Source of the DNA: a virus
Virus record (IMG/VR): IMGVR_UViG_3300000172_000001
Location: 38,431 to 102,430 of that record
Length of the DNA: 64,000 nt
Reading direction: 5' to 3' (one strand)
The notes beneath the pieces are model-generated. The model was given only the letters and a program-made list of their open reading frames with translations, was not told where the DNA came from and ran no database searches. The number at the start of each line of letters is the position of its first letter. Position 1 is the stretch's first letter. Made by a program: the position numbers and the translations under genes. Below, piece by piece: positions 1 through 64,000 of the stretch.

Positions 1-233
1 TCTACATTGACCAATTGACTCTCAATGTTGAGGCCCAGGTTCCAATTTTCGCCTTGAAGTTGGAATCCCAGATAGCCAAGATCGTTTGTTAGTGAATCGC
101 TATCGCTAACATTTAAAAAGGTTTCAAAATCCCCACTAATAGTGATATCCTGCGAAACAGTAGTATCAAATGTAGGGAACTGGGCCATTGTAAATGTAAA
201 CAGCGTTACACATAGCAAAAGTATCTTTTTCAT
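1..233 (-). CDS. Secreted or outer-membrane-type protein, 3' part outside window
   Basis: The first 77 codons of a gene that runs off the left edge. It opens with a Sec-type signal: MKK, a hydrophobic core LLLCVTLFTFT and a probable cleavage after MAQ. The mature start is rich in Asp, Ser, Thr and Gly with alternating hydrophobics (LGYLGFQLQGENWNLGLNIE), as in beta-strand outer-membrane or porin-like proteins. A GGAG-type ribosome site precedes the ATG. No family can be named from this fragment; export is well supported, the role is not. Confidence 0.6.
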   Translation of the reverse strand, partial: MKKILLLCVTLFTFTMAQFPTFDTTVSQDITISGDFETFLNVSDSDSLTNDLGYLGFQLQGENWNLGLNIESQLVNV

Positions 234-279
234 ATTTCTCCTTGTTTATTATTCTATTATCGTGACACATGTCACTGTA

Positions 280-360
280 CCTTCGGAGAGACTTGAACTC
301 TCAAGATCTTTCAACCAACGGTGTCTAAGACCGCCGTGTATACCATTTCCACCACGAAGG
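280..360 (-). tRNA. tRNA-Leu (UAG)
   Basis: Cloverleaf with anticodon loop CTTAGAC (anticodon UAG, reads CUA), a T-loop TTCAAGT and an extended variable region as expected for Leu. The first tRNA of the leftward cluster, six bases from the amber-decoding tRNA. Confidence 0.85.
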
Positions 361-365
361 CATTG

Positions 366-441
366 TGGCCGGGACAGGGCTCGAACCTGTAGCTGACAGG
401 GATTTAGAGTCCCCCGCTCTATCCAATTGAGCTACCCAGCC
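366..441 (-). tRNA. Amber-decoding suppressor tRNA (anticodon CUA)
   Basis: Canonical cloverleaf: acceptor GGCTGGG with CCCGGCC, D-stem GCTC/GAGC, anticodon stem GGGGA/TCCCT and loop CTCTAAA. U33 fixes the anticodon as CUA, which pairs with the UAG stop codon. The T-loop is TTCGAGC and N73 is A. The amino acid cannot be deduced; it is a class I tRNA, so Tyr, Leu and Ser are unlikely by bacterial rules. It matches the in-frame TAG in the metallophosphoesterase at 11535-12242. Suppressor tRNAs of this kind are known from recoded phages. Confidence 0.85.
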
Positions 442-446
442 ACTAT

Positions 447-743
447 TTATAAGGTTCTTAAGCTTTTAAATAATTTATTATTATTTTCAACTGCAATAGC
501 AGTTAGTTGCCCGTCTAAATCAGGCTCATAAAAAGAGGAATGACTAACATCCCGGGATGAAAGTTTGTATTGCCATTTTTCGAGCTCCTGTTCATCCCGA
601 ACTGCAAGATAAATGAGATAATCGTTATTCCATTCCTGTGTGTTGCCATTAAGTAAAATTTCTGCAACTGCATGCCCTCCTTGGACTGCTGCGTAAACTG
701 GATCTAAATCCTTTCTACATAATATAAATAAAAAAGGGGACAT
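447..743 (-). CDS. PTH2-like peptidyl-tRNA hydrolase family protein
   Basis: A 98-residue protein. The N-terminal RKDLDP then AAVQGGHAVAEIL resembles the PTH2 core (R-x-DL then AAQ-x-x-HA), and the C-terminal PDLDGQLTAIAV resembles the PTH2 strand before the final helix. Family members release peptides from stalled peptidyl-tRNA, which suits a locus full of tRNAs and recoded stops. It is slightly shorter than typical PTH2 (about 115 residues). The ATG follows an AGGAGGGG ribosome site. Family membership is inferred from motif pattern only. Confidence 0.5.
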   Translation of the reverse strand: MSPFLFILCRKDLDPVYAAVQGGHAVAEILLNGNTQEWNNDYLIYLAVRDEQELEKWQYKLSSRDVSHSSFYEPDLDGQLTAIAVENNNKLFKSLRTL

Positions 744-745
744 GA

Positions 746-1024
746 TTATGACCCCTCCTGAATTCTTTCGACGTATTCTTCTTTATATAATGTTATTCTA
801 GTTTCATTTGGGGGATTTTTGGTATGTCTCTCGATCTGCTCACGAGTGCGACCTCTAAGCTCACAGCGCGCAATATGCCTATGTCTAAACTCTGTAGACT
901 TTGTCTCAATATTACACTGTAATTGCCAATCTGATCCATTTCCTTTTCTTTCCTTTTTGAGATCTCTGATCCCCTTTCCTAAACTTTTTTGTTCTTCTTT
1001 AATTTCTAAAATTGTTTTGTTCAT
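746..1024 (-). CDS. Small basic protein of unknown function
   Basis: 92 residues, very rich in Lys, Arg and Glu (EIKEEQKSLGKGIRDLKKERK near the N-terminus), likely helical and nucleic-acid binding. The start is an ATG behind AAGGAGA. It lies two bases upstream of the PTH2-like gene and is the first gene after a TTATATT-type promoter motif at 1141, so the two probably form one transcript. I do not recognise a family. Confidence 0.6.
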   Translation of the reverse strand: MNKTILEIKEEQKSLGKGIRDLKKERKGNGSDWQLQCNIETKSTEFRHRHIARCELRGRTREQIERHTKNPPNETRITLYKEEYVERIQEGS

Positions 1025-1140
1025 GTCTTCTCCTTGAAGTTTGTTACTTAGTTACTTGTATTTTTATGTAATCTAAGTTTCAAGGAGGACCTCGCAAACA
1101 AATCTAGCTAAATTGCATTATGTAATTCTTCTTCATTTTT

Positions 1141-1153
1141 AAATATAACTATT
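1141..1153 (-). promoter_or_regulatory. Candidate promoter motif, TTATATT class
   Basis: Minus-strand AATAGTTATATTT, repeated almost exactly at 26437 and resembling plus-strand sites at 44105, 46188, 49364 and 61927. It sits in the 180-base non-coding gap upstream of the gene at 746-1024. Confidence 0.4.
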
Positions 1154-1205
1154 AGTTTTGGTTAAATCAATTGTTTTCTTTATCTTTCGCCACCGCCTTA
1201 ATATG

Positions 1206-1280
1206 TGGTCCAGGATGGAGTTGAACCATCAACCTCCCGGTTATCAGCCGGGTGCTCTAACCAATTGAGCTACCGGACCA
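1206..1280 (-). tRNA. tRNA-Ile (GAU)
   Basis: Clean cloverleaf: anticodon stem CCCGG/CCGGG, loop CTGATAA (GAU), D-loop with GG, T-loop TTCAACT, acceptor GGTCCGG paired with CTGGACC apart from one mismatch near its base. Confidence 0.9.
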
Positions 1281-1285
1281 GTTTA

Positions 1286-1660
1286 TTAAGATGCATTTAA
1301 TAATAAGTGTTGAACGTATCCAGCCTCTATAAAGTGATAAAGCGCTGCAAAAGCTGGTACTAAAAAAGCCACCCCTACAATATGTAAGATTATTATGTAT
1401 TTAGCTATTAAGATTATTGCTATTGCGGCAATAACTTTTAAACTAGCTGAAGTCAAACTTAACTGTTGACTATACTGTACCCCTGCGGTTTTATATGCGC
1501 TAATTGAGAGTAACCCTAACCCTGCAAATATAAAATTGCATACTATTATTTCCACAGAGGTAGTTAAGAGCCCTATTGCAAGAAAAATGCAATACCATAG
1601 AATCATAACGCTAAATCCGTTTTTTATTTGTATATTCCCTAATTGTATAAATGAGAACAT
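1286..1660 (-). CDS. Integral membrane protein, four predicted TM helices
   Basis: 124 residues, almost entirely hydrophobic. Four likely membrane helices lie near residues 17-36, 38-55, 75-93 and 94-112. No soluble domain and no recognised motif. It ends five bases from the tRNA-Ile gene. Function unknown; topology is the only safe statement. Confidence 0.6.
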   Translation of the reverse strand: MFSFIQLGNIQIKNGFSVMILWYCIFLAIGLLTTSVEIIVCNFIFAGLGLLSISAYKTAGVQYSQQLSLTSASLKVIAAIAIILIAKYIIILHIVGVAFLVPAFAALYHFIEAGYVQHLLLNAS

Positions 1661-1672
1661 ATTTTTCCTTTC

Positions 1673-2041
1673 TTATTTTTTATATTTTATCCATTCCGCA
1701 AGCCATATATCTGCTCGAGAATGTATTTTTGGCCAAATAAGTCCCCTAACTTGCACAGGGATTATTTTGAGCTTGTTGAGACGTGTTTTAAACTGCGCTT
1801 TTTTGAAGGCCTCCGCAGCTTCTTTCGTAGGCAATAAATGCCAACCTGAAGTATATACCGTAGCATGACTTCCATCCTTTATTGGTTTCTGATCAGACTT
1901 TAGCCATTTATTAGGCTCTAAGTGTCTAGATCGGTTTGTTCCATGGAATAGTGTGCGTACTCCGCCCTTATACTCTTCCACAATTCTATAATATATTGTC
2001 GTCGTTTTCAGTTGTCGAATATTAGGGCGATTGTCTTTCAT
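1673..2041 (-). CDS. Hypothetical phage protein
   Basis: 122 residues, basic. The middle reads LFHGTNRSRHLEPNKWL then DGSHATVYTSGWHLLPTKE, with conserved-looking His, Trp and Gly. The order HGT then Y-x-SGWH loosely recalls small phage proteins with ADP-ribosyltransferase-like first strands (FHGT), but the later motifs needed for that call are not evident. The stop is TAA and the ATG abuts the stop of the next gene upstream. Function unassigned. Confidence 0.5.
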   Translation of the reverse strand: MKDNRPNIRQLKTTTIYYRIVEEYKGGVRTLFHGTNRSRHLEPNKWLKSDQKPIKDGSHATVYTSGWHLLPTKEAAEAFKKAQFKTRLNKLKIIPVQVRGLIWPKIHSRADIWLAEWIKYKK

Positions 2042-2409
2042 TAATTATTTTTGATTGTTATCGTTATTTTTGTATCTTTGGGAATTAGTTCCTTTCCTGG
2101 GCACCATCTCGGACTTGGTATATCTCCAAAAGTAGTAAAGCAGTTTTCGCCTCCAATTTTTGGAAAAGTTGTTACCTTACAGCAATACTGCATGTACTGT
2201 ATTCCCTGCCCATTTGCAGTATATTCATGAGTATCTACCAAGTATTTACAACCGTTACAATACTGATCGTAGTTATCTATTTCCCAAATGGTAGCTAAGT
2301 CATATCCTTTACTTTCACAGGTAGGGCAAGGAATTGGCCACGGTACTAAACCTTTAGCGTCATATTTACCCTTACCCTCGCACGTTTTACAAACTATTTT
2401 TACTTTCAT
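2041..2409 (-). CDS. Cysteine-rich zinc-binding protein
   Basis: 122 residues with CKTCEGKGKYD and CPTCESKGYD, two CxxCxGxG-like units as in DnaJ-type zinc fingers, then further Cys at CNGC, CC and WCPG. Zinc binding is likely. The start overlaps the previous stop and the end overlaps the ATG of the SpoU gene by one base, so it sits in a translationally coupled run. No catalytic domain seen. Confidence 0.6.
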   Translation of the reverse strand: MKVKIVCKTCEGKGKYDAKGLVPWPIPCPTCESKGYDLATIWEIDNYDQYCNGCKYLVDTHEYTANGQGIQYMQYCCKVTTFPKIGGENCFTTFGDIPSPRWCPGKELIPKDTKITITIKNN

Positions 2410-2960
2410 TAGCAGTTACCTATAAATCCACGATCCTCTTGTAAAGAATCATAAATATCGGGAATTAACCCCTTTTTAAATCTTTGTTCTTTCCGATGAG
2501 CTAATACTACATTTACGGCTGCTGCTAAATTAGTACAGTGGGCCGTGGGTAGTACCACAAATCGATGACAATGTTGTAATGTTTTCCAATCCAGCCCACC
2601 ATCTTCTGGGCCGAATACATACACTGCGTTTTCAGGATGTTCAAAATCAAATAACATTTCAGATCCAGGCCTTAATTCTATTGCTACCGGAACTGTGTCT
2701 TCGCTAAAATTTTTCAATGTATGTTTTAACGTATCAACTCTATGCATAGATACTTCTTTGTATCCCTTCATACGTTCTTCCCTTGGAAGTCTATATTTTT
2801 CTGTCCATTCATCTGGATGCTGCACTCTATGTCCAGTCCAATAAACTTGCTCTGCTCCCCAACATGACGCTGCCCTAACTGTAGCTCCAACGTTAACTGC
2901 AAACTTTGGGTTTGTCAGCATTATTGCAGGAGATATACCTTTAATTCTTTTAGGCTTCAT
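2409..2960 (-). CDS. SpoU/TrmH-family RNA 2'-O-methyltransferase
   Basis: 183 residues. The three SPOUT motifs are present: motif 1 NPKFAVNVGATVRAA near residue 17, motif 2 VYVFGPEDGGL near residue 113, and motif 3 VVLPTAHCTNLAAAVNVVL near residue 135. This is the knotted SAM-binding fold that methylates ribose in tRNA or rRNA. The compact size without an extra RNA-binding domain resembles TrmL, which modifies position 34 of tRNA. Given the tRNA genes around it, a phage or host tRNA is the likely substrate; the exact position is inference. Confidence 0.8.
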   Translation of the reverse strand: MKPKRIKGISPAIMLTNPKFAVNVGATVRAASCWGAEQVYWTGHRVQHPDEWTEKYRLPREERMKGYKEVSMHRVDTLKHTLKNFSEDTVPVAIELRPGSEMLFDFEHPENAVYVFGPEDGGLDWKTLQHCHRFVVLPTAHCTNLAAAVNVVLAHRKEQRFKKGLIPDIYDSLQEDRGFIGNC

Positions 2961-3320
2961 TTATAGCTCCTTAAACTCTTCCACAAATTTTGCCCAGGTT
3001 CCTGCATGGTCTAATCTAATGGATATTACATTATCATTATATCCGCATTGTATATAAGTACTAGATATGGAATGTAGTGTATAAGCCACTGCCATACAAG
3101 GGCCCGTGATATCCATATTAGCATACGGAGTCCCATGTAATATGCTAATTATGTCAGGATCTATTATTTGGGCATACTTATTAACATCGCATGAGTCGCG
3201 GAGTCCTGCCTGTACTATAGCTCCTCGTATTAGTGTTAGGGCTTCTATCTGCCAAGTTTTTTCTGAATAGGTAGGGACTACTGGGTTAGTATAATCTTTA
3301 TATGTTTTAATTTGTATCAT
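2961..3320 (-). CDS. Hypothetical protein
   Basis: 119 residues with no recognised motif. The sequence is mixed helix and strand, with no membrane segment and a few scattered Cys. It starts with ATG after a loose ribosome site and ends adjacent to the SpoU gene. It is the first protein gene downstream of the large structured RNA region. Confidence 0.5.
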   Translation of the reverse strand: MIQIKTYKDYTNPVVPTYSEKTWQIEALTLIRGAIVQAGLRDSCDVNKYAQIIDPDIISILHGTPYANMDITGPCMAVAYTLHSISSTYIQCGYNDNVISIRLDHAGTWAKFVEEFKEL

Positions 3321-3360
3321 TTTATTTTTTGGTTAAGTTATCAGTTATAAACTAAATCGC

Positions 3361-4020
3361 CGAATAGAAGGGATCTTGGGGCTCTATTCGACGACTCTTC
3401 TCCAGTATTGCTACTGGGTAAAGGTGTTTCAAGTTGTTCAGGTCGCTCACCGAGGATCTCATGAATGTTTGGCGTTAGTTCGATCGGTGATCAACCCGAT
3501 AGCGTAGGCCCTCTCAACAGATCGCTGTGTGCGATACATCCTCTGTTCCAATCGTACATCCTCTGTGCCCTCAAGGCAACTTGAAAGTTTAATTAATGTA
3601 TATAAATAGTGTGCTGTTACGCCAAAGACAACTAGGAGGCACTCCTAGCTACAGCCCCCAATGCCTTTTCCCTGGAGGTAGATTTTATCCAACTGCTACG
3701 TCATGTTTAGAGCATGAGTTATCACTCTTTAAAAGATGGCTGCTTCTAAGCCTACTTCCTACTTATAATTTGGTCGCGAGTGTAGTTTATTACACTACAT
3801 TCCCTCTCTAACAAAGAGGTTCCTAGACTTAGACGAACTCGCGTTAATTGGTGGGGAAGTACAGGATCTTGCACCTGCGCTGATATGCATCAGCATATAT
3901 CCGGATAACTTCCCCTCTAGCAGTTAGGATAGGACTTAAACCTATATATGTTACTAATCGCCAGTGACTGTTCACGCCACCCGTTTTTCACATGTCTTAG
4001 TCTATTTGGACGACCTAACT
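3361..4020 (-). ncRNA. Large structured non-coding RNA candidate with 23S GTPase-centre-like segment
   Basis: About 650 bases without a credible protein gene. The GC content is higher than around it and there are many strong hairpins, including a terminal one pairing 3361-3368 with 3383-3390. On the minus strand, 3726-3760 closely matches the bacterial 23S rRNA GTPase-associated centre (helices 43/44); the core GGCUUAGAAGCAGCCAUC is identical to E. coli. A T-arm-like unit ATAGG, TTTAAGT, CCTAT lies near 3925-3941. Size, ornate folding and place beside tRNAs recall the phage-associated GOLLD and ROOL RNAs, but I cannot assign either. Limits are approximate. Confidence 0.55.
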
Positions 4021-4022
4021 AT

Positions 4023-4098
4023 TGGTTGCGGTGACAGGACTTTAACCTGTGTCCTCCCCCCTGCCTGGGGGGCGAGCTATTCTCTGCTCTACACCGCG
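4023..4098 (-). tRNA. tRNA-like gene, initiator-type acceptor, abnormal anticodon arm
   Basis: Folds as a tRNA with acceptor CGCGGTG/CACCGCA, leaving a C1-A72 mismatch as in initiator tRNA, followed by A and an encoded CCA. It resembles the adjacent fMet gene. However the anticodon arm is a CCCCCC/GGGGGG stem closing only AGGCA, position 33 is not U, the D-loop AGAGAATA lacks GG, and the T-loop TTAAAGT lacks C56. It is probably a diverged, non-decoding copy or the 5' domain of the adjacent structured RNA. Confidence 0.5.
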
Positions 4099-4156
4099 CC
4101 TATTAGGTTTATTGTACCTTATTAACTAATAGGATTATTGCCTTCCGACAATGAAT

Positions 4157-4234
4157 TGGTTGCGGGGGAGGGATTCGAACCCCCGACCTCAAGGTTATGA
4201 GCCTCGCAAGCTACCAGACTGCTATCACCCCGCG
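4157..4234 (-). tRNA. tRNA-fMet (CAU), initiator-like, CCA encoded
   Basis: Acceptor CGCGGGG/CCCCGCA has the C1-A72 mismatch typical of bacterial initiators, and the gene ends A-CCA. Anticodon loop CTCATAA. The three G-C pairs usual at the base of the initiator anticodon stem are not all present, so an elongator role is not fully excluded. Confidence 0.8.
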
Positions 4235-4303
4235 TTTGATTTTTAAATTGGTAGCTCTCAACCTCAGCTCATGAGGCCACGGTTTTGTGCACTGAGAGCC
4301 TTG

Positions 4304-4374
4304 TAGCGGGAGCGGGGATCGAACCCGCGTTGAAAGAGTTATGAGTCCTTTCCGGAAGCCAACATCCTTCCCGC
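4304..4374 (-). tRNA. tRNA with CAU anticodon (Met or Ile2)
   Basis: Acceptor GCGGGA/TCCCGC, T-loop TTCGATC, anticodon loop CTCATAA. It could be elongator Met or, with lysidine at C34, the AUA-reading Ile tRNA; sequence alone does not decide. The 31-39 pair is A-C. A stem-loop linker (about 4250-4300) separates it from the initiator. Confidence 0.75.
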
Positions 4375-4376
4375 GT

Positions 4377-4556
4377 CTATTTCTTTTCCGGAGCATTTTC
4401 CAATGGACAACCTTTTAAAAGACCTCTATTTTTAAAGTCCGCCTTTTCTCCAAATTGTAACGTCCATTTATCCGGTTCTGACAGTTTGCTGATTAGAGGG
4501 CATCCAGTCCATTTAGGGCATTGGGAACAACTTCCCACCCTTATCATTTTTTGCAT
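4377..4556 (-). CDS. Small cysteine-rich protein
   Basis: 59 residues starting MQKMIRVGSCSQCPKWTGCPL. Cys at CSQC, GC and GC suggest one metal site. This ATG is preferred over an upstream in-frame one because it follows AAAGGAGC at good spacing. It is followed immediately by a tRNA gene. Function unknown. Confidence 0.55.
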   Translation of the reverse strand: MQKMIRVGSCSQCPKWTGCPLISKLSEPDKWTLQFGEKADFKNRGLLKGCPLENAPEKK

Positions 4557-4605
4557 AACTGCTCCTTTATTTTGTATACTGGTTATATACTTAAGTATAG
4601 TGGTT

Positions 4606-4989
4606 TTAATTCTCAAAATCAAATAAGAATTCTACATTATCTACTTCAATTAATTCTTTTAGTCTATTACAAATGATTTTTTCCCAGATACCGTACTTAT
4701 TAGCCAACCCGCTTCCTAGTTTTGATATGAGGAATATGTTATCATGTTTGACTTGTATCATAGCTGTTAACATATCAAATTCGTTTTCAAAAACTGTTTT
4801 GTATTCTTCCGGATGGTAGTATGAGCTATCTTTATAATTAGGATACTTTTTTGTAATAAACCCAAGGACATTAGGGAGGTCTCTAAGCTCTGAAGCACCT
4901 TTTTTACCTTTTCGTAATAAATTATCTCCAAACACAAAAATGTGTGTGGGATTTTCTATTAGATATTCTTCTGTAATTATTCTTTCCAT
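4606..4989 (-). CDS. Macro-domain-like (DUF7831-type) protein
   Basis: 127 residues. The pattern FVFGDNLLRKGKKGASELR, then NVLGFITKKYP, then IFLISKLGSGLANKYG matches the small phage/bacterial family with a macro-like fold: strand-GDN-basic loop-R-x-x-PN-x-x-G-x-x-TK. Macro folds bind ADP-ribose or related nucleotides. It lies next to NadD, the Nudix hydrolase and NadE, which supports a role in NAD/ADP-ribose handling. Ligand and enzyme activity are inference. Confidence 0.5.
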   Translation of the reverse strand: MERIITEEYLIENPTHIFVFGDNLLRKGKKGASELRDLPNVLGFITKKYPNYKDSSYYHPEEYKTVFENEFDMLTAMIQVKHDNIFLISKLGSGLANKYGIWEKIICNRLKELIEVDNVEFLFDFEN

Positions 4990-4992
4990 AAT

Positions 4993-5529
4993 TTATTCTT
5001 TATATAGTTGATGTCCTATAATATAGCCAAAGATACTTCCGTCGAGTAATCTTCCAGCCAACTCATACTCAGCTTTACAAATGTGTTCTCTAACTTTACC
5101 GCTACTTGCGTGAGTATACTCTGAAATCTTTCCTAAATCAATCGACTCTATAGCTGCGCATTTTTTAATTTCATCAATATCCTGCCACTTATGAACTTCT
5201 AACCCAGTATCATCATCGCCTACATAAATTACAATATTCACATTATAATACATAATCTGTATATGATTAATTAAACTCATCATATACGTATGGTTATAAT
5301 GTAATATAAAGTTATTTGGGAAAGCTTTAGCACACATTGCTACTTTGTCGTTGTAATCGCTTTGAAGAGGTTGTTCTATTTTAAAGGGATTAAATGACGG
5401 GCAAATAAGTAATAAATCTGAACTAGGGTATTCGGAGTTATATATTTTATTATTTAAGTATTCAACAGCTGCCATATGTCCCAAGTGAGGAGGATCAAAT
5501 GACCCCCCGTATATGTGAATTGTTCTCAT
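4993..5529 (-). CDS. nadD: Nicotinate/nicotinamide mononucleotide adenylyltransferase, NadD-like
   Basis: 178 residues. The N-terminal YGGSFDPPHLGHMAA is the class I nucleotidyltransferase ATP site (GxFxPxHxGH), and a C-terminal SSGKVREHI corresponds to the ISSTxxR motif. The enzyme joins ATP and nicotinate mononucleotide to make deamido-NAD. Start and stop overlap neighbours by one base in the order Nudix, NadD. With NadE, PncB and PncA in the same region it completes the Preiss-Handler route. NaMN versus NMN preference cannot be read from sequence. Confidence 0.8.
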   Translation of the reverse strand: MRTIHIYGGSFDPPHLGHMAAVEYLNNKIYNSEYPSSDLLLICPSFNPFKIEQPLQSDYNDKVAMCAKAFPNNFILHYNHTYMMSLINHIQIMYYNVNIVIYVGDDDTGLEVHKWQDIDEIKKCAAIESIDLGKISEYTHASSGKVREHICKAEYELAGRLLDGSIFGYIIGHQLYKE

Positions 5530-6122
5530 TATTTCATCCTTATATATTCGTAATTTGGAGATTCCATAAAAGATAATCCTGCTGCAAATGACAGAAGTCT
5601 GCTTGAGATTTCTACTTTTTTTGCTTTTTCAGAGGCTATGAAACTAAGTAAATTATAACCATTAATTAAGATTATTTGGTCTATATCTTCAAAGTCTCCT
5701 AACGACTGTTGCTCTGGTAAGTAACTTCCTAAAGCTCCCATTACTAAATGAGTTGCTTCATCTGACATTCCTGCGGTATTGATGGCTGCAGGAAATACTC
5801 TACAAGCCCCGTCTACTTCATATCCAGTTTCCTCCAACAATTCTCTACGCATAGCGTCTTCTGGAGTTTCTCCCTCTTCTATCATACCTGCTGGAAATGA
5901 CCAAATGTAGTTATCTAACGCAGGTCTCCACTCCTTAATTAGTAAGAATCTTCCAGAGCGGTCATGAAATACTCCCGCTACAGACTTTTGGTTTCCAATT
6001 CTTCTAACTATTTCCCAATCAGTAGTTTCTCCAGCTTCATTTTCTAGATTTAATGTTTCAGCTATTACATGTTGGGGCTCTATTAAAGCGTCTGATACAA
6101 ATTTAATCTTAATTTTTGGCAT
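5529..6122 (-). CDS. Nudix hydrolase, ADP-ribose pyrophosphatase-like
   Basis: 197 residues. A complete Nudix box GMIEEGETPEDAMRRELLEE runs from about residue 79, preceded by WRPALDNYIWSFPAG, a feature of the ADP-ribose pyrophosphatase (NudF/YffH) branch. Likely substrate ADP-ribose or another NDP-sugar, giving AMP and ribose-5-phosphate. It lies between nadD and nadE with one-base overlaps on both sides, so it is part of the NAD cluster and could recycle ADP-ribose made by host NADases. Substrate is inference. Confidence 0.8.
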   Translation of the reverse strand: MPKIKIKFVSDALIEPQHVIAETLNLENEAGETTDWEIVRRIGNQKSVAGVFHDRSGRFLLIKEWRPALDNYIWSFPAGMIEEGETPEDAMRRELLEETGYEVDGACRVFPAAINTAGMSDEATHLVMGALGSYLPEQQSLGDFEDIDQIILINGYNLLSFIASEKAKKVEISSRLLSFAAGLSFMESPNYEYIRMK

Positions 6123-6913
6123 TAGGCTATGTCCCTTAAAAAGCTTGGAATATTATCGCGTTTATGACGGCTATTGTTTATCATACTTTCGATATTATTC
6201 ATAACTTCTACAGAAACCGGAGATGGTACATTTTCACAGTCCATAGTACTCCACCAAATCAAATAAGAATCTAGTTCTTGGTATGTAAATCCAAATTCTT
6301 GTTCATCAGTTTGTCCTTCCCATAATCCCGCAGAAGCTACCGCATTTGCATATTCGTTAGGTAGCTCTAATTCTCTAGCTATTTCTCTAACTTCAAATTT
6401 GTAAAACTCTAACAATGGTTCAAAATCTACTCCACCGTCTCCATATTTAGTAAAGTACCCTATTTCGTATTCAGACTTGTTAGTTGTTCCTATTACGAGG
6501 TTATTGGTACTATTTGCTAGCAGGTACAGTGCAGACATGCGGGCCCGGGCTTTCATATTCCCTTTTGTGAGGGTAGTTATTGCCTCTGTTTGGATATAAG
6601 TCATACCCTCTATCATGGCGTCTACAGAAGTGGTAATATCTATACAATTAAGGTTTAATTGGAGATGTTTTGCAAGAGCTAGTATATTATCAGCTCCATG
6701 AAATAAATTAGATATTGAGGGAATAACTGTTTCATGGTAAGGCAGCCACACCGCCATAACCTTCTCTGGCCCTAAAGCTCTTTGAGCTAAAGCCGCAATT
6801 ACTGCGGAGTCTACTCCTCCAGATAATCCTATGACTACCCCATCAGCACCTGCATCTTCTACTGTTCTTTTTATAAAATCTTGTAAGTCAATTATGTCTT
6901 GTCTAAGTTTCAT
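6122..6913 (-). CDS. nadE: NH3-dependent NAD synthetase
   Basis: 263 residues. The ATP pyrophosphatase loop GLSGGVDSAVIAA lies near residue 29, followed by GTTNKSEYEIGYFTKYGDGGVDFEPL near residue 142 and a C-terminal R-H-K-R region, all NadE hallmarks. No glutaminase domain, so ammonia is the nitrogen source. It converts deamido-NAD to NAD, the last step of the pathway. Start overlaps nothing; its end overlaps the Nudix ATG. Confidence 0.9.
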   Translation of the reverse strand: MKLRQDIIDLQDFIKRTVEDAGADGVVIGLSGGVDSAVIAALAQRALGPEKVMAVWLPYHETVIPSISNLFHGADNILALAKHLQLNLNCIDITTSVDAMIEGMTYIQTEAITTLTKGNMKARARMSALYLLANSTNNLVIGTTNKSEYEIGYFTKYGDGGVDFEPLLEFYKFEVREIARELELPNEYANAVASAGLWEGQTDEQEFGFTYQELDSYLIWWSTMDCENVPSPVSVEVMNNIESMINNSRHKRDNIPSFLRDIA

Positions 6914-6930
6914 CTGTTTTCCTTTTTAAA

Positions 6931-7329
6931 TTAAGCAAAGCAGTTGTTTAATATGGTAACCGCCCTGTGTATGTTGTTATCTATGTAAGCTATTCCTCCT
7001 GCAGCATTTACTAACTCTACAGTAGCTTTTAAACTTTTGAGCTGTCCTTTATCAAATCCATCAGGCCTAACGTGCAATATAGTTCGTTTGCCGTGGGTGT
7101 GTGCGCTATTTACAACTTCTGCTATGGAAAATACTCCTTGCATTTCTTTAGAAATAAGATAAAAATGTACATTACATTTATTGTCTTTTTCATCCATTTC
7201 TATTGCTTGGCACGCCTCTGTCCAGTCTTCCACATCTGGATTAAAGTAGTCTATAGTTAGTTGAGGAATTATTTGATTCCTCCAGGTTGTATGTGCGCAA
7301 GTGCCTCCTAAAAATACTCTGTTTATCAC
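6931..7329 (-). CDS. Nucleoside 2-deoxyribosyltransferase-like protein
   Basis: 132 residues beginning INRVFLGGTCAHTTWRNQII, matching the VFLGG-x-x-x-x-x-W-R start of the deoxyribosyltransferase-like fold; DVEDW then FYLISKEMQGVFSIAEVVNSAH supplies the acidic and ES-type active-site region. Relatives cleave or transfer N-glycosidic bonds of nucleosides, and the fold is shared with TIR and CMP hydrolases. The start is GTG, overlapping the TGA of the small gene upstream. Its place beside nadE suggests a nucleotide or NAD-linked role (inference). Confidence 0.6.
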   Translation of the reverse strand: MINRVFLGGTCAHTTWRNQIIPQLTIDYFNPDVEDWTEACQAIEMDEKDNKCNVHFYLISKEMQGVFSIAEVVNSAHTHGKRTILHVRPDGFDKGQLKSLKATVELVNAAGGIAYIDNNIHRAVTILNNCFA

Positions 7330-7487
7330 TGTTCCTTTCCTTTTTTACTGTTTAAATCATCTTGGATATTGTTATAAGTTTTTAACAATTTAGCTTTTTC
7401 TTTGGCTCGTTTTTGATCATCTCCAATAGCCCATAATTTTAGAAACCCAGTCCATGTGACTTGTGGTTTTTCTTTCTTTTCTTTCAT
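7326..7487 (-). CDS. Small lysine-rich protein, 53 residues
   Basis: Begins MKEKKEKPQVTWTG behind a GAGG ribosome site and is rich in Lys and Gln, with a central helix. It ends in TGA directly followed by TAA, so the product is 53 residues if TGA stops and 54 if it is read as Trp. The TGA overlaps the GTG of the next gene. No family recognised. Confidence 0.5.
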   Translation of the reverse strand: MKEKKEKPQVTWTGFLKLWAIGDDQKRAKEKAKLLKTYNNIQDDLNSKKGKEQ

Positions 7488-7505
7488 TTATCCTCTTTGT
7501 TATTA

Positions 7506-7630
7506 GTGGCTAGGACAGGACTCGAACCTGCATACGCACCATGCGTCCACTATATAGTATATCTACTGAAGTGTTACTGAGTCGAACAGCCTACTACGCG
7601 AAGATGTTTCCCAATTACATCACCTAACCA
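7506..7630 (-). tRNA. tRNA-like gene with about 38-base insert in the anticodon region
   Basis: Both ends fold well: acceptor TGGTTAG/CTAGCCA, D-arm GATGT/ACATC with GG in the loop, a variable-arm hairpin ACGCA/TGCGT and T-arm CAGG, TTCGAGT, CCTG. Between D-arm and variable arm there are about 55 bases where 17 are expected, containing a second T-loop-like TTCGACT and short inverted repeats. No normal anticodon arm is found. It could be an intron, an insertion or a fusion of two tRNAs. Confidence 0.4.
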
Positions 7631-7639
7631 TTTTTTTTG

Positions 7640-7712
7640 TGGGCCCTGCTGGACTCGAACCAGCATCCTACACATTATGAGTGTGTTGCTCAGCCAATTG
7701 AGCTAAAGGCCC
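7640..7712 (-). tRNA. tRNA-Met (CAU), elongator-like
   Basis: Acceptor GGGCCTT/AGGGCCC, anticodon stem ACACA/TGTGT, loop CTCATAA, T-loop TTCGAGT. Fully paired first base pair, so not an initiator; Met or lysidine-modified Ile2. Confidence 0.85.
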
Positions 7713-7715
7713 TGG

Positions 7716-7805
7716 AGGAGAGGACAGGGATCGAACCTGCAGACCCCCTTGCGGGGGCGCACCGGTTTTCAAGACCGGCAGAATACCATTCTCTTACACC
7801 TCTCC
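7716..7805 (-). tRNA. tRNA-Ser (UGA)
   Basis: Type II cloverleaf: acceptor GGAGAGG/CCTCTCC, anticodon stem CCGGT/ACCGG with loop CTTGAAA, long variable arm CCCCC/GGGGG, T-loop TTCGATC. Confidence 0.9.
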
Positions 7806-7899
7806 GTAAAGAGCGACGCGATACTTTTTTCTGCAGTTATTATATTGCGCGCTCCCATCTCCTTCTGCTCTTACACGCAAGCGATGGCAGATGAGTCTG
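7806..7899. other. tRNA spacer, no gene seen
   Basis: Ninety-four bases between tRNA-Ser and tRNA-Phe with no plausible ORF or strong hairpin; presumably processed out of a tRNA precursor. Confidence 0.4.
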
Positions 7900-7971
7900 T
7901 GGCGAAAGATGGAATCGAACCACCGTCGCGTGGATCTTCAATCCACCGCTCTACCCCTGAGCTACCCCGCC
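7900..7971 (-). tRNA. tRNA-Phe (GAA)
   Basis: Anticodon stem GTGGA/TCCAC, loop TTGAAGA, D-stem GCTC/GAGC, T-loop TTCGATT. The acceptor uses three G-U pairs. The last ten bases of the upstream protein gene overlap its 5' end, which supplies that gene's TAG stop. Confidence 0.9.
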
Positions 7972-8465
7972 GGAGTATTTAATAATTTAATTGCTTGTTC
8001 TACATGCTCATCTTGTAGACCTAAATCTGTTTTTGTTTGTACTAGTCGATCCATTAAATGCTCCATGTCTGAGTCATCGTCCAAAATTATGAAGGAATCG
8101 GCTCTTTCGTGGTAATGTTCTTTAGAGAACTCAGGATCTGCGTCGTATTCGGCATTATGCTCATCAAGCCATTGTTGAATTTCTATGCCTCTTCTTTTAT
8201 GTAGTCTTGGGGTACTCTTCCCTATTACGAAGGGTAAATTGAATCCCAAGGCAGCAAATAGATGTCTAAACATAAATGAATCACCATGAAGTCTCCAAGT
8301 TGAGGATACTACTATTTGTGCTCCAGTTGCGTCAATTATTTGCTTTAAGCGTTCTACTAGCGTTATGTCTGGAAGCCATACATTTCCTAACTTTTCTTCA
8401 TGTCGTTTATGTACCGACTCACGATTATTGAGTACGCCGTCGATATCTAAAAATATTACTTTCAA
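7962..8465 (-). CDS. HAD-superfamily phosphatase of the HAD_SAK type
   Basis: 167 residues. Motif I is FLDIDGVLN (both catalytic Asp present), motif II VSSTWR, and the acidic motif IV FIILDDDSDM. The DIDGVLN plus SSTWR pair is characteristic of HAD domains associated with RNA-repair polyproteins. The start is TTG, fused closely to the next gene upstream. The stop TAG lies inside tRNA-Phe, using its conserved TAGCTC; amber readthrough would add seven residues before a TGA. Probably a 3' or 2',3'-cyclic end-processing phosphatase (inference). Confidence 0.7.
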   Translation of the reverse strand: MKVIFLDIDGVLNNRESVHKRHEEKLGNVWLPDITLVERLKQIIDATGAQIVVSSTWRLHGDSFMFRHLFAALGFNLPFVIGKSTPRLHKRRGIEIQQWLDEHNAEYDADPEFSKEHYHERADSFIILDDDSDMEHLMDRLVQTKTDLGLQDEHVEQAIKLLNTPAG

Positions 8466-8822
8466 TTATTCAATTCCTTCTTCTTTTTTCCATTTCTGGT
8501 AACGTTCAACTCTTTCCAAATATATCTCATACTCGGCTCGAGTTCCGCCTTTGCACCCTCCGTGACCGTCTGATCTGATCTGCCAACCAACAAAGGCATA
8601 ATGATCCTTGCATTTAGCTTCATATTTCGCTAATTCGTCTTCTTCAATAGGAAAAAAGTCATAAATTTCTGTTAAACGTTTAAAGGTGTAGTTGTCATGA
8701 GCGTTTGCTCTTGTGCCGTCTGAATATTTTATAGGTTTATAGCTTCTATAGCAATTGTTTGATTCGTCTAATTCCCATATATAGGAATCGTCTGGCCTGA
8801 CTATATATTTTGGATTTTTCAT
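8466..8822 (-). CDS. Hypothetical protein
   Basis: 118 residues, rich in Tyr, Asp and Glu, with a C-terminal charged helix (EIYLERVERYQKWKKEEG). The N-terminus IVRPDDSYIWELDESNNCYRSYKP looks like a beta hairpin. No recognised motif. ATG start; it ends directly against the HAD gene. Confidence 0.5.
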   Translation of the reverse strand: MKNPKYIVRPDDSYIWELDESNNCYRSYKPIKYSDGTRANAHDNYTFKRLTEIYDFFPIEEDELAKYEAKCKDHYAFVGWQIRSDGHGGCKGGTRAEYEIYLERVERYQKWKKEEGIE

Positions 8823-8846
8823 TTTTTAGTTCCTAAGTTAATTGGG

Positions 8847-8929
8847 GTGTCGGACGGGATTTGAACCCGCATGAGGAGCAACTCCAACTCGGGTCACAGC
8901 CGAGTGCATTACCAAATCTGCCACCGACA
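8847..8929 (-). tRNA. tRNA with His anticodon (GUG) on a Leu-like type II body
   Basis: Anticodon stem CTCGG/CCGAG, loop CTGTGAC, so GUG. Unlike normal tRNA-His it has a long variable arm GGAG-TTG-CTCC and a Leu-like 5' half. N73 is C, the HisRS determinant, but position -1 is T rather than the G that bacterial tRNA-His genes encode. The phage also encodes a Thg1 enzyme (34739-35434), which adds exactly that G. Confidence 0.7.
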
Positions 8930-8932
8930 ACG

Positions 8933-9016
8933 GGCTGATGGTAGGATTCGAACCTACGTGGACTTTCGTCACCTGATTACAAATCAGGACCTTTCGACCG
9001 CTCAGGTAACACCAGC
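8933..9016 (-). tRNA. tRNA with Thr anticodon (UGU) on a type II body
   Basis: Acceptor GCTGGTG/CATCAGC, anticodon stem CCTGA/TCAGG with loop TTTGTAA (UGU), D-loop GAGCGGTCGAA typical of Ser/Tyr tRNAs, and a long variable arm closed by GAC-GAAA-GTC. Thr tRNAs are normally type I, so the amino acid loaded is uncertain; SerRS recognises long arms rather than anticodons. Confidence 0.7.
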
Positions 9017-9052
9017 TCTATTTAAAAGTGGGGACGCTTGGCCCCCACGTAT

Positions 9053-10198
9053 TTAAACCTTTAATATTTGTTTACATAACGCAATCTCGTCTGGATCGCC
9101 TGTATGTTTTCCCGGGGAATCTGACAACTTAATAGCTGGTTCCCATACATCATTTAATTTAACAGCGTTAATTTTGATTACCATATTCAATGGTGTAACG
9201 TCTGTATCATTAGTGAAGTTGGTACCAATTCCGTAAGCCGTTTTAATGTGCTTATTCACTTCTTTTTCGATGTGTACCGCTTTTTCGAGATTTAAACTGT
9301 CTGAAAAGATTATTAATTTACTTTTCGGATCAATGTTTAAATGCTCATAGTGGTTAATAATTTTGTTAGCAAACACAAGCGGGTCCCCACTGTCTTGCCT
9401 CACACCGTCAAATAGTTTAGAATACTTCATGGCAAATTCTTTAAGAAAAACGTCTGTAGTAAAGGTATCTGGTAAAGCTGTTCCCAGACTTCCTTGAAAC
9501 ACTTCTACCCATTTCTCTAATACCATAGTAGTTGCCATCTTGTAACCGTATAGGCGTGATAAGACCATATATACTTCGTGAGCTTGTGTACCTGTTGGGG
9601 TTAAATTATATTTTTTGGCAAAATGAACATTAGAGGTTCCTACCAATCCATGCTTTAAAATATTAAGAGTTTTATCATGTACGTCATAAGAGTGCCTTCG
9701 TCTAGTTCCGAAGTCGGCTACGCTTAAATGATTATCGTGTATAATTCTCAATTTTTCTATATTCTGTTTTTCTAACTCATACAGCGGGCTTAATTCCCCA
9801 TTAGACATCTCTGAAATAATAGCCATAATAGGTACTTCCCACAGTATAGTCCTATACCAGGGACCTCTAATACATATCTCAAATTGATGTTGTTTACCGG
9901 GTTCATAAATTACTTCTACTTCAGAAGAGTCATACGCATACCCTTTTAAAAAGTCCCTATACACGGGAGTGAAATAATAACATTTCTTTTTTAAAAAAGT
10001 TGCTTCTGAATCAGTTAACCGTAGTGATCCCATTGCGTTAATATTGCTTATCAATTTTGTAGCAAACGAGTCACTAAACTCAACTGGAGTTCTCAATATC
10101 CACTTGTATTCTACTTCCAGGTTTGGAAATTGCTGACAAACAAACATTTGTTGTGTAAATTTATATATGTCGTTATCTAAAATTGAATTAATTAACAT
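9053..10198 (-). CDS. pncB: Nicotinate phosphoribosyltransferase
   Basis: 381 residues, full length for PncB. Motifs: DFGTRRRHSYD near residue 160, GTSNVHFAKKY near 185, GTQAHEV near 200 and RQDSGDPL near 270, all in the PRPP/nicotinate site. It makes nicotinate mononucleotide from nicotinate, PRPP and ATP, the first committed step of the Preiss-Handler route, feeding NadD and NadE encoded at 4993-6913. The C-terminus SDSPGKHTGDP matches the PncB tail. Its start overlaps the next upstream stop by one base. Confidence 0.92.
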   Translation of the reverse strand: MLINSILDNDIYKFTQQMFVCQQFPNLEVEYKWILRTPVEFSDSFATKLISNINAMGSLRLTDSEATFLKKKCYYFTPVYRDFLKGYAYDSSEVEVIYEPGKQHQFEICIRGPWYRTILWEVPIMAIISEMSNGELSPLYELEKQNIEKLRIIHDNHLSVADFGTRRRHSYDVHDKTLNILKHGLVGTSNVHFAKKYNLTPTGTQAHEVYMVLSRLYGYKMATTMVLEKWVEVFQGSLGTALPDTFTTDVFLKEFAMKYSKLFDGVRQDSGDPLVFANKIINHYEHLNIDPKSKLIIFSDSLNLEKAVHIEKEVNKHIKTAYGIGTNFTNDTDVTPLNMVIKINAVKLNDVWEPAIKLSDSPGKHTGDPDEIALCKQILKV

Positions 10199-10491
10199 TA
10201 TTTGGTATCCTTTCCAGAGTGTATTGTACGTAATACGGTTAGGCTGGAAGAACCGTCAACCACCTCTATTATACAACGCTCGATAGCATAGTCTTTCAAT
10301 AAAAAGTGTCTTTCTGCTATCTTTCTCCAACCGTAGTTATCGTATCCTTGAACGTCTATTTTAGTGGGACTAACTTTAGTTATTGCCCACCTACGTTGTG
10401 TCCAGTATGACGGAATGTGGTCTTCGCCAGTACTAGCTCGTACCGTTATAACGTCATCTACTTTTAATTTAAACATCTGTTTCCTCTCCAT
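10198..10491 (-). CDS. Hypothetical protein
   Basis: 97 residues, beta-rich: VDDVITVRASTGEDHIPSYW then WAITKVSPTKIDVQGYDNYGW. This reads like an SH3/PUA-type barrel, a common phage small-protein fold, but no family is certain. ATG start overlaps the upstream gene; stop overlaps pncB. Confidence 0.45.
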   Translation of the reverse strand: MERKQMFKLKVDDVITVRASTGEDHIPSYWTQRRWAITKVSPTKIDVQGYDNYGWRKIAERHFLLKDYAIERCIIEVVDGSSSLTVLRTIHSGKDTK

Positions 10492-10657
10492 TAAGTTTAT
10501 CGAGTTTTCTACAAATTTGTAATAGAAGTATATCTGTAAGGGTTAGTCTGCCATTTCCAAATTTGGTTTCCAAAATAAGTTGTAAATCCTCATCTATGGT
10601 AGCTTCTAAAGGTAGTATAACCTCACTCATTAATAAACCTTCTCGAGTATTTCCCAA
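10469..10657 (-). CDS. Hypothetical small protein
   Basis: 62 residues, acidic with a Leu-rich helix (IDEDLQLILETKF then LTDILLLQICRKLDKLN). A second in-frame ATG nine codons in (MSEVILPLEATI) lies right at the end of the pilin-like gene and may be the true start. Overlaps both neighbours. Unknown. Confidence 0.45.
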   Translation of the reverse strand: MGNTREGLLMSEVILPLEATIDEDLQLILETKFGNGRLTLTDILLLQICRKLDKLNGEETDV

Positions 10658-10965
10658 CGTGCCTCGGGAATATTAATTACTTGAACTATTTCGCCATTGA
10701 CAAAAAAAGTTAGTTTGTTGTCACCTATTGACACACGATCCGCTAAGTATTCTTTGTCATATTTAATATTATAAGCTTTGTCATAAACTGTAAGAGTATA
10801 GGTAGTTCTAGAATCATTTCCATAACCTAATTCTGTTTTCGTACCATTCGCATCTATAACACCAGAATTAAAAAGCTTTGGTATTGCCACTGAGCCTATA
10901 ATCCCTGCAATTACTAGAACAATAATTAGTTCTATTATTGTAAATCCTTTTTTACTTCCATTCAT
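10630..10965 (-). CDS. Type IV prepilin-like (pseudopilin) protein
   Basis: 111 residues. The N-terminus is KKGFTIIELIIVLVIAGIIG, a textbook class III signal: basic leader ending in Gly, cleavage before Phe/Thr, Glu at +5 and a hydrophobic helix. The rest is a small beta domain (TYTLTVYDKAYNIKYD, LTFFVNGEIVQVI), shorter than major pilins and similar in size to minor pseudopilins. Prepilin peptidase of the host would be needed. It overlaps the NADAR gene upstream. A phage-encoded pilin is unusual; its role (competition with host pili, exclusion) is speculative. Confidence 0.8.
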   Translation of the reverse strand: MNGSKKGFTIIELIIVLVIAGIIGSVAIPKLFNSGVIDANGTKTELGYGNDSRTTYTLTVYDKAYNIKYDKEYLADRVSIGDNKLTFFVNGEIVQVINIPEARWEILEKVY

Positions 10966-11413
10966 TTTCTTTTAGTTCCTTTCTTACTTTCATTAATGCT
11001 TTTCCTAAAAGGTTTGTACCTTTACCATTTTTTCCGATGCCCCATATTGCGTCGTTCCATTCAGCCGCGTCTTCTATTAATTCTGCATCTTGTGTACATA
11101 GTAAAATCTTTTTGTAAAGATCTATTTTGAATTTTTCTCTTAAGCACATAACCATAATGTCATATTTTACTTCTTCCCAATCTGGGCGAAGATTTACTTT
11201 ATTACCCGCACGTTTAGATTTGCCAGGGGTTTTTAACTGTGCTATTTCTTTACGTATTGTGTTATTAAATGTTTTATGTGCTTGAAACGCATGCTCTACT
11301 GTTGGATATTCAATACCTTCTATAGTAATAGGGGAATGTGCAAAATTAGAAAAATATTGATCATAGCCTGATGGCTTCTTTGCGGAGAAAATTATTTGGT
11401 TTGTGTTTTTCAT
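10952..11413 (-). CDS. NADAR (YbiA-like) family protein
   Basis: 153 residues. YFSNF near residue 21, PTVEHAFQAHKTF near 38, the RPDWEEVKYDIM region and C-terminal GKGTNLLGKALMKVR are the defining NADAR motifs. NADAR proteins act on N-glycosides of ADP-ribose or riboflavin intermediates; some remove ADP-ribose from guanine in DNA, as the antitoxin side of DarT1-NADAR. Together with the macro-like and NAD genes this fits reversal of host ADP-ribosylation (inference). Confidence 0.85.
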   Translation of the reverse strand: MKNTNQIIFSAKKPSGYDQYFSNFAHSPITIEGIEYPTVEHAFQAHKTFNNTIRKEIAQLKTPGKSKRAGNKVNLRPDWEEVKYDIMVMCLREKFKIDLYKKILLCTQDAELIEDAAEWNDAIWGIGKNGKGTNLLGKALMKVRKELKENEWK

Positions 11414-11443
11414 TTGTTAGTTTGATTTTTATTATTTAAAAGT

Positions 11444-11527
11444 GTGGGCAGAGAAGGATTCGAACCTCCGAACCCCGTAGGGACCAGATCTACAATCTGG
11501 CGCTTTTGACCGCTCGGCCAGCTGCCC
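11444..11527 (-). tRNA. tRNA-Tyr (GUA)
   Basis: Type II tRNA: GGGCAG acceptor, anticodon stem CCAGA/TCTGG with loop TTGTAGA (GUA), variable arm CCCTACGGGG, T-loop TTCGAAT, N73 A. Confidence 0.9.
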
Positions 11528-11534
11528 AACTTAA

Positions 11535-12242
11535 TTATCGTTCTCTTCCATGGTAGTCGTTCGGATATAAATCTTCTGATAAGTCTGATTGCCAGTACTC
11601 ATGCGTATTTACATCCATGATAGTAAGTTTTCCTTCCCAACCTGATCCGGTGTCTAACATCCATAGATTGGAAATATTTAAAGGTTTATCCGTTCCAAAC
11701 ATTCCTGTAGTTGTATGCCCAACGAATACCTCTTTATAATCTTTAAATTCACGCTTTTGAGTTACGTAAATTTTTGCCACTTCAATGATGTGACGATTCC
11801 AATACAAATTATACGGATCCTGATCCCGGATAGGGACCTTTTGATCGAATCCTCCGTGTACGTAGATTTTGTTCTCATCATCGATGTGGTAAAATACTGT
11901 TTTGTTACGTAGATAATGTAGGTGCTTAGTTCTCCATTCTAGTGGGGCTGACACGTAGCTGGCAATTGTAGCCATACCACCTTGTCTAGTCCACAATGAG
12001 GGAGTTTGTCCATATTCTAACCACCCAAGTAGCCATACGTCGTGATTACCTATAACCTATATTAAATTCTTAATCTTTAAAAGTTCTTCGAAACACTTTG
12101 CCGTATCTGGCCACCCGTCATTTATATCGCCAAGAAAGACTAATGTATCCTCCTCATAATTGAAGTTAGAACGTTCGAAACATTGGAGCATGCCCTGGTA
12201 ATTACCATGTACGTCTCCCAGTACAAATATTTTATTTTTCAT
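11535..12242 (-). CDS. Calcineurin-like metallophosphoesterase with one in-frame TAG
   Basis: One reading frame of 236 codons interrupted only by a TAG at 12057-12059. Upstream: FVLGDVHGNYQGML and LVFLGDINDGWPD, the first two metal motifs (GDxHG, GDxxDxG). The TAG lies directly before VIGNHDVW, the third motif (GNHD), and VHGGF and VGHTTTG follow downstream, so both halves are one protein phosphatase of the lambda/PPP type. The position before VIGNHD is often Tyr or Phe in relatives. Either the amber tRNA at 366-441 decodes it, or the gene is a recent point-mutant. Confidence 0.8.
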
Positions 12243-12460
12243 CCTTCATCCTTTGTAATGTGGTTTATACAGGCAGCTATTCTACTATCCTGGTAAAATG
12301 GATCCATTGCTGTAGCTCTAATCTCTTCTGCTACTTCCGGATAAAGTATATAAAGTGCATTAAAAATACATTGCCCACGTCTCCAGAGGGGGTTGTTTAG
12401 TCCCATTTTATTTGTTGTTTGAAAGAGGGTTTTCATTTCCTCTTGAGTTAATTTATTCAT
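12239..12460 (-). CDS. Hypothetical protein
   Basis: 73 residues from ATG at 12460 (MNKLTQEEMKTLFQTTNKM). This start overlaps the upstream TAA by one base, which is more likely than an upstream in-frame codon. Helical, with W-RRGQCIFNALYILYP and AACINHITKDEG. Small phage proteins of this appearance are common but uncharacterised. The stop TGA overlaps the phosphatase ATG. Confidence 0.5.
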   Translation of the reverse strand: MNKLTQEEMKTLFQTTNKMGLNNPLWRRGQCIFNALYILYPEVAEEIRATAMDPFYQDSRIAACINHITKDEG

Positions 12461-12645
12461 TACCAACGTCTCCCGCACTCACACTCCCAGCGTCCTTTAT
12501 AAACTTTGGTTGCTAATAGTCCGCAACTATGGCATGTCATTTTTGGGGCTATACGGGTATTTATTCCGAATAGTACTCCTTTTAAAAAGGTGTCAATTAC
12601 TTGGAAAAGCCCGGTAGTAATTTTATCTTTAGTTTCTTGTTTCAT
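12460..12645 (-). CDS. Small zinc-ribbon protein
   Basis: 61 residues starting MKQETKDKITTGL. The C-terminal half has CHSCG and then CECGRRW, a four-Cys zinc ribbon with Trp/Arg tail that may touch nucleic acid. The N-terminal half is an amphipathic helix. The start follows GAGAAATAATT and lies just downstream of tRNA-Pro. Confidence 0.55.
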   Translation of the reverse strand: MKQETKDKITTGLFQVIDTFLKGVLFGINTRIAPKMTCHSCGLLATKVYKGRWECECGRRW

Positions 12646-12667
12646 AATTATTTCTCTTTTTTTTCTG

Positions 12668-12741
12668 TAGCACGAGTGGGCGTCGAACCCACCTTCCCAG
12701 GTTTCCAAAACCCAAGAGCCTCGCCCCCGGTCACCGCACTA
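12668..12741 (-). tRNA. tRNA-Pro (UGG)
   Basis: Acceptor TAGTGCG/CGTGCTA, anticodon loop TTTGGAA (UGG) on a weak stem TGGGT/ACCTG, T-stem GTGGG/CCCAC with loop TTCGACG. Confidence 0.8.
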
Positions 12742-12752
12742 AACCTATTTAG

Positions 12753-12989
12753 CTACCTAACTTTCCTAGCTACCGCTATTATTTCATGTACAAATACATC
12801 TCCCAATTCATAGCTGCCATAAGTATAGGGAGACTTAACTCCGCAAAACCATCTAGCGCCTTCTTTGTTATCATCTATTTGCCATTTTTTTAAAACTTTC
12901 CATTCCCAAGACTGATCTAAAGTTCTCCATATTTCATATGGGTTGTCAAGAGGTCTGGTCTTTCCACATAAATTCTTCTGTCTTGTCAT
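12753..12989 (-). CDS. Hypothetical protein
   Basis: 78 residues from MTRQKNLCGKTRPLDNPYEIW. The upstream in-frame extension runs through tRNA-Glu, so this ATG is chosen. Compact and Trp-rich (WRTLDQSWEWKVLKKW). Ends in TAG. The pattern NPYEIW then W-EWKVLKKWQ resembles small phage proteins of unknown function. Confidence 0.5.
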   Translation of the reverse strand: MTRQKNLCGKTRPLDNPYEIWRTLDQSWEWKVLKKWQIDDNKEGARWFCGVKSPYTYGSYELGDVFVHEIIAVARKVR

Positions 12990-13015
12990 TTTATTTTTCT
13001 GGTTTGTTACCTTCG

Positions 13016-13087
13016 TAGCGCATAGGAGAATCGAACTCCTGTACCCAGACTGAAAACCTGGTGTCCTAGCCATTAGACGAATGCGCC
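13016..13087 (-). tRNA. tRNA-Glu (UUC)
   Basis: Acceptor GGCGCAT/ATGCGCT, anticodon loop TTTTCAG (UUC) on stem CCAGG/TCTGG, T-loop TTCGATT. Confidence 0.88.
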
Positions 13088-13099
13088 GTTATTAATGAG

Positions 13100-13173
13100 T
13101 GGAGAAGAGGGGATTTGAACCCCTGACCCTCTGCGTGCAAAGCAGTTGCTCTCCCAGACTGAGCTACAACCCC
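13100..13173 (-). tRNA. tRNA-Ala (UGC)
   Basis: Anticodon stem ACTGC/GCAGA, loop TTTGCAC (UGC), D-stem GCTC/GAGC, T-stem AGGGG/CCCCT. Two T-T mismatches weaken the acceptor. Confidence 0.85.
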
Positions 13174-13179
13174 ATTAAT

Positions 13180-13416
13180 TTATTCTGTTTGTTCTGTTGC
13201 TTGTTTTTCTTCTTCTGCCATGACTACTTCTGATTCGGCCCATGAAAGTATTAAAAGATACCACACGATTCCACAAATGGCATAACAAGCTAGTCCATAT
13301 GTTTTTGCCCATCCGGCTTTCTTTGTATACTTTGGCATTAGCGACATTACTAGGAACATAGTTCCAAGCCCAAATATAATTCCCACTGGTATGAGAAGTA
13401 CTATAATTCCCATCAT
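13180..13416 (-). CDS. Small membrane protein, two TM helices
   Basis: 78 residues. Hydrophobic segments at about residues 4-26 and 40-60, then an acidic tail rich in Glu and Gln (MAEEEKQATEQTE). Starts at a double ATG behind AAAGGACAACG. Might be a holin-like or host-envelope-modifying protein, but nothing specific supports that. Confidence 0.6.
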   Translation of the reverse strand: MMGIIVLLIPVGIIFGLGTMFLVMSLMPKYTKKAGWAKTYGLACYAICGIVWYLLILSWAESEVVMAEEEKQATEQTE

Positions 13417-13441
13417 AACGTTGTCCTTTCTTTTTATTTCG

Positions 13442-13514
13442 CAGAGCGCACGGGGATCGAACCCGCAGTCTCCGGCGTGACAGGCCGGCGTGTTACCATT
13501 AACACTTCCACCCT
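13442..13514 (-). tRNA. tRNA-Asp (GUC)
   Basis: Anticodon stem CCGGC/GCCGG, loop CTGTCAC (GUC), N73 G as expected for Asp, T-loop TTCGATC. Confidence 0.88.
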
Positions 13515-13523
13515 ATAAATTAG

Positions 13524-13595
13524 AGCCTAGGGAAGGAGTTGAACCTCCATTTCTCTTAGCGGACTAAGAGCGTCTTACCATTAGACGACCACGGC
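13524..13595 (-). tRNA. tRNA-like gene with 8-base/closed anticodon loop
   Basis: D-arm GTCT/AGAC with GG, T-arm GGAGG, TTCAACT, CCTTC and variable region are normal. The anticodon arm CTCTTAG/CTAAGAG pairs over seven bases and closes only TCCG, or, with a normal five-pair stem, leaves an eight-base loop. Either a frameshift-suppressor-type tRNA (Gly or Arg register) or a non-decoding tRNA mimic. Two acceptor pairs are mismatched. Confidence 0.55.
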
Positions 13596-13597
13596 GT

Positions 13598-13670
13598 TGG
13601 TTGGGGGTGTGGGATTTGAACCCACATTCGCCTGCCTCTGCAGACGTCCTTTACGTTGGATGAGCCCCCA
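13598..13670 (-). tRNA. tRNA-like gene with closed anticodon arm, CCA encoded
   Basis: Acceptor TGGGGG/CCCCCA followed by A-CCA, T-arm GTGGG, TTCAAAT, CCCAC. The anticodon arm CGTCTGC/GCAGGCG pairs over seven positions and closes AGAG, with no U33 and no usable anticodon; the D-loop lacks GG. It shares an encoded CCA with the two initiator-like genes near 4.1 kb. Confidence 0.5.
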
Positions 13671-13707
13671 TTAATTTTTTCTCTCTATGTCAAAAAACTA
13701 GAATCTT

Positions 13708-13947
13708 CTATAGAAGGTTCTTTTGTTTTAAAATACGATTTACATGTAGTTTTGTAATTACAGGCTGTTTATTTTGACTAGCCATATGTAACGCAATTTT
13801 AACCTCTTTACCTTTGTGCCCTGGTTTGCTTGTTGCAAATTTTACAATTCGTCTTGCTATGTTCATTTCCCGTGTTTCACGCCCCAGGTATCGTTGGCAT
13901 TTTATTTTGTCTCTACCCTGTTTGTTAGAGTTTGATTTTTGTGACAT
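13708..13947 (-). CDS. Hypothetical basic protein
   Basis: 79 residues, rich in Lys, Arg, Asn and Gln, e.g. IARRIVKFATSKPGHKGKEV and a C-terminal KLHVNRILKQKNLL. A DNA- or RNA-binding helix-turn-helix is possible: KEVKIALHMASQNKQPVITKLHVNRIL has a plausible two-helix spacing. Ends in TAG, five codons before a TGA. Confidence 0.5.
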   Translation of the reverse strand: MSQKSNSNKQGRDKIKCQRYLGRETREMNIARRIVKFATSKPGHKGKEVKIALHMASQNKQPVITKLHVNRILKQKNLL

Positions 13948-13956
13948 TAGCTTTCC

Positions 13957-14352
13957 TTATTTTTTAAATCTTTTTTCCAATTGTTTATAAAGCTCAAAAT
14001 CGTCTTTTTCTTTCTTATTCTTCCGTCTTGTCGCGTTTCGCTTTCTAGTTATTTCAGATTTTTTTGCTCTATCTTTTAATACATTCGTTCTAATAGTAAA
14101 TTCCTCATCCGTCTCTTTTCGACTCACGCTAACCTCTAATTCGTCGAGCTCTATCCTATCGTCCCACGAGTTGAACTGGCTACAAACTGCGGTAAACCTC
14201 ACATCTGGGTTGTCTACCCCTGTCTGTTGTCTAGAAAGAGCTATGATGTGCCTTAGTACCTCTTGTACGTCTTCAAGTTTTCCTTCTAGATCATCATAAT
14301 CATACGGGTGTGCTATTATTATTTTAACTGTTTTCTTTTCATAACTTGCCAT
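13957..14352 (-). CDS. Hypothetical protein
   Basis: 131 residues: an alpha/beta N-terminal part (VKIIIAHPYDYDDLEGKLEDVQEVL then RFTAVCSQFNSWDDRIELDELEVSV) and a long Lys/Arg-rich C-terminal helix. No catalytic motif recognised. ATG start, TAA stop. Confidence 0.5.
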   Translation of the reverse strand: MASYEKKTVKIIIAHPYDYDDLEGKLEDVQEVLRHIIALSRQQTGVDNPDVRFTAVCSQFNSWDDRIELDELEVSVSRKETDEEFTIRTNVLKDRAKKSEITRKRNATRRKNKKEKDDFELYKQLEKRFKK

Positions 14353-14374
14353 TGTTTTTTATTGGTTTTATTTG

Positions 14375-14445
14375 AGCAACTAGAGAGAATCGAACTCTCA
14401 TCGTCTGAGTGGAAGTCAGAAGTCTTACCGTTGGACCATAGCCGC
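14375..14445 (-). tRNA. tRNA-Gly (UCC)
   Basis: Acceptor GCGGCTA/TAGTTGC, anticodon stem TCTGA/TCAGA, loop CTTCCAC, T-loop TTCGATT. The upstream protein gene ends inside it. Confidence 0.9.
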
Positions 14446-14694
14446 TTTAATTGGTAAAGCTGTGACAATTTCATTAGTTTTCTTATCATATACTACTTTG
14501 TATCTAATGCTATTTTGCTCAATAATCATAACTAACCTGTGTCCTACTTTTTCTAGAACGCTTACTCCTTGGTCGTTATACTCGTTCCTAATTCTATTCA
14601 ATAATTCTTTTCTTAGCTTTTTGGTCAACGTAATATCATAACGCTCTTCAAATCTTTTTACAGCGTGTTGTCGTTGATTGTGTTTATAACTCAT
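14425..14694 (-). CDS. Hypothetical protein whose end overlaps tRNA-Gly
   Basis: 89 residues from MSYKHNQRQHAVKRFEERYD (ATG at 14694 after GGGCAAC; the in-frame extension upstream lies in a tRNA). Pattern H-x-x-KRFEERY-x-I-x-LT and a following beta sheet GHRLVMIIEQNSIRYKVVYD recalls small phage proteins with a BrnT/HigB-like fold. The last 21 bases, including the TAA, lie in the 5' half of tRNA-Gly(UCC). Function unknown. Confidence 0.55.
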   Translation of the reverse strand: MSYKHNQRQHAVKRFEERYDITLTKKLRKELLNRIRNEYNDQGVSVLEKVGHRLVMIIEQNSIRYKVVYDKKTNEIVTALPIKAAMVQR

Positions 14695-14715
14695 GTTGCC
14701 CTTTCTATTTATTTG

Positions 14716-14786
14716 AGCAGCTAGACGGATTTGAACCGACATTCCAACCATGGCAAGGTTGTGTCCTACCATTAGACGATAGCCGC
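14716..14786 (-). tRNA. tRNA-Gly (GCC)
   Basis: Same GCGGCTA acceptor as the UCC isoacceptor, anticodon stem CAACC/GGTTG, loop TTGCCAT, T-loop TTCAAAT. Likely a duplicate that diverged in anticodon. Confidence 0.9.
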
Positions 14787-14787
14787 A

Positions 14788-15465
14788 TTACCAAGAAACT
14801 TTTCTTATTTTTAATAGAAAATCATTTACTAATTTTGAGTTAGCTTCTTTTTTTGTAGACTTATTAAACGCGTCTTCTAGTTTTTCTTCCCAAGAGCTAC
14901 AAGTTTTTATAACCTCTGGTATAGTAGATTCGCCTTCCTTATATTTTCTGCAAAGAATGCCTACTTCTGTATCAGCTATTCTGGCTGTAAAATCGCCAGT
15001 TTGTAATAGTTCGTATCCATTATATAACATTCTTAACCAGGCCGCTGATGATTTTCTTTTTCTAATGGTATCTAATTCTACATTTCCATTACTAAGGGCT
15101 TCATCATTTTCTAAAAGCTTTTTGCGTTGCGATTGAGCATAACCCCTGTACGAGTGGAAAACTAATTTAGAACTCCAAACGTCTGGAAATAGACTTCTTA
15201 ACTCTTCACACCAGTTCTCGTTTTCTGTAGTAAATGTCGCTTTAAAAGTTTCCAGAATTGTAGGATTACTTCTTAATGCGAAATGTAGAAATCTAGCTAA
15301 TTCCCAGGTATCTGCTGGATCCTTTGGATCGCTGGGCTGGTGCTCTGGTAAAGCTAAAATATTTGAAGTAGTCTCAATAAATACAGTTTTATAATCGAAA
15401 TCACTTATAGGAGTATCTAACCCATGCAATCTACTTCCTACTAACGCTCTCATTAATAATCTCAT
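14788..15465 (-). CDS. RlaP-like nucleotidyltransferase
   Basis: 225 residues. ALVGSRLHGLDTPISDFDYKTVF is the minimal polymerase-beta-type signature (GS-x-x-HG-x(n)-D-x-D). RlaP-type proteins accompany RNA ligases and are thought to add or process RNA ends. The rest is helical. Here the phage also encodes Pnkp and two ligases, which supports an RNA-repair role. The actual nucleotide and RNA substrate are unknown. Confidence 0.7.
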   Translation of the reverse strand: MRLLMRALVGSRLHGLDTPISDFDYKTVFIETTSNILALPEHQPSDPKDPADTWELARFLHFALRSNPTILETFKATFTTENENWCEELRSLFPDVWSSKLVFHSYRGYAQSQRKKLLENDEALSNGNVELDTIRKRKSSAAWLRMLYNGYELLQTGDFTARIADTEVGILCRKYKEGESTIPEVIKTCSSWEEKLEDAFNKSTKKEANSKLVNDFLLKIRKVSW

Positions 15466-15493
15466 TTATAATTCCCTATTGTTAATAATTGTT

Positions 15494-15525
15494 AAAAAAA
15501 AGACCCAGCGAGTGATCGCCGGGCC
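15494..15525 (-). terminator. Intrinsic terminator
   Basis: GGCCCGGCGA pairs with TCGCTGGGTC over ten positions (two G-U) around TCAC and is followed by eight T on the minus strand. It closes the unit beginning at 19350. Confidence 0.85.
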
Positions 15526-15590
15526 TAATTTCAAAGATATAAAGCGGTTAAGCTTTATAATGTCTTTTATTGACGATCTACATAGAAGCG

Positions 15591-15977
15591 CTAGCCTTCG
15601 CTAACTGTGAACTCCTGTGGAGTGAATTTCCCTTTTACAGGTATGGCGATGGTTAAAACACCACGAACTAGCGAACTAGTTAATTTTCCATAATTAAAAT
15701 GTTCACCGTTCTGTAATGGAAATTCGTTATAGAAACCTTTACAGAAAGTTCCTTTACCAATCTCTTTATCCGGTCCAGCTGTCACTAACAGGCGGTCATG
15801 AGTTGAAGGCGAATTGCCGAACGCAGTTCCAGCCTTAGCTATTCTAATTTTAATGTTAGAAGCCTGATAACCTGGTACTAATAGCTCAACCATTACGTTT
15901 GGCTCGTTCCAGTACAGTACGAAGTCTACTGCATCATATTTTTTATCGTCACTTAATTTTGAGTATAAATTGCTCAT
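15591..15977 (-). CDS. Small heat-shock protein (Hsp20/alpha-crystallin-like)
   Basis: 128 residues in an alpha-crystallin layout: VMVELLVPGYQASNIKIRIAK near residue 29 and VRGVLTIAIPVKGKF near the end (G-x-L-x-I-x-x-P). Hsp20 proteins are ATP-independent holdases; T4-like phages often carry one. It ends in TAG eight codons before a TAA. It is followed by a terminator. Confidence 0.7.
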   Translation of the reverse strand: MSNLYSKLSDDKKYDAVDFVLYWNEPNVMVELLVPGYQASNIKIRIAKAGTAFGNSPSTHDRLLVTAGPDKEIGKGTFCKGFYNEFPLQNGEHFNYGKLTSSLVRGVLTIAIPVKGKFTPQEFTVSEG

Positions 15978-15989
15978 TTGTTGTCTTGA

Positions 15990-17681
15990 TTATTTCATTT
16001 TTAGTTGATACATCCGATTCATTTCATAGAACCGAACAATATTGCCCTCGTGGGCCAGTGTCATCGACGACTTGATGGCAGAGTCTTTGTAGACCTGCAC
16101 ATCACTTGAAGCCTTAGCGCGAAACATTTCTAAAGCGCCATCTTCATGTATACTTATAGTTAATCCGTTAGGTAGGCAGATAAAATTCAACATATTATCT
16201 GCGTCCTTCAAGATTCTTATATCATATTTTTTGAAATTTTCATCGAATACGATAATAAATTTATCATACTTGCTGCCTGATTGTCCTATTATCATACAAA
16301 CCCTGTCTCGGCATTTTGCATCAATTATCTTGTACTTATCTAGTTCAGGAATTGCTACAATTGCACATTTGTTGGGTGCGTATGGTAAATATAAATGAGT
16401 TTTACCTAAAATACTAGAACATAATACTCCATCTAACATTTCTGTAGAATTATTGAATATTTCCCAAGTATTTAAAATATAAAACGTAGGCTTTGAGCCG
16501 GTATCTAATACATCTATTTCAAAAAATCTATCCTTGTTTACGCCATATAGCCTATTTTCGTATATCATAGTTTTTTCAACCTTAATATTTGTACTATGAT
16601 AAGGAGATTGGCTATCTTCCAATGATCTGTATACTAAAGATTCATCCTTAGTTTTCACAAGAAACGTCTTTTGAGACATACTGTGTGAAAAAACCTTGGA
16701 GGTGGTATCTTTAATATAACTATTATTGTTATATATGACAACATCTTTTTTGGTATATATTATATACTGTCTACCAAAATAAGTGCAGTCAATTATGTCG
16801 CCAGGATAATCGTTTAATTGTTGTATTGTAAAATATTTGCTTCCGGTGTGTGTTGTTATTATAGGAGTTATTGGAAGTATAATGTACTGCCCTTTCATGT
16901 CTGGAGGAGTACTTCTATAACCATTTTCAAATACTTCTTTAAACCAATCATAATAACTCTTAGGTATATTTGTAAAGTCCCTTACTGCGCCCGGAACACG
17001 CGTTTCAGGGTTAAAGATTGATACGTTTGCTCTCATACGTTCTTCTAATGTAGCTCGTTTAAAGTGAGAATTCTTTCCCTTATATGGGTGAATTCCTATA
17101 AACAGTTGACAAGCTATTACAGCGAAGGAAAACCAATCTGAAATTTCTGTGAATTCTGTAGCATGCCAATCTCTAATAGAGGGCATAATTACTGTAGCTG
17201 GATAATTAGGAGTTTGCCATGAGTTTACATCTATACAATAAGCAGTAGTATGCTTTCTAGTTTCTATTAAATAATTTAATTCGTTACCATCGACCATTAT
17301 TATGTCATGATCGTGCACATGACTAATTGTATCCTTAATATTTGTAACTAATTTAGTAACGGTATCGTTATTTAAATTGTTTCTATTAAGATACGCAGAT
17401 GTAAACATTCTTGGTAATGGAATAGACTGAGGTACAGTCTGCATCATAAATCCTATTAACGTGTTTTTTGTAGTGTAAATTAAATTCTCAGGTTTTATAA
17501 TGGTATTCTTAGTAAGAACTGACAGTTCCCTAATTTTTTCTTCAGGTATCATAGTTTTTGGGTCATGAAATATTTTATAAGCTCTTCCACCTTTTACATA
17601 TACTTTACCCTCTCCACCTTGAGCTACAAAATTAGAGTCTAATAATGATACTTGCCCCTTTCCTTGTACTAAAACCTTCAT
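15990..17681 (-). CDS. Serine/threonine protein kinase-like protein of a TerY-P triad
   Basis: 563 residues. N-terminal region has a glycine-rich loop GGEGKVYVKGGRAYKIFH with the probable ATP Lys, a HDHDIIMVDGNELNYLIE segment in place of the usual HRDLKPxN, and DVNSWQTP in place of DFG, then DWFSFAVIACQLFIGIHPYKG, matching kinase subdomain IX. The C-terminal half is a repeated beta structure, possibly a propeller. It overlaps the PP2C gene by four bases (ATGA). Kinase plus PP2C plus vWA is the TerY-P arrangement linked to tellurite-type stress and conflict systems. Confidence 0.75.
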   Translation of the reverse strand: MKVLVQGKGQVSLLDSNFVAQGGEGKVYVKGGRAYKIFHDPKTMIPEEKIRELSVLTKNTIIKPENLIYTTKNTLIGFMMQTVPQSIPLPRMFTSAYLNRNNLNNDTVTKLVTNIKDTISHVHDHDIIMVDGNELNYLIETRKHTTAYCIDVNSWQTPNYPATVIMPSIRDWHATEFTEISDWFSFAVIACQLFIGIHPYKGKNSHFKRATLEERMRANVSIFNPETRVPGAVRDFTNIPKSYYDWFKEVFENGYRSTPPDMKGQYIILPITPIITTHTGSKYFTIQQLNDYPGDIIDCTYFGRQYIIYTKKDVVIYNNNSYIKDTTSKVFSHSMSQKTFLVKTKDESLVYRSLEDSQSPYHSTNIKVEKTMIYENRLYGVNKDRFFEIDVLDTGSKPTFYILNTWEIFNNSTEMLDGVLCSSILGKTHLYLPYAPNKCAIVAIPELDKYKIIDAKCRDRVCMIIGQSGSKYDKFIIVFDENFKKYDIRILKDADNMLNFICLPNGLTISIHEDGALEMFRAKASSDVQVYKDSAIKSSMTLAHEGNIVRFYEMNRMYQLKMK

Positions 17682-18457
17682 AATATTATTCCAGCAATTC
17701 CAATATCGTCTGCGTTAGTAATATAATTTCTATTCCAGGTTTTCTTAAGAAACCTTAGTTTTCTTACAGCGAATGCTCCTGCGGCACTTGGGAAATGAGT
17801 GATGATATCATCAATCACTACTCTCTCTCCAGTATCCCTATCTATTACTTGGTCTATACCATCAGTAGTTAAAATTACCGAAGCTATCGGGTAATCAGGC
17901 TGAAATATAAAGGGCATTCCAGTTTCTAATGCTACATTGGTAGGATCCTCGTCACCATCATTCATGTGAACAACTGTTTGTCCTTTGTCCTTTAAACACT
18001 CTTTGTATTCTTCCTGATCTTTTCGAGTAATGTTATACGCAGGATAGTATGGAGTATTATGAGGTGATTGAATATCTATATGAAGCGGTCCTTCTTTTGA
18101 ATCTAAGAAACAATGTCCATCTCCGGCCATAAGAATATAAAAGCTTTGTTTTTCTTTATTATAGATAGCTACCAACACAGTTGACAGCAGCATACGGCGG
18201 TCCAGGCCTTGGACATCAGTATAACCTTTACATAATTGAAGTTGCCACTCTAATTTTTGACGAGTCAGCTCTCCAAATTCTCTAATGGCTTGTTCTACAC
18301 TATGGGCTATTAATCTAGCTCCAAAATCTGTGTGAGGAGCGCTTGAACACCCATCACATACAATAATATAAGCTATCTCATCTGTTTCCCCATGAAGTGT
18401 ATAATCTTCACAAACCCGATGAGTGGCCCCTTGAATAAAATGTGAATCTATGTTCAT
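17678..18457 (-). CDS. PP2C-family phosphatase of a TerY-P triad
   Basis: 259 residues. Metal motifs: IIVCDGCSSAPHTDFGARL near residue 32 (DG), YILMAGDGHCFL near 107 and VILTTDGIDQVID near 196, with NADDIGIAGI at the end (DD). These are the PP2C Asp ligands in order. It dephosphorylates Ser/Thr, presumably in opposition to the adjacent kinase. Ends in TGA overlapping the kinase ATG, so TGA acts as a stop here or adds only three residues. Confidence 0.8.
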   Translation of the reverse strand: MNIDSHFIQGATHRVCEDYTLHGETDEIAYIIVCDGCSSAPHTDFGARLIAHSVEQAIREFGELTRQKLEWQLQLCKGYTDVQGLDRRMLLSTVLVAIYNKEKQSFYILMAGDGHCFLDSKEGPLHIDIQSPHNTPYYPAYNITRKDQEEYKECLKDKGQTVVHMNDGDEDPTNVALETGMPFIFQPDYPIASVILTTDGIDQVIDRDTGERVVIDDIITHFPSAAGAFAVRKLRFLKKTWNRNYITNADDIGIAGIIL

Positions 18458-18486
18458 AGTTTTCCTTTTAATAAGAACGAACGTAA

Positions 18487-18554
18487 CAGCGCGGATTGGA
18501 TTCGAACCAATGTCTAGGGTATCCCCTAACTCTACCCTGCTGAGATACCGCCCC
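18487..18554 (-). tRNA. tRNA-like gene with GNRA-closed anticodon arm
   Basis: T-arm ATTGG, TTCGAAT, CCAAT and D-arm CTC/GAG with GGG in the loop are normal, N73 is G. The anticodon position is a five-pair stem TAGGG/CCCTA closing the tetraloop GATA, so there is no anticodon. Located between the PP2C and vWA genes. Confidence 0.5.
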
Positions 18555-18585
18555 GTTACGCCGTTTCTTACGTACGTTTTGTAAG

Positions 18586-19350
18586 TTAGAATTTCATACT
18601 AGCTTGAGCAGAAGGTCCGCCAGTGCCAAGTGAATGGCTCTGTGAACTAATGCTTTGGCTAATGAAATTCCCTAATTTTGCAAGAGTTTTAGCATTTGCA
18701 TTGCCCGCATCAATATATTGCGTGAGGTCTGCATCATCTTTAAACTCTTTTAATAGTTGTGAAACCCTAGAGCCCCAACCATGGTTGCCGTCTGTGCCTA
18801 TCCCGATTAATACGGAAATTAAAGATTCAATTGATTCTTCGGCACGTTTAATGGAGTGTATTCTGTCCTTTACATTAGTGGCTGTCATAGTCGAAGAATT
18901 ATCATCTCCGTCTGTAATAACATACACGGCAGCATTTACACTGTATTCCTGGTCCGCTAGGGATTTACCATACTGTTCAATTGATCCGATCATATCATAA
19001 GTGGCATCAAACAGGTTAGTAGCTGCGTCAGGTACTAATTTCCCTGAATACTCACTTAAATCTATATCGTTTACAGGCTTAAATCCATGGATTTCCAAAA
19101 TATCAGTCTGACTATTAAACAGTGTTACCCTAACAAGTAGATTTTCAGAACGTGCAGACATTTTACATGCCCCCACTATTTCTTCAATCATCTTTTGTAA
19201 CATAGTTTCATAACCGCCCACTGATCCGGTAATGTCAACGACTATACCTACTAAGGTATATTCGGAGGCTTCTAGTTCATCTAAGCCTATTGCTGAAAAC
19301 TTAAAATTTCCAGCTCCTAATAAGTCCACACTTTGCATGGTATCTACCAT
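18586..19350 (-). CDS. TerY-like von Willebrand A protein
   Basis: 254 residues. GIVVDITGSVGGYETML near residue 35 is a MIDAS (D-x-T-x-S), with further vWA strands LLVRVTLFNSQ, NLFDATYDMI (MIDAS Thr region) and VYVITDGDDNSS near residue 142. TerY proteins bind metal and dock with a PP2C and a kinase, both encoded next. The C-terminus is Ser/Gly/Gln-rich and flexible. First gene of the triad. Confidence 0.8.
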   Translation of the reverse strand: MVDTMQSVDLLGAGNFKFSAIGLDELEASEYTLVGIVVDITGSVGGYETMLQKMIEEIVGACKMSARSENLLVRVTLFNSQTDILEIHGFKPVNDIDLSEYSGKLVPDAATNLFDATYDMIGSIEQYGKSLADQEYSVNAAVYVITDGDDNSSTMTATNVKDRIHSIKRAEESIESLISVLIGIGTDGNHGWGSRVSQLLKEFKDDADLTQYIDAGNANAKTLAKLGNFISQSISSQSHSLGTGGPSAQASMKF

Positions 19351-19380
19351 TGATAATCTCCTTTATCTTTGTGTGTTTGT

Positions 19381-20244
19381 TTATTTCAAAAAGTCTTCAG
19401 CTTTACAGATCTGCATACCGCGTGAAACCATTTCCGTTACAAAGTCGGTACCCAATTTCTCAAACCCAGTAACATTTGAAGAAGTGTCTTCAAGCAGTAC
19501 TAGTTTTTTGATATTCTCTTCTCCGAAGTTGTCTGCAATATCTTTAACTGTATTAGCTACACAGTGTGATAGAGCCTGACCTGAAAGGGCAATTATGTCT
19601 GCGTCTTTTAAAAGTTTTAAAAGAGTGACGTTTAACTGCGTAGTAGGATCTTCATCGTCAGGTACATCAGCAATAACGCCAGAGTAATGTTCTGTCCAAG
19701 GGTTGTGTCCTTTTGTAACATAGTTTATTCTGCGTTTTCTGCTTTCTTCCCAGGCTTCAAGTTCTGCGTTTACAACATCTACTACATTGTGGCCCCATGT
19801 GCCCACTTTACAATGTGGTGGCCATATACACAGAAGGTATCTGTCGTTGTCTTGGAGAGCTTGCAGGTAAGCTCTGGCTCTTGGAATTCGATCTGGGCTA
19901 GTCGGTGTCCAAACTGATCCGTTTAAGTCGTCTAGACTTATAAGTGTAAACGGGCCCGGATGTTCTCCAGCACTATTCATCCAAAATAATGGATGCGAAA
20001 TATCCAACAATTGGTGGGTATCTAGCGTCACGTGGATCCCAGTAATTTTACCTCTTAAGCGGTTAAGCACCATAGCTAACCTCTCAGAGTCCTCATAAGC
20101 CCCCGGTACCGGTAATTCTGGTTCTGGAAGTCGTAATCCTATATCCGCCAAATTTATGCCGGCTTTTTGAAGTAAGACTAAATCATTGTTTCGATCCATA
20201 AAAGAGTTTTGTGGATCAATTATTAAGAAGTGCAATTTTTGCAT
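19381..20244 (-). CDS. pncA: Nicotinamidase / isochorismatase-family hydrolase
   Basis: 287 residues. FLIIDPQNSFMD near residue 6 carries the catalytic Asp, HVTLDTHQLLDISHP the metal/His region, WPPHCKVGTWGHNV the Lys, and ALSGQALSHCVANTVKDI the nucleophilic Cys. It would turn nicotinamide into nicotinate, supplying PncB, NadD and NadE encoded elsewhere in the window. It is longer than bacterial PncA (about 210 residues), nearer the yeast or KVP40-type phage enzymes. Substrate inferred from motifs and context. Confidence 0.75.
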   Translation of the reverse strand: MQKLHFLIIDPQNSFMDRNNDLVLLQKAGINLADIGLRLPEPELPVPGAYEDSERLAMVLNRLRGKITGIHVTLDTHQLLDISHPLFWMNSAGEHPGPFTLISLDDLNGSVWTPTSPDRIPRARAYLQALQDNDRYLLCIWPPHCKVGTWGHNVVDVVNAELEAWEESRKRRINYVTKGHNPWTEHYSGVIADVPDDEDPTTQLNVTLLKLLKDADIIALSGQALSHCVANTVKDIADNFGEENIKKLVLLEDTSSNVTGFEKLGTDFVTEMVSRGMQICKAEDFLK

Positions 20245-20298
20245 TTTGTTTTTTTTCCTTTTCTAACTTGTATGTTATTATTTCGTCAGTTTATTAAT

Positions 20299-21213
20299 TT
20301 AGAAGTTTCCGTAGTTTACTTGGAAACATTGTAGACCTAAGTCTTTACGCCATAGACCAACTACTTGGTCTCTATCATCAAACACGCAAAATACGTTGTA
20401 TTTATCTTTAACGTGTTCATCATAAAGTTTGCGTTTAAGAATTGAATCTCTTATATTATGCTCAAACAATGGTCTCATGAACATCTTCCAATGAGGAAAC
20501 GGAAGGTTTGCTTTCAAAAACTGTCTAGTTTCTGAAAGGTATTTTTCCGATCTTCCAGATAAAAAGATTATTTGGTATCCCTGTTTGTCCATAACGTGAA
20601 GAATTTCCCCCAAAATCGCATTGTAAGTATCGTTCTCACAAGTAGAGGCGTCATAAGGGTTACGGCCTTTAAGGAATGCCATCGTGCCGTCTAAGTCACA
20701 AATGATTGCCTTAGGTAAGCCGTCTACCAACTCAACCGTGCCTGGAGGCTCAGGATAGTCGTGAGGCTCATCTTTCTTTAGAAACCTACTGTACATATCA
20801 TAAATAACTTTAGAGCCTACATGGGCCGATCCTGTACGTAATGCGTCTCGATCAATGGCATCAAATACATCTGTAGGGAATTCTCTAACCACAACTAATA
20901 CGTCGTGCTTAACTTCCCGTAAAATGTTATAGTCCGCCACTATTTTTCTAATATGCTCCTCATTTGAGCTGTGTAAGTTTGTATCATCTACGAATACTGA
21001 TCTTCCGGCATCTAAGTATCTAAAGATTAAAGAGTCTCTAATTGCTTTAATTATTTTCTCATTTCCTTTAGAGTATACTCCACCATCAACCATGCTTCGT
21101 AGACTATCCCTATTTACACGTTTGTATGTATCTGGCATTTTATCCATCATATCTACGGCATACGAAGTCTTACCGCTTGCGGGTAACCCCCGTAGTATTA
21201 TTACTTGTCTCAT
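20299..21213 (-). CDS. pseT: Polynucleotide 5'-kinase / 3'-phosphatase, T4 PseT-like
   Basis: 304 residues, the length of T4 Pnkp. N-terminal kinase: P-loop GLPASGKTS at residues 9-17 and NRDSLR near 35. C-terminal HAD phosphatase: ICDLDGTMAF near 171 (both Asp), FLSGRSEKY near 214, and FDDRDQVVGLWR then LQCFQVNYGNF at the end, as in T4. It converts 2',3'-cyclic-P and 5'-OH ends to 3'-OH and 5'-P, ready for ligation. With the Rnl1-like ligase at 23351 it forms the tRNA-repair pair that defeats anticodon nucleases in T4. Confidence 0.92.
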   Translation of the reverse strand: MRQVIILRGLPASGKTSYAVDMMDKMPDTYKRVNRDSLRSMVDGGVYSKGNEKIIKAIRDSLIFRYLDAGRSVFVDDTNLHSSNEEHIRKIVADYNILREVKHDVLVVVREFPTDVFDAIDRDALRTGSAHVGSKVIYDMYSRFLKKDEPHDYPEPPGTVELVDGLPKAIICDLDGTMAFLKGRNPYDASTCENDTYNAILGEILHVMDKQGYQIIFLSGRSEKYLSETRQFLKANLPFPHWKMFMRPLFEHNIRDSILKRKLYDEHVKDKYNVFCVFDDRDQVVGLWRKDLGLQCFQVNYGNF

Positions 21214-21237
21214 TTTGTATTTCCTTTTATTTATGGC

Positions 21238-21621
21238 TTAGTCTCTATCCCATAACTTTATAGAACTCTCCGCCGTACTCTGGGCGTGTTTGTACTCAAC
21301 GTCAGAGTATTGGTATAAAGATGCTTTCCACATATCTTTATTTCGTGCAAATTGTTCAAGATGCTCGGGAGCTATCACTTCTGTTATTGACAAACAGTTT
21401 CCAGCTGATTCACCTAACTGTGAACTATGTACGCGAGTATTTACATACAAAGTGTCAGAGTCAAAGTCTAACCAGTCGAAAGAGCGCCCCTCACCCTTTG
21501 GAATGAATTTAGTATTTTTGAGTTGGCATATCTCTAACACTGAAGGCTCATATAACCCAGGAAGCACCATTAATACTATATCGCCATCTTTCAGTGTTTT
21601 TAAAAGCTGGTTACTTTTCAT
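21238..21621 (-). CDS. Hypothetical protein between Pnkp and RNA ligase
   Basis: 127 residues. LKDGDIVLMVLPGLYEPSVLEIC begins a beta-rich domain, with a helical end. No recognised motif. Its location between two RNA-repair genes suggests cotranscription, perhaps a related function (inference). ATG directly before the ligase stop. Confidence 0.5.
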   Translation of the reverse strand: MKSNQLLKTLKDGDIVLMVLPGLYEPSVLEICQLKNTKFIPKGEGRSFDWLDFDSDTLYVNTRVHSSQLGESAGNCLSITEVIAPEHLEQFARNKDMWKASLYQYSDVEYKHAQSTAESSIKLWDRD

Positions 21622-22686
21622 TTATTCTCCAAACTTAATTAAGAAGTCAGGGTTAATTACTTTAAAACTAAAGCTACCATCTCTCGCTCTAATCACAATT
21701 CCCTCTCTTGGGATATCAGGATTTAGAAGGCTTGGGCCTTTAGAAAGCTCTACTAATTCGTCTACTGTATGGTTTAACACCATCTTTGGATTAAGGACAG
21801 GTACAGTATTAAATATTCTATCTAACCCTCGTACGCGAACTTCCCCCTCAGTTGTGTAGTCCCCAAATATAAGATTTAGAAAGCTCTCAATACTTCCAAA
21901 GCCACCATCTTGTATAGTAAAAGCGTTAAACATTTTTACTTCTGTAGCAGACAATTTGTATTTATTTTTCTGAATCCCTGGCCCCAGTAATTCTCCTTGG
22001 AAAATTACATTTATACCAAGTTTAGACATTTTCTCTTCTGCGTCAATATCTCTAGCGACTTTCCAGAAAGAATTTTTGTCATTCTCTATTAGGTCAAGCT
22101 TCCGACTGCATACTCCGAAAGGTGTTGCTTTTCGGTAGTTAGGTGCATAATAAAAGGTAGATGACGATCCATCTAATTTCTCTGTTATGTAGCACTCTGT
22201 TCCTGCCCATTCTTTTATTTCATCTACAAGATTCTGTACACGTTCTTCATCCGTCTTAGGAATCCAGGAAGGTCTGTGGCCTTTAATCTGGCCACTTAAG
22301 CATGCTGGAATGGGTGCTTCATATTTTACTACTTTCAAAAGTTCACTTACGTCTGTTCCCACTTCGGGGCCATCGGCGAGCTCTTCGAAAGTATCTAATG
22401 GCATGGCTAGCCCTTGACTAATTTGCTTACGCAATTTTATAGTTCGTAAGCGATAACCTCTTGTGCCGTCATCTATTGTTTTGACACCGTTTTTCTTTAA
22501 GAATTCAAACGGCTCTATTTCTGGCAACAAAGAGTCCACTTCAAAGTAGACGCATTTATCACCTATTTGAAATTCCCCCTTCTTAACTACTAGATGCCAG
22601 CCTTTTACAGTTGCTTTTTCAATTACATCTGCTCCAGAGATAGGCTCTAAATTAGCTATGAGTTGGATTGTTGCTAAATGTCTCAT
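21622..22686 (-). CDS. RNA ligase of the DraRnl (Rnl5) type
   Basis: 354 residues. N-terminal OB-like module MRHLATIQLIANLEPISGAD through VVKKGEFQIGDKCVYFEVDSLLPE, then nucleotidyltransferase domain: motif I EKLDGSS (Lys 170), motif III-like FQGELLGPGIQKNKY, motif IV EGIVIR and motif V FKVINPDFLIKF. The N-terminal domain is the signature of the Deinococcus-like ligases, which seal 3'-OH/5'-P nicks in RNA paired to RNA or DNA. Likely joins nicked structured RNA such as tRNA. Confidence 0.85.
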   Translation of the reverse strand: MRHLATIQLIANLEPISGADVIEKATVKGWHLVVKKGEFQIGDKCVYFEVDSLLPEIEPFEFLKKNGVKTIDDGTRGYRLRTIKLRKQISQGLAMPLDTFEELADGPEVGTDVSELLKVVKYEAPIPACLSGQIKGHRPSWIPKTDEERVQNLVDEIKEWAGTECYITEKLDGSSSTFYYAPNYRKATPFGVCSRKLDLIENDKNSFWKVARDIDAEEKMSKLGINVIFQGELLGPGIQKNKYKLSATEVKMFNAFTIQDGGFGSIESFLNLIFGDYTTEGEVRVRGLDRIFNTVPVLNPKMVLNHTVDELVELSKGPSLLNPDIPREGIVIRARDGSFSFKVINPDFLIKFGE

Positions 22687-22687
22687 T

Positions 22688-23209
22688 TTATAATTTCCAT
22701 TCTTGTTTTAAAAAGTTTATTCTGGCTGTTATACTTTTATAATATTGCCAACCTGCTGGAGACTCCCAGCGATTGCCCGCCCTGTAGGATCTTACAGTTT
22801 TGGACCAGCTACCATTATGTCTCTCATTCTTCCAATAGGTTAGTTCAGTTATTGCTTCTCTACAACTAAGTATGTGACTATCTATGAGCCATTGGGCCAC
22901 TACATTCCTATTAAAGGGTGTGTCCTCTATCTCATCTCTATGTCTACTCATATATGTGTTGATATTGATATGGTGAGCTCCTGCGGAAGGGTCTTGCAAA
23001 TTTACAAGGTATTTACCTCCTGCAGATTCTTGCCACTCAATAGCAGCTAATGTCCACCCTAAATCAAAGGGCACCCCATATTCATAGGATGCCCGTATTG
23101 ATTCTTGTTGATGGCTTGTTAAAGCTTTCCATTCCTCAGGTAAGGCTCCAACGCATAAACATATATTTGTGAGTAGTATTAGTAAATATCTAATCGAGCC
23201 AACTTGCAA
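22688..23209 (-). CDS. Secreted lysozyme/transglycosylase-like protein
   Basis: 173 residues. Signal-like start YLLILLTNICLCVGA, then LGWTLAAIEWQESAGGKYLVNLQDPSAGAHHIN, which has the E-S-(S/G)G and D-x-SAG-x-x pattern of SLT-type lytic transglycosylases (Glu near residue 59 catalytic). A helical C-terminal domain follows. Start is TTG; no ATG is available. It could act in peptidoglycan degradation at entry or lysis. Placed among RNA genes, not beside a holin. Confidence 0.6.
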   Translation of the reverse strand: MQVGSIRYLLILLTNICLCVGALPEEWKALTSHQQESIRASYEYGVPFDLGWTLAAIEWQESAGGKYLVNLQDPSAGAHHININTYMSRHRDEIEDTPFNRNVVAQWLIDSHILSCREAITELTYWKNERHNGSWSKTVRSYRAGNRWESPAGWQYYKSITARINFLKQEWKL

Positions 23210-23354
23210 TTGCAGCTATACCGCCTACAGCTAAAAATAATAAGACGAAGCCAAGCCACAGCGGGGCAGTTATCCACCACCAACTCCATGTAATGACTCC
23301 AACTAACTTTAGGACAAGTAATACTATAAATAGTATGAATCCGGGATTTTTCAT
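23190..23354 (-). CDS. Small membrane protein, two TM helices
   Basis: 54 residues starting MKNPGFILFIVLLVLKLVGV, with a second hydrophobic segment LWLGFVLLFLAVGGIAAIA. The ATG overlaps the TGA of the ligase upstream (ATGA). Ends in TAG inside the next gene's start region. Topology only. Confidence 0.55.
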   Translation of the reverse strand: MKNPGFILFIVLLVLKLVGVITWSWWWITAPLWLGFVLLFLAVGGIAAIASWLD

Positions 23355-24424
23355 TTTTTCTCCGTTTGTTTTGGTTTTAAATATTTCCAAATTAAGGGCT
23401 TTATGTTTTTCCCTTGTAACATTGTAAATACTAAAGAAATTATTTGTTTATTTCCAATATTTATGACTTTTTCTGCTACTGCTTTGGAAGTTCGTTTTTT
23501 CATATCAATTGATTCTGGGAAACTAGTTATAAGGTGCATGTATTGTTTACAAGCAGTGTTTGCTAATATCACATAATTCTCTCTAAAGTTATCTATAGAG
23601 GTATGAAGCCATTTATAGTATTCATCTGGTACAATATCAATTAACTCTTGTATATCTAATTCTGGATCTGATAAGTATTTCCATACCGTTTTATCATTGC
23701 AAAGCTGCAATATACGGTGATGTCTTACATACCAGTCAAATTTTACTTTAACTCTGAACCCGTTATCATATGCTAACACAAATCCTTCTTTGTTTTCTTG
23801 ATTTGGTACATTATATAACTCACTTACATCGCAATCATGTTCATATAGCTCTGTTCTTGGTATACAAGTAGTAACAGCGTGCAACCCTATCTCTCTGCCA
23901 GTAAACGTATCGCGTACTGCCAATAGCCTTAGGTCGCTCTCTGGGTAGGTGATACAGGTCATCCCCCCTTTCTTAAGAGTAGGTGTTAAGAACTCATAGC
24001 AGTATGTGAAGTCCTCCCTTATAGTAAGGTCAGGGTATTTTTCTTCTAAGACTACATTGGCCTCTGTAATATATTCATTATCAAAAGAGCCTCTTGTAGA
24101 TTTAATTAAATGCCCCCTCCACATAACCATTATAAATAGACATCCGTCTAGTTTATTAAAAATGCTGTAGTGGTCATCTGGGAGCTCGATACCTAGTCCT
24201 TCTAATTCTGTATAGTTGAAAAATTTTCTAAAAGGGTTGGCTACTACAGTTCCATATTCATCTAGTATAAGACCCCTACATCTAGTAGTGGTATCGTTCC
24301 AATTTCGAGCATACTGTGTGGCATGGGTATAATTATATATCCAAAGTGGAAACTCTGGATGTTTTCTTCGCTTTACCCACCCTTCCTTTATTTGGGTTTC
24401 TAAAACTGTTAGGACTGTATTCAT
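23351..24424 (-). CDS. T4 RNA ligase 1-like ligase
   Basis: 357 residues, close to T4 Rnl1 (374). Motif I is FNKLDGCLF with Lys 91, preceded by RCRGLILDEYGTVVANPFRKFFNYTE as in Rnl1; EGFVLAYDNGFRVKVKFDWYV supplies motifs IV and V, and a helical C-terminal domain follows. In T4 this enzyme reseals the anticodon loop of cleaved tRNA after Pnkp. Both partners are encoded here within 3 kb. Ends in TGA overlapping the next ATG. Confidence 0.88.
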   Translation of the reverse strand: MNTVLTVLETQIKEGWVKRRKHPEFPLWIYNYTHATQYARNWNDTTTRCRGLILDEYGTVVANPFRKFFNYTELEGLGIELPDDHYSIFNKLDGCLFIMVMWRGHLIKSTRGSFDNEYITEANVVLEEKYPDLTIREDFTYCYEFLTPTLKKGGMTCITYPESDLRLLAVRDTFTGREIGLHAVTTCIPRTELYEHDCDVSELYNVPNQENKEGFVLAYDNGFRVKVKFDWYVRHHRILQLCNDKTVWKYLSDPELDIQELIDIVPDEYYKWLHTSIDNFRENYVILANTACKQYMHLITSFPESIDMKKRTSKAVAEKVINIGNKQIISLVFTMLQGKNIKPLIWKYLKPKQTEKK

Positions 24425-24427
24425 TAT

Positions 24428-25444
24428 TTACCTTTTTGTTTTAAAGCCTATATTATGAGAAGAAATTGCTACTTCAGACGTAGCTACCTCTTGCCTTAGT
24501 TTATTAATTCTGTCTATTGATACTTTATAATCTGTATCTAACATTATGACGCTTACTATGAGTTCTTTAATATGTGCGAAAGACCAGTTATTAGTATCTT
24601 TTACCCAAGTATTTAATTCTTTACCCTTTAAACTACTCTTTAATTGTAAATATTTTTTACGAGTAATTTCATCTGGGTAATCCTGGTGCATAACCCTGTC
24701 AAACCTCGAAGGTCTATTTTTTAAAGATGTAGGAAGCCGTTCTGGATAAGCAGTTGTAGCTAAAAATACAACATTATTTATTACTCCTATTCCATCTAGT
24801 AAATCCAGAATCTTTGCTTCAGCTACTGGATCCATTATAATTCTGTCAATGTCTTCAATTATAACAAGTATGGGCCTATTCCCCTCAATATCTCTTATTC
24901 TAGTAATACCTTCTGATACTACAAAAGAGCTATCAAATACTAAATATCCTTTTTGAATACAATTTGACATTACTATTTTCATTGTACTATTTTTTCCTGA
25001 GCCGTCTCCACCATAAATTAGAATTCCTCTTTTATGGCTTTCTCCCCAAGCTTTATAAGCTGATCCAAGTTTCCAAAATTTTCCTAATTCTAATAATATT
25101 TCTTCAGCTATTGAATTACTAAATAAAATTAGGTCCGAGGCTTCTAGCTCAATATTTAAGAACTCTACGGCGGCTCCTCTAGATTCTAATACTTCATAAT
25201 ACCCTGCTGGTAAAATTTTTACAAAAGCTGAAGCTGGTAAAAAAGTTCCTTGTTCATTGGTTAAATATCCAGAGGTTACGTTTTCAAGATTTAGGTTTTT
25301 ATCTTCGGGGAGTAGGGCGCTATTCTGGCTATCTTCGGATAAAAAAGTTTCAGGTTCACTATTATTATATAATTCTGAACTTGTAATCTCTTTTTTCCTA
25401 AATTTATCAATTTGTTTTTTATCTACTTCTATTTTGCTAGTCAT
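24428..25444 (-). CDS. AAA-family ATPase
   Basis: 338 residues. Walker A GGDGSGKNSTM has Asn where Ser/Thr normally follows the Lys, Walker B is PILVIIEDIDRI, then a sensor-like FLATTAYPERLP and RPSRFDRVM (arginine finger region), as in Bcs1/FtsH-type AAA modules. The N-terminal third is low complexity. A remodelling or chaperone ATPase; no protease domain is present. The altered Walker A may reduce Mg binding. Confidence 0.75.
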   Translation of the reverse strand: MTSKIEVDKKQIDKFRKKEITSSELYNNSEPETFLSEDSQNSALLPEDKNLNLENVTSGYLTNEQGTFLPASAFVKILPAGYYEVLESRGAAVEFLNIELEASDLILFSNSIAEEILLELGKFWKLGSAYKAWGESHKRGILIYGGDGSGKNSTMKIVMSNCIQKGYLVFDSSFVVSEGITRIRDIEGNRPILVIIEDIDRIIMDPVAEAKILDLLDGIGVINNVVFLATTAYPERLPTSLKNRPSRFDRVMHQDYPDEITRKKYLQLKSSLKGKELNTWVKDTNNWSFAHIKELIVSVIMLDTDYKVSIDRINKLRQEVATSEVAISSHNIGFKTKR

Positions 25445-25454
25445 AAATCTCCAT

Positions 25455-25483
25455 AAAGAAAAACGGGGCCGAAACCCCGTTTA
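25455..25483 (-). terminator. Intrinsic terminator
   Basis: ACGGGG, TTTCGG, CCCCGT followed by five T on the minus strand, just after the gene at 25488-26339. Confidence 0.8.
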
Positions 25484-25487
25484 TATA

Positions 25488-26339
25488 TTAATATCTAGTT
25501 GTACACGCTGGACAACATATCCAGGTAGACTTTTTTCGTCTAAGTCCACATTTTTGGCAATAACGTTTCTCTAAATCATTTACCGTAATAGGTTTTAATG
25601 ACATAGGTAATAATTTATAGGTTACTACATGAGAGGGAGTATGCTCAAATTTTTGATAGCTTCTTCCGAACTTTTGTTCTGAATGACTACCTTGTTTAAT
25701 TCTACCCGTCTCTTTCATAGGCGCGCTTGCAAAGCATGCGGTTGTAAGTACTTCGCCACTATCTTCTATCATACCCATAGCCATTTGAGGCTCTGCTGGA
25801 TTTGAGCATCTTGTGCCCCTAGCGCTATACATACTTGGCGCTGACATGCCGCTAATTCCCGTGAATTCGCCAGCAAGGTCGGTCCACCAAGTATTATCGT
25901 TGGTTAGTATATCACCTTCCCATGTAAACGGTCTTGGGTAGACATTAGGATTAGTGTATGGGCTACAGTATTTATGCTCGATAGGAAATGACTCTCGATA
26001 AAACTCTATCTCTAGTAATCCGTTCTCGGCTATAGCTTTGTCTATTTCCTCAGTATCTTCTACGTTATATGTTGAAAATTCAAACTTTCGATCTACTTCG
26101 ATATGTCGTTCCAGAAAATAATGCTGTCCAGGGTCAAGCACAAGCCCGCCATTGGAAATATATTTTCCATTAAGTTTTATCCTCAATTTACAGGAAGAAG
26201 TTTCTAAGTTAGTAAGTTCGATTTCAAATTCGTCTTTATCATTTAAGTAATAAGTTGCTTCTATGCCATTCCAGACATCTAATTGGCTATATACTTTTAA
26301 ACGATTCTTTTGAATTGTAAGGTTGGTTTTTATATTCAT
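25488..26339 (-). CDS. Zinc-ribbon protein with beta-rich N-terminal region
   Basis: 283 residues. The C-terminus YCQKCGLRR then WICCPACTTRY is a Cys4 zinc ribbon. The first half looks beta-structured (ATYYLNDKDEFEIELTNLETSS). The middle is low complexity with several Cys and Met. A promoter-like motif lies 100 bases upstream. Function not recognised. Confidence 0.55.
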   Translation of the reverse strand: MNIKTNLTIQKNRLKVYSQLDVWNGIEATYYLNDKDEFEIELTNLETSSCKLRIKLNGKYISNGGLVLDPGQHYFLERHIEVDRKFEFSTYNVEDTEEIDKAIAENGLLEIEFYRESFPIEHKYCSPYTNPNVYPRPFTWEGDILTNDNTWWTDLAGEFTGISGMSAPSMYSARGTRCSNPAEPQMAMGMIEDSGEVLTTACFASAPMKETGRIKQGSHSEQKFGRSYQKFEHTPSHVVTYKLLPMSLKPITVNDLEKRYCQKCGLRRKKSTWICCPACTTRY

Positions 26340-26436
26340 TATTGTTACCTTGTGTTTACGTCAAATTTGTGTGGAATTGCCACACTCAAATGCCACATAT
26401 TTAATATGACACTCTGATACAATTATCAGGTCTCTT

Positions 26437-26449
26437 AAATATAACTATT
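26437..26449 (-). promoter_or_regulatory. Candidate promoter motif, TTATATT class
   Basis: Same 13-base minus-strand sequence as at 1141, in the gap between 26340 and 26475. It could drive the zinc-ribbon gene and the terminator-bounded unit. Confidence 0.45.
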
Positions 26450-26475
26450 ATTTTTAATATAACCAACTATTATAT

Positions 26476-26757
26476 TTATAGCGTAAGCATGTCTCCATGC
26501 CCACTATCTAGTTTGATACTAGTGCACCCTGCGTTGGGCATACCAAAATCGTCTAGTGGTTCAAATCCGTCGTATTCTCCGCAAATATATCCGGTGTAAT
26601 ATAATATATCATCATCGTCATACATTTCGAATTTTCTGCCGAATTCTGTAATTTCTTCTTCGGAATATACAGCCCCTCCTGGGCCTAATGTTCCTAATTC
26701 ATCTTTTAAACTTTCAAGATGGCTTTCGGTTATAATCCAAGCATAAGCTCTACTCAT
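26476..26757 (-). CDS. Hypothetical acidic protein
   Basis: 93 residues, strongly acidic (EEEITEFGRKFEMYDDDDILYYTGYI). Alpha/beta, compact, no known motif. ATG start; a promoter-like site lies downstream rather than upstream, so it is probably cotranscribed with the gene at 26771. Confidence 0.5.
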   Translation of the reverse strand: MSRAYAWIITESHLESLKDELGTLGPGGAVYSEEEITEFGRKFEMYDDDDILYYTGYICGEYDGFEPLDDFGMPNAGCTSIKLDSGHGDMLTL

Positions 26758-26770
26758 AGTAGTTTATTGG

Positions 26771-27127
26771 TTAATTAAATAAATATCTCGGTATTATTAT
26801 TAAGATAGCTGTAATTACCCAAAGAATCCCAGTACCCATAAATCCGGCTAACATACTTATTAACGCAGTTCCAAAAGTTATTATTATTAGTTCTTTAGAA
26901 GTGCAAAAATTTTCAGTAAATTTTAACATCTCTGTTGACTTGGTATTTATATCTATAGCAGAAGAATCGTCCGTCGTCGCTAACTTTACTATATGTATAA
27001 TAACTAATGTTATTAACGCTATAGTAGTTAAAGTTATGAAAAAGAATATTAGTCCCTCTATGTGAAGTAAGAACATTATTGCAGGTATTAGTAGTAATAA
27101 TGTCTTCTTATATTTCATATTAATCAT
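26771..27127 (-). CDS. Integral membrane protein
   Basis: 118 residues. Predicted helices near residues 7-40, a short loop with Asp/Ser, and two more near 76-112. Start ATG follows AAGGAAACAGAAG. Overlaps the upstream gene by eight bases. Unknown role in the host envelope. Confidence 0.55.
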   Translation of the reverse strand: MINMKYKKTLLLLIPAIMFLLHIEGLIFFFITLTTIALITLVIIHIVKLATTDDSSAIDINTKSTEMLKFTENFCTSKELIIITFGTALISMLAGFMGTGILWVITAILIIIPRYLFN

Positions 27128-27473
27128 CTTCTGTTTCCTTTTGTTTTTGTTTTTGTACTAGTTTACATACAGCTTCGTATTTTTTAGGCTCTTCTTTAGC
27201 CTCACTATAGTTACTATAAACTCTTTCCATTTCTTCTTTTATTTCTTGTGCAGTTTGAATGTTGTTGAGAATTTTAATAGGGCCGTCATGCTCAATTCGA
27301 ATTGAACCGATACAAGGTTCACCCCAACCTTCATCCATATGTTCTTGATCTAGTTCAGCTAATTTTTCACTTTCCATTAATTGTGGATAAGCACTTCCAT
27401 CCCCACCGTTTTGTACACTGTACCATATTTTAGTTATCATTATTGTTTTTTTTTGATTTAGTTTAGTTGACAT
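27120..27473 (-). CDS. Hypothetical protein
   Basis: 117 residues. WYSVQNGGDGSAYPQLMESEKLAELDQ is reminiscent of small phage proteins with a conserved GDGSAYP segment; the remainder is a helical, Glu/Lys-rich tail. ITKIWYS can also be reached from a second ATG twelve codons in. No function. Confidence 0.5.
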   Translation of the reverse strand: MSTKLNQKKTIMITKIWYSVQNGGDGSAYPQLMESEKLAELDQEHMDEGWGEPCIGSIRIEHDGPIKILNNIQTAQEIKEEMERVYSNYSEAKEEPKKYEAVCKLVQKQKQKETEDD

Positions 27474-27762
27474 GCTCTCTAGTATTTAGAATAGCTTTTA
27501 CATGTTTAACGAAGGCTTCCCAATCATCACTTAACTTCTTTAAAGCCTTAGCTTCTTCATCTGTTACATTTTTATAACTCGATGTAACAACTCCATCCTT
27601 GTCTTCATACCATAGAACTTCGCATCTGAATTCGCAACAGTAAAACATACAAGTTTTTCGTAGCTTATTTCGAATCGATTTATAGTAAGATAGTAGGCGT
27701 TTAGTATTCAATTTGTGCAGCTGTTTATCAGTCAGTATATTAATTTCGTCTTGTAATTCCAT
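27463..27762 (-). CDS. Hypothetical protein
   Basis: 99 residues, mostly helical and basic, with CMFYCCEFRCEV in the middle. ATG after AGGAAACCT. Cotranscribed with the downstream gene (overlap of 11 bases). Not recognised. Confidence 0.5.
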   Translation of the reverse strand: MELQDEINILTDKQLHKLNTKRLLSYYKSIRNKLRKTCMFYCCEFRCEVLWYEDKDGVVTSSYKNVTDEEAKALKKLSDDWEAFVKHVKAILNTREHVN

Positions 27763-27781
27763 AGGTTTCCTTTTTTGATTG

Positions 27782-27854
27782 CTGTAACGACGAGACTCGA
27801 ACTCGCAACCACTGCATTAACAGTGCAGCGCTCCACCAATTGAGCTACGTTACA
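27782..27854 (-). tRNA. tRNA-Asn (GUU)
   Basis: Acceptor TGTAACG/CGTTACA, anticodon stem CTGCA/TGCAG, loop CTGTTAA, N73 G, T-loop TTCGAGT. Confidence 0.9.
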
Positions 27855-27865
27855 GATTTAATTTA

Positions 27866-28117
27866 TTAGGTCATTTTTGGATAATCAATGGAAGAGGCGT
27901 GATACTTACCAGCTAAAACATCCAGTTTTTCCATTTCAAAGCTTACTTTTAATACTTGATGAACTGGATAATAACTCATAATTCCATTTTCAACGTTACG
28001 CCATCCTTCTGTTATTATTCTATGTGCATGCTCTCGAGCCACTGCTGAATCACTTACTTCATACTTGAATACTCTTCCGTCTTGCATATACACATTTATT
28101 GTAATTGACTTTTTCAT
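27866..28117 (-). CDS. Hypothetical protein
   Basis: 83 residues. INVYMQDGRVFKYEVSDSAVAREHAHRIITEGWR is a beta hairpin plus helix, a frequent layout in small phage proteins. No motif. ATG start, TAA stop. Confidence 0.5.
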   Translation of the reverse strand: MKKSITINVYMQDGRVFKYEVSDSAVAREHAHRIITEGWRNVENGIMSYYPVHQVLKVSFEMEKLDVLAGKYHASSIDYPKMT

Positions 28118-28118
28118 T

Positions 28119-28323
28119 TTATCTTTTATTGGTTGATTTTGCTAAATAAGCCTCTTCATCTTCTTTCCAGTTTCCTGTAAGCTCTGGATAAATTTCAAAA
28201 AACATTCCTGAATTTAATAGTTTATCATAACCTTCTCGAAGATTATCCATTAACTCTTCATATCTTTTGGCAACAGCGTCATCTACTGTATGCTCATGAT
28301 TATAAACAATTATTTTTTTTCAT
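28119..28323 (-). CDS. Small protein split by an A8 frameshift
   Basis: ATG at 28323 is followed by eight A (28313-28320 on the plus strand as T). Read with seven A it gives a 67-residue protein (MKKIIVYNHEHTVDDAVAKR, then ELMDNLREGYDKLLNSGMFF) ending in TAA. With eight A it stops after seven codons. Either a sequencing indel, slippage on the homopolymer, or a recent mutation. The downstream frame is clearly coding-like. Confidence 0.5.
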
Positions 28324-28346
28324 TTGGTTCCTTTTTAATGGGGGCG

Positions 28347-28417
28347 TGAAGGCGGTAGGAATCGAACCTACGTCGGCGGCTTAAAGGGCCGCTGCTAAAC
28401 CACTCAGCTACGCCTCC
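28347..28417 (-). tRNA. tRNA-Lys (UUU), with C33
   Basis: Acceptor GGAGGCG/CGCCTTC, anticodon stem GCGGC/GCCGC, loop CCTTTAA. The anticodon reads UUU but position 33 is C instead of the almost invariant U. T-loop TTCGATT normal. Confidence 0.75.
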
Positions 28418-28424
28418 ACAGTTT

Positions 28425-28499
28425 TTATATTATGAGTGTTAATATTAATAGTAGTGCTACAAAATGTAGGAACTGGTCAAAACCTATAGTATTAAACAT
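28425..28499 (-). CDS. Tiny single-helix membrane protein
   Basis: 24 residues: MFNTIGFDQFLHFVALLLIL followed by TLII. One transmembrane helix. It sits two codons downstream of the DUF3307-like membrane gene with TTAGG before the ATG. Too short for a family. Confidence 0.35.
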   Translation of the reverse strand: MFNTIGFDQFLHFVALLLILTLII

Positions 28500-28503
28500 A
28501 AAC

Positions 28504-28818
28504 CTAATTTTGTTTAAAGCAAATGCTTTTTTTTACTATTCTACTAGTAACAGCGTCTATCCATAAATGTGACATAAATAATAAAGACCAGCATAGCGCT
28601 GCATTTCCTAATGAAATAGTTATTATTGTGCCAAGAGAGGGCGCTAGCATTATAAACGCCGTCAATACAGTGGCATATACTACACAATGTAAAATTAGAA
28701 TGCCCCAGTGTTCATGTTTTTTTGAAGCCATTTCCTGTGTTTGAAACAAGAAATCTGCTACCCAATGAACTAGCAATACAACTAGTATTATGTGAACTGT
28801 AAATGTTGTAGTTAACAT
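28504..28818 (-). CDS. DUF3307-like membrane protein
   Basis: 104 residues. HWVADFLFQTQEMASKKHEHWGILILHCVVY carries the H-x-x-x-DF-x-x-Q-x(5)-K-x(5)-L-x-x-H pattern of DUF3307, a four-helix membrane family found in phages and bacteria. Its role is unknown. Ends in TAG; start overlaps the upstream TAA. Confidence 0.6.
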   Translation of the reverse strand: MLTTTFTVHIILVVLLVHWVADFLFQTQEMASKKHEHWGILILHCVVYATVLTAFIMLAPSLGTIITISLGNAALCWSLLFMSHLWIDAVTSRIVKKSICFKQN

Positions 28819-28997
28819 TAGCAGCCTTTATAGTGGGAATCGTAACGTTCTATAAACGCGGCTAACCACCCTGCTAATAAAAGGCAGCCCGCTATCGTAA
28901 TAGGAGTACTAGGTAGTATAATTCCTCCAGCTATTACAAATACTCCTGTCAAGAAGTTCAGTAGTAATCTTAATGCTCCGAAAAATTTAAAATTCAT
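28818..28997 (-). CDS. Small membrane protein
   Basis: 59 residues from MNFKFFGALRLLLNFLTGVF. Two hydrophobic helices joined by PSTPITIAG, charged C-terminus. This ATG is chosen because the upstream frame passes through tRNA-Cys. No family. Confidence 0.5.
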   Translation of the reverse strand: MNFKFFGALRLLLNFLTGVFVIAGGIILPSTPITIAGCLLLAGWLAAFIERYDSHYKGC

Positions 28998-29046
28998 TTT
29001 GTGTTCCTTATTATTTTTATTAATTAAAATACTTATCGTAAGTATT

Positions 29047-29123
29047 GAGGGATGAGTCGGATTCGAACCGACACAGTCCAGGGTTGCAGCCTGTCGCATT
29101 AACCAATTTTGCTTACCATCCCT
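29047..29123 (-). tRNA. tRNA-Cys (GCA)
   Basis: Acceptor AGGGATG/CATCCCT, anticodon loop CTGCAAC (GCA), T-loop TTCGAAT. N73 is C rather than the usual U. Confidence 0.85.
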
Positions 29124-29135
29124 AATTTTTTATCT

Positions 29136-29175
29136 AAAAAGAAAGAGGGCGGATATTGCACCGCTCTCTTTCTAA
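29136..29175 (-). terminator. Intrinsic terminator
   Basis: GAAAGAGAGCGG pairs with CCGCCCTCTTTC around TGCAATAT, followed by five T on the minus strand, downstream of the HflC-like gene. Confidence 0.8.
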
Positions 29176-29199
29176 TCTTTTAAATGTGGCTTCTAGTAT

Positions 29200-30159
29200 C
29201 TATTCAAACAATACTTTTAAGACACCATTTCTGCTGGTCATCATTATGTTGGTCGACGGTGTTACCGCTTTCTCCAACGTTTCCAACGATTTCACAAAAT
29301 TATAAAAGTCTGGATCTGCGCCATAAGCTTCTGCGTAGATCTTGGTAGCTGTTGCATCAGCTGTACCTTTAATCATCTCAGACTCATTATAAGCCTCAGA
29401 CATTAGATTTTTTATTTTGTTATTTCGTCTTCCAGCTAATTCCTGTCTCTCTTTCTGCCCCTGGGCGCGATATTTCTGAGCAATTCGTGACTGCTCTGAA
29501 ACCATTCTATCCTGTATCTTTTTCTTGACTACATTGGTAAAATTTACCCGTTTCAGCTGAACGTCTATAATTTCGATTCCTAATTTACGTTCGGCTAGTT
29601 TTGATTGAGCCATTGCCAGGATTTTAGCCACAATTTCGTCTCGGATTCCTGGTTGCATGAAGCTGGACTCGGTGCCCTGATCTTCAGTATTTGTATCTGA
29701 GGTTTCCTGCGAACGTAACACCATCTCCCGATTACTAGACCGTACAATTTGAGACATTACATGCTCAGCAATTATGTCACGTGAGCTACCATCTATTACA
29801 TCATCAATTCGAGATTGTGCCTGGTTTTCACGACCACCTACAGCTTTATGATATTCCTGAGGATCACTAATTCTCCATCTGGCAAATACATCAATAAAGA
29901 CATATTTATTATCTTTTGTAGGTAATTCTTCGGCATCCCCATCCCATTCCAGAATACGTTTGTCATAAACATGCTTATTCTGAATGTAAGGAATCTTCAG
30001 GTGAACCCCTGCGTCAGTAATCGCTTCGCCGCGAATTTTACCAAACTGAGTAATCACCACTTGTTCTTTTTCATCGATAACGTATAAACCGCTAAAGAAT
30101 CCAAAAAGCAGGAACATAAAGAGGAATATGAAAGCCCCTTTTTTAACTGTCAATTCCAT
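29200..30159 (-). CDS. hflC: HflC-like SPFH/band 7 membrane protein
   Basis: 319 residues, near E. coli HflC (334). One N-terminal TM helix (IFLFMFLLFGFFSGLYV), then VIDEKEQVVITQFGKIRG and FARWRISDPQEYHKAV of the SPFH domain, GIEIIDVQLKRVNF typical of HflC, and a long coiled-coil region. HflK and HflC form a periplasmic cage around FtsH and modulate its proteolysis. Ends in TAG. It follows the HflK-like gene with two bases between, as in bacterial hflKC. Confidence 0.88.
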   Translation of the reverse strand: MELTVKKGAFIFLFMFLLFGFFSGLYVIDEKEQVVITQFGKIRGEAITDAGVHLKIPYIQNKHVYDKRILEWDGDAEELPTKDNKYVFIDVFARWRISDPQEYHKAVGGRENQAQSRIDDVIDGSSRDIIAEHVMSQIVRSSNREMVLRSQETSDTNTEDQGTESSFMQPGIRDEIVAKILAMAQSKLAERKLGIEIIDVQLKRVNFTNVVKKKIQDRMVSEQSRIAQKYRAQGQKERQELAGRRNNKIKNLMSEAYNESEMIKGTADATATKIYAEAYGADPDFYNFVKSLETLEKAVTPSTNIMMTSRNGVLKVLFE

Positions 30160-30161
30160 AA

Positions 30162-31085
30162 CTAGTTGCCTCCCAAATTAAAGTGTGGTAGTGCTGAAAT
30201 GTTTTCATCAATAAACCAAACGTTTTCTGCTGTCGGTAGAATTTTCTGCATTGTTTCAAAATATAAACGGTCCTTAGTTACCTTAGGATTTACTTTATAC
30301 TCATTATATACTGCAGTAAACCAAGCTGTGTTACCTTTAGCTTCGTTAACTCTTTCGATAGCATAACCATTTGCTTCCTCAACCAGTCTTGCCGCTTCAC
30401 CTTCAGTTTCTGTTACCTGCTTGGTGTAGTCTTCCCTGGCCTCATTAATAGTAGTCTCCTGCGTTTGCTCAGCAGAATTTACTTCTTTAAAGGCAGCCTG
30501 AACTAGCGGAGGTGGATCAACAGTTTTCAACTGAACCAACTCTACGATAATGCCGCATTCATATAATGTTAGCATATCCTGCAGGTGAGTCTTGGCCGTA
30601 TTGGCTATAGCTACACGATCTTTTTGTAATACTTCATAGAAGGAGCGATCCCCTACCATTAAACGCATTACACTTTCCGAACCGTCTCGCAAGAGCTCTT
30701 CAGGGTTTCTAGTGGCAAACAAATACTGATAAGGATCATTAATCTTATATTGTACAACCCATTGTAGGTACACAATATTTAAATCCCCTGTCAGCATTTC
30801 TGATTCTTCGACGAATCCGCTTTTGTTGTAGTTGGTATTTTTACCAGCAGATACAGTTCTAAATCCAAATTCGGCTTTATATTCATACTCAGTTCTCACT
30901 TTGTATGCTTCATCAATCCCGAACGGAATCTTAAATTGTAGTCCTCCAACAGCGGTAGTACTATTGTACTTCCCCAAACGGAGCACGACTGCTTGTTCAT
31001 TAGCGTCTAGCGTGTATGCAGCTGAGAATGTACCCCAGAGCACTACAACGACTATAGCTATTAAAATGCCTAGCGCTTTGTTCAT
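30162..31085 (-). CDS. hflK: HflK-like SPFH/band 7 membrane protein
   Basis: 307 residues. TM helix near residues 5-25, then YTLDANEQAVVLRLGKYNSTT and GGLQFKIPFGIDEAYKVRTE, WVVQYKINDPYQYLF, GIIVELVQLKTVDPPPLVQAAFKEVNSAEQ (the HflK VDPP-x-x-V-x-x-AF-x-x-V signature) and a coiled coil. The Gly-rich N-terminal tail of bacterial HflK is missing. It would pair with the HflC-like product to replace or decorate the host FtsH-HflKC complex (inference). Confidence 0.88.
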   Translation of the reverse strand: MNKALGILIAIVVVVLWGTFSAAYTLDANEQAVVLRLGKYNSTTAVGGLQFKIPFGIDEAYKVRTEYEYKAEFGFRTVSAGKNTNYNKSGFVEESEMLTGDLNIVYLQWVVQYKINDPYQYLFATRNPEELLRDGSESVMRLMVGDRSFYEVLQKDRVAIANTAKTHLQDMLTLYECGIIVELVQLKTVDPPPLVQAAFKEVNSAEQTQETTINEAREDYTKQVTETEGEAARLVEEANGYAIERVNEAKGNTAWFTAVYNEYKVNPKVTKDRLYFETMQKILPTAENVWFIDENISALPHFNLGGN

Positions 31086-31088
31086 GCG

Positions 31089-31280
31089 TTATCCTTTTTC
31101 TTTTGTTATGGCGTCTTTGAGGCTAGCGATTTGTTCTTTCAGGCGGTTGCCTAATTGTAAATCCCCTAGTTCTCTTGTTAATTTATTTACTTTACGAACC
31201 TCTTTTGGTACTAAAGCATAATATAACATTATGACTATCAGTAGTCCAATAATCCCTCGTAAAAATAGTAATCCGAACAT
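31089..31280 (-). CDS. Small membrane protein preceding HflK
   Basis: 63 residues. One TM helix (FLRGIIGLLIVIMLYYALV) and a coiled-coil tail KLTRELGDLQLGNRLKEQIASLKDAI. The form suggests a partner of the HflKC complex. Closely spaced with hflK (three bases). Confidence 0.55.
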   Translation of the reverse strand: MFGLLFLRGIIGLLIVIMLYYALVPKEVRKVNKLTRELGDLQLGNRLKEQIASLKDAITKEKG

Positions 31281-31288
31281 GTATGTTA

Positions 31289-31816
31289 CTACTCCTTATC
31301 TAAATATCCCGGAAGGTTATAAGTCTTTATTAATTTTAGAAACGCTTCCAAATTACCCATAGCGTCATCGATAGAGCTATGTGTATGAGGAGTATCTCTC
31401 AGGTGTTTGAAGTTTTCAAAAGGAGTTTGAACCAACCCTTTAAAAAGACTTCCTAGGTTTGCACTTGAGTGCCCAAAGGGATTTATCCCTAAGTACTTAT
31501 GACAGTAATAATTTATGAACTGCCAATCATGCCCATTGTTATCAGATATAAACATCGGCCTTCCTTTTGAAGTTTCTTTTACAAACTCTGCTAAAGTTTT
31601 TATAGCTTCTTCAGGATCTCCGTATCCAAGAGTTTCTTCCCTAGTTACCCCTATCTTTTCTAAAGCTTCAGGTTTCCATAGGTTAGTAATAGGCCTTAGG
31701 CGCTCGTGGACGGACTCGTCCTTCGCTTCCGTGACCCTTATTGCTGCAAACTCTACCATAGAGAATATTCCAGGGCATTCCCCGTCAGACTCTATGTCTA
31801 TCATGAAATAACTCAT
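31289..31816 (-). CDS. DnaQ-like 3'-5' exonuclease
   Basis: 175 residues. DEDDh motifs: FMIDIESDG near residue 4, ISDNNGHDWQFIN near 92, and HTHSSIDDAMGNLEAFL near 142. Acts on single-stranded DNA or RNA ends. There is no polymerase domain, so it may work with the phage polymerase or in RNA turnover. Ends TAG-TAA. ATG behind AAGGAGTAG. Confidence 0.75.
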   Translation of the reverse strand: MSYFMIDIESDGECPGIFSMVEFAAIRVTEAKDESVHERLRPITNLWKPEALEKIGVTREETLGYGDPEEAIKTLAEFVKETSKGRPMFISDNNGHDWQFINYYCHKYLGINPFGHSSANLGSLFKGLVQTPFENFKHLRDTPHTHSSIDDAMGNLEAFLKLIKTYNLPGYLDKE

Positions 31817-31822
31817 ACTACA

Positions 31823-32119
31823 CTACTCCTTGTATTTTAACGTGTCTACTTCGTCTGGAATCCACCAATCGTAGTAATATTCATTATCAAACTGAACGTG
31901 ATTGACCCACAAGTTGTACTCGCGTGCAGCCATCTCCGAACTGTTTTCCATTTTATGATGAACTAGGTCTCTAGATATCCATATACTGGCAAATAAACAG
32001 AATACTGCTATTAACTCCCAATATATAGCTTCTGTTTTCCATCTTGGTAATCCAATTGCTTGAAAATACCACGGTACTAAAAAACATATAACTAGAAATC
32101 CTACTATCCATGATAACAT
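31823..32119 (-). CDS. Membrane protein
   Basis: 98 residues. Two TM helices (IVGFLVICFLVPWYF and AIYWELIAVFCLFASIWI), then a soluble Trp/Tyr/Asp-rich tail. Ends in TAG overlapping the ribosome site of the exonuclease. Unknown function. Confidence 0.55.
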   Translation of the reverse strand: MLSWIVGFLVICFLVPWYFQAIGLPRWKTEAIYWELIAVFCLFASIWISRDLVHHKMENSSEMAAREYNLWVNHVQFDNEYYYDWWIPDEVDTLKYKE

Positions 32120-32140
32120 CTTAACCTCCTTCCATTTTTC

Positions 32141-32377
32141 TTAATTCTTTAAAGCTTCGCCTTTAATTATTTGTTCTATAATCATTCCAGAATATTCTTC
32201 ATCCTGATTTACAACCCAATAATTAGGTGCTGCTTCTCTTCCTGTTTTCTCTCTATATTTTTGTATTTTTATTATTATTGCCTGCAGAACTAAGCGTTCA
32301 TCAGGCTCTAGACCTTTGTCAATATCTTCAGTTTTCAGTATTAGGAATAAGTTGTCTTTTATGTTTACTGTACTCAT
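32141..32377 (-). CDS. Hypothetical protein
   Basis: 78 residues. Helical, DERLVLQAIIIKIQKYREKTG then PNYWVVNQDEEYSGMIIEQIIKGE, resembling small phage proteins with a conserved YWVVNQDE segment. No function known. Confidence 0.5.
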   Translation of the reverse strand: MSTVNIKDNLFLILKTEDIDKGLEPDERLVLQAIIIKIQKYREKTGREAAPNYWVVNQDEEYSGMIIEQIIKGEALKN

Positions 32378-32398
32378 CGGTCTAGATGGTTAGTTGTT

Positions 32399-32596
32399 TT
32401 ATGCTTCTGCCTCTATTCCTGAGCTGGCAGTTGCTCGTTCGATACTAATTGTATCTATTGCTTCTCCGTCGTCTAAAGCTATAGCAGCCCTTACTAACGA
32501 CTCAAGTTCGTACATGGTTACCGGTAAACAGGCTCCCAATCGATCTTCTTGATTTTTATGATGCACTACTTTTAATAAGTTTTGCATTAACTTCAT
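32399..32596 (-). CDS. Hypothetical protein
   Basis: 65 residues, helical with an acidic second half (ALDDGEAIDTISIERATASSG). ATG behind AGGAGATAAC. No motif recognised. Confidence 0.5.
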   Translation of the reverse strand: MKLMQNLLKVVHHKNQEDRLGACLPVTMYELESLVRAAIALDDGEAIDTISIERATASSGIEAEA

Positions 32597-32618
32597 GTTA
32601 TCTCCTTTTTCTTATACC

Positions 32619-32870
32619 TTATTTATTGTTATATTTTTGGCGTTCGCTGTTAGCTAATGCCGAGTATCTACTGGCATAATCCATTGAAAGTTTTTCAGAT
32701 ACGAAACTAGCCATATTTAAATGTTGAGAAAAGGAAACCATCTCTTCTCCAGGAGTAAACCAGAAAACTCTAACTTCTAAGATACCGTCTGCATTTTTTC
32801 TAAGAGAAAGCTCTACTCTATCTGCCTTTGTAAGTTTAAGAATTTGTTGAAGAGGCTTTATGTCGTTCAT
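32619..32870 (-). CDS. Hypothetical protein
   Basis: 83 residues, a beta hairpin (ADRVELSLRKNADGILEVRVFWF) followed by helix. Start overlaps the TGA of the gene upstream. No motif recognised. Confidence 0.5.
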   Translation of the reverse strand: MNDIKPLQQILKLTKADRVELSLRKNADGILEVRVFWFTPGEEMVSFSQHLNMASFVSEKLSMDYASRYSALANSERQKYNNK

Positions 32871-33217
32871 AATTTTACATCTCTCAGGTTTTGTCGTAAG
32901 ATATCTCCTAAAACTACAACATAGTAAATAGTAGTATCCTCAAATAATATTTTAGTGTTTATCCACTTGCGAGTTACATAACTAGAGGCATCTTCTTTAT
33001 AAGTAGCATAAGATACCCCCATGTAGAACATCACCTCATCGAACTCTACCGGGATAGTGCCGGGTTCTAACTTCATAAGGACTTCTCCACATTTAGGGAG
33101 AAATTCTACCTTATATTCTAAGATTTCACCTTTTACTATTTTTCTTAATATTTCAGCATTAGTATAGATCATTAGGGTTTTGTTCATTCGTTTTACAAAA
33201 GTCATTGGGGTGCTCAT
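32867..33217 (-). CDS. Hypothetical protein
   Basis: 116 residues. Mixed alpha/beta with ILEYKVEFLPKCGEVLMKLE and several Tyr. TGA stop overlapping the next ATG; start overlaps the previous TGA. Part of a run of five ATGA-coupled genes (32.6-34.0 kb) where TGA must act as a stop. Confidence 0.5.
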   Translation of the reverse strand: MSTPMTFVKRMNKTLMIYTNAEILRKIVKGEILEYKVEFLPKCGEVLMKLEPGTIPVEFDEVMFYMGVSYATYKEDASSYVTRKWINTKILFEDTTIYYVVVLGDILRQNLRDVKL

Positions 33218-33462
33218 TCGGAACGGATCCCTCCCATTTTGAAAAAGTCTACATTACTTAACCCGGTAAATTTGAAAGAATCTCTGTCTTTTTTCGAGTA
33301 TTTATCGCAGACATAATGTTCCATTTCATCAACAAACTGGTTAAAATCCATTTTGTTGAAATAGTTTATAGTATCAATAGCTTCTTTTAATTCGTGAAAG
33401 TTATGTTTTATTTTTCTTATTGCACACCCGCCTTTAGTTGTGCGAACTATTTCAGTATTCAT
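33214..33462 (-). CDS. Hypothetical protein
   Basis: 82 residues, Lys/Asp/Phe-rich, with CDKYSKKDRDSFKFTGLSNV. Ends in TGA within ATGA. No family. Confidence 0.45.
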   Translation of the reverse strand: MNTEIVRTTKGGCAIRKIKHNFHELKEAIDTINYFNKMDFNQFVDEMEHYVCDKYSKKDRDSFKFTGLSNVDFFKMGGIRSE

Positions 33463-33760
33463 GAGTTCTCCCCTTTTGCTTATTATATGGTTCTTTCAAG
33501 TAAAAAAAATCACCTAATTCTGAACATTTTCCTTTTTCTGATTCGGTATAGCAGCATGTCCTATGATATTTATGTTTTTGATATTTCGTATGACACACAC
33601 ATTCACAGCTTTCCCATTTTTCTTTTGGTTCTGGTATCTTATCCACCAACCATACCACGAAAGGAGTTTCCCAATAAAAATTACCAGATTCTCCGGCTTC
33701 ATATTGAGCTCTTACATTTTCCTCTCTCAAATACTGTTCCATTAGTTTTGTTAATTTCAT
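33452..33760 (-). CDS. Cysteine-containing hypothetical protein
   Basis: 102 residues. WESCECVCHTKYQKHKYHRTCC then KGKC suggests a zinc-binding knuckle. The N-terminal part is helical. Overlaps both neighbours; TGA stop. Confidence 0.5.
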   Translation of the reverse strand: MKLTKLMEQYLREENVRAQYEAGESGNFYWETPFVVWLVDKIPEPKEKWESCECVCHTKYQKHKYHRTCCYTESEKGKCSELGDFFYLKEPYNKQKGRTHEY

Positions 33761-34017
33761 TCTTTCTCCTTCGGCTTAATAGACTCAGCAAGCCTCTTGC
33801 CTAGATCTGTAGCGCATCTAACTATGTCGTTAGCCATAATATCTAAATACTGTTGAGTATAATTCTCAGGAATATTAAAACAGAATGATTCGTCCTCTTC
33901 GTTAACAAAGGATATTGTACCTTCATATCTATCATGTCGTTTATGTTCTTTCTTTTCCCAACCATATCCTTGTTTAAACCTGATACTTATATTATCAAGT
34001 TTCCAATTATTTTCCAT
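33757..34017 (-). CDS. Hypothetical protein
   Basis: 86 residues, charged; ISIRFKQGYGWEKKEHKRHD then helical ENYTQQYLDIMANDIVRCATDL. ATGA overlap with the next gene. Confidence 0.45.
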   Translation of the reverse strand: MENNWKLDNISIRFKQGYGWEKKEHKRHDRYEGTISFVNEEDESFCFNIPENYTQQYLDIMANDIVRCATDLGKRLAESIKPKEKE

Positions 34018-34030
34018 TATTTCTCCTTAT

Positions 34031-34216
34031 TTAGGGTTTAATAGCAACATACAAATCTAAGGCTTTATATATTATTTCGCCTTCTTGTAAATTCGCCCTC
34101 ACCTTTTCTTCAATATTGCCCCACTCCATAAGATTTTTATAATTGTATCTTTTGTCATGAAAGAAATTAATACTTTTTAGCAAATCTTTTTCAATCTGTG
34201 TTAAATCATTTTTCAT
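34031..34216 (-). CDS. Hypothetical protein
   Basis: 61 residues, helical, Asn/Lys/Glu-rich. ATG adjoining the stop of the gene upstream. No motif. Confidence 0.4.
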   Translation of the reverse strand: MKNDLTQIEKDLLKSINFFHDKRYNYKNLMEWGNIEEKVRANLQEGEIIYKALDLYVAIKP

Positions 34217-34357
34217 TTAGTCTCCTCCAGTTTCTCTGGTATACTGTTCATATAGGCAATCTAATTCACCTGCTGAAAACTCACAATCTAACTGAGTTGT
34301 CGGTCCATAATGACTTAGATGCCCTTCTTCTATTAACCATTCTATGAAGTCTTCCAT
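34217..34357 (-). CDS. Hypothetical acidic protein
   Basis: 46 residues from MEDFIEWLIEEGHLSHYGPT (ATG at 34357 with AAGGGGACC upstream, better than an upstream TTG). Acidic and helical. Unknown. Confidence 0.4.
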   Translation of the reverse strand: MEDFIEWLIEEGHLSHYGPTTQLDCEFSAGELDCLYEQYTRETGGD

Positions 34358-34362
34358 TGTTG

Positions 34363-34602
34363 TTAGGTCCCCTTGATAAAATATGTTTCTTTGTGCCAAT
34401 ATGGGCTTTCTTTTACAACACTTCGATTTTTTTGTTTCTTAAAACATTTTTCACATACCCTGTGCTTTTTTGTAGCCATTCCAAAAGTCCAATAGATCCA
34501 GCTATGCCAGCAAAACCACTTTTTTCGTTGCTTAGTATGTAAAATTAGGTCGAGCTCTTCTCTAGTTAGTCTGTAACTTGTTGGGGTGAAATCAATTACC
34601 AT
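34363..34602 (-). CDS. Basic Cys/His-containing protein
   Basis: 79 residues. WFCWHSW and VCEKCFKKQKNR give a possible C-x-H / CxxC metal site; Lys-rich. ATG follows AAAGGAGCATAGT. Function unknown. Confidence 0.5.
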   Translation of the reverse strand: MVIDFTPTSYRLTREELDLILHTKQRKKWFCWHSWIYWTFGMATKKHRVCEKCFKKQKNRSVVKESPYWHKETYFIKGT

Positions 34603-34634
34603 ACTATGCTCCTTTATAATAGTTTTTCATCTGT

Positions 34635-34724
34635 TTATCCATTTTCTGTAGGGTCGTGTATAATTATTGAGTTTCCTTCACTCTTTGTTTCAACTACCAT
34701 TCCTACACTTAATTCTAATTTCAT
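34635..34724 (-). CDS. Small protein, 29 residues
   Basis: MKLELSVGMVVETKSEGNSI then IIHDPTENG, beginning after AAGGAGTGAAAAAGAA at a good distance. A short beta unit. It fills the gap between the Thg1 gene and the next gene in the same direction. Confidence 0.45.
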   Translation of the reverse strand: MKLELSVGMVVETKSEGNSIIIHDPTENG

Positions 34725-34738
34725 TTCTTTTTCACTCC

Positions 34739-35434
34739 TTAATTATTTTCTATTAAATATACATGTTTTTCAATGTAATCTTTACCCCTAGCTGAGGCAA
34801 ACACTGGGATATTCATATCTGGGTGGTTATTGTCTATACAGTACCCTTGTCGTCTTAAACTAGAGAAGTCATCAAAATTAATTCCTATCTTTTTGGATAG
34901 AAGATGTTTTATATTCTCAACACTTCTCATGTGAAGTTCTTTCTGAGAGAAATGCTCTCTTCCTACCATCTGGACAGCGTTGCGTATAGCATCTTGTTGT
35001 CTCCAGATATAATAGTTTGTCACTTCATCTTTTGCCAAATTAAAAGCTCTAGCATCAAACTGCACTTTTTCGCCAGTTATTGAATAAAAGTTAGTGCTTA
35101 CGATAGCTGCTGTAATTGATACTATTTTCTGTATGGAATTATTGAACCACGACTGTGTGTTATGAGTTTTATAATCCGTTAATAAAAAACTGATCTCATC
35201 AGATTGACCATAGCAAAACTTTGTTGACTGCATATCTTCCATAGAAGCCCTAGCAGTTTCCATCATATTTGCAGAGAATCCGGTAGACCATCCTCTTCCA
35301 TATAATTTTCTTGTAAGAGTGTGAAACGCTCTACCGTCTACTCTTATTATTACTGGCATTCTTTTGTGAAGCTTGTATTTATAGGTAGCTTCATAATCTT
35401 TCATACGATCACCTAGTGGGGTTCCGTCTCCCAT
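34739..35434 (-). CDS. Thg1-family tRNA(His) guanylyltransferase
   Basis: 231 residues from MGDGTPLGDRMKDYE (ATG with AGGAG nine bases upstream). RVDGRAFHTLTR at 31-42 and CYGQSDEISFLL near 74-85 are the two carboxylate motifs (Asp 33, Asp 79, Glu 80) of the reverse 3'-5' polymerase fold; NYYIWRQQDAIRNAVQM near 145 replaces the HINNLYN-type motif. Thg1 adds G-1 to tRNA-His; Thg1-like proteins repair tRNA 5' ends. The His-anticodon tRNA at 8847-8929 lacks an encoded G-1 and has C73, so it is a credible substrate. Confidence 0.88.
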   Translation of the reverse strand: MGDGTPLGDRMKDYEATYKYKLHKRMPVIIRVDGRAFHTLTRKLYGRGWSTGFSANMMETARASMEDMQSTKFCYGQSDEISFLLTDYKTHNTQSWFNNSIQKIVSITAAIVSTNFYSITGEKVQFDARAFNLAKDEVTNYYIWRQQDAIRNAVQMVGREHFSQKELHMRSVENIKHLLSKKIGINFDDFSSLRRQGYCIDNNHPDMNIPVFASARGKDYIEKHVYLIENN

Positions 35435-35435
35435 A

Positions 35436-35645
35436 TTATTTAGTCTCCTCTTTTTCATCTACGAACTTTACTTGAAAGTTTTTTCCTTCTACTTGTTTAG
35501 TGTGTTCATCACATACATAAAGGAAGCCTATTAAGTGGTTATCTTTATTACGATGCCCCACCATGTGGATGTCCTTTCTAGTTGAAGAGCATATACAACA
35601 ACATAGAATATAATCTTTTCCGCTGTTGTTTCCTACTTTACTCAT
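35436..35645 (-). CDS. Small zinc-binding protein
   Basis: 69 residues. YILCCCICSSTRKDIHMVGH then FLYVCDEH provides CCxC and CxxH pairs, a small treble-clef-like site. Coupled to the Thg1 gene. Function unknown. Confidence 0.5.
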   Translation of the reverse strand: MSKVGNNSGKDYILCCCICSSTRKDIHMVGHRNKDNHLIGFLYVCDEHTKQVEGKNFQVKFVDEKEETK

Positions 35646-35674
35646 TGTTTTTCATTGTTGTTTTCCTTTTTAGT

Positions 35675-35715
35675 TAAAAATAGAAAGAGGCGCACAGAAT
35701 TATCTGGCGCCCCTA
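35675..35715 (-). terminator. Intrinsic terminator
   Basis: GGCGC, CAGATAATTCTG, GCGCC hairpin then a T-rich tail on the minus strand, right after the gene at 35722-36345. Confidence 0.75.
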
Positions 35716-35721
35716 ATTATT

Positions 35722-36345
35722 CTATAGTAATCCTTGTCTTTCTGCGATTGCTATAAGTGTTTCATTTGGTACTTTACGATTTCCTATACTCAATCCTGTG
35801 TCTTCAAAGACTATTACGTCGCCGTCAAGGAATATTAATGGAGTTGTTTTAACATCTAACACTCTGGAACAGAAGCCAGCTCTAAACAAATGACCTCCCT
35901 CTAATCCCGATTGTAATAACACATCCATGGCGTTTATACCGCGGTAATAACGTGGACCCGACACCTCACATACCGTTGTAACAGTTTCTATATATTCGTC
36001 CATGTATCCATGCCAACTACGCCATTCTTTATCCGCATGAATACGTGCGAAATCGCCTTCTCTGAAAGCTACTCCATGAGGAGCTTCTGCTTTTATTCCA
36101 TTTTGATTAAATAATCCCTGTAGTCCTGAATCAAGTTGTACTCCATATATAGTAATATTTTGGTCCTGGGGATTAATTGCTGAATCCATAATTATTCCCA
36201 AGTCACCATTAGCTCCTACTGAGTGGTATTCCTGGTATTTATCGAGACCAAGTTTTCTCGCCATTTCTTCATAGCCACTATATTGTTGCCCAACGTGGGT
36301 TATAGACACTAAAGTATTTTTAGGGATTATATTATAGTCAATCAT
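35722..36345 (-). CDS. Paralogue family A member (GD-x-V / YP-x-W-x-L module)
   Basis: 207 residues. Shares with the four upstream genes the start of the module and a C-terminal NRKVPNETLIAIAERQGLL that is repeated in the next two genes (DNDTIKIVLERQGLL, SNDQLLTVAKKQGII). VAFREGDFARIHADKEWRSWHGYMDEYIETV matches the GD-x-V then W-x-x-x-M-x-x-x-I core. Ends in TAG. Function unknown; the family forms a tandem array beside the repeat-rich region. Confidence 0.55.
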   Translation of the reverse strand: MIDYNIIPKNTLVSITHVGQQYSGYEEMARKLGLDKYQEYHSVGANGDLGIIMDSAINPQDQNITIYGVQLDSGLQGLFNQNGIKAEAPHGVAFREGDFARIHADKEWRSWHGYMDEYIETVTTVCEVSGPRYYRGINAMDVLLQSGLEGGHLFRAGFCSRVLDVKTTPLIFLDGDVIVFEDTGLSIGNRKVPNETLIAIAERQGLL

Positions 36346-36753
36346 TTACAGTAAGCCTTGTCGTTCTAGTACAATTTTAATAGTATCATTATCGATACAT
36401 TGGCATCCTACCTGGATATCATCCTCACTAAAGACTACTTCATGTTCACCTATATACAAGGTTTCCTCTTCTATTTCTTCTGGCTCCACTCTCATAAGAA
36501 CGAAGAAAGGATATGAATTACCGTCTGATAACTCTATTCCTGTGTTAGAGTTTTTGCCTAGATTTGTTATTTTAAGGATATGCTCCTCTTCAACAGCCTC
36601 GGTCATCTCATGGATCCAGCTGTCTCCCCAACCCATTTCACCATCTTCAGCTGTTCTAACAACTTTAATAGATTCTCCTACTTCGAAGTCAGTGGCCTCG
36701 CTTAAAGTCATGTAGGCCATACTTAGTTTTGCGCTTGTTTCGCTATTGTTCAT
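36346..36753 (-). CDS. Paralogue family A member, single module
   Basis: 135 residues. SEATDFEVGESIKVVRTAED then MGWGDSWIHEMTEAV, HILKITNLG and YPFFVLMRVEP form one copy of the module, followed by the shared C-terminal QGLL segment. Beta-rich and acidic. Starts at ATG behind AGGAAACAA. Unknown function. Confidence 0.55.
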   Translation of the reverse strand: MNNSETSAKLSMAYMTLSEATDFEVGESIKVVRTAEDGEMGWGDSWIHEMTEAVEEEHILKITNLGKNSNTGIELSDGNSYPFFVLMRVEPEEIEEETLYIGEHEVVFSEDDIQVGCQCIDNDTIKIVLERQGLL

Positions 36754-36782
36754 TGTTTGTTTCCTTTATTTTAAAAGATTTA

Positions 36783-37421
36783 TTAGTTTCTGGCAATGAT
36801 GCCTTGTTTTTTGGCAACAGTTAATAATTGATCGTTGGATATAGTTAGGTTTCCAACCCTTACATACTCTTTGTGGAAGTGCATAATAGATCCATCAAAG
36901 ACTAGGGCTACGTCTTCCACAAACTCTAAAACAAACCAAGGTACCCAGTACGGGTTATCTCCCTCTAGGTCTTCAATTTCATAACTATTGTGATCTTTAT
37001 TAGTAATTCTATATAAATCGCCAACATCACAATCGTCTAATTCTTCAGGCCACTCCTCTGCCCATCCATATTCATCTTCTTCTGCAGTTCTGACTAATTT
37101 TACTAAATTGCCTGTTTTCAGCTCACACTTTGCGTGGTATTCCTCAAAAATTCCATATAATGAGTTAGTGTTTGTATCTGGTTCTAGTACAAACCATGGA
37201 TACCATCTAGTTCCGGCTGGTGTATCTAACATAATTCCCTGTCTAGGGTCTACAGCTGTTACTGTATAAATATGGTCCACTGTACTGTTCATGTCCGTTG
37301 TCCAAACACAGCCGTACCCCATTTCGCCAGTTTTAGCCGTTCTAATGACTCTTACTTTATCCCTGACTCTAATATTGCAGTTTTCAGTAAATCGTCTATA
37401 TAATTCTCGTTCGTTAGTCAT
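36783..37421 (-). CDS. Paralogue family A member, two modules
   Basis: 212 residues with two copies: VRDKVRVIRTAKTGEMGYGCVW with YPWFVLEPD, and LKTGNLVKLVRTAEEDEYGWAEEW with YWVPWFVLEFVED. The repeat period is about 95 residues. C-terminal LLTVAKKQGII as in its neighbours. It shows that the module duplicates within and between genes. Confidence 0.55.
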   Translation of the reverse strand: MTNERELYRRFTENCNIRVRDKVRVIRTAKTGEMGYGCVWTTDMNSTVDHIYTVTAVDPRQGIMLDTPAGTRWYPWFVLEPDTNTNSLYGIFEEYHAKCELKTGNLVKLVRTAEEDEYGWAEEWPEELDDCDVGDLYRITNKDHNSYEIEDLEGDNPYWVPWFVLEFVEDVALVFDGSIMHFHKEYVRVGNLTISNDQLLTVAKKQGIIARN

Positions 37422-37582
37422 TTGACTTTTCCTTATTTTTATTGTTTATAATAAATGTTGTTTATGTTTGATGTCATATATACTTATGGCTGTGTTTCGC
37501 GCTTCGGCGGTGGAAGATCCATAGGTAATACACATTTTTGGTTAGAGACGGTTCCTCGGTTCCTAGACCCAGACTCCGTCAG

Positions 37583-37623
37583 GTTGATAGCTTGATAGCT
37601 TGATAGCTTGATAGCTTGATAGC
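37583..37623. repeat. Tandem octamer repeat, about five copies
   Basis: The unit TTGATAGC runs head-to-tail from about 37583 to 37623 just beyond the stop of the gene at 37624. Upstream (37500-37580) are short inverted repeats around CGGTTCC. The whole 180-base spacer between 37440 and 37623 holds no gene. Confidence 0.85.
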
Positions 37624-38586
37624 TTAGTCAGAAAATAGTTTAGATTCGCCATAGTTGTTATACGTATTATCTATACTGTCATTATGGTCATAGTAGTCAT
37701 CAGCTGGCATTCCAACTGTTTTAATAAAAGCTTCAGATAGCTCAGCATGTGTAGGTATTTTAGGGTTTACTTCTAATGACCATAAGGGATATGACCACTT
37801 TACTAAACTTTCATCTGCAAATATACTACGTTTGTCGGTAATGTCGAGATTAGGTTTTAACCATACACGAGCATTATGTATATCTACGCGATCTACAATA
37901 GCAAATCTACCAATTGCTTCATCCATATTAGGAATCCAACAAGCTTTAGCTCCCAAATATTCATCTGGCACTTTAGTAACTATCTTTACTGAGTCACCAG
38001 CGTGTATATAAGACTCTAATAATATTGAGTAAGCTTCTTTTATAGAAAGGTCTTGAAGTACGGCGCCAAATACGCTATCTTCCTCTTTACGTACGTCTTC
38101 TGCAATTACTTCAGAAATTAACTTAGGAACTAATAAAGAAGTATAATTATTACTACTGCAGACGCTGGTAGTTTCTTCTAATTCTATCTTCTTTAAGCAC
38201 CATATAGGGAAATAGCATTTAACTGCTGCTAATATTGTTTCAGTTGTATGTGTAAATATGCCTCTTTCGGAATACCAAATTGGATCTTCGCATAAAGTTA
38301 CGCCATTCACGTAGGAACGTCTGTGCCCGAAAGGAGCGTTTGATAGTGTTTCAGGCGAGTCTATTATATGTATACCTTCAACTATAAATCTATGCCCTAT
38401 TGTTACATCCATTTCTGGTATCCAGTCCGTTGACCAGCCTAGCTTTTTACTAATGTCGCTAGTGTCTGAGGGGCTGTTGATTGTGTATGGATTTAGGACT
38501 TCTACTATATCTCCTGGCTTTAGATACGAACTTTGTAAAGTTTCATAAGCCTTTCTTAATATGATATTTTTGGGGGTGTTATTCAT
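37624..38586 (-). CDS. Paralogue family A member, two modules
   Basis: 320 residues. SSYLKPGDIVEVLNPYTI, LGWSTDWIPEMDVTIGHRF and YFPIWCLKKIE make copy one; SYIHAGDSVKIVTKV, ACWIPNMDEAIGRFAIV and YPLWSLEVN copy two. Low-complexity Asp/Asn/Tyr tail. ATG behind AAAGGAAACACAA. Function unknown; sequence suggests a small beta-barrel repeat. Confidence 0.55.
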   Translation of the reverse strand: MNNTPKNIILRKAYETLQSSYLKPGDIVEVLNPYTINSPSDTSDISKKLGWSTDWIPEMDVTIGHRFIVEGIHIIDSPETLSNAPFGHRRSYVNGVTLCEDPIWYSERGIFTHTTETILAAVKCYFPIWCLKKIELEETTSVCSSNNYTSLLVPKLISEVIAEDVRKEEDSVFGAVLQDLSIKEAYSILLESYIHAGDSVKIVTKVPDEYLGAKACWIPNMDEAIGRFAIVDRVDIHNARVWLKPNLDITDKRSIFADESLVKWSYPLWSLEVNPKIPTHAELSEAFIKTVGMPADDYYDHNDSIDNTYNNYGESKLFSD

Positions 38587-38667
38587 ATTTGTGTTTCCTT
38601 TAATATGTTAAGTTAGTGTGTTGAATTAATATTGTTTATTATTCTGAAAGTATAATTTACTATATGT

Positions 38668-39264
38668 TTAAGTAAAGAGAGAAGGGGTTACCTCATATCC
38701 TTGTGATGGCTTGTTTAATGGTCCATCTTCTGGATAAGTGCAAGATACATCAGCTGGCTTTGGAGGAGCCAAGGTGCCATCTTTGTCAACAACAAAATTT
38801 AAGTCTATATATTCAATTGATTGTCTCATTTGTATGCTTACATTTATAGAATCTATTTGTTCTATCATATTTTTATCTAATGTTGTACTTAGATTTCTAC
38901 GAATTTCATTACTTACAGCTTTGAGTACATCTGGGTTTTTTGGATACATTGGATGTGGAGGTACTATCTTTTGTAGACTCCATAGCGGGTATAGATAGTT
39001 ACTAGCGTAGTCAATTGCTTCGTACTCCTCAGTATCTACGGTATCTTTTAATATAATACTATATTTTGGATGCATCTTAAGAGATATACCGCTATATTCT
39101 AATTTGTTTACGATAAATACATGACCTATTGCTGGGTGCATATAGTATTCCCAGGAATATGGGTTCCCTGCAAAGTGGCGTGATGTTCGGTGAGTAACTA
39201 GTACTACATCACCGGTTTTTAAATAGGAGTTATATAATGAAGTATATTCGGACGTGTGTGTCAT
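38668..39264 (-). CDS. Paralogue family A member
   Basis: 198 residues from MTHTSEYTSLYNSYLKTGDV (ATG at 39264; the open frame upstream runs into the repeat region and is not coding-like). NSYLKTGDVVLVTHRT, WEYYMHPAIGHVFIV and YPLWSLQKIV show the module. First gene leftwards of the repeat-rich region, so it may be driven from there. Confidence 0.55.
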   Translation of the reverse strand: MTHTSEYTSLYNSYLKTGDVVLVTHRTSRHFAGNPYSWEYYMHPAIGHVFIVNKLEYSGISLKMHPKYSIILKDTVDTEEYEAIDYASNYLYPLWSLQKIVPPHPMYPKNPDVLKAVSNEIRRNLSTTLDKNMIEQIDSINVSIQMRQSIEYIDLNFVVDKDGTLAPPKPADVSCTYPEDGPLNKPSQGYEVTPSLFT

Positions 39265-39332
39265 TTTAGTGAGTTCCTGGTTAATTTTGATTGTAATTTT
39301 TGTAATAATTTGTGTGTTTTGGGACAATTTAT

Positions 39333-39442
39333 TGGTAAAAAGAGCGCAAAAGTGGTCAAAAGGTGGTTGAAAGTGGTAAGCAATTGGTCGAAAGTGGTAA
39401 CGAAAGTGCTCAAAGTGGTAAAGAAAAGTGTAGTTTTGGTAA
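39333..39442 (+). repeat. Left iteron array, TGGTAA class, six copies
   Basis: TGGTAA or TGGTCA at 39333, 39353, 39374, 39394, 39416 and 39437: steps of 20, 21, 20, 22 and 21 bases. Most copies read AAAGTGGTAA. All point the same way and face the right array. Confidence 0.75.
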
Positions 39443-39566
39443 GACCTATATGTTGTGTAATGGGTATATAGCTTGTGTACGATATAGTTCTGCACAACAT
39501 ATGGGTAACCTATATAGCTGCTTGCTCTATCTAAAATAGAAATACACTGGCTTTTTTTGATGGTTT

Positions 39567-39660
39567 TTTTACCACTTTTGATGTTTTGCTTACCAGTTTG
39601 GGGCGTTCGCTTACCACTTTAGGGGGGTTGGCTTACCAGTTTGGGGGTTTTGCTTACCAG
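39567..39660 (-). repeat. Right iteron array, TTACCA class, five copies
   Basis: TTACCA preceded mostly by GC at 39567, 39588, 39609, 39631 and 39652 (steps 21, 21, 22, 21). Several read GCTTACCAGTTTGGGG. It is the inverted counterpart of the left array, 125 bases away. Confidence 0.75.
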
Positions 39661-39724
39661 TGCCATTTTGGTCGAAATTGGGTGTAAGTATAGGTAAATA
39701 ATAAAGATAAGAGAAAAGTATAAA

Positions 39725-40095
39725 AAATCCAAACTACACTTTTGAATCCATTACTACACCATTACTACACATAGTAAAAAAATATATGTATATATAATAA
39801 CAATAACTTATTTGGTCTAAACTACGATTACTACGATTACTACGCTTTCTGGAAGGAGAGACACGTCAGCAAATATTTATAAATTGTCGATCTCTTTTTT
39901 TTCTGATTAAGGACCCTCTAGTTTTGGCCTAAAAGTGTAGTAATGTAGTTTAGTATTGATAAGTGTATGTAAATAAAGAATATATCCAAACTACACTTTT
40001 GAAAATAGGTGTAGTAACGTGTAGTAATGAAATTGGTAATTGCTATAAATGCTTAAAAATACTGATGTTATAGATAAAAAAAAGTGTAGTTTAGA
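39725..40095. repeat. ACTACAC / GTGTAGT repeat family
   Basis: AAACTACACTTTTGAA occurs twice (about 39733 and 39990) and inverted GTGTAGT units occur near 39933, 39945, 40010, 40020 and 40083; ATTACTAC units lie between. Copies are in both orientations and unevenly spaced. Confidence 0.7.
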
Positions 40096-40371
40096 ATTTG
40101 GAAATATTTCCTTAATTAGGATACGCTTGTCTTTTTAGTATATAAATGATGGTGTAAGTGATGGTGTAAATGGTGTTCCGTGCAGGCTACAAGCCTACTT
40201 TTTCCTAAAGTTAATTACAAGCGGTTTGCTAGCAACCAACTTGTGTTCTCCTTAGTACGCATTATTGATATATATGCTAACGGAACATTCAGGAAGTTTA
40301 ATGGCCTTTCGAGAAGAAAAAGATAGCACGGCCAATTACGGCCAATTATTCTTCTTCAGGATGTAGTAGTA

Positions 40372-41193
40372 TTATTTGGTTGTGGTGTCTGCTTTTGATA
40401 CTAAATCTTCAGCACAAGGTACATAGACTGACTCATAAGTTACTGAATCTTGTTTGTTAGCTATGTGAGCTAACCCACGCCAGGCTGCTTCAGGTAAGTT
40501 CATACATCCTAGTTTTCTGATGGTACCGTTTTCTCTGTATCTTATGTTGTATCCGAAAAGCCTTTGAGGTTTTGGGTCTTGTAGGTGTTTGTAGTTGAAC
40601 CCTGGATAGAAGAATGTGCTCTTACCCGGAATTAGGTGAGTCTCGTTCTCATACTCATCGCTGTAGTTTTTTAAGGAGTGTATTCGAAATATTGGCTCTA
40701 AATAAGAGTCCAGAGCGCTATCGATTATTACACATAGCTCGTCATTTCCAACATTTCCAGGTATTTGAACAATATCACCTTCACAAGGAGTTGTAACTTT
40801 TGAGGGGTTGTATAGCTTTCTTATAAGATCTTTAGAAAACATAATTGATCGAGCATCTGTAGCAGAATATACTATAAATGCACCTTTCAACATTGCAAAC
40901 ACAAAGTCTTTAGAGCTGAACAACACTTTAGGTACTAACTCTCTGGGGTAGTATATATTAAAGGCTGAGTGAGATAATTTAGCTCCTGAGCTATATAGTA
41001 ATAGATGAGGAGTGTCTACAGATACGCTGTCTTGTTGCATTACTGTTACAACATTATTATTGATATCAGTACATATTCGTAGATGACCTATTAACTCGTC
41101 AATGCTTTGCTGACTAGACATAAGATAATAGAGCCTTGACATATAGTCTTCTACTGCTAGATTAGCTATTTGGGGATGGTCTTTGAGATTCAT
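40372..41193 (-). CDS. Paralogue family B member
   Basis: 273 residues. Shares with the next two genes: YYPRELVPKVLFSSKDFVFA, FSKDLIRKLYNPSKVTTPCEGDIV, a later C/F-x-x-LQDPKPQRLFGYN and a C-terminal GCMNLPEAAW. The layout looks like two beta domains. Some extra Ser/Asp-rich tail. No known function. It ends beside the repeat-rich region. Confidence 0.55.
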   Translation of the reverse strand: MNLKDHPQIANLAVEDYMSRLYYLMSSQQSIDELIGHLRICTDINNNVVTVMQQDSVSVDTPHLLLYSSGAKLSHSAFNIYYPRELVPKVLFSSKDFVFAMLKGAFIVYSATDARSIMFSKDLIRKLYNPSKVTTPCEGDIVQIPGNVGNDELCVIIDSALDSYLEPIFRIHSLKNYSDEYENETHLIPGKSTFFYPGFNYKHLQDPKPQRLFGYNIRYRENGTIRKLGCMNLPEAAWRGLAHIANKQDSVTYESVYVPCAEDLVSKADTTTK

Positions 41194-41194
41194 G

Positions 41195-41911
41195 TTATCC
41201 TTTCATTGCGTTTTTTAGAAGTAAGTCCCATAATTTGGGGTCAATATCTTGGCAACCTACATTTGATATAGCATTTCTTTCTTTATTGTAAGTTGTACAA
41301 TTACTACCAAATAGAAATTTGGGAGTAGGGTCTTGTAAAAACTCACAATCTAATAGGTCTGTGTACTCTATGCCTATTTCATAATCATCTACTATTCTAG
41401 TACATCTCATCATTAGTTTATTACCCGCTATGCAGGCGTCCAAGATCATAACCATCTCACCAGTTTTAGTTCTTACTACGTCACCTTCACAGGGTTGGTT
41501 GGTGTGGTCGCTTCGTCGTATTTTTCTAATGAGGTTTTTTGTAAATACCCAGATTTCATCTCCGTGTAGTAATAAGTAGGCTTCTCCTATGTCGGCAACA
41601 ATATAATCGTTTGTTCCATCCTTATCATAAATAATGTTAGGTATGAGGTGTTCAGGGTATGTGTAAGTTTTTAGCTTTTTGATGGGCGCGAGGTCCCCTA
41701 TATGAGTTGAGTGCCAGGTTCTATAAGGCAGTTGTTGATTCATAGGGAAGCCGGGTTTAGAGAACCACATAAACACAGCACCCTCCTGAGTTCGCTGTAT
41801 TGAGATGTCTTTAAGTTTAAAAGTGTTGTATCCGCTCAGAACTTCGTCATATAAATGCAGATAAGCTTGTACTAAGGATAGATGATATTTGTTAATAATA
41901 TGTTGTAGCAT
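41195..41911 (-). CDS. Paralogue family B member
   Basis: 238 residues. YPEHLIPNIIYDKDGTNDYIVA, FTKNLIRKIRRSDHTNQPCEGD, CEFLQDPTPKFLFGSN and VGCQDIDPKLWDLLL are the family signatures. ATG after a weak ribosome site; one base from the next gene's ATG. Function unknown. Confidence 0.55.
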   Translation of the reverse strand: MLQHIINKYHLSLVQAYLHLYDEVLSGYNTFKLKDISIQRTQEGAVFMWFSKPGFPMNQQLPYRTWHSTHIGDLAPIKKLKTYTYPEHLIPNIIYDKDGTNDYIVADIGEAYLLLHGDEIWVFTKNLIRKIRRSDHTNQPCEGDVVRTKTGEMVMILDACIAGNKLMMRCTRIVDDYEIGIEYTDLLDCEFLQDPTPKFLFGSNCTTYNKERNAISNVGCQDIDPKLWDLLLKNAMKG

Positions 41912-41932
41912 ATTTATTCCTTTTTTAATAGT

Positions 41933-42619
41933 TTAAAAATAATCGTTGTTGGCGGATTCAAGTAACACGTCCCACAAGGATTTAGTGATCCTATGACATC
42001 CAATTTGAACAATCCGGGACTGAGAACCCTCATTAGTAAATCTGGCGTGATACCCGAACAATCGAGGTGGTCTTTTGGTTTGTAAAAATTCACAAGAATT
42101 TACAAAGCTCATAGATACCTCACGATCGTAGCCCCGAGTGGTGGCTATAGAATAATTGAAAAGATTATTATTTTCTTGAAGAGTTACATAATTTATAGTA
42201 TGTGGGGTATCTTCAAATAATATAACATCACCTTCGCAGGGTACCAGTACTTTAGTAGGAAGGCCTATCTTACGTATCAAGTTTTTGGAAATATATATAT
42301 AATCGGAAAGTTCATGATGATACACTAAAAAATGATTTCTAAAAGCTGCGTAAATTGCTGTACCACTTTTACTTAACACTGTAGGCTTTAATTCTTCTGG
42401 AAACTCATAATGGTGAATCGTTTTGGTAGGAGGTAAGCCTGTATAGCTACGAGAATAAGCTGTGTATTTTCCTGTAGACAACACATACCCTATCGAAACA
42501 TCGCCGAATATAGTTCTCTGTATAATAACTGGAGTATGTATGTCCCCCATTCTATGTTGCAGGGACATATATTCTTTAGCAAGTTCATATGTTAATTTGT
42601 CTGTAATAGTTTTAAGCAT
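41933..42619 (-). CDS. Paralogue family B member
   Basis: 228 residues. HYEFPEELKPTVLSKSGTAI, ISKNLIRKIGLPTKVLVPCE, CEFLQTKRPPRLFGYH and IGCHRITKSLWDVLLESA. First of the three tandem copies. The C-terminal IGC-x-x-I-x-x-x-LW-x-LL unit also resembles the VGC segment in family C at 50-52 kb, a possible distant link. Confidence 0.55.
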   Translation of the reverse strand: MLKTITDKLTYELAKEYMSLQHRMGDIHTPVIIQRTIFGDVSIGYVLSTGKYTAYSRSYTGLPPTKTIHHYEFPEELKPTVLSKSGTAIYAAFRNHFLVYHHELSDYIYISKNLIRKIGLPTKVLVPCEGDVILFEDTPHTINYVTLQENNNLFNYSIATTRGYDREVSMSFVNSCEFLQTKRPPRLFGYHARFTNEGSQSRIVQIGCHRITKSLWDVLLESANNDYF

Positions 42620-42638
42620 TACTGCTCCTTTTTATTTG

Positions 42639-42824
42639 TTAATTAGTTTCGATAAGATATTTAGCAAAATCAGATAAGCTTACGTCTTTAGGTAATTGTT
42701 TCATGTATTTAGAGATAATAACTTTTAGTTCTAGTTCTTTGTTTGATTTTGTAGAACGTAAGGCTTTATTAATTTTGAACACAACCTCTTTATCGAAGAG
42801 ATTGTTTAAATCGAATTTAGTCAA
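42639..42824 (-). CDS. Small helical protein
   Basis: 61 residues, Lys/Leu-rich: VVFKINKALRSTKSNKELEL then VSLSDFAKYLIETN. Preceded by two GGTATAAG promoter motifs (42851, 42903). No family. Confidence 0.5.
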   Translation of the reverse strand: MTKFDLNNLFDKEVVFKINKALRSTKSNKELELKVIISKYMKQLPKDVSLSDFAKYLIETN

Positions 42825-42850
42825 TGATGGGTCTCCTGTGTATTCCAGTA

Positions 42851-42860
42851 TTCTTATACC
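42851..42860 (-). promoter_or_regulatory. GGTATAAGAA promoter motif
   Basis: Minus-strand CGGTATAAGAA, 27 bases before the ATG at 42824. Confidence 0.5.
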
Positions 42861-42902
42861 GGTATTTATTAAATAATGTTATAGGGTTAAATATTGTCAT
42901 AG

Positions 42903-42912
42903 GTCTTATACC
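42903..42912 (-). promoter_or_regulatory. GGTATAAG promoter motif
   Basis: Minus-strand AGGTATAAGAC, just after the T-run that ends the candidate RNA B. Confidence 0.45.
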
Positions 42913-42925
42913 TACAAATTTAAGG

Positions 42926-43012
42926 TAAAAAAAAGAATACGCTTGTAAGATGGCACAGAGTGCACGGGCGTAAGGCCAATTTTTCAGGTGGCTTTCCTGG
43001 TATTCTTTTTAT
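42926..43012 (-). terminator. Terminator of structured RNA B
   Basis: AAAGAATAC at 43001-43010 pairs with GTATTCTTT at 42932-42940, enclosing two smaller hairpins, followed by eight T on the minus strand. An unusually large terminator loop. Confidence 0.65.
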
Positions 43013-44060
43013 GGAAGATGAGAGTGGCTGAGGGGTAAACTCTTCTTCCGAGGGATGCAACTCCCTTTGCGAGACTTATTAATCCCCGCACCACCTACGT
43101 TAAGTAGGAAGCCCTATCTTAAATTCTTTTCCAAATTGAAGGCTCTAGCCTTGCAACTCCTTCGGATAGACACCCAACGTTTTTATTACGTCTTTGGCCC
43201 AGTTTTATGAAGTTTGTACTTTTCCTGAGAATACAGTTAGTACGGTATATCTTTAAAGGGATCATTTCAATTCCCCTCGTTTCCACGCAGACTTACGTCG
43301 TCGTAATACACCAATCACAGCTCCAGGTATGGAGCCAGGTCTTTCCACTTACATTAACTCTACAATTTCACGACTATCTTAGCTGCCGCCAAGCTTAACC
43401 GCTTCCTTATAAATACTGCTGCAACCCTTGCGAGGCGCAGAGCTCGACGTTATACAGGCCGATATTAGTGATCTTTTATTATAAGCAGCCAGGAATCTAA
43501 TTGCTTTCATTATAAATGACGAGAATCGAACTCGTGATCTACGGATTAATATTCCGTTGCTCTACCAACTGAGCTACATTATGGTTTTTCTGTGATTGGG
43601 AGGACGCGTTCCCGGTTGTGGTTACGTAGTTTTCAGCCACATAATGCCACTCGCCCTCGTAAGTCATTAGCCATGACAGCCTCCGATCCTTCATCATAGT
43701 AGTTGTCTCTTCTTGACTTAGAAGCCAATGAAGGCCTCAATATCTTGATCCCGACAAACTATATAATTGATAACCCGCTTGACAGACAGGATATCTTGCG
43801 ATTACTATACAGACATTTCTGCCTACCCCTCAGGGGATACGTATCTCGACCTTCACGCCTCGCAGTTAGCCTGGAGTGTTGGACTATTTTTTACAAGATA
43901 AATAGAAGTTCGCAGTGTATAAATGTTTGCACTCCCGAAGGAGAACAACGCAATGCCAGGTATAATTTCACAGACCCGACTGCTTTTAGTCCCATTGCTG
44001 GGGTTATCTTTAACTGGATGTCATACCACCCAGGTGCTAATTAAGGCTAAGCCTTGATTG
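43013..44060 (-). ncRNA. Large structured RNA candidate B with embedded tRNA-like domain
   Basis: About 1.05 kb without a credible gene. It starts just after a GGTATAAGAA promoter (44066), ends at a large terminator and contains a tRNA-like fold at 43511-43583. Many hairpins, e.g. AGGCTAAGCCT near 44045 and CTCCAGG/CCTGGAG near 43321. Within it, GTGAAATTG and GGAAAGACC occur 16 bases apart (43341-43374), both short matches to 23S rRNA domain V. The size and embedded tRNA fit the GOLLD class of phage RNAs; that assignment is a hypothesis. The plus strand shows one 113-codon frame here that I reject. Confidence 0.55.
43511..43583 (-). tRNA. tRNA-like domain with AUU anticodon inside RNA B
   Basis: D-stem GCTC/GAGC, anticodon stem ACGGA/TCCGT, loop ATATTAA, T-arm ACGAG, TTCGATT, CTCGT are canonical, but only four of seven acceptor pairs form. 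An A34 anticodon (AUU) is atypical for bacteria. Probably a structural domain of the large RNA rather than a free tRNA. Confidence 0.5.
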
Positions 44061-44065
44061 CGAAA

Positions 44066-44075
44066 TTCTTATACC
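44066..44075 (-). promoter_or_regulatory. GGTATAAGAA promoter motif for RNA B
   Basis: Minus-strand TGGTATAAGAA, immediately upstream of the candidate RNA. Confidence 0.55.
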
Positions 44076-44104
44076 AGAAAATATTGTTTTTTAAAAGACA
44101 TTGG

Positions 44105-44115
44105 GTTATATTCAA
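44105..44115 (+). promoter_or_regulatory. TTATATT-class motif
   Basis: GTTATATTCAA three bases before the ATG at 44118. If it is a promoter the transcript would be almost leaderless or start at a later ATG. Confidence 0.35.
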
Positions 44116-44117
44116 GT

Positions 44118-45617
44118 ATGGAAAGAAATTATGAAGTATTTAGAGCTAGGGTAGTTTCAGTAGAGAGTCCTGATGTAAACGCCCTAGATAAAAAAGACAT
44201 ATATATTCAGGCAATAGATGAGACAGATCCTGAGAAGACGTATTTGGCGTTACCTCCGATATTTATACCAACTTCTGCATTTGGGTCGGGAGTAGTATCA
44301 GTGCCTCCTGAAAATCAGGAGTGTTTGGTGGCCTTGGACAAATGAAATAATGTTGCACAGATTCTTACTTATATCCCCTCAGGACTATCTTCGGCCTTCG
44401 GCGGTTTATCTGCAGAAGCTGTACCAGAGGGGGGAGTGTTATTAAAAATAGGTGGAAAGAACAAAACTAACTTCCTAATGGCTCCAGATGGATTCTTTAG
44501 TTGGTTTTCTAACGCCTTCGCTGAAATAACTTTGGATGGAGCTTATAAGAAACTAAATATTACAACTAAACGATATGAAAGACGAAGCGCAACTAATTTT
44601 GTTAGAGACTCATATCATCCTAAGAAATCTGCAGGAATAGATAAAGGAGCTACATCACATTTAGAAGTATATTCAAAGTTTGATGATACTACTGGGTATC
44701 TTGACCATATCTCAGAAAACACTGAGACTCACCGCAGTATTCCTTTCAAGCACCAATTCACAGATCAAACTATTATAAAGTCTGGATACATACCTCATGT
44801 TAAGAATTTAAAAGGCACGCCTTATTCCCATTTGTATCAATTAGAGACTAGACAAGCTACTGGAGGTTCTAAACAGAAGAATACCTATACTAAGTTACAT
44901 CTAGGGTATCAAGGGGCTACAGATCTATTTGATATAGGAGAAGAACACCCGGCAGGTTCTTTATTTCATTGGGTATTTAAACGAGCAGTAACAAATAATA
45001 ATAGCTCAATGATAAATAGATTTGGGAAATTAGAGTCCGGGAGTTTAGCGGGAGAGTTATATAGACATCAAATATATGATGGAACTTTTGATGCTACAGC
45101 CTGGAAAGCTGGGCAAGGTTACGATTATACTTTTATCAACACCGGAATTAAACAGCAATATGTAAGTAGTTTTGGCAAGTTAAACACGGGTAGAATATGA
45201 GGAAGACACATCCATCAGCTAGAAACCACAACTAATGGTAAAATGTATACTAAAGAGTTTGGCGGTACAGATATATTAAAGACAACAGTGCAGTCCGGGG
45301 ATGTTGCAACTCCAGAGTTGAAATTGACAAAGACGTTAAATAATGAGGCATACACTGTTAAACTGAATCTAGGAGATACTACTCTTACTATAACTTTGGA
45401 TAGCAGCGGAATAACTCTTGACGTGCCTGAAGGTAAAAATGTGTATCTCGGAGGCTCAGAGGGTCAGACGTTAGTTACTAAAGAGTTTGTTACAGAATTA
45501 TACGCGGGACATACACATGGTACAGGAGTGGGACCTTCGTCACCTCCAATAATTCAGCCAAGTATTTATGATCCTTTGGATGAGAATATTTATACTGTGA
45601 AGACTTTATCAGAATAA
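44118..45617 (+). CDS. Baseplate spike/hub-type virion protein with two recoded TGA codons
   Basis: 499 codons in one frame with TGA at 44343-44345 and 45198-45200 read as Trp. The N-terminal SVESPDVNALDKKDIYIQAI then YLALPPIFIPTSAFGSGVVSVPPENQECLVAL is an OB-like domain; the C-terminus LYAGHTHGTGVGPSSPPIIQP is the H-T-H-x-GP-x-x-PP signature of baseplate assembly/spike proteins (gpV or gp45-like), preceded by beta-helical repeats. Three Trp also use TGG. ATG chosen for frame continuity. It overlaps the next gene at TAATG. Confidence 0.75.
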
Positions 45618-46159
45618 TGTTAAGTGAAACTAATTTAAAGACTGAGCTAATCGCGGAGTTTTATAAGTATTATTATTTAGAAGGCGATAACCGAATAGCT
45701 TATACAGTTGATGAAAAAAGCATCAGGTTAGGGGAGATTATTAGTGAATATATGAGCGAGGCTGTAGTAGGAGTTACTGGAATCACTACAAACTTTTCTA
45801 ATGTAGAAATAACTATACCCGAATGACCAGAGGTTGATGTATCTTTAACTTTTATATCTAACCCATTGGCGGAGATTTCAGGGTCTAGAGGTATATCTGA
45901 TGAAGATTTACTAGCGGAAGCTACTACATTAGTACCTACAGCAGTAGGATTTATAACTTATACTCCTGTAGGACCAATAATACCCTTTATAACACCCACA
46001 TGAGGTAGCAGCAATGCAGAGTTAATAGCCCAAACTGTGGAGATCTTTTGTGAAGACTTGGCAACTAGTATCCATAACTATGTAAAACAAATAAAGTTTC
46101 AAATGACAGGAACGTCGGCAAGTGGTGTAGTACTTACAGTAGTATGGACTATAACGTAG
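45617..46159 (+). CDS. Virion protein with two recoded TGA codons
   Basis: 180 residues reading TGA at 45824-45826 and 46001-46003 as Trp. Ends at TAG (46157-46159). LKTELIAEFYKYYYLEG then SEAVVGVTGITTN and a C-terminal beta region. It follows the spike gene with a one-base overlap, so a baseplate or tail component is likely, but no family is recognised. If TGA were a stop it would be 69 residues with orphan coding sequence downstream. Confidence 0.6.
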
Positions 46160-46187
46160 ATAATACTTGACTAAAAACCTAAGCTTA

Positions 46188-46198
46188 GTTATATTGAA
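46188..46198 (+). promoter_or_regulatory. TTATATT-class motif
   Basis: GTTATATTGAA, 42 bases before the large structural gene. A 12-codon frame (MLEETKLVINWR) lies between and ends at that gene's ribosome site. Confidence 0.4.
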
Positions 46199-46239
46199 AT
46201 GTTAGAAGAAACAAAGTTAGTGATTAATTGGAGATAATA

Positions 46240-48417
46240 ATGGACAACTTATTTATAAAGAACTCTTTTACTAAAACAGCGTCATACTCAGTGGATATGG
46301 ACGCAACGAAGTGGGTTAGAAATGTAATTACGTATTTTTACGAACAATATCCGTTCGCTCAAAATCAGCCTGCAGTGGTTCAGTGGAAGAAAAAAGATAG
46401 TACAAAGGGATATGCGGTAGGGGTATTAAAGATATCCGGGGCATCCATACCAGTAGTAATCAAAGATTGGAAATTATCTCCTTTAGACATAGTTATGGCA
46501 GGTGGAAGAACTTTACCACTTAATACTGAGGTGTTAAGAACTATGTTAACTTCGCCAGGAGCATTTGTAGGAGTAGCGTCGTCTCCTCCTAAATCAGGAC
46601 TGGACATGTTCTCACAATTACAGTATTCTCCTGATGGGAGTATAAACAATTCAGCTAGCGAGTCTAGTTCACAAGAACGACCTGCTAAAATAGCTTCATT
46701 TATTGACAAAATTGAGCATATAGACAAAAAAGCCGTTGTTGAAATACTAAATACTGTTAAAAACAACCCAGAAATCCATAATAACTTCAAAAAGACCGGA
46801 AGATTAGACGTTTTAGACAAACTAGCGTCAAAAACAGAGAGTCAAGAAGAAATCGTGGATTCTTTCATTAGGGACCTTGATATAGATAGACAGTTAGTTA
46901 TTAAAGACTCTTTAGGTAATCACACAGTTAAACAAGCTAATTCTAACATAGATTTTGTATGAGAACTCCCTATTAAGGCTTCAGAAGCTGAAGAATTTGA
47001 GATATTAACTGCTTCAAGTTTCCAAGAAAAGACTGCTGAGTCTGTAGATGCTAATTGCTACAAGATTTGGGACACTGATAGACACCTTATGGTAACATCG
47101 GACAAAGATTATCATGATTTTAGTAGAAATGATGTGAAAACGGCTGAAGCATTTACTTTAGAAGAAGACCAACCACAAGTTGGTGATCTTGGCGTTTGAA
47201 AATTTGGAGAATCAGTCTCTGAACCTTTTGAAGTACTAGGAATGGACAAAGTATCGTCATATTCTTCAAATCTTTATAAACTAGACGGAGGTCCAGGGTA
47301 TCTTAGCATCAGTAAGAATAAAGATTGGGTTATTTTAGAGAAATTAGGACAAAAGTCTTCAGAAAATGTAGAAATAGACGGAGATTTTCCTAAAATAGGA
47401 GATTTCGGAGCGTGAGTTATGCCTGATGGCAGTGCCACTAAGCCTTTTGAGATTAGAGAACTATTACAAGACTTAGAAGCTTCTAGCAATAAACAAGTAC
47501 AAGTAGCAGGTTGGGATGGATTGCAGAAGATTGCGTATTACCTGACTGAAATGCCTGTTAAGAGTCTGATGGACTCAGAGAATGGCGGAAAGTTACTACC
47601 TAAAGAAGCAAAGTTTGTTAAATTAGGCAAAGAATTAAGAAAAGTTTCTGAAGTTAGCGAGGATAATCAAGATACCCCATTAAAAGTTACAGGATGGGCC
47701 GGAAGAGAAAAAGTATCTTATTACATCGACAACACAACTACTTCTGAAGCAAAATATGTAGAAAAAGAATCTAGTTGGTATTTATCTAAGGACGTGAGCT
47801 TCATTAAGCTAGGATCATACTTACAAAATGAAATACCACATACTGTTAAAGTAAATAAACACACAGTTGGAAAAGACTCTGTAGGCCTTTATTACTTAAA
47901 AGGTGCAGAGTTCTCTAAATATGCAGAAAACAGCCATGAATTACGTGATTTAAGCCTCTCAGAGGCAGAATGATCATTAATTCATTGTGGAGCAACCAAG
48001 ACTGATATAAATAAGGCGGCAATGTTGCTGAAAGGCACTGAAATGCTAATTGCTTGTCCAATTGAAGCTCCTATACCTCCAAAAGTGTTTATTGATAAAA
48101 TAGCAGAAACTTATGAAGATAGTACTAATGACATAGAGATGTTAAAAGTAGACTTAGTAAAAGAGGCTGCGGTTTTATCTGATAAAAGCACTGTAGATGC
48201 TGTATTGTCTCTTGGAGCTATCAACAAACAGAATATTATAGAATACATAGCTCTATTACCTCAATATGAGATGATTATGAGTGAATTAGCCAAAATGCTG
48301 CTTATGACTAGGTTAGGTATGAGGCATCTTCCGGAGGAAGCCGTAAAGAACGCCATGGATTCAGTAACTAAAATAGTACTGTTGCTTATGGGCGTTAACA
48401 AACTGTACTCTAATTAG
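46240..48417 (+). CDS. Large virion structural protein with four recoded TGA codons
   Basis: 725 residues from ATG after TTGGAGATAATA, with in-frame TGA at 46960-46962, 47197-47199, 47413-47415 and 47971-47973. Two TGAs fall at the same place in an internal repeat: VGDLGV-TGA-KFGES...PFEVLGM and IGDFGA-TGA-VMPDG...PFEIREL, so the codon stands for a conserved residue, most simply Trp. TGG is also used (TKWVRN, KDWVIL). Ends in TAG followed at once by the next ribosome site. Probable tail/baseplate or internal virion protein; no family recognised. Confidence 0.7.
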
Positions 48418-48425
48418 GAGATACT

Positions 48426-48842
48426 ATGAGATCTTTAGGGGATATGGCGCGACAGATGACTTCATTGCAGAAATTAGTGGTTAGCCAGAATGATCAAGAA
48501 GGCGTAGACGAGGTTGTATATGAAAAGGCGTACGAGTCTACTGCAGGGGCAGATTCTATAGGGCGAAGTATTTATAACGAAGAAGATGGATCAGTAATGA
48601 TATTATCTTTGCCAGAAGGAACAGAGTTTCCACCACATACTCACGAAAATCCAATAGTAGAGTATGGAATCATATTAAAGGGGAGTATAAGAATTACACA
48701 AGAAGGAGTAGATGACGTAATCTATTCTTATCAAGACTGCGTAATTCTTAAAGATGAGGTTATGCATTCTGGAGTAGCTTTAGAAGATACGAAGATAATC
48801 GCAATAACAATCCCACAAGAGTTAGGATACCCTGGAGCTTAG
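48426..48842 (+). CDS. Cupin-domain protein
   Basis: 138 residues. SLPEGTEFPPHTHENPIVEYGIILKGSIRI and YQDCVILKDEVMHSGVALED are the two cupin motifs with metal-binding H-x-H-x(n)-E and H. Cupins bind small ligands or catalyse oxidations or isomerisations. Lying among virion genes it may be a structural cupin fold. No in-frame TGA. TAG stop. ATG preceded by TTAGGAGATACT. Confidence 0.7.
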   Translation: MRSLGDMARQMTSLQKLVVSQNDQEGVDEVVYEKAYESTAGADSIGRSIYNEEDGSVMILSLPEGTEFPPHTHENPIVEYGIILKGSIRITQEGVDDVIYSYQDCVILKDEVMHSGVALEDTKIIAITIPQELGYPGA

Positions 48843-48871
48843 TCTCCACATTATAAAATAGGAATATTAGA

Positions 48872-49339
48872 ATGACTGATAAAAAAGGACCAATGAGCTG
48901 AGAAGAGTTTTTCGTTAAAATCGGAGACAAAGTGGATGAGCATGAAAAGACGTTAGTGACTTTTACTAACGGTAAGTTTAAATCATTAGAAGATAATGTA
49001 GATACTTTAAAAGAGACAGTTGGGGGCATTAAGAATGATATGTCTGAGATTAAAAGAAGACTTCTAGATCCTGAAACCGGCGTAATTCACAAAATGAATG
49101 AAGCTACGGTATATGTAGGCAAATTACAGAAAGAAGAAACGTTAGACCAGATCAAATTAGTCAAAAAAGCTAATACGAACGTTTCACGGTTATTCTGGCT
49201 AGTTATGACATTTGTTATAGGCTCTTTCTTATCTCAGGTCATACCAGACACTTGGTATCCATATTCAGATAAATATACACCAAAAATAGAAAATGTTCAG
49301 CCTGAACCAGTGATAATACCTGATACTATCGCTAATTAA
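48872..49339 (+). CDS. Coiled-coil membrane protein with one recoded TGA
   Basis: 155 residues. MTDKKGPMS then TGA (48899-48901, Trp) then EEFFVKIGDKVDEHEK. A long coiled coil (VDTLKETVGGIKNDMSEIKRRL) leads to one TM helix (RLFWLVMTFVIGSFLSQVI) and a periplasmic tail with Pro and Glu. The layout resembles XhlA-type holin partners or spanin-like anchors. If TGA stopped, translation would end after nine codons, so this gene needs recoding from its start. Confidence 0.65.
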
Positions 49340-49363
49340 TATTTGTATAATACCTAGAATCTA

Positions 49364-49375
49364 ACTATATTAAAG
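49364..49375 (+). promoter_or_regulatory. TTATATT-class variant
   Basis: ACTATATTAAAG, 17 bases before the ATG at 49392 and resembling the site at 61927. Confidence 0.35.
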
Positions 49376-49391
49376 AAAGGGGGTAATTCCA

Positions 49392-49517
49392 ATGATAATA
49401 CACTGGGGTCTCTCTATAAAAGACAATTTGAAGAATAAAGTATTAAATCAGTATAAAAATAATGCACAATTCGCCTCTCTCGATTACAAAAGCAGCTGCA
49501 ATACAGTTAGAAACTAA
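49392..49517 (+). CDS. Small protein overlapping the IscA-like gene
   Basis: 41 residues from MIIHWGLSIKDNLKNKVLNQ with a strong GGGGG ribosome site. Overlaps the next gene in another frame by 56 bases, so it may serve for translational coupling. No family. Confidence 0.4.
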   Translation: MIIHWGLSIKDNLKNKVLNQYKNNAQFASLDYKSSCNTVRN

Positions 49518-49794
49518 GAAAATTAGCTTAAATCACCCAAAATCCCACATATTAAACATAAAGTTGGCGCCAAATTACGAAACTGAGATGGCACACTTCG
49601 ATTTTACATATAAAGACATAAAAGATATTAAAAATATAGTGTATGATGATGACTATGCACACACCATGGATTCGGAAACTGCTATGTATCTTCTTGGCAG
49701 TACATTAGATTATAAGGATAATAGACTTATATTCGATCATATGGAGCTAGATGGCTTAAATAACTTTAATAATATTGATAATAATAGCAATTAA
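49462..49794 (+). CDS. A-type iron-sulphur carrier-like (IscA/HesB) protein
   Basis: 110 residues. ISLNHPKSHILNIKLAPNYETEMAHFDFTY, then DSETAMYLLGSTLDYKDNRL matches the HesB/IscA fold (id-x-x-s-x-x-x-L-x-G-x-x-iDY). The three cluster-binding Cys of IscA are absent, as in several phage homologues, so it is unlikely to carry a standard Fe-S cluster. Starts at ATG; ends with Asn-rich tail. Function in the phage unknown. Confidence 0.55.
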   Translation: MHNSPLSITKAAAIQLETKKISLNHPKSHILNIKLAPNYETEMAHFDFTYKDIKDIKNIVYDDDYAHTMDSETAMYLLGSTLDYKDNRLIFDHMELDGLNNFNNIDNNSN

Positions 49795-49865
49795 TAGCTT
49801 TTTAAGGTAAAAAGAAGAGCTTTCACTCTCCTTTTGTGCAACTGACGTGTTACACAACGTAATTA

Positions 49866-50072
49866 CTAATCGATAGCAGATTCTTCCAAGGATGGAAGGT
49901 CTGTATTGCGATTATCATAGGCTCGTAATCCAAATGCCCCAGCTGCAACACTTAGGACTACTAATCCAGTGTTTTTCACTGCGGGTTTTGAGGCAACGGC
50001 TTTAATACCATTAACTGCTTTACGAAAATAACCTACTTCTGGGGTCTCAACGACCTTAAGTTCATCAGACAT
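49866..50072 (-). CDS. Small protein with one hydrophobic segment
   Basis: 68 residues: acidic start, basic KAVNGIKAVASKPAVKN, hydrophobic TGLVVLSVAAGAFGL. Stop TAG-TAA. Driven by a GGGTATAAGAA motif 80 bases upstream. Could be a membrane-associated or virion-internal peptide. Confidence 0.5.
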   Translation of the reverse strand: MSDELKVVETPEVGYFRKAVNGIKAVASKPAVKNTGLVVLSVAAGAFGLRAYDNRNTDLPSLEESAID

Positions 50073-50152
50073 GTTATGTCTCCTTTTACGTTATTTAGTT
50101 GTTTAATTAACGCCAGACATGGATTTTTCTCATTGTATCCTCTGGCGCATCA

Positions 50153-50163
50153 TTCTTATACCC
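50153..50163 (-). promoter_or_regulatory. GGGTATAAGAA promoter motif
   Basis: Exact copy, upstream of the gene at 49866-50072. The rest of 50164-50361 is AT-rich with no gene seen. Confidence 0.55.
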
Positions 50164-50361
50164 TATTTGGGGCCAAAATAGCCCATTTTTGACTAATATG
50201 AGCATCATACACTTAATTATTAACGTTTTAAACTCGATCTTGCGGATTAAGGTTCCATATCATGCCCCCTATCCAAATGCACAGAATAAAACTAAATTGA
50301 AGGGTTTAAAATTTTTCCTATATGAGATTTTTTATTTTAAAATTTTTTAATTTATTTTTTT

Positions 50362-50793
50362 TTATTTTAAAACTTTTTCCCCAGATTTCAACATTTTTTC
50401 CCGGTGCTTATGGCAGGCCCATACTTCTTTTAAGTCACTTCTCTTAAGAGTCACGGTATTTATAATATCCCAACCATAGCCCTGAATAGCTACTTCAAGC
50501 CTAATCCGTAAGATTTTAGGCCCATAGGTTCCATGTAGGCGCATACGGGTTAAAATTCCTTCGGGAGATAATGTATAGGTATCCGTGCCCCCAGGCCATG
50601 CTAAACCTATCTTAATTCTCCCAAAAGGTGAATATTTCAATTTATCAAGCACTTGTTTTAAAACTGAGTATTTATATATATGACAACCAACCCTTAATCC
50701 TTCATGATGCGGTACAATATTCCTATTAATAACCTCATGATCGAGCGCTCCTATGCGTTCCTTGACTTTCCAAGGCCATTTATCATTCATCAC
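50362..50793 (-). CDS. Paralogue family C member
   Basis: 143 residues. Core shared by five genes: LRVGCHIYKYSVLKQVLDKLKYSPFGRIKIGL, LRIRLEVAIQGYGW and TVTLKRSDLKEVWACH. The pattern is VGC, a helix, PFG, beta strands, then (F/L)KRSDLKE-x-W. Ends with Lys-rich tail. Function unknown. Confidence 0.6.
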   Translation of the reverse strand: MMNDKWPWKVKERIGALDHEVINRNIVPHHEGLRVGCHIYKYSVLKQVLDKLKYSPFGRIKIGLAWPGGTDTYTLSPEGILTRMRLHGTYGPKILRIRLEVAIQGYGWDIINTVTLKRSDLKEVWACHKHREKMLKSGEKVLK

Positions 50794-51191
50794 AACTTCT
50801 CCATAATAGCTACTATACTCCGGTTATAAGCCCACATGTCCTTTAAAACTTTCCTTTTAAAATAGACGGTGTTTACAGGCCACCAAGAACCTTGCCAGCT
50901 GATCCCTTCAACAGCGACCCTTACAATTTTAGGCCCAAACCGAACATTTAATCGAGCGTTATATAGAACATTTTCGGAAAAATCATAAAGTTTTAAATCA
51001 ACAACATCTTCTATAGCAAGCCTAAATTCCCCAAACGGTAAATATCTCATTGAGGAAACTATTTTATCCAAAATACTTATGCCGAAACATAGGCAACCTA
51101 CCTTTACAACCTCAGTATCTACGATAATACCTCTAGTAACCTGCATACTCTTTAACTGTTCATCTGCAGTCCATTTATATTCTTGCATCAT
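50790..51191 (-). CDS. Paralogue family C member
   Basis: 133 residues with VKVGCLCFGISILDKIVSSM, YLPFGEFRLAI, VRVAVEGISWQGSWWPVN and YFKRKVLKDMWAYN. TGA stop inside an ATGA overlap with its downstream neighbour; ATG also overlaps the upstream TGA. Confidence 0.6.
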   Translation of the reverse strand: MMQEYKWTADEQLKSMQVTRGIIVDTEVVKVGCLCFGISILDKIVSSMRYLPFGEFRLAIEDVVDLKLYDFSENVLYNARLNVRFGPKIVRVAVEGISWQGSWWPVNTVYFKRKVLKDMWAYNRSIVAIMEKL

Positions 51192-51676
51192 AAAATTGTC
51201 TCCTTATCTTTTTGTAAATCCTCTTTGATATTATTAGCGGTTAACGTATCAGCTTTTAGCTGAAGCTTTGCAGCTTCCCGCTCTCTAACCAATAACTCTC
51301 TCCATAACTCTCTAAGATCTGATTTTTTAAATACAAGATCCTGCAAAACTATGTCGTAGTTTATACCCCAGCCAGTAGTAACAATAATTTTTCTTATTCT
51401 TACCTTCCTAAGACCCCAACTCATTTTTAGAAGTGTGGCACTAACTCCAGGACTCGGGGTTTCACGGGTGCTAAGCCCAAAAATGCCACCACGATCGCGT
51501 ATATACAAATCACCTCGGCCAAATGGCCACATAACTTTTCTTAGGGCGAGTTCTAATACAGACTTGTGAAAATTATTACAGCCTATATTTACAAGCATAC
51601 CGTGTTTTTCAGACTCCCATAACCTTATACCTAGCTTATGGGGTAGGCGGCTATTATAGTATTCTGCGTGTCTCAT
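51188..51676 (-). CDS. Paralogue family C member
   Basis: 162 residues from MRHAEYYNSRLPHKLG (ATG inside the upstream ATGA). VNIGCNNFHKSVLELALRKV, WPFGRGDLYI, VRIRKIIVTTGWG and LVFKKSDLRELWREL, then a Lys/Glu/Asp-rich extension. TGA stop. Confidence 0.6.
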   Translation of the reverse strand: MRHAEYYNSRLPHKLGIRLWESEKHGMLVNIGCNNFHKSVLELALRKVMWPFGRGDLYIRDRGGIFGLSTRETPSPGVSATLLKMSWGLRKVRIRKIIVTTGWGINYDIVLQDLVFKKSDLRELWRELLVREREAAKLQLKADTLTANNIKEDLQKDKETIL

Positions 51677-52059
51677 ATTAACGCCTTCCATGCTTTTTTT
51701 AGGTCTGATTTATAGAATACAAGATCTTCTATCACAGAAGCTTCTGAAAATCCCCAACCTTGATAAATCTTTTGTATTCTTAGTTTTCTAGGACTATAAC
51801 TAACCTTTAAATATGCACGATGTGGAGCTGTGTTAACGCCTTCTACGTAAAAAATATCCGTATGGACTATTTCTATAGAGAACTTACCAAATAGCCCTTT
51901 AGAACGATGTATTATCTTTTCCAATAACTCTACCCCATACCTTTCACATCCTACTTTTAAATAAGATCCGCCACCCGCGTCGGTAAACCGCATAGAGTAT
52001 ACACTATAGTGAGCACACACGCTTCGACGGGCTTTCTTGTGCGGACGGGTCTCAAACAT
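51673..52059 (-). CDS. Paralogue family C member
   Basis: 128 residues: LKVGCERYGVELLEKIIHRS, GLFGKFSIEIV, LRIQKIYQGWGFSEA and LVFYKSDLKKAWKAL. First gene of a four-copy tandem. TGA stop overlapping the next ATG, so TGA terminates here. Confidence 0.6.
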   Translation of the reverse strand: MFETRPHKKARRSVCAHYSVYSMRFTDAGGGSYLKVGCERYGVELLEKIIHRSKGLFGKFSIEIVHTDIFYVEGVNTAPHRAYLKVSYSPRKLRIQKIYQGWGFSEASVIEDLVFYKSDLKKAWKALI

Positions 52060-52124
52060 AACTTCTTACTCCTCGGCTGATATGCGACATCTTGTTGCCT
52101 CCAATAATTTGAGTTTTCTTTTAA

Positions 52125-52595
52125 TTAGTAAATATTATTAGTAGATAAAACTTGTTTTATTTCTATACATTTTTGCATTTTTCCTATTAACATAAGAGCC
52201 TTACCCATCTCTGTGAGTAGTTCTTCATATATCATATTAGTATGAAATCTAAATAACTGTCCACCAAGTCCTTCAAATTCTAGACTTTTCCAGGTTGATC
52301 CGCTACCTTCGAAAGGAAATGGGTCCCTTGTTACGGGCCCTAATCCTAATGCAGTCCCAATTGACCTAATAGAATCAATATTTACGGTCATATAAGAGTC
52401 CTTGTTACCGTTCGTATTGGCCGGTATTGCGTCATAATGGGCCCAGTATCGCTGTTGTTGGGCAAAGGTCATGTTACACCCCTCCCAATCTTCTATACCC
52501 AAGTTTTTATCGAGGTCCCACTGCTCTTGGGAACTTAGTTCAAAATAATTTTTAGGTCTTTTGAAGGACTCTTTGTACATTTGAAATTCAGTCAT
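52125..52595 (-). CDS. Hypothetical protein
   Basis: 156 residues. LSSQEQWDLDKNLGIEDWEGCNMTFAQQQRYW reads as a helical region with conserved Trp and Cys, followed by an alpha/beta part. No catalytic motif identified. Start overlaps nothing; stop TAA. Confidence 0.5.
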   Translation of the reverse strand: MTEFQMYKESFKRPKNYFELSSQEQWDLDKNLGIEDWEGCNMTFAQQQRYWAHYDAIPANTNGNKDSYMTVNIDSIRSIGTALGLGPVTRDPFPFEGSGSTWKSLEFEGLGGQLFRFHTNMIYEELLTEMGKALMLIGKMQKCIEIKQVLSTNNIY

Positions 52596-52861
52596 TATAA
52601 GTCTCCTATATATGTGTTGCCATCAGGCAAATCTTCTAGTAATTTTGGAAATCTTCCCATTTTATATAAATAGGAGTCATCTTCATCTGTAACTTCGTCA
52701 ACGGTAATATCTTTTACTTTAAAATTGAAGCCTTCTGCTACTTTCATTAAATATAACCTAGAATCACCATCGCCAAGGGTATGTCCCTCGTCATGAAGCT
52801 CTCCATTAATATAGATACCTTCCCAATTCCCACTACCAGAGGTTAATATTAGTACTTGCAT
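52595..52861 (-). CDS. Hypothetical protein
   Basis: 88 residues. VLILTSGSGNWEGIYINGELHDEGHTLGDGD, a beta-rich Gly/Asp sequence common in phage small proteins. ATG adjacent to the next gene's stop. Unknown. Confidence 0.5.
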   Translation of the reverse strand: MQVLILTSGSGNWEGIYINGELHDEGHTLGDGDSRLYLMKVAEGFNFKVKDITVDEVTDEDDSYLYKMGRFPKLLEDLPDGNTYIGDL

Positions 52862-53266
52862 TTATTTCCTAAGCCCTTTAAGTTCATCTATAATTCCTAC
52901 AAACTCGCGCCCTTCTGCAAAGTTAGCTTCACCGGCAGCCAACCCTCTTAAAACTTCATCTTTAGTTGCAAGTCTGAAAAGGCCGCTACTGTTTAAGTGT
53001 TCTGCAAATTTAGCTCTAGGATGAACTGCAGCAACCATACCATCAGACATGGATATTAAACAGTAATCGCCTCGGCCACTAATGGCCACGTCGTCGTCAT
53101 CTTCTTTACGATTTTTTATTGCAAGGTAGTCTACATGCCAGCCTATTTTGTATAACATACTAGTAATACTTCTGTTATCGTCAAGAGTTACTCTATCTGT
53201 ATGCACAATATACAGCCCACCAGTAATATCGGCAGTCTCCCATATTGTTTTTATATATTGTCTCAT
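52862..53266 (-). CDS. Hypothetical protein
   Basis: 134 residues. YIVHTDRVTLDDNRSITSML, a charged loop with DDDD, then AVHPRAKFAEHLNSSGLF and a helical end. Possibly a nucleotide-binding alpha/beta fold; no motif is secure. Confidence 0.45.
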   Translation of the reverse strand: MRQYIKTIWETADITGGLYIVHTDRVTLDDNRSITSMLYKIGWHVDYLAIKNRKEDDDDVAISGRGDYCLISMSDGMVAAVHPRAKFAEHLNSSGLFRLATKDEVLRGLAAGEANFAEGREFVGIIDELKGLRK

Positions 53267-53301
53267 TATTTTTCTCCCATAATCATTTATATTTTAAAAG
53301 C

Positions 53302-53580
53302 CTACGGGACCTGTGTTATAGTAACAGTGCCGAAAAACTCTACGAAAGTTGTATGATCCCATACGTTTGTTATTAACCCATTTGTATATACTGTGCCGCC
53401 AAGTTCTTCCCCATAACTATAGTGTATACACATACCCAAAAGCTCCTTATTGCTGGTGTTGGCACAGCGAACCACTACCACTATATCACTGTGTATTCCG
53501 AGGTAGTACCTACCCTGGATAAATATCTTCTCTCTAGGGGTCGGCAGAACTGTATCTACCGTAGTAACTATTGTTGACAT
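53302..53580 (-). CDS. Hypothetical beta-rich protein
   Basis: 92 residues, mostly beta strands (EKIFIQGRYYLGIHSDIVVVVRCA then GTVYTNGLITNVW). Stop TAG; amber readthrough would add only five residues. Overlaps the gene upstream by 13 bases. Confidence 0.45.
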   Translation of the reverse strand: MSTIVTTVDTVLPTPREKIFIQGRYYLGIHSDIVVVVRCANTSNKELLGMCIHYSYGEELGGTVYTNGLITNVWDHTTFVEFFGTVTITQVP

Positions 53581-53753
53581 TTTTCTTTCTCCTTATCTTT
53601 TAACACCCACTTTAGTATACCTATTTCGGACTCTAAGCCCAGCTGTATAAGTGCTAGTGGTGCATTTGCAAATACGGTAGCCGCTGGATACCCCAACCTT
53701 TCATCCCCTTTAAGCTCTTTTAACTTATCCTGGATCTCTTTTTTTGTTTTCAT
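53568..53753 (-). CDS. Hypothetical helical protein
   Basis: 61 residues, Lys/Glu/Leu-rich (IQDKLKELKGDERL then LQ-like IQLGLESEIGILKWVL). Preceded by AAGGAGTAGACT overlapping the upstream stop. Confidence 0.45.
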   Translation of the reverse strand: MKTKKEIQDKLKELKGDERLGYPAATVFANAPLALIQLGLESEIGILKWVLKDKEKEKCQQ

Positions 53754-53756
53754 AGT

Positions 53757-54095
53757 CTACTCCTTGATCAATAATGGTAATTTCAACAATTCCGCCAAAC
53801 ACCAATCAGAGCGTTCATAGTTATGCCCCTCAGCCTGGATAGCCCAAGCATGTACTTGAGTTCTACCGTGAGTGAACTTATACACACTGTCGTAATCAGG
53901 GAACCTGTCAAAGAGCCAATCATTAACTGCGTGTCTATCGTTCCCAACTAACGTATGGAACAAGAGGTGTTCACTTATATAATTACAAATTCCCCAAGTA
54001 TTTCCAAGAGAATGCTTAGGTTTTAATCTAAACACCTTTTCTGCATCAAGAAGCATGTCCCTAATAACTATCAATAATCTTTGCGATGGTTCCAT
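53757..54095 (-). CDS. Hypothetical protein
   Basis: 112 residues. Helical; GICNYISEHLLFHTLVGNDRHAVNDWLFDRFPDY and VHAWAIQAEGHNYERSDWC contain several His, Asp and Trp but no recognised active site. Similar small proteins occur in other large phages. TAG stop. Confidence 0.45.
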   Translation of the reverse strand: MEPSQRLLIVIRDMLLDAEKVFRLKPKHSLGNTWGICNYISEHLLFHTLVGNDRHAVNDWLFDRFPDYDSVYKFTHGRTQVHAWAIQAEGHNYERSDWCLAELLKLPLLIKE

Positions 54096-54097
54096 AA

Positions 54098-54292
54098 TTA
54101 ATCCTCCTCACAACAAGGTTCATGAGGAAGTATACAATCTGTAACTCTATTGTACGAGCTTGTTATAGGTATCCCTCCAGCCCTAATACAGGCGTCTATA
54201 GCTTGTTGCTTGACGACCCAAATCCTATCAGCCTCTTTACAACCAATAAATACAAATATACTCATTAGAAGTAATATCTTTATTTTTTTCAT
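54098..54292 (-). CDS. Predicted lipoprotein
   Basis: 64 residues. MKKIKILLLMSIFVFIGC is a lipoprotein signal with lipobox FIGC, cleaved before Cys 18. Mature part is 47 residues with four more Cys (two at the C-terminal CC). Compatible with an Rz1-like outer spanin or a superinfection-exclusion lipoprotein; neither is proven. Confidence 0.6.
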   Translation of the reverse strand: MKKIKILLLMSIFVFIGCKEADRIWVVKQQAIDACIRAGGIPITSSYNRVTDCILPHEPCCEED

Positions 54293-54315
54293 TACTATTC
54301 CTTTATTTAAGTCTT

Positions 54316-54576
54316 TTAATATCCACCTAGTTTTTTACCCGTTTTGTGCGACTCTACGGCAATCTCATCTTCTATAAGTATGAGGCTATCGTCTAGCGCA
54401 GATCTTGCTGCAGCTATTATATCATTCAACAGCTCTGCAGAACTCTTTCGATTATATGAATGAACTACCTTCCCATCTGTGTCGTAAAACACTACCCTAT
54501 ATGTATCATCCTTTATTTTCCAAGATGCAGCTTCAAGTTTGGTATATTGTTCTTTTAATTTTTCTAGTTTTGTCAT
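54316..54576 (-). CDS. Hypothetical protein
   Basis: 86 residues from MTKLEKLKEQYTKLEAASWK (ATG inside the ATGA of the MESH1-like gene). Coiled-coil start, beta hairpin YRVVFYDTDGKVVHSY, then a Ser/Ala/Asp helix. Unknown. Confidence 0.45.
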   Translation of the reverse strand: MTKLEKLKEQYTKLEAASWKIKDDTYRVVFYDTDGKVVHSYNRKSSAELLNDIIAAARSALDDSLILIEDEIAVESHKTGKKLGGY

Positions 54577-55175
54577 TGTTTTTCCAATTCTATAACTAAT
54601 TCGTTTAAAGATCCCCAAATATTCATTAACATTCGGTTCATTTCTGTGTCTACTTCTATAGTTTTCTCATTAACAACATTACACGTAGAACTCAAACGAT
54701 CAGAAATTATAGGATATTCTTTTATATACATATTAAAACGGCGTTTACTATGAGACCCACTAAATACCATGTTAGCAAATCGATCACATAATTTTACATA
54801 TAAAGACATTTTACTAATTATGTCTGTCTGCTCTAAAGCTACATATACTGATTCTTTTCTTTTAGCTCTATTGTATCCTGGAGAATCTGATACGTTTCTT
54901 ACTATTTGCGCTGCAGTTTCGCCAAACTCTTTTAATAACTGTTCATAAGTTATCTCAGAGTCCTCAATAACATCATGTAATATACAACCTAGCATTATAT
55001 ACCTTCGGAGATCGCTAGCAGTTTGCGTATACGCCGGTATAAAATTAGATTCAGCAACTATAACCACCTGTTTTAAATGAAATTTATAAGGGTATATGTC
55101 ATAGCTTTGCCCACGATGAGCAGCTTCCGCAACCATCCAGGCGCGCTCATATATAGGAATTTCTTTCGGATACAT
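54573..55175 (-). CDS. HD-domain (p)ppGpp hydrolase, MESH1/SAH-like
   Basis: 200 residues. AAHRGQSYDIYPYKFHLKQV near residue 18, LGCILHDVIEDSEITYEQLL near 63, VRNVSDSPGYNR near 90 and SLYVKLCDRFANM near 122 match the HD/ED metal site and substrate pocket of RelA/SpoT hydrolase domains (RxxH, HDxxED, then KLxDRxxN). No synthetase domain, so degradation of (p)ppGpp or a similar alarmone is likely. This could blunt host stringent or toxSAS-type defence. TGA stop within ATGA. Confidence 0.75.
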   Translation of the reverse strand: MYPKEIPIYERAWMVAEAAHRGQSYDIYPYKFHLKQVVIVAESNFIPAYTQTASDLRRYIMLGCILHDVIEDSEITYEQLLKEFGETAAQIVRNVSDSPGYNRAKRKESVYVALEQTDIISKMSLYVKLCDRFANMVFSGSHSKRRFNMYIKEYPIISDRLSSTCNVVNEKTIEVDTEMNRMLMNIWGSLNELVIELEKQ

Positions 55176-55204
55176 TTTATTTTTCTCCTAATTGTTATCG
55201 AACA

Positions 55205-55444
55205 TTATAGATCTTCTACTTCTTCTACTTTTACAGTTACCCTAATCACTAACCTTTTACAGTTCTTATCAACAGGGTTTAACCTGGTATGCCTATAACC
55301 ACGTTTTATTTGGTCCTTTGCGGTATTGAAAATACCACCGGCATGCTCTCTTAGTGTTAAATTTCCATAATCATACACCATTTCTTGTAATCCCAACTCT
55401 ACGGGGGCGGAAAGTGTCCTACTTTTTATAGTGTCTTTACTCAT
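55205..55444 (-). CDS. Hypothetical protein
   Basis: 79 residues from MSKDTIKSRTLSAPVELGLQ (ATG overlapping the upstream TAA). Arg/Lys-rich middle and a C-terminal acidic strand VTVKVEEVEDL. Unknown. Confidence 0.45.
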   Translation of the reverse strand: MSKDTIKSRTLSAPVELGLQEMVYDYGNLTLREHAGGIFNTAKDQIKRGYRHTRLNPVDKNCKRLVIRVTVKVEEVEDL

Positions 55445-55694
55445 GACACCCACTCTCTACTTCAAAATAACCTATTTCGCCAAAGGGCTGCTCTCCCATT
55501 TCAGGGGTCCACGTTCCCAAATGCCCTATGCAAGGTTCGTCTAACGGCTCGTTTAAAGACGGGTGTGAATCGTCGTCAAAACATTCACGACAAAACCCGG
55601 CAATTATTTGGTCTTCACCACGACAAACATGCCCACTAAAACAAGTAGCGTCTTCTTTAAGGCAGGTTATACATTTTGCGGTTGCTAATGACAT
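55437..55694 (-). CDS. Cysteine-rich zinc-binding protein
   Basis: 85 residues with CITCLKEDATC, HVC, FCREC and two further Cys: a treble-clef or RING-like spacing (CxxC...HxxC...CxxC). The acidic C-terminus may mediate protein contacts. Starts after AGGAAGAAAA. Confidence 0.5.
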   Translation of the reverse strand: MSLATAKCITCLKEDATCFSGHVCRGEDQIIAGFCRECFDDDSHPSLNEPLDEPCIGHLGTWTPEMGEQPFGEIGYFEVESGCHE

Positions 55695-55722
55695 TTTTCT
55701 TCCTTTTTGCTATTCATCATAA

Positions 55723-55902
55723 TTATTCGTTAACTTCAACTGGGTGGATACTAACAGGTCCATCATCGATAACTTCTTGCTTAGTCATACCTACCATCCC
55801 CCAAGGGATGTCATAAGAATAGACACTCATTACCCACCAGTCTCAAGCCTTAATAGTCATATTTATTTTTCGGCTATCCTCTAGCGTGTTTACCAATTTC
55901 AC
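55723..55902 (-). CDS. Small protein with one recoded TGA on the minus strand
   Basis: 59 residues from GTG at 55902 (an adjacent GTG at 55905 is equally possible; GGAGAAG upstream). The frame VKLVNTLEDSRKINMTIKA is followed by TGA (55843-55845) and DWWVMSVYSYDIPWGMVGMT then IDDGPVSIHPVEVNE and TAA. The Trp-rich continuation is strongly protein-like and there is no other start after the TGA with a ribosome site. Function unknown. Confidence 0.55.
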
Positions 55903-55916
55903 CACTTCTCCACATT

Positions 55917-56342
55917 TTATAGAGGCCAAGTACTCTCGTGAGTTTCTATAGCTTTTTTCATTTCTTTAAAAACTTTTCTTTTAAAATGAAAGTTTTCTTG
56001 AGTAACCCAACTAGGGTATGTGTGCCATTGGCACTTAGTTTGTAATAATATGTATACATTTACAAACCCATAACGAACTTTAAGCCTAGTTTCTCTTTCA
56101 GGTATAGACACATATCGTTTTTTATAGAAGTAATGCCCATTGCAGTCTCTCTTTATGAATACATTAAACCACCCAAAAGGGTATCTTCTTAGTTTGCTAA
56201 TAACCTTCATTAGCACAGATTTATTAAATCTTCTACAACCTATGGCTACTCCGTCAGCATAAAGATTAATTCGACGTGAGTCTTCCATTAATCCCCGATC
56301 TACAGCTTCCCATTTATCTGATATCAAGTATACAAAATTCAT
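55917..56342 (-). CDS. Paralogue family C member, dispersed copy
   Basis: 141 residues. VAIGCRRFNKSVLMKVISKLRRYPFGWFNVFI, LKVRYGFVNVYILLQTKCQ and FHFKRKVFKEMKKAIE carry the family C signatures 4 kb away from the tandem copies. ATG adjoining the HAD-like gene's stop. Unknown function. Confidence 0.55.
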   Translation of the reverse strand: MNFVYLISDKWEAVDRGLMEDSRRINLYADGVAIGCRRFNKSVLMKVISKLRRYPFGWFNVFIKRDCNGHYFYKKRYVSIPERETRLKVRYGFVNVYILLQTKCQWHTYPSWVTQENFHFKRKVFKEMKKAIETHESTWPL

Positions 56343-56343
56343 A

Positions 56344-56886
56344 TTATTTTCCCTCTATTATTTGCTCACTTACATTACTTTTTACCCGTCTTCGGCGAGC
56401 ACTAATCTCCGCAGGAGTCAGTCTCTTACGGTTAGGGTTTTTCCATTCCGGATTCGGCGCGCTATTACAGCTTAAAAACTGTATAATATCTAACCACTCG
56501 TTTGGGTGAAAGCCGGCTTTGTCGTCCAGATATATGTCAAAATAAGGCTTGTTTTCATAATAGCCAAAGTCCTCGTATGAACGTACTTCTGGATTTTCGT
56601 TTATATAATCAAACTTAATATGGTGCCCTTCCAATATCTTTAGGTATTCTAGTATTTGATCAGGATAAGAAGAAGTATATAATATTAATCTAGTATCGTC
56701 ACGTAAAGTAAGCATCTGCAAACAGGTACATGCGAATTTATTAACAAAATTCAACTCTAACTTATCTAAATCATAATTAGGATGGCAAATCACTCCATGA
56801 ATATCAATCATCCAGTAACTTTCATACCAATGATATAGCATTTGCTTCTCATGTTGTCGGGCAAGTACATCAATTATTTTACCCAT
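56344..56886 (-). CDS. HAD-like protein with altered catalytic motif
   Basis: 180 residues. SYWMIDIHGVICHPN replaces the HAD motif DxDGV with DIHGV, so the acid/base Asp is His. LILYTSSYPD (motif II) and YFDIYLDDKAGF (motif IV) are otherwise typical. C-terminal tail is Arg-rich. Loss of the second Asp suggests altered or no phosphatase activity, perhaps RNA or ligand binding (inference). Confidence 0.6.
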   Translation of the reverse strand: MGKIIDVLARQHEKQMLYHWYESYWMIDIHGVICHPNYDLDKLELNFVNKFACTCLQMLTLRDDTRLILYTSSYPDQILEYLKILEGHHIKFDYINENPEVRSYEDFGYYENKPYFDIYLDDKAGFHPNEWLDIIQFLSCNSAPNPEWKNPNRKRLTPAEISARRRRVKSNVSEQIIEGK

Positions 56887-56962
56887 CAGCTATACTCCTC
56901 AAAGCCTGCTTCTCAAGCTCTCTGGAGATGTTTCCGATCGTTTCTGCATCTTGTGTATTCAT
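56879..56962 (-). CDS. Tiny protein, 27 residues
   Basis: MNTQDAETIGNISRELEKQA then LRSIADG, beginning after AAAGGAATGATCG and ending over the next ATG. An amphipathic helix; possibly a coupling leader. Confidence 0.35.
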   Translation of the reverse strand: MNTQDAETIGNISRELEKQALRSIADG

Positions 56963-56985
56963 CGATCATTCCTTTTTTTTAATTT

Positions 56986-57013
56986 AAAAAGAACGGCATT
57001 ATACCGTTCTCTT
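56986..57013 (-). terminator. Intrinsic terminator
   Basis: AGAACGG, TATAATG, CCGTTCT followed by TTTTT on the minus strand, after the secreted-protein gene. Confidence 0.8.
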
Positions 57014-57025
57014 TGTAGTTATTAA

Positions 57026-57460
57026 TCAGTTTTTTTCATCCTGAGCAGCTTCAAAGATAAGCACTATATCGTCACTTACTAAAAGAGATACTATATCATA
57101 GTAAGGATTATATCCCCCTATGAATACATTATCTTTATAATAAATCCAAGCGCCTCTATCAGCATCCCAGTGAATCGTATCAAACTCGAAGAGATCCACT
57201 GTGTCATTTAAACGATCACGTACTATTAATATATGCTCTCCCTCAAAATAATGCCCATCTTCCAAGTCTACGAATATTGTAGCATATGAAGATTGGGTTT
57301 CAACGACGGTTGGATCGAAGGAAGTATAACTAACTGTATAGCTATAAAACGGACCAACTGTTACGCTTTGAGGGTGTATTCTATCTTTAGCCTGTACTTG
57401 GCAACCTATTCCAATGATTATTATTAAATCAAATAGGGCAACCTTTATTAAGTTTTTCAT
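57026..57460 (-). CDS. Secreted protein
   Basis: 144 residues. Signal-like start MKNLIKVALFDLIIIIGIGC with a lipobox-like GIGC; the mature part is beta-rich (VTVGPFYSYTVSYTSFD, ILIVRDRLNDTVDLFEFD). Ends in TGA without overlap, nine codons before a TAA. Preceded by a GGGTATAAGAA motif. May be a periplasmic or lipoprotein effector on the host envelope. Confidence 0.6.
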   Translation of the reverse strand: MKNLIKVALFDLIIIIGIGCQVQAKDRIHPQSVTVGPFYSYTVSYTSFDPTVVETQSSYATIFVDLEDGHYFEGEHILIVRDRLNDTVDLFEFDTIHWDADRGAWIYYKDNVFIGGYNPYYDIVSLLVSDDIVLIFEAAQDEKN

Positions 57461-57502
57461 AATAGTTTCCTTTCATAATTTATGATTGACTTGTATCTAT
57501 AC

Positions 57503-57513
57503 TTCTTATACCC
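57503..57513 (-). promoter_or_regulatory. GGGTATAAGAA promoter motif
   Basis: Exact copy, preceded on the minus strand by TTACCTTAAAAA and followed 33 bases later by a GAAAGGAAAC ribosome site and the ATG at 57460. Confidence 0.6.
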
Positions 57514-57547
57514 TTTTTAAGGTAAAAAAAAGAGTATATATTTAAGT

Positions 57548-57597
57548 TAAAAAAGCAGCTATATCCGTTAGGATACAATCATATACGCTACTTTTTT
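57548..57597 (-). terminator. Intrinsic terminator
   Basis: AGTAGC pairs with GCTGCT with an inner GTATATG/GGATATA pairing, followed by six T on the minus strand. Confidence 0.6.
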
Positions 57598-57647
57598 TAT
57601 AAGACCTTCTACAGCTTCGACCTTCTGTTTTCAGCTTGTGCGTTTTG

Positions 57648-57773
57648 TTAGGAGGAACGCTTCCTTTTTCAAAATTTAATTATTTTACGCAAGCTCCTAT
57701 TTCTTTGAAGAAGGACTTGTATGGCGAGATAATAATCCAATAATTTTAGTTTTTCAAGATTGCTAATTGCCAT
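57648..57773 (-). CDS. Small protein with a TGA seven codons before TAA
   Basis: MAISNLEKLKLLDYYLAIQV then LLQRNRSLRKIIKF, TGA (57669-57671), KRKRSS, TAA: 34 residues with TGA as stop, 41 with TGA as Trp. GAAAGG ribosome site and its own GGGTATAAGAA promoter at 57814 support expression. Confidence 0.5.
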
Positions 57774-57813
57774 GATATACCTTTCGTTATTTTAGTTATT
57801 GTTTGCTCTATTA

Positions 57814-57824
57814 TTCTTATACCC
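57814..57824 (-). promoter_or_regulatory. GGGTATAAGAA promoter motif
   Basis: Exact copy, 41 bases before the ATG at 57773. Confidence 0.6.
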
Positions 57825-57832
57825 TTTTTAAG

Positions 57833-57860
57833 GTAAAAAAATACACCTCCCCCGGAGGGG
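57833..57860 (-). terminator. Intrinsic terminator
   Basis: CCTCCCC/GGGGGAGG-type hairpin (CCCTCC, GGGAGG) followed by seven T on the minus strand; ends the gene at 57884. Confidence 0.65.
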
Positions 57861-57883
57861 AGGGTACAACTCTTTCTTTTATC

Positions 57884-58066
57884 TCAGGAACAGGAATTAA
57901 CCTTGCCCCTGGACTGGAAATACAAATGACCTCTACAGCCTTTGTACTTACCGTTTTTGATATCTTGTTTCTGGTTCTTATTCTGTAGCTGGCGTAAAAA
58001 GCTTCTACGGCGAGCAACAGCTTCTGGGGATAAGACGTCAAACGCCTCATTATTTTGAGCAGCCAT
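57884..58066 (-). CDS. Small basic protein
   Basis: 60 residues: MAAQNNEAFDVLSPEAVARR then Arg/Lys/Gln-rich sequence with one Cys pair. ATG follows ATGAAAGGAAGATT, the same ribosome-site style as its neighbours; a longer overlapping frame in another phase is judged a shadow. TGA stop. Possibly a nucleic-acid-binding peptide. Confidence 0.5.
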   Translation of the reverse strand: MAAQNNEAFDVLSPEAVARRRSFLRQLQNKNQKQDIKNGKYKGCRGHLYFQSRGKVNSCS

Positions 58067-58105
58067 AATCTTCCTTTCATTTTTAGTTTATGTTTAACTC
58101 TAGTA

Positions 58106-58116
58106 TTCTTATACCC
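58106..58116 (-). promoter_or_regulatory. GGGTATAAGAA promoter motif
   Basis: Exact copy, 40 bases before the ATG at 58066. Confidence 0.6.
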
Positions 58117-58121
58117 ATTTT

Positions 58122-58168
58122 AAGATAAAAAAAGAACTAGCGGGTTGTTACACTAGCTCTTTTTTATA
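58122..58168 (-). terminator. Intrinsic terminator
   Basis: AAAGAGCTAG pairs with CTAGTTCTTT around a GC-containing loop, followed by a T-run on the minus strand. Confidence 0.75.
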
Positions 58169-58213
58169 GTTTCTCACTTTATGCTACTGCATAAGCGGTT
58201 CCGCAGTAGAAAA

Positions 58214-58465
58214 TTAAAGATTGTGCACTTCAAATTGATAATGACCTGGAATCGGTTTGACTCCTATAGTCACATCAATAGCGAAATCTCGAGCATCTTG
58301 CCATCGATCATTTTCTGTTATACCCTCATAATTCCATACAACTACGTATACTCTCCAGGCTGCCTTATGAGCGCATATATCCTGTCCCACATTAGGGACG
58401 TGATTGGTGGAAAAGGTTAGATTCGTTTTCGAAGAATCGTCAAAAGCTATTCGCATCCTAACCAT
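58214..58465 (-). CDS. Hypothetical protein
   Basis: 83 residues, beta-rich (MRIAFDDSSKTNLTFSTNHV then RVYVVVWNYEGIT, VTIGVKPIPGHYQFEV). It may be a small immunoglobulin-like or lectin fold; nothing decisive. ATG behind AGGAGATAAAATT. Confidence 0.5.
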   Translation of the reverse strand: MVRMRIAFDDSSKTNLTFSTNHVPNVGQDICAHKAAWRVYVVVWNYEGITENDRWQDARDFAIDVTIGVKPIPGHYQFEVHNL

Positions 58466-58477
58466 AATTTTATCTCC

Positions 58478-58663
58478 TTACCATAGGTTATCTTTGCTTC
58501 GAAACCATTTACAACTGCTAATACAATTAACAGATTGTAAACAGCGTTTTAAACTGCAGTTATACCAGTAGCATTTTTTACACGGCTTTTCAAAATAGCC
58601 AGCGTATAAAACACTACCAGCAACTACACAACATCCAATGACTAGAGCAATAACTCCTGTCAT
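58478..58663 (-). CDS. Small membrane protein with Cys-rich tail
   Basis: 61 residues. TM helix VIALVIGCCVVAGSVLYAG followed by CKKCYWYNCSLKRCLQSVNC. The Cys-rich tail after one TM helix recalls disulphide-bonded or metal-binding envelope peptides. ATG in an ATGA overlap. Confidence 0.5.
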   Translation of the reverse strand: MTGVIALVIGCCVVAGSVLYAGYFEKPCKKCYWYNCSLKRCLQSVNCISSCKWFRSKDNLW

Positions 58664-58761
58664 TTTTTACGACTCCTATTGGAGTTCCAGGCATAAACCC
58701 ATTTCCATCCGTGATAGCCAATGAAGACTATCCACACAATGATTACAATAGTTACTAGCAT
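58660..58761 (-). CDS. Tiny membrane protein, 33 residues
   Basis: MLVTIVIIVWIVFIGYHGWK then a basic tail NSNRSRKK. ATG at 58761 follows GGAGAAAGTAG at the end of the upstream gene. Stop TGA in ATGA. Single helix anchored by positive charges. Confidence 0.45.
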   Translation of the reverse strand: MLVTIVIIVWIVFIGYHGWKWVYAWNSNRSRKK

Positions 58762-58762
58762 C

Positions 58763-59020
58763 CTACTTTCTCCACCAGATACTAAATGCGCGTTCCCAAT
58801 CTTCGAGAACATCAGCTGTATCCTTTCCATGTACAACCCAAACTCCAATACCAGCTATCACTAGTAATACTACGATAGCTCCTATTAGTCCGAAAATGAG
58901 CCATAACACAGAGAAGGCTATCTTAAGTACAAAGATTACAAAGTAACCAATGAGCAAGAGTACCAACCCTATGACTATTCTGGCCATAAACGGCGCTTCA
59001 TATAATGATTTAAAATCCAT
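58763..59020 (-). CDS. Membrane protein, two TM helices
   Basis: 85 residues with ARIVIGLVLLLIGYFVIFVL and LWLIFGLIGAIVVLLVIAGI, then a soluble C-terminal helix ending FSIWWRK. Stop TAG. It heads a run of three small membrane proteins, as in phage lysis or envelope-modification cassettes (inference). Confidence 0.55.
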   Translation of the reverse strand: MDFKSLYEAPFMARIVIGLVLLLIGYFVIFVLKIAFSVLWLIFGLIGAIVVLLVIAGIGVWVVHGKDTADVLEDWERAFSIWWRK

Positions 59021-59041
59021 TATTTTCCTTTTTGTTATTTA

Positions 59042-59524
59042 TTAAAATTTATCTCTATCCTCTACGCGGTCAGCACACTTACAATCCTCAATACAATGCT
59101 CATCAGCTTCATAAGGTACTTCCATATCCAAATCGGGCAGTAGTTTCTTAGTGGCGGCCTCAGGATTAGTTAAATACAGAGTCAAATTTTCTATAAAGTC
59201 AGTCAAGTCTGAAAATACTAAAAGTTGACAACCTACATGTACGATAACTCCATTATTTACTCTTTCTATCCTAATATCGTGAATTTGGTACCCTTCTTTA
59301 CCAACACCCCAATAGCTATGCGACCCTCCAATTTCTTCCCTATCTAATATTAAGAAATTATATTTGGGAGGAAACTTAGCGCTATAGAAATAGCCGTTGT
59401 CGTCTAACCAAAGTACCACCTCGTTTGCAACATTATTAATGGTGTCTAGTAGCAGCGGACCCGTAAAGGTATGCATGATATACCCATTTTTTGCGTGACT
59501 AATAATTATTTTATTTTTGTCCAT
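59042..59524 (-). CDS. Hypothetical protein, possibly related to family C
   Basis: 160 residues. IHDIRIERVNNGVIVHVGCQLLVFSDLTDFIENL has the VGC-helix unit seen in family C, here at the C-terminal side, followed by an acidic Cys-containing tail. Beta-rich first half. Relationship is tentative. Confidence 0.45.
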   Translation of the reverse strand: MDKNKIIISHAKNGYIMHTFTGPLLLDTINNVANEVVLWLDDNGYFYSAKFPPKYNFLILDREEIGGSHSYWGVGKEGYQIHDIRIERVNNGVIVHVGCQLLVFSDLTDFIENLTLYLTNPEAATKKLLPDLDMEVPYEADEHCIEDCKCADRVEDRDKF

Positions 59525-59673
59525 TAGCCTTCCTCATTTACAAATGTTGCAAAATTTTGATCGCACGGAGGCAGACCTTCGGCCTCACACCAATTTTCAA
59601 AGTCATTATAAAATGCTAAAAGCTCCTCAAAATCGAAGCACGATAACACATCTTTTATTATCTCTGTATCCAT
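59524..59673 (-). CDS. Small acidic protein
   Basis: 49 residues: MDTEIIKDVLSCFDFEELLA then FYNDFENWCEAEG, ending with TAA over the next ATG (TAATG). Two Cys, helical. Preceded by a GGAGAAATAGAGAG ribosome site. Confidence 0.45.
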   Translation of the reverse strand: MDTEIIKDVLSCFDFEELLAFYNDFENWCEAEGLPPCDQNFATFVNEEG

Positions 59674-59700
59674 ATTCTCTCTATTTCTCCATTTCTTATA

Positions 59701-60204
59701 TTATTTGTTAAACCACACTACATGGCTAAAATCTGTTCTCACATTATCAGGTACATCACTAGGGTAAATGTGTATATCCGAAGCCCGGGTCGAAGTAGCA
59801 TACACGCCATCTCCATCAGAATCAAGAAATCCCCCACATTCACAATTTCCAATAAAATCGTCTAAAGAAAAAAGATCTCCAAACGTAGGCACATAATCTT
59901 CGTCTTGAAATACGCTCAAGTATTGCTTTTCAGCTTCTGATACCGGGTATTTAATTGCAAGTATTCGACCCTCTAACCATAGGTTCTTTGGAGTCGGAGG
60001 TAGCACTGAATGATATACAAGAGTATCTACTTCGTCGGTGATGTAGACAACTTCAACGGATATCAATTGACTATTTACGGGCTCTTTATAACTGCTAAGC
60101 CCTTGGTTGAGCACTCCAGTAAAAATTGCTACCATAATGGATACGACAAATACTATAGCTATGGCATATCTCTTTTTAGTGAATTGTGATTTTGTGTGTA
60201 ACAT
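59701..60204 (-). CDS. Single-pass membrane protein
   Basis: 167 residues. Basic N-terminus, TM helix YAIAIVFVVSIMVAIFTGVL, then an extracytoplasmic domain with FIGNCECGGFLDSDGDGVYAT, an EF-hand-like DxDGDG calcium loop. Type II orientation likely. Function unknown. Confidence 0.55.
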   Translation of the reverse strand: MLHTKSQFTKKRYAIAIVFVVSIMVAIFTGVLNQGLSSYKEPVNSQLISVEVVYITDEVDTLVYHSVLPPTPKNLWLEGRILAIKYPVSEAEKQYLSVFQDEDYVPTFGDLFSLDDFIGNCECGGFLDSDGDGVYATSTRASDIHIYPSDVPDNVRTDFSHVVWFNK

Positions 60205-60222
60205 TATTTTCCTTTTCTTTTA

Positions 60223-60609
60223 TTAATTGTAAAATTTTTGTACTAATTCATCAAGCTCACTACGAGCTAAACTAAATGTAAGAATCACATCCTTACAAGG
60301 TTTATAGCTATTAGTGCTATTTTTCTTTAATTTCATAGTTTGTGTTAATTGAATTACAATGCTTCCATCCCTTAGATACTGTGCCTGAAGATTTCCGGAG
60401 ACTATAGTATCACCAAAACCTCTAGACATTAGCCAGAATCTCAAATCAGGATTAAAGTGCACAGGAACAATGTGAATATGGTCAGGATTACCTGTTAAAA
60501 TCTTTAACACTACTTCTTTAAAAGCTCTAGTGCTTATATCAATGTATGGACGCGTGTCCATCCTTAAGAATTGCCCATTATCTATCCAAGCGACCCAGCG
60601 AGCTATCAT
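60223..60609 (-). CDS. Hypothetical protein
   Basis: 128 residues. WVAWIDNGQFLRMDTRPYID, a helix, FGDTIVSGNLQAQYLRDGSIVIQL, and C-terminal LTFSLARSELDELVQKF. The order (strands, helix, strands, SELDE-x-V helix) resembles family C without its VGC motif. Unknown function. Confidence 0.45.
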   Translation of the reverse strand: MIARWVAWIDNGQFLRMDTRPYIDISTRAFKEVVLKILTGNPDHIHIVPVHFNPDLRFWLMSRGFGDTIVSGNLQAQYLRDGSIVIQLTQTMKLKKNSTNSYKPCKDVILTFSLARSELDELVQKFYN

Positions 60610-60644
60610 ATGCTTCCTTTCATTTAATTAGTTTGGTATTGAAA

Positions 60645-60989
60645 TTACTTGCTCAGCAAAAATTCCATTAGTTGTTTATACTTCTTTTGTATATTAGTGT
60701 CTTTATCAACGGCAAAACGTATGTTATGATGAACACAAGTAACAGCCGTATTTGCTAAATTGGCAAGCGCCTGCATAGCATATATAACGTCTATAATTCC
60801 CCCAGAATAACTCTTACTTATTTGAACAGGTATCACTGTAGAAGCAGTGTATATTTCTTTATTAAGTATTATATCACGTTGAATTAAGGCTTTTTTAATG
60901 GCCAGTTTATTAGCTTCAATTTCTTTAGCTCTTGTCTCTAATTTACGTTCGTACCAGTATTCCAATTCCCACATCGGCTTCCATGACAT
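60645..60989 (-). CDS. Hypothetical helical protein
   Basis: 114 residues, mostly helical: ELEYWYERKLETRAKEIEAN then a second helix region with IDVIYAMQALANLANTAV. Promoter motif GGGTATAAGAA lies at the other side (61038) and faces it. No family. Confidence 0.45.
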   Translation of the reverse strand: MSWKPMWELEYWYERKLETRAKEIEANKLAIKKALIQRDIILNKEIYTASTVIPVQISKSYSGGIIDVIYAMQALANLANTAVTCVHHNIRFAVDKDTNIQKKYKQLMEFLLSK

Positions 60990-61037
60990 ACTACTGACTC
61001 CTTTCTATTATTTATAAATATTGATTGTCTTCTATAC

Positions 61038-61048
61038 TTCTTATACCC
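61038..61048 (-). promoter_or_regulatory. GGGTATAAGAA promoter motif
   Basis: Exact copy, after the T-run that ends the gene at 61070 and 49 bases before the ATG at 60989. Confidence 0.6.
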
Positions 61049-61069
61049 TTTTTAAGGTAAAAAAAGGAG

Positions 61070-61801
61070 CTACCCTTTTTCCGAACAAAACTTAGTTTCA
61101 TAAGCTAGTATCGCTCTCATTATTAACCATTCATAATATCCACATTTATCTTCACCAGAGGACTGTGTGCCGTCTGGAAGACTTTTTTGTTTAGCTCCTA
61201 ACGCTAATGGGGACGAATTATTAGAATTACCTTTCATAATAATAACTACACTTTTCGGGAATAACTCTTCAAGCTTACTACGTAAGCGGGGGGATATGTC
61301 TCCCCTAGAGTATTTATTCTCACCAACTATTATATACTTCGGCTGTAGGTTATAGTTATTATACCATCCAGGAACGTGGTGTTCCATAGGGGTATCAACT
61401 AAATGTTCCGGCCGAACTATGTTTTTTCTGGGAGTTTCATACTGCAGTATTCCGTGACGTATTACCTCTTCAGGATCAAATAAAAAGACTATCGGACGTA
61501 AAAGGTCTGCCTGTTTCTCAAACTTATATGACTTGAGATAATTCCATGCAGCATTAACTACGACACTTGCGAACTTAGTAGTTCGTGATAGCCATATATT
61601 GGTCCAACAATCGGTGCCCTTAAAGCCAACCTTTTCATCTTCTTTAGTAATCATAAGATTTCTAAATTGTCCGAAAAGTGTACAAGCTAAGTGGGCGAAT
61701 CCCCAGTATGGGAATTCTTCCATCTGTTTCTGAACTGTCTTACGAGATACAGGTAGTTTCATCCTGTTAGTGTATCTTTCCTCAAAGATATGACACTTCA
61801 T
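61070..61801 (-). CDS. Hypothetical protein
   Basis: 243 residues. FAHLACTLFGQFRNLMITKED then YIIVGENKYSRGDISPRLRSKLEELFPKSVVIIM and a C-terminal helical part. The segment I-VGE-x-x-SRGD near residue 155 hints at a nucleotide-binding alpha/beta core but no family is secure. TAG stop followed by a T-run. Confidence 0.5.
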   Translation of the reverse strand: MKCHIFEERYTNRMKLPVSRKTVQKQMEEFPYWGFAHLACTLFGQFRNLMITKEDEKVGFKGTDCWTNIWLSRTTKFASVVVNAAWNYLKSYKFEKQADLLRPIVFLFDPEEVIRHGILQYETPRKNIVRPEHLVDTPMEHHVPGWYNNYNLQPKYIIVGENKYSRGDISPRLRSKLEELFPKSVVIIMKGNSNNSSPLALGAKQKSLPDGTQSSGEDKCGYYEWLIMRAILAYETKFCSEKG

Positions 61802-61843
61802 GATTTTCCTTTCATTTTTTTAGTGTTATGACATTCTCTATAT

Positions 61844-61854
61844 ATCTTATACCC
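61844..61854 (-). promoter_or_regulatory. GGGTATAAGAT promoter motif
   Basis: Near-exact copy, 43 bases before the ATG at 61801. Confidence 0.5.
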
Positions 61855-61926
61855 ATATATAATACTAATTCCTTCGTAAAAAGAACAATCAATGGGAACT
61901 AATATTTGACTCTACCCCAAAAACAT

Positions 61927-61939
61927 ATCTATATTTAAG
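61927..61939 (+). promoter_or_regulatory. TTATATT-class variant
   Basis: ATCTATATTTAAG, 24 bases before the plus-strand ATG at 61963, facing away from the minus-strand promoter at 61844. Confidence 0.4.
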
Positions 61940-61962
61940 AAAGAGATATAACCACATTTAAT

Positions 61963-62154
61963 ATGAAAACTAAACAAGAATTAATAGACGAAATAGAGAG
62001 ACTAGAAAGTCTAACATGTCAGCGCGCCGGCGACTTATTAGGTCGTCCAAATATTGCTATAAATAGAGAAATTGTATCAGAGAATATTTTTCGAATGACA
62101 TGTAGAATATCTGCTCTGAAATGGGCACTGGAAGAAACCGAGATTGTAATATAA
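61963..62154 (+). CDS. Small helical protein
   Basis: 63 residues: MKTKQELIDEIERLESLTCQ then RMTCRISALKWALEETEIVI. Two helices, coiled-coil-like. TAA overlaps the next ATG. One of only two plus-strand genes outside the virion block. Confidence 0.55.
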   Translation: MKTKQELIDEIERLESLTCQRAGDLLGRPNIAINREIVSENIFRMTCRISALKWALEETEIVI

Positions 62155-62429
62155 TGAGGCCAAGAGAAAGGAAATTAGCGACGATAGTAAAACTATTTGC
62201 CAAGGCAATGTTTCATGGCAATTGGGTATGGGAAACTCCAAACGAAAGGGTAATAGAGATGCTAATGAGGGATATTGGTATGTATCCTTTTGAAGATGAG
62301 AACGATATGATTAGCAAAACAAGGGTAAGTGAAGGACTCTACTTAAAGGCCAAAGAGGTGATACCTACGAGAAAACCTATTGCTCGGCAGGGCCTGGTGA
62401 ACCCCCGTACTAGCAAGATATCAATTTAA
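62154..62429 (+). CDS. Small basic protein
   Basis: 91 residues from MRPRERKLATIVKLFAKAMF (ATG at 62154 in TAATG overlap). Helical, with W-VWETPNERVIEMLMRDIG and a Lys/Arg-rich tail. Possibly nucleic-acid binding. Terminated by the hairpin near 62437-62468 shared with the convergent gene. Confidence 0.5.
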   Translation: MRPRERKLATIVKLFAKAMFHGNWVWETPNERVIEMLMRDIGMYPFEDENDMISKTRVSEGLYLKAKEVIPTRKPIARQGLVNPRTSKISI

Positions 62430-62470
62430 GATAAAAAAAATAAGGTAGAGAAAAGCGTTAGCTTCTCTCG
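62430..62470. terminator. Bidirectional terminator
   Basis: AGAGAAAAGC and GCTTCTCT form a stem with an A-run on the left and none on the right, so it works best for the minus-strand gene at 62479; it lies between two convergent genes. Confidence 0.55.
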
Positions 62471-62478
62471 GTTATCCG

Positions 62479-62787
62479 TCATATAGCCTGCACCAAAACA
62501 TCAACAGGCATGCTCTCGGTGTGGGTGTCTATAAAAGTATCATTATCATCTTCTAGTCTATAGCTATATATCACATCTATCACTCTAAAAGAATCTCCAG
62601 CCCCAACAATAGTGCTTTTGTACTTTTTAAGTGAATCAGGTATATGTAACTCAATAACACCGGTAAGGTAGATTCGTTCACCTATTCTAGGGACGATGTT
62701 AGTGGTTAGACTTCCTATAGTAAACTCATGTCCTTCAGGTAAGCCCATTTTAAAGCACACCTCTACGGACGTCTGTGGTGTATACAT
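62479..62787 (-). CDS. Hypothetical beta-rich protein
   Basis: 102 residues from MYTPQTSVEVCFKMGLPEGH (ATG at 62787 with AAAGGAAGAAACA). Strands predominate (RIGERIYLTGVIELHIPDSL). Stop TGA, eight codons before a TAA. GGGTATAAGAA promoter at 62831. Confidence 0.5.
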   Translation of the reverse strand: MYTPQTSVEVCFKMGLPEGHEFTIGSLTTNIVPRIGERIYLTGVIELHIPDSLKKYKSTIVGAGDSFRVIDVIYSYRLEDDNDTFIDTHTESMPVDVLVQAI

Positions 62788-62830
62788 TGTTTCTTCCTTT
62801 ATTTTAATTAATTTAATCGATACACTATCA

Positions 62831-62841
62831 TTCTTATACCC
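62831..62841 (-). promoter_or_regulatory. GGGTATAAGAA promoter motif
   Basis: Exact copy, 44 bases before the ATG at 62787. Confidence 0.6.
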
Positions 62842-62848
62842 CATTTTA

Positions 62849-62965
62849 TTAATATTTAAGATAAAAAAAAGGGAAATGTGCTTTCACACACTCCCTTTTT
62901 CAATCGCATTCCTGGAGATTTTTTCAAATATGTATGGGTTCTCTATGTGAGATCTAATTCTTCAT
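62849..62965 (-). CDS. Candidate micro-gene needing TAG and TGA readthrough
   Basis: ATG at 62965 has a TAGGAGC ribosome site and lies 53 bases after a GGGTATAAGAA promoter. The frame is MKN, TAG, ISHREPIHI, TGA, KNLQECD, TGA, KRECVKAHF..., ending TAA-TAA after 38 sense positions. With standard code it is a three-residue peptide. The distal part overlaps the terminator hairpin at 62869-62901. It may be a recoded gene, a decayed gene or a leader. Confidence 0.3.
62867..62903 (-). terminator. Intrinsic terminator
   Basis: AAAAGGGA, GTGTG, loop, CACAT, TTCCCTTTT followed by more T on the minus strand. Confidence 0.75.
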
Positions 62966-63017
62966 GATAGCTCCTAGTTAAAATTAAGTAATTTTTAATT
63001 GCTACTTGTCATCGTTA

Positions 63018-63028
63018 TTCTTATACCC
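63018..63028 (-). promoter_or_regulatory. GGGTATAAGAA promoter motif
   Basis: Exact copy; its first base overlaps the TAG stop of the upstream gene. Confidence 0.55.
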
Positions 63029-63240
63029 TAAAAATTGCCAGACCTCGTAATTTTTACAAAGCGTCTAGGTACTGTGATATAGGAGTCTCTCATATTTTTT
63101 TCTTCATGAAAGTCTTCCATCTCTGCAAAAGTGTGGCCAGGGCCGCCAGGACTTCCGCCAGATACCTTTAATTTTCCATTGTGCTTAATTAGTGCATCTA
63201 CACGTTCTTCAACTGTTAATGTAATTTTTTTGCGTATCAT
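63028..63240 (-). CDS. Hypothetical protein
   Basis: 70 residues: helical start KKITLTVEERVDALIKHNGK, Gly-rich GGSPGGPGH, then acidic and basic tail. ATG follows AAAGGAGTG. The TAG stop lies in the next promoter. Unknown. Confidence 0.5.
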   Translation of the reverse strand: MIRKKITLTVEERVDALIKHNGKLKVSGGSPGGPGHTFAEMEDFHEEKNMRDSYITVPRRFVKITRSGNF

Positions 63241-63258
63241 AAATACACTCCTTTCTGT

Positions 63259-63558
63259 TTATTCAAATCCTAGCGCTAAAAGGCGTTGATCCTTTTCTGG
63301 AGCTACATAATTAGCTTCAGGTAGAAGCTCCACCAAAACATCTACAAAAGCGTGAATGGTTTGGTCAGCAGCGGCGACGCCGCGTTCGAGCCAGGCATCA
63401 AGCACCTCTTGTCGATATTTATATTCTGAATTTTGTAAGCATATAGCTGTGATCTCATGCCAGACTTTCCCACCGATGTGCTTTTCTCGTCTATATCCCA
63501 GCCGTACTGTGATTACAAAATCATATCCTTTATAGTGAAAGTCTTTCACCATATCCAT
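63259..63558 (-). CDS. Hypothetical protein
   Basis: 99 residues. FHYKGYDFVITVRLGYRREKHIGGKVWHEITA is a beta sheet, followed by two helices ending in LLPEANYVAP. ATG with GAGGAGC upstream. No family. Confidence 0.5.
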   Translation of the reverse strand: MDMVKDFHYKGYDFVITVRLGYRREKHIGGKVWHEITAICLQNSEYKYRQEVLDAWLERGVAAADQTIHAFVDVLVELLPEANYVAPEKDQRLLALGFE

Positions 63559-63599
63559 AGTTAATTGCTCCTCATAAGTTTGTTGTTAAAAATTGCTAT

Positions 63600-64000
63600 T
63601 GCCTTACACGATAACCCATCTGCAAACAGTATCGCCACCGCCCACACCTCGGGCAATCTCCTGGGACGGCCAGGTCACTCTCAGACTGTGTTGTCGGGGG
63701 TATAATTACCATAAGCCGGCTGAGTCCTCGCTGCGTCCCATGTTTAAATTTGTGCGAGAGAGGGTCGTGTGATGACAAAATCACCGCCCGTATCCCGCAT
63801 TTTTGTTGGCCCCTACCGTAGAGTAGGTTTGCCGCCAACGGCTCGTGTTTTATATTAGCTTAGCTTTCTCCGTGCAGAGTGCCTACGTTACTAATATTAG
63901 AGAAGACATTCTGTCAAGAATGCCCAGCAGTCCACATTAACCCCTCTCTATGACGCCATAGGAGCGGCCTCTCCTGCATTAAGGTCTCTCTATTAGACCT
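63600..64000 (-). ncRNA. Structured region C, cut by window edge
   Basis: About 400 bases with higher GC and frequent hairpins on the minus strand: AGGTCT/AGACCT near 63990, GGAG/CTCC near 63970, GCATTCT/AGAATGT near 63915, GTGAT/ATCAC near 63770, CCTAC/GTAGG near 63825. A weak 80-codon frame from a TTG start (63596-63838, ending CPRCGRWRYCLQMGYRVRQ) crosses it; a 38-residue version from an ATG is possible but has no ribosome site. Most likely another large structured RNA continuing beyond the window. Confidence 0.35.

Follow-up and report, generated by a model that had tools for sequence, protein, structure and literature searches.

Can a phage carry a functional centre of the ribosome as a separate RNA? 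This question is raised by a short segment on the minus strand of a 64,000-nt stretch of viral DNA (positions 38,431 to 102,430 of IMG/VR record IMGVR_UViG_3300000172_000001; hereafter, the window). An initial annotation had noticed here a near-exact match to bacterial 23S rRNA around helices 43 and 44, in the GTPase-associated centre (GAC), and had proposed that a phage non-coding RNA presents it as a decoy for L11, elongation factors or RelA. The match is confirmed: GGAAGTAGGCTTAGAAGCAGCCATCTTTTAAAGAG, located at 3725-3759 (minus strand) and equivalent to 23S rRNA 1055-1089, is identical to the common bacterial sequence GGATGTTGGCTTAGAAGCAGCCATCATTTAAAGAG in 32 of 35 positions. A pattern with the variable positions masked matched the window only once, with 0 matches expected from 100 shuffles even when 3 mismatches were allowed. 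The segment contains the H43 hairpin, the A1067-type loop (the A1067 equivalent is base 3747) and the UUUAAAG(A) core.

The observation is real and larger than first reported, as these 35 nt are only the 5' half of the domain. The 3' half, UUUGGCGUAACAGCACACU, lies about 100 nt downstream, with the equivalent of A1095 at base 3618. It fits the family pattern described below with 0 mismatches, where 0.01 chance matches would be expected with up to 3 mismatches. Both halves are enclosed by a closing stem of 9 bp in the register of rRNA helix 42 (Table 1). The best explanation is a separate non-coding RNA of the phage, some 110-430 nt long, with its core at 3601-3767 on the minus strand. The earlier suggestion of a phage RNA with the GAC fold is thus supported beyond what was claimed, since the RNA reproduces the whole 58-nt domain, with covariation.

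Table 1. Elements of the GAC RNA and its immediate neighbour in the window
Feature	Position	Strand	Basis
5' half of GAC mimic, rRNA 1055-1089	3725-3759	minus	Pattern match and covariation of 1057-1081, 1058-1080 and 1082-1086 (n=120)
3' half of GAC mimic, rRNA about 1090-1105, H44 end loop	3608-3626	minus	Same order and strand in 138 viral RNAs
Closing stem, 5' strand, H42 register 1055-1047	3759-3767	minus	Pairs with 3601-3609; family covariation in the same register
Closing stem, 3' strand	3601-3609	minus	Family covariation; folding of the window sequence
Insert inside H44	3627-3723	minus	97 nt in the window; site fixed between rRNA 1090 and 1091
Insert base stem, 5' strand GAUAAC	3718-3723	minus	Pairs with GUUGUC, 3627-3632
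Insert base stem, 3' strand GUUGUC	3627-3632	minus	Family covariation
Degenerate tRNA-like gene directly upstream of the GAC RNA	3771-3843	minus	Read from sequence

Collection of the RNA family

Viral contigs were scanned with the 18-nt core GGCTTAGAAGCAGCCATC, which returned more than 119 DNA stretches, where an estimated two or so would be expected by chance; the flanks of these matches are not rRNA. Downstream of the 5' cores a second shared block was found, with the consensus UUUGGCGUARYAGCACACC, which is the other half of the GAC. A second scan with this 3' block alone gave further loci, and the 5' half was present upstream in most of them. Near-duplicates were removed so that inserts had under 30% of their 10-mers in common, leaving 138 distinct viral RNAs with both halves in order and on the same strand. 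Of these, 120 aligned to E. coli 23S positions with an ungapped core and served as the covariation set. Chance matches to such short patterns do occur: 12 of 16 genome-contig matches had both halves, and 4 lacked the 5' half.

Covariation and fold

The 120 sequences were subjected to an unsupervised mutual-information scan with average-product correction (APC). The top 14 pairs comprised ten rRNA pairs (1058-1080, 1051-1108, 1052-1107, 1053-1106, 1082-1086, 1050-1109, 1049-1110, 1054-1105, 1057-1081 and 1055-1104) and four pairs of the insert base stem; no other pair exceeded z 2. Positions 1051-1055/1104-1108 of H42 were paired in 105-119 of the 120 sequences, mostly by three or four pair types, with z values of 3.6-11.0, and the closing stem was 91% paired, compared with 36-47% when slid and 55% when shuffled. 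Pair 1058-1080 appears as GC in 44 sequences, UA in 41, AU in 25 and CG in 6, and the tertiary pair 1082-1086 as UA in 51, CG in 39 and AU in 15 (n=120 in both cases). For the latter, two slid positions also score highly, so its support comes mainly from the pair types and the shuffles. U1060 occurs together with A1088 in 119/120.

Independently, the 5' half of three isolate phages is picked up by Infernal LSU models at sub-threshold scores (L236, E 0.0006; L233, E 0.004; L234, E 0.05). Taken together, the covariation of stems and tertiary pair and these model matches indicate that the GAC fold, including H42, H43 and the lone tertiary pair 1082-1086, is present in the phage RNA.

The insert within helix 44

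The distal loop had been described earlier as replaced by GAGU-GAUA-ACUC. This is wrong: across the relatives GAGU corresponds to rRNA 1087-1090, and a covarying insert stem begins after it. Plain energy folding prefers the local GAGU-GAUA-ACUC hairpin; the family evidence favours the insert stem instead, whose base (i0-i2 with j-1 to j-3) is 95% paired across the family versus 53% in shuffled sequences. The insert base stem is not the free-energy minimum of the window sequence and is about 12 kcal/mol less stable by energies that ignore tertiary contacts and L11.

Across the family, insert length ranges from 24 to 515 nt (median 148), with extremes that stem from poor 3' matches. A structured insert of at least 70 nt is found in almost all members, and the inserts fall into classes marked by their own shared motifs, such as CCGGARACGGUAAGG and GACCCUUAGAG; the GAC part stays constant while the insert varies. 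An AGUACGNRAGGR hairpin similar to the sarcin-ricin loop is found in the long-insert RNAs L032, L053, L198, L204 and L212, with stems that differ in sequence and still pair. In L198 and L212, 13 nt of the hairpin are identical to the 23S sarcin-ricin loop; chance matches of 13 nt to 23S are common in shuffles, and the hairpin of this subclass is possibly convergent. Apart from it, other 23S segments occur within the inserts at shuffle level only.

Distribution and genomic context

Both halves were confirmed by sequence in the isolates GAP32, CBB, BF, XacN1, XaC1, pf16, Milchi, UNO-G1W1 and Aeromonas 4_4572, and BLAST placed both halves also in Astolliot, Kaldavass, XbC2 and Erwinia SNUABM jumbo phages. 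The RNA is unannotated in the records opened; in Milchi and UNO-G1W1, only small hypothetical ORFs are given there, on the opposite strand. A copy with both halves also lies inside a dense tRNA array of a 909,734-bp megaplasmid of Pseudomonas sp. FeN3W (L237; CP136011).

A tRNA gene is located within 500 bp of 79 of the 138 RNAs. Within 3 kb of the RNAs there are 633 tRNA genes, every one on the same strand as the RNA, and transcription therefore probably runs in that sense. A terminator-like T-run follows directly on the closing stem in GAP32 and BF, and a run of five T follows within 29 nt of the RNA in 20/138. Promoter-like boxes were not enriched upstream of the RNA. A boxA-like GTTCTTTRA was found within 150 nt upstream in 8/135 loci, at a distance of up to about 40 nt in seven, compared with 2/382 control stretches, and recalls rRNA antitermination. 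In L034, L053, L117, L162, L180, L198 and L220, it stands about 17-40 nt upstream, as in rRNA leaders. One phage (L038) has two 5' cores, at 5138 and 5456, which are 318 nt apart and each just past a tRNA-like end.

Comparison with known RNA families

In Rfam 15, only tRNAs exceeded threshold in the window region, and up to E 10 just tRNA and weak chance matches were obtained. No family reached threshold on the RNA in the window and 20 related loci, GOLLD and ROOL, which had been raised earlier as candidates, included; in six isolate-phage loci the RNA gave only sub-threshold LSU matches. Identity with a bacterial LSU rRNA gene was not found, as the LSU match covers about 48-52 positions below the gathering score and is flanked by tRNA genes and phage ORFs. 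Literature searches of open-access papers returned no account of a phage GAC or L11 mimic.

Among the closest known systems is the 23S GAC itself (H42-H44, E. coli 1051-1108; the L11/thiostrepton site), with which the RNA shares the core sequence, the pair register, pair 1082-1086 and U1060/A1088. Unlike it, the phage RNA is free-standing, carries an insert of 24-515 nt between 1090 and 1091, has A rather than U at 1101, shows relaxed exposed loop bases, and is closed by a stem that bears no relation to the remainder of domain II. The 58-nt L11-binding GAC fragment used in vitro is the same domain outside the ribosome, which folds and binds L11 (PMC10161774); the phage version differs from it in being natural and in its inserted domain. 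GOLLD and ROOL, large ornate RNAs near tRNA islands, are likewise phage-encoded, structured, non-coding and found in tRNA arrays. However, the GAC RNA is smaller and matches neither model, and its rRNA module is not reported for GOLLD or ROOL in PMC12286853. Leaders of ribosomal-protein mRNAs (e.g. L1, L10) also imitate a protein-binding site of rRNA, but the present RNA is phage-borne and is not the leader of a ribosomal-protein gene; in the window, it is followed by an unknown ORF and a SpoU methylase. No L11-binding leader was found in the review PMC10931766.

Conserved core and drifting surface

To tell selection for L11 binding apart from selection for contact with factors or tRNA, conservation in each half was counted only in loci found via the other half (55 for the 5' half, 65 for the 3' half). 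U1060, U1066, C1072, A1077, A1084 and A1085 of the 5' core are present in 55/55, and G1093, U1094 and A1098 of the 3' core in 65/65; in halves not used for selection, U1060, A1088, A1084, A1085, U1094 and A1098 are invariant save single cases. Exposed bases drift: A1067 is A in 40/55, and the rRNA base is kept at G1068 in 43/55, at A1070 in 44/55, at A1095 in 59/65 and at A1096 in 46/65. In bacterial rRNA, by contrast, none of these five positions varies among the 14 distinct sequences compared, although that sample is modest and comes from two phyla. The L11-binding core is essentially invariant and the factor- and tRNA-facing bases vary, unlike in rRNA.

Position 1061 is U in 66/120, and most members have U, G or C there, not A. 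Work on the free RNA uses a variant with A put in at 1061, and stabilisation of the fold by L11 has been reported (PMC10161774), so that the prevailing U suits an RNA that folds with L11. The closing stem reads as a plain helix in which nothing resembles the L10/L12 stalk site. A fixed core, a drifting exposed face, U1061 and a plain closing stem all point to L11 itself as the probable partner.

Possible function

Capture of host L11 by a free-standing copy of the GAC, most likely leading to a loss of RelA activation, is the best-supported form of the decoy idea, and on the conservation pattern it appears plausible, somewhat short of probable. The other part of the earlier proposal, a direct decoy for elongation factors or RelA, is less likely because A1067, G1068, A1070 and A1096 have drifted and the L11-binding core has not. 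The RNA folds as a free-standing 23S GAC with a variable structured domain within helix 44. If expressed in infected cells, it would be bound by host L11 (uL11) through the C-terminal domain, in the manner of rRNA, and L11 would be withheld from ribosomes. Host ribosomes poor in L11 would then not switch RelA on when infection drains charged tRNA, and in this relaxed state translation could continue for a phage running its own tRNA set. L11 limitation affects termination, and altered termination by release factor 1 may be a side effect. Counting against capture, L11 on mature ribosomes may exchange too slowly for an infecting phage to strip it. A search of 50 carrier records gave no phage L11 gene (PF00298), and therefore the partner would be the L11 of the host. 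L11, and above all its N-terminus, is needed for RelA activation (PMC4974054; PMC5365698).

A broader version is possible and should be held with more reserve: a dedicated RNA decoy in the phages of several host groups may capture L11, stripping the ribosome of its RelA-activating part and shifting termination, with exchangeable inserts adding functions, including a two-site factor trap in the sarcin-ricin-like subclass. If true, phage tRNA arrays, L11 and the stringent response would be joined by a concrete and quickly testable link. To our knowledge, it would also be the first virus-made RNA copy of a functional centre of the ribosome. In addition, a widespread unannotated RNA family is added to phage genomes already grown in the laboratory.

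The main rival arises from the insert. About 58 nt would be enough for a pure L11 sponge, yet structured inserts are near-universal, so the insert must do something; since no member lacks it and it differs by class, a particle that depends on L11 and whose insert does the work has to be considered. The GAC would then serve to dock L11 as the protein cofactor of an RNA-protein particle, the insert would work on, for example, tRNAs, ribosomes or host RNAs, and L11 depletion would be incidental. The one exact insertion site, its own covarying base stem, the motif-sharing classes and the constancy of the GAC beside a varying insert agree with such a particle, as does the proposed binding of ribosomal protein RpsU by OLE RNA (PMC12286853). 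However, no catalytic or target-recognition element was found in the inserts, which are too different between classes for an obvious single shared activity, and this explanation is considered rather unlikely.

A use of the GAC fold as a stable tertiary building block of a larger phage RNA, without any ribosomal partner, is clearly less likely again. The 58-nt domain does fold alone with magnesium (PMC10161774), and particles made of RNA alone are known from other large phage RNAs close to tRNA islands (PMC12286853), but position 1061 is U, G or C in most members instead of the A used in work on the free RNA, and the conserved detail goes beyond a generic need. Slightly more doubtful still is the idea that translation factors, tRNA or RelA are themselves the target of the decoy: the A1067/A1095 surface, joined in one subclass by the sarcin-ricin-like hairpin, would be presented to EF-G, EF-Tu or the elbow of tRNA. 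In its favour, 99/120 sequences retain both A1067 and A1095, A1067 in the RelA complex makes a stacking contact with the tRNA elbow (PMC5365698), and five RNAs carry the AGUACGNRAGGR hairpin; against this, the varying bases are the exposed ones, the factor-recruiting stalk site appears to be missing from the closing stem, and hairpins with a bulged G and a GNRA loop arise often.

A cis-acting leader, through which L11 binding would control a downstream phage gene, is very improbable. Mimicry of rRNA by ribosomal-protein leaders is established (PMC10931766), but the downstream neighbours vary and are often tRNA (within 300 nt in 61/138), and a five-T run follows closely in some RNAs, as noted above. 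Host rRNA contamination or misassembly, named in the initial annotation, is refuted for this family and has almost no probability left, as the flanks, 3' half, insert and A at 1101 differ from rRNA, the stems covary, the layout recurs in 138 distinct viral sequences and complete isolate genomes carry the RNA; it explains only several matches in phage records. Genuine bacterial 23S, likely from contamination or misassembly, is held by MZ092003 (Paenibacillus phage Pd_22F) and by short OR-numbered phage records, and Pd_22F was a false case of a carrier.

Neighbouring elements in the window

The tRNA-like gene directly upstream has a 7-bp acceptor stem, an ACCA end and 5-bp anticodon and T stems, and received no call from ARAGORN; the GAC RNA could acquire its 5' end when the 3' end of this tRNA-like element is trimmed. 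Just downstream of the RNA, 10-nt inverted arms (3427-3436 and 3577-3586, minus strand) surround 140 nt in which AGAGGATGTA occurs twice, and 3427-3586 is a possible second structured non-coding RNA.

Two ORFs downstream of the RNA, a 2'-O-methylase of the SpoU family is encoded at 2409-2960 (minus strand). This family includes the A1067 methylase of thiostrepton producers. As a dedicated modifier of the GAC RNA it was rejected, and it is probably a tRNA enzyme, because no relative occurs near any other copy of the RNA.

A tRNA with anticodon CTA (amber suppressor type) adjoins a tRNA-Leu in the window (365-441 and 277-361, minus strand), and GAP32 also has an anticodon-CTA tRNA near its copy of the RNA. 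Across the family, 10 loci had this anticodon, a number that does not clearly exceed that of other rare anticodons, and a link to amber-suppressor tRNAs was rejected. Finally, 4993-10198 (minus strand) holds an apparent NAD-salvage set, consisting of a cytidylyltransferase-like protein, a NUDIX protein, NAD synthetase and nicotinamide phosphoribosyltransferase, which possibly answers NAD-depleting host defences.

Follow-up and report, generated by a model that had tools for sequence, protein, structure and literature searches.

The window analysed here is a stretch of 64,000 nucleotides corresponding to bases 38431-102430 of a 102,430-bp IMG/VR virus record, and its positions are converted to those of a 205,518-bp contig by adding 105028. 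On the minus strand, at 11535..12242, it carries a gene of 235 codons for a predicted calcineurin-like phosphatase (NinI / lambda-PP type), which runs from an ATG at 12242 to a TAA terminator (11537-11535) and contains a single in-frame TAG at codon 62 (12057..12059). The start of this gene overlaps the 3' end of the upstream ORF. The preliminary description, which did not state that the gene lies on the minus strand, had noticed two open segments parted only by this TAG, and the position of the TAG just before the sequence VIGNHD. Both observations hold, and the two segments form one frame in which all the motifs of the enzyme come together: the 61 codons before the TAG (12060..12242, minus strand) encode DxH (D10, H12) and GDxxDG (38-43), and the 173 codons after it (11538..12056, minus strand) encode GNHD (65-68), whose G lies three codons beyond the TAG, followed by H129 and GHT (175-177).

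With the TAG read through, the 235-aa product scores 43.7 bits against Pfam Metallophos PF00149 (cut-off 21.5) and matches PHROG 246 ("NinI-like serine-threonine phosphatase") end to end (residues 2-228, E 6.5e-44). A single domain spans both segments, and the TAG therefore splits a domain and does not mark a gene boundary. With the TAG taken as a sense codon, D10, H12, 38-GDINDG-43, G65-D68, H129 and H176 all align with invariant columns of the family. Phage homologues sharing 40-44% identity occur in Cellulophaga and Leptolyngbya phages, and in the PDB the lambda phosphatase 1g5b gives the highest-ranking sequence-profile match (E 4.8e-22). An AlphaFold model built from an alignment of 30 relatives gave one confident fold (pLDDT 94.4), in which residue 62 lies within the strand 59-63 leading into GNHD; the top PDB fold matches (Foldseek, TM about 0.7) include lambda PP and the phosphatase domain of bacterial Pnkp. 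By its motifs, its profile score and the matching predicted fold, the product is thus a putative calcineurin-like metallophosphoesterase.

Termination at the TAG would leave a 61-residue stub that lacks GNHD and all residues beyond it. Re-initiation yielding the C-terminal part was considered and rejected, since the first possible restart, a TTG at 11996, is situated 21 codons downstream of the TAG and already past GNHD. The enzyme is therefore predicted to exist only where UAG is decoded as an amino acid, in agreement with the earlier proposal that it may be made only under suppression.

The presence of the TAG itself is confirmed. The codon, within gene DNA that is 100% identical, recurs in contigs (62-206 kb) from four other IMG metagenomes (3300004111, 3300025584, 3300025602 and 3300025659), and across the 102,430 bp that the record of the window shares with the 205,518-bp contig there is no mismatch. 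It is very unlikely that a sequencing or assembly error conceals a sense codon at position 62, because the gene is the same to the last base in five contigs, which come from at least four metagenomes; we found nothing in favour of such an error and regard it as ruled out for practical purposes. All five TAG-bearing contigs represent one strain.

The preliminary description had suggested that the residue at this position be compared in homologues. All 76 viral relatives have a sense codon there, and none has a stop. Nine residue types are represented (A in 24 relatives, Y in 15, S in 9, F and K in 7 each, P in 6, L in 5, C in 2 and M in 1), and homologues from named phages together with two genome contigs add D. 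Position 62 has no catalytic role, and nearly any amino acid inserted there would be accepted. Tyrosine occupies it in many of the closest relatives and may be the ancestral residue, a single base change being sufficient to turn TAT or TAC into TAG.

The part of the gene that follows the TAG shows no sign of decay. None of the 29 post-TAG columns conserved at 95% or more among 61 non-redundant relatives deviates in this phage; at 85% conservation 4 of 42 columns do so, and about one fifth of the relatives deviate equally or more. Post-TAG divergence relative to pre-TAG divergence stands at the 24th percentile of the family. This pattern fits continued translation of the post-TAG segment, yet a young nonsense mutation would look alike. 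The main rival to read-through is accordingly that the TAG is such a mutation, which has recently inactivated a dispensable phosphatase now being lost, the CUA tRNA discussed below being unrelated to this gene or inactive for it. The mutation may be young, as all the contigs belong to one strain. Moreover, in protein scans, two against viral contigs and one against genome contigs, no close relative beyond that strain shared the TAG, and the next relatives had about 50% identity or less. The undecayed post-TAG segment counts against this alternative, as does the fixation of the gene in five contigs alongside an intact CUA tRNA.

The preliminary description also reported a tRNA with a CUA anticodon at 366-441. 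This gene was recovered on the minus strand by both programs, by ARAGORN at 365..441 and by Rfam at 366-441 (58.9 bits, which places it with the highest-scoring tRNAs of the array). It is intact and well formed, having a class I body, A73 and the anticodon loop CUCUAAA, which makes it a candidate amber suppressor. The label "tRNA-Pyl" given by ARAGORN reflects only the CUA anticodon, and pyrrolysine was rejected, as the body is that of an ordinary class I tRNA. By known bacterial identity rules, Gln, Trp and Tyr are less likely as the amino acid carried, given A73 and the class I body, and Lys stays among the candidates. The nearest tRNA within the phage is, weakly, tRNA-Trp(CCA). The anticodon arm was matched in 18 viral contigs, 15 of them outside this phage; the bodies of these tRNAs were diverse and the 18 matches indicated no isotype. 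No CUA tRNA was found in eight contigs of relatives.

The phosphatase gene is embedded in a tRNA array, as shown by the tRNA-Tyr (GUA) called by ARAGORN at 11444..11527 (minus strand), only 7 bases after the phosphatase stop. tRNAs occur at 277-14786 and 27781-29122 of the window (minus strand) and at 99775-134150 and 172209-172281 of the 205,518-bp contig, and the approximately 30 tRNAs of the phage together cover all twenty amino acids in addition to the CUA and UCA anticodons. Several less regular elements were also observed here. For a tRNA-like gene at 13523-13595 (minus strand) ARAGORN reported an anticodon of only two bases (cc), suggesting a six-base anticodon loop. Degenerate tRNA-like stretches that ARAGORN did not call lie between called tRNAs at 3770-4000 and 4300-4375 of the window (minus strand), and a lone consensus T arm (4312-4329, minus strand) adjoins a hairpin resembling one with a CAT anticodon.

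If amber suppression were both efficient and lasting, it should leave its mark on the number of in-frame TAG codons and on the back-up stops behind TAG terminators; neither mark was seen. No other gene split by a TAG was found in the 205-kb contig, the remaining candidates having been rejected as they possessed their own start just past the TAG or were antisense to real genes. TAG terminates 46 of the 260 called genes (about 18%), and behind these terminators there is no excess of back-up stops: the next TAA or TGA follows at a median of 10 codons (within 5 codons in 35% of cases), compared with a median of 7 codons (45% within 5) behind TAA terminators. Global recoding of TAG (table 15 type) was rejected, given one in-frame TAG against 46 TAG terminators. 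With a single amber gene, and TAG stops lacking extra back-ups, suppression cannot be both efficient and old. The solitary position of this gene, the ordinary use of TAG as a terminator and the lack of a TAG-sharing relative in the collections searched all tell against read-through, and the normal function of TAG as a stop elsewhere likewise favours a null mutation.

When the 205-kb contig was searched for in-frame stops flanked by coding sequence, UGA, not UAG, proved to be the recoded stop of this phage. The 68 genes called in four plus-strand blocks (44133-76746, 86987-94273, 148951-154822 and 172934-201709 of the 205,518-bp contig) contain 138 in-frame TGA and 140 TGG codons, with only 2 TGA stops. 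These blocks contain structural, packaging and RNA polymerase genes; we call them "late" because the terminase, portal and head protease are encoded there, the label being taken from gene content. The block at 148951-154822 falls within the window (43923..49794, plus strand), where 10 TGA codons affect 4 of 6 called genes. In contrast, among the 131 genes of the minus-strand block that holds the phosphatase (contig 94331-172841), there are 16 TGA terminators and a single in-frame TGA. No other gene disrupted by TAA or TGA was found in this early block, which speaks against the loss of the phosphatase through a nonsense mutation.

The terminase gene (phrog_675, E 2.2e-69, residues 8-507) is broken by TGA, as is that of the RNA polymerase, which lies outside the window (contig 86987-93046, plus strand) and contains five TGA codons under the standard code. 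Its single 2019-aa protein matches several PHROG families of RNA polymerase beta subunits. In two relatives (57-58% identity) without in-frame TGA, the five sites are occupied by W, W, W, W and Y; the alignment with W at four of five indicates that UGA stands for Trp in these genes. Based on the in-frame TGA codons and this alignment, the phage is one with late-gene recoding of UGA as Trp (table 4 type). A possible, if odd, candidate for the suppressor is a 97-nt tRNA with a UCA anticodon, encoded outside the window at 70650-70746 of the contig (plus strand). It has a long variable arm, a long D stem, G73 and a Trp-like anticodon loop (CUUCAAA), and G73 together with this loop makes charging with Trp plausible. 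Selenocysteine was rejected for this tRNA, since UGA aligns with Trp and the marginal score on the Rfam tRNA-Sec model (48.5 vs 47 bits) is equalled by the tRNA-Ser of the phage; the "SeC" label of ARAGORN is based on the anticodon. No match to the RF-1/RF-2 family was obtained on the 205-kb contig that would point to a phage release factor.

Taking these observations together, we consider read-through by the phage CUA tRNA to be the best single account of the codon, and we hold it with a little more than even confidence. Under this account, the phage would encode a lambda-PP / NinI-type metallophosphatase with UAG at codon 62, at which the CUA tRNA would compete with release factor 1, so that a fraction of ribosomes would produce the full 235-aa enzyme and the others an inactive 61-aa stub. 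One substitution, most likely in a Tyr codon, would probably have created the UAG in a phage with the CUA tRNA already in place. The codon would be tolerated because the strand residue it specifies has no catalytic role and can bear many different side chains. On this view it is an isolated, perhaps incipient, use of amber, the real recoding programme being that of UGA as Trp in the late genes. What commends read-through is that the two segments are in register and yield one confident predicted fold, that constraint after the TAG is normal, that the CUA tRNA is well formed and that all five contigs, identical to one another, carry the TAG. The tolerance of position 62, and the decoding of another stop, UGA, as Trp by the same phage, point in the same direction. 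We infer from these features the expression and charging of the CUA tRNA, the read-through itself and the history of the codon. Inactivation by a recent nonsense mutation is nevertheless a serious possibility, although one that we would sooner doubt than accept.

A further proposal of the preliminary description was a regulated amber switch, with the enzyme kept off until the CUA tRNA accumulates, as its early activity might be harmful. Such a design finds some encouragement in the separation of UGA code use by gene block in this phage, and in the suggestion, made for other phages in work cited in PMC11210395, that late-gene recoding serves as a timing control. The putative suppressor and its target are, however, encoded on one strand within one tRNA-rich block, about 11-11.6 kb apart, and from this position they probably share an expression class. 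The shared block, the single amber gene, the retention of the TAG in 0 of 76 relatives and the use of UGA, not UAG, in the separate block-wise programme argue against a designed amber switch, as does the ordinary use of TAG as a stop. We consider it unlikely, and harm from early expression of the phosphatase is a conjecture. The preliminary interpretation as a whole is therefore partly supported: the sequence features that it described are present, and the possible switch was not borne out.

Partial recoding of stop codons is known from other phages. CrAss-like phages use UGA as Trp or UAG as Gln in late genes, with suppressor tRNAs (Yutin et al. 2021, PMC7886860), and stop recoding has been predicted more widely in phages (PMC11210395), including jumbo phages (PMC13037316); in-frame stops with signs of read-through have also been described in prokaryotic genes generally (PMC7918605). 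The phage studied here resembles the alternatively coded crAss-like phages in that recoding is confined to part of the genome and accompanied by suppressor tRNAs (PMC7886860). In those phages, conserved hallmark genes, TerL among them, have taken up TAG (PMC7886860), whereas here a lone accessory gene in the early block carries it, in a phage with a separate UGA system. One phage is reported to have gained a CTA tRNA and then begun accumulating TAG (Yutin et al. 2021, PMC7886860).

The nearest parallel is Lera phage, which together with ct1yV3 belongs to the zeta crAss-like phages of the genus Echekvirus (PMC12386605). Both share with the present phage a large tRNA set, TCA and CTA suppressor tRNAs in one genome, and a UGA that means Trp in the genes for terminase, RNA polymerase and structural proteins (PMC12386605). 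In Lera phage and ct1yV3, TAG is rare and always soon backed by another stop, and amber is unused (PMC12386605); the present phage differs in that TAG ends about 18% of its genes with no extra back-ups and occurs once in frame. Its terminase is like those of SPO1-like and Arash-like phages, not crAss-like ones. By analogy, the CTA tRNA that appears unused beside an active opal system in Lera phage would argue against read-through, and the apparently inactive CTA tRNAs of zeta crAss-like phages lend support to a null mutation (PMC12386605). As regards the phosphatase, the NinI-like / lambda Ser-Thr phosphatases (PHROG 246; PDB 1g5b; Cellulophaga phage phi38:1, with 40.5% identity) share its motifs and fold, and none of these relatives compared has a stop at the codon-62 position. 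The phage hence belongs to a known kind, that with partial stop-codon recoding; what distinguishes it is an isolated amber gene beside opal recoding, with TAG otherwise a stop.

If UAG 62 is decoded, it would show the capture of a second stop codon starting in a lineage that recodes UGA, with UAG tolerated in an accessory gene while it ends about 18% of all genes. It would also offer a clean example from nature, with a single gene, codon and tRNA, in which the earliest step of a code change could be measured. Either way, the use of one standard code breaks the terminase, RNA polymerase and structural genes of this phage at UGA, and its phosphatase at UAG.

Another element of the window looks like an unannotated phage RNA imitating the factor-binding centre of the ribosome. 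At 3553-3766 (minus strand), a sequence resembling helix 43 of the GTPase-associated centre of 23S rRNA is combined with a helix-44 signature. The Rfam 23S rRNA model matches 3708-3766 on this strand (E 7.5e-7) with 34.5 bits, below the gathering score of 50. The helix-43 sequence, GGCUUAGAAGCAGCC, begins at about 3752, and the helix-44 signature, GGCGUAACAGC, is found 129 nt downstream of it. The former differs little from helix 43, and the 23S rRNA of 5,375 E. coli genomes contains a match to it. Phages GAP32, CBB, Aeromonas 4_4572 and pf16 also carry the element, in stretches that lack annotation, and in pf16 it lies within a tRNA array.

A pattern scan of viral contigs revealed 45 distinct copies of this element, not one of which continues as ordinary rRNA. 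Covariation is seen in the stem, in which 78 of 102 cells are paired, whereas none of 2000 shuffles exceeded 62. Only 7 of the 45 copies overlap an ORF of at least 100 aa, compared with 62% of random sites. tRNAs lie within 2 kb of 29 of 44 copies. In 22 of 46, the helix-44 signature GGCGUAAYAGC lies between 89 and 258 nt downstream, with about 0.01 expected by chance according to our estimate. A 23S-like match in Paenibacillus phage Pd_22F was set aside as plain rRNA, and short records named as Staphylococcus and Listeria phages were left out of the set. In the literature searched we found no published description of such an RNA.

A bearing of this RNA on stop-codon read-through is a conjecture. 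It would form part of a two-code reading, in which UGA as Trp in late genes and UAG in the early phosphatase are served by separate suppressor tRNAs, the mimic (3553-3766, minus strand) titrates release factors, EF-G or L11 and so aids read-through, and the phosphatase is gated by the takeover of translation. We give this combined reading little credence.

Two other structured RNAs were observed. A GOLLD RNA occupies 43222-43659 of the window (minus strand) and matches Rfam RF02032 over its full length (E 2e-34) with 124.8 bits, below the gathering score of 150; inside it, at 43511-43582, is a tRNA with the anticodon AUU that ARAGORN missed. Outside the window, at 96897-97268 of the 205,518-bp contig (minus strand), the phage encodes a tmRNA with the tag peptide GRPAVKLAA.
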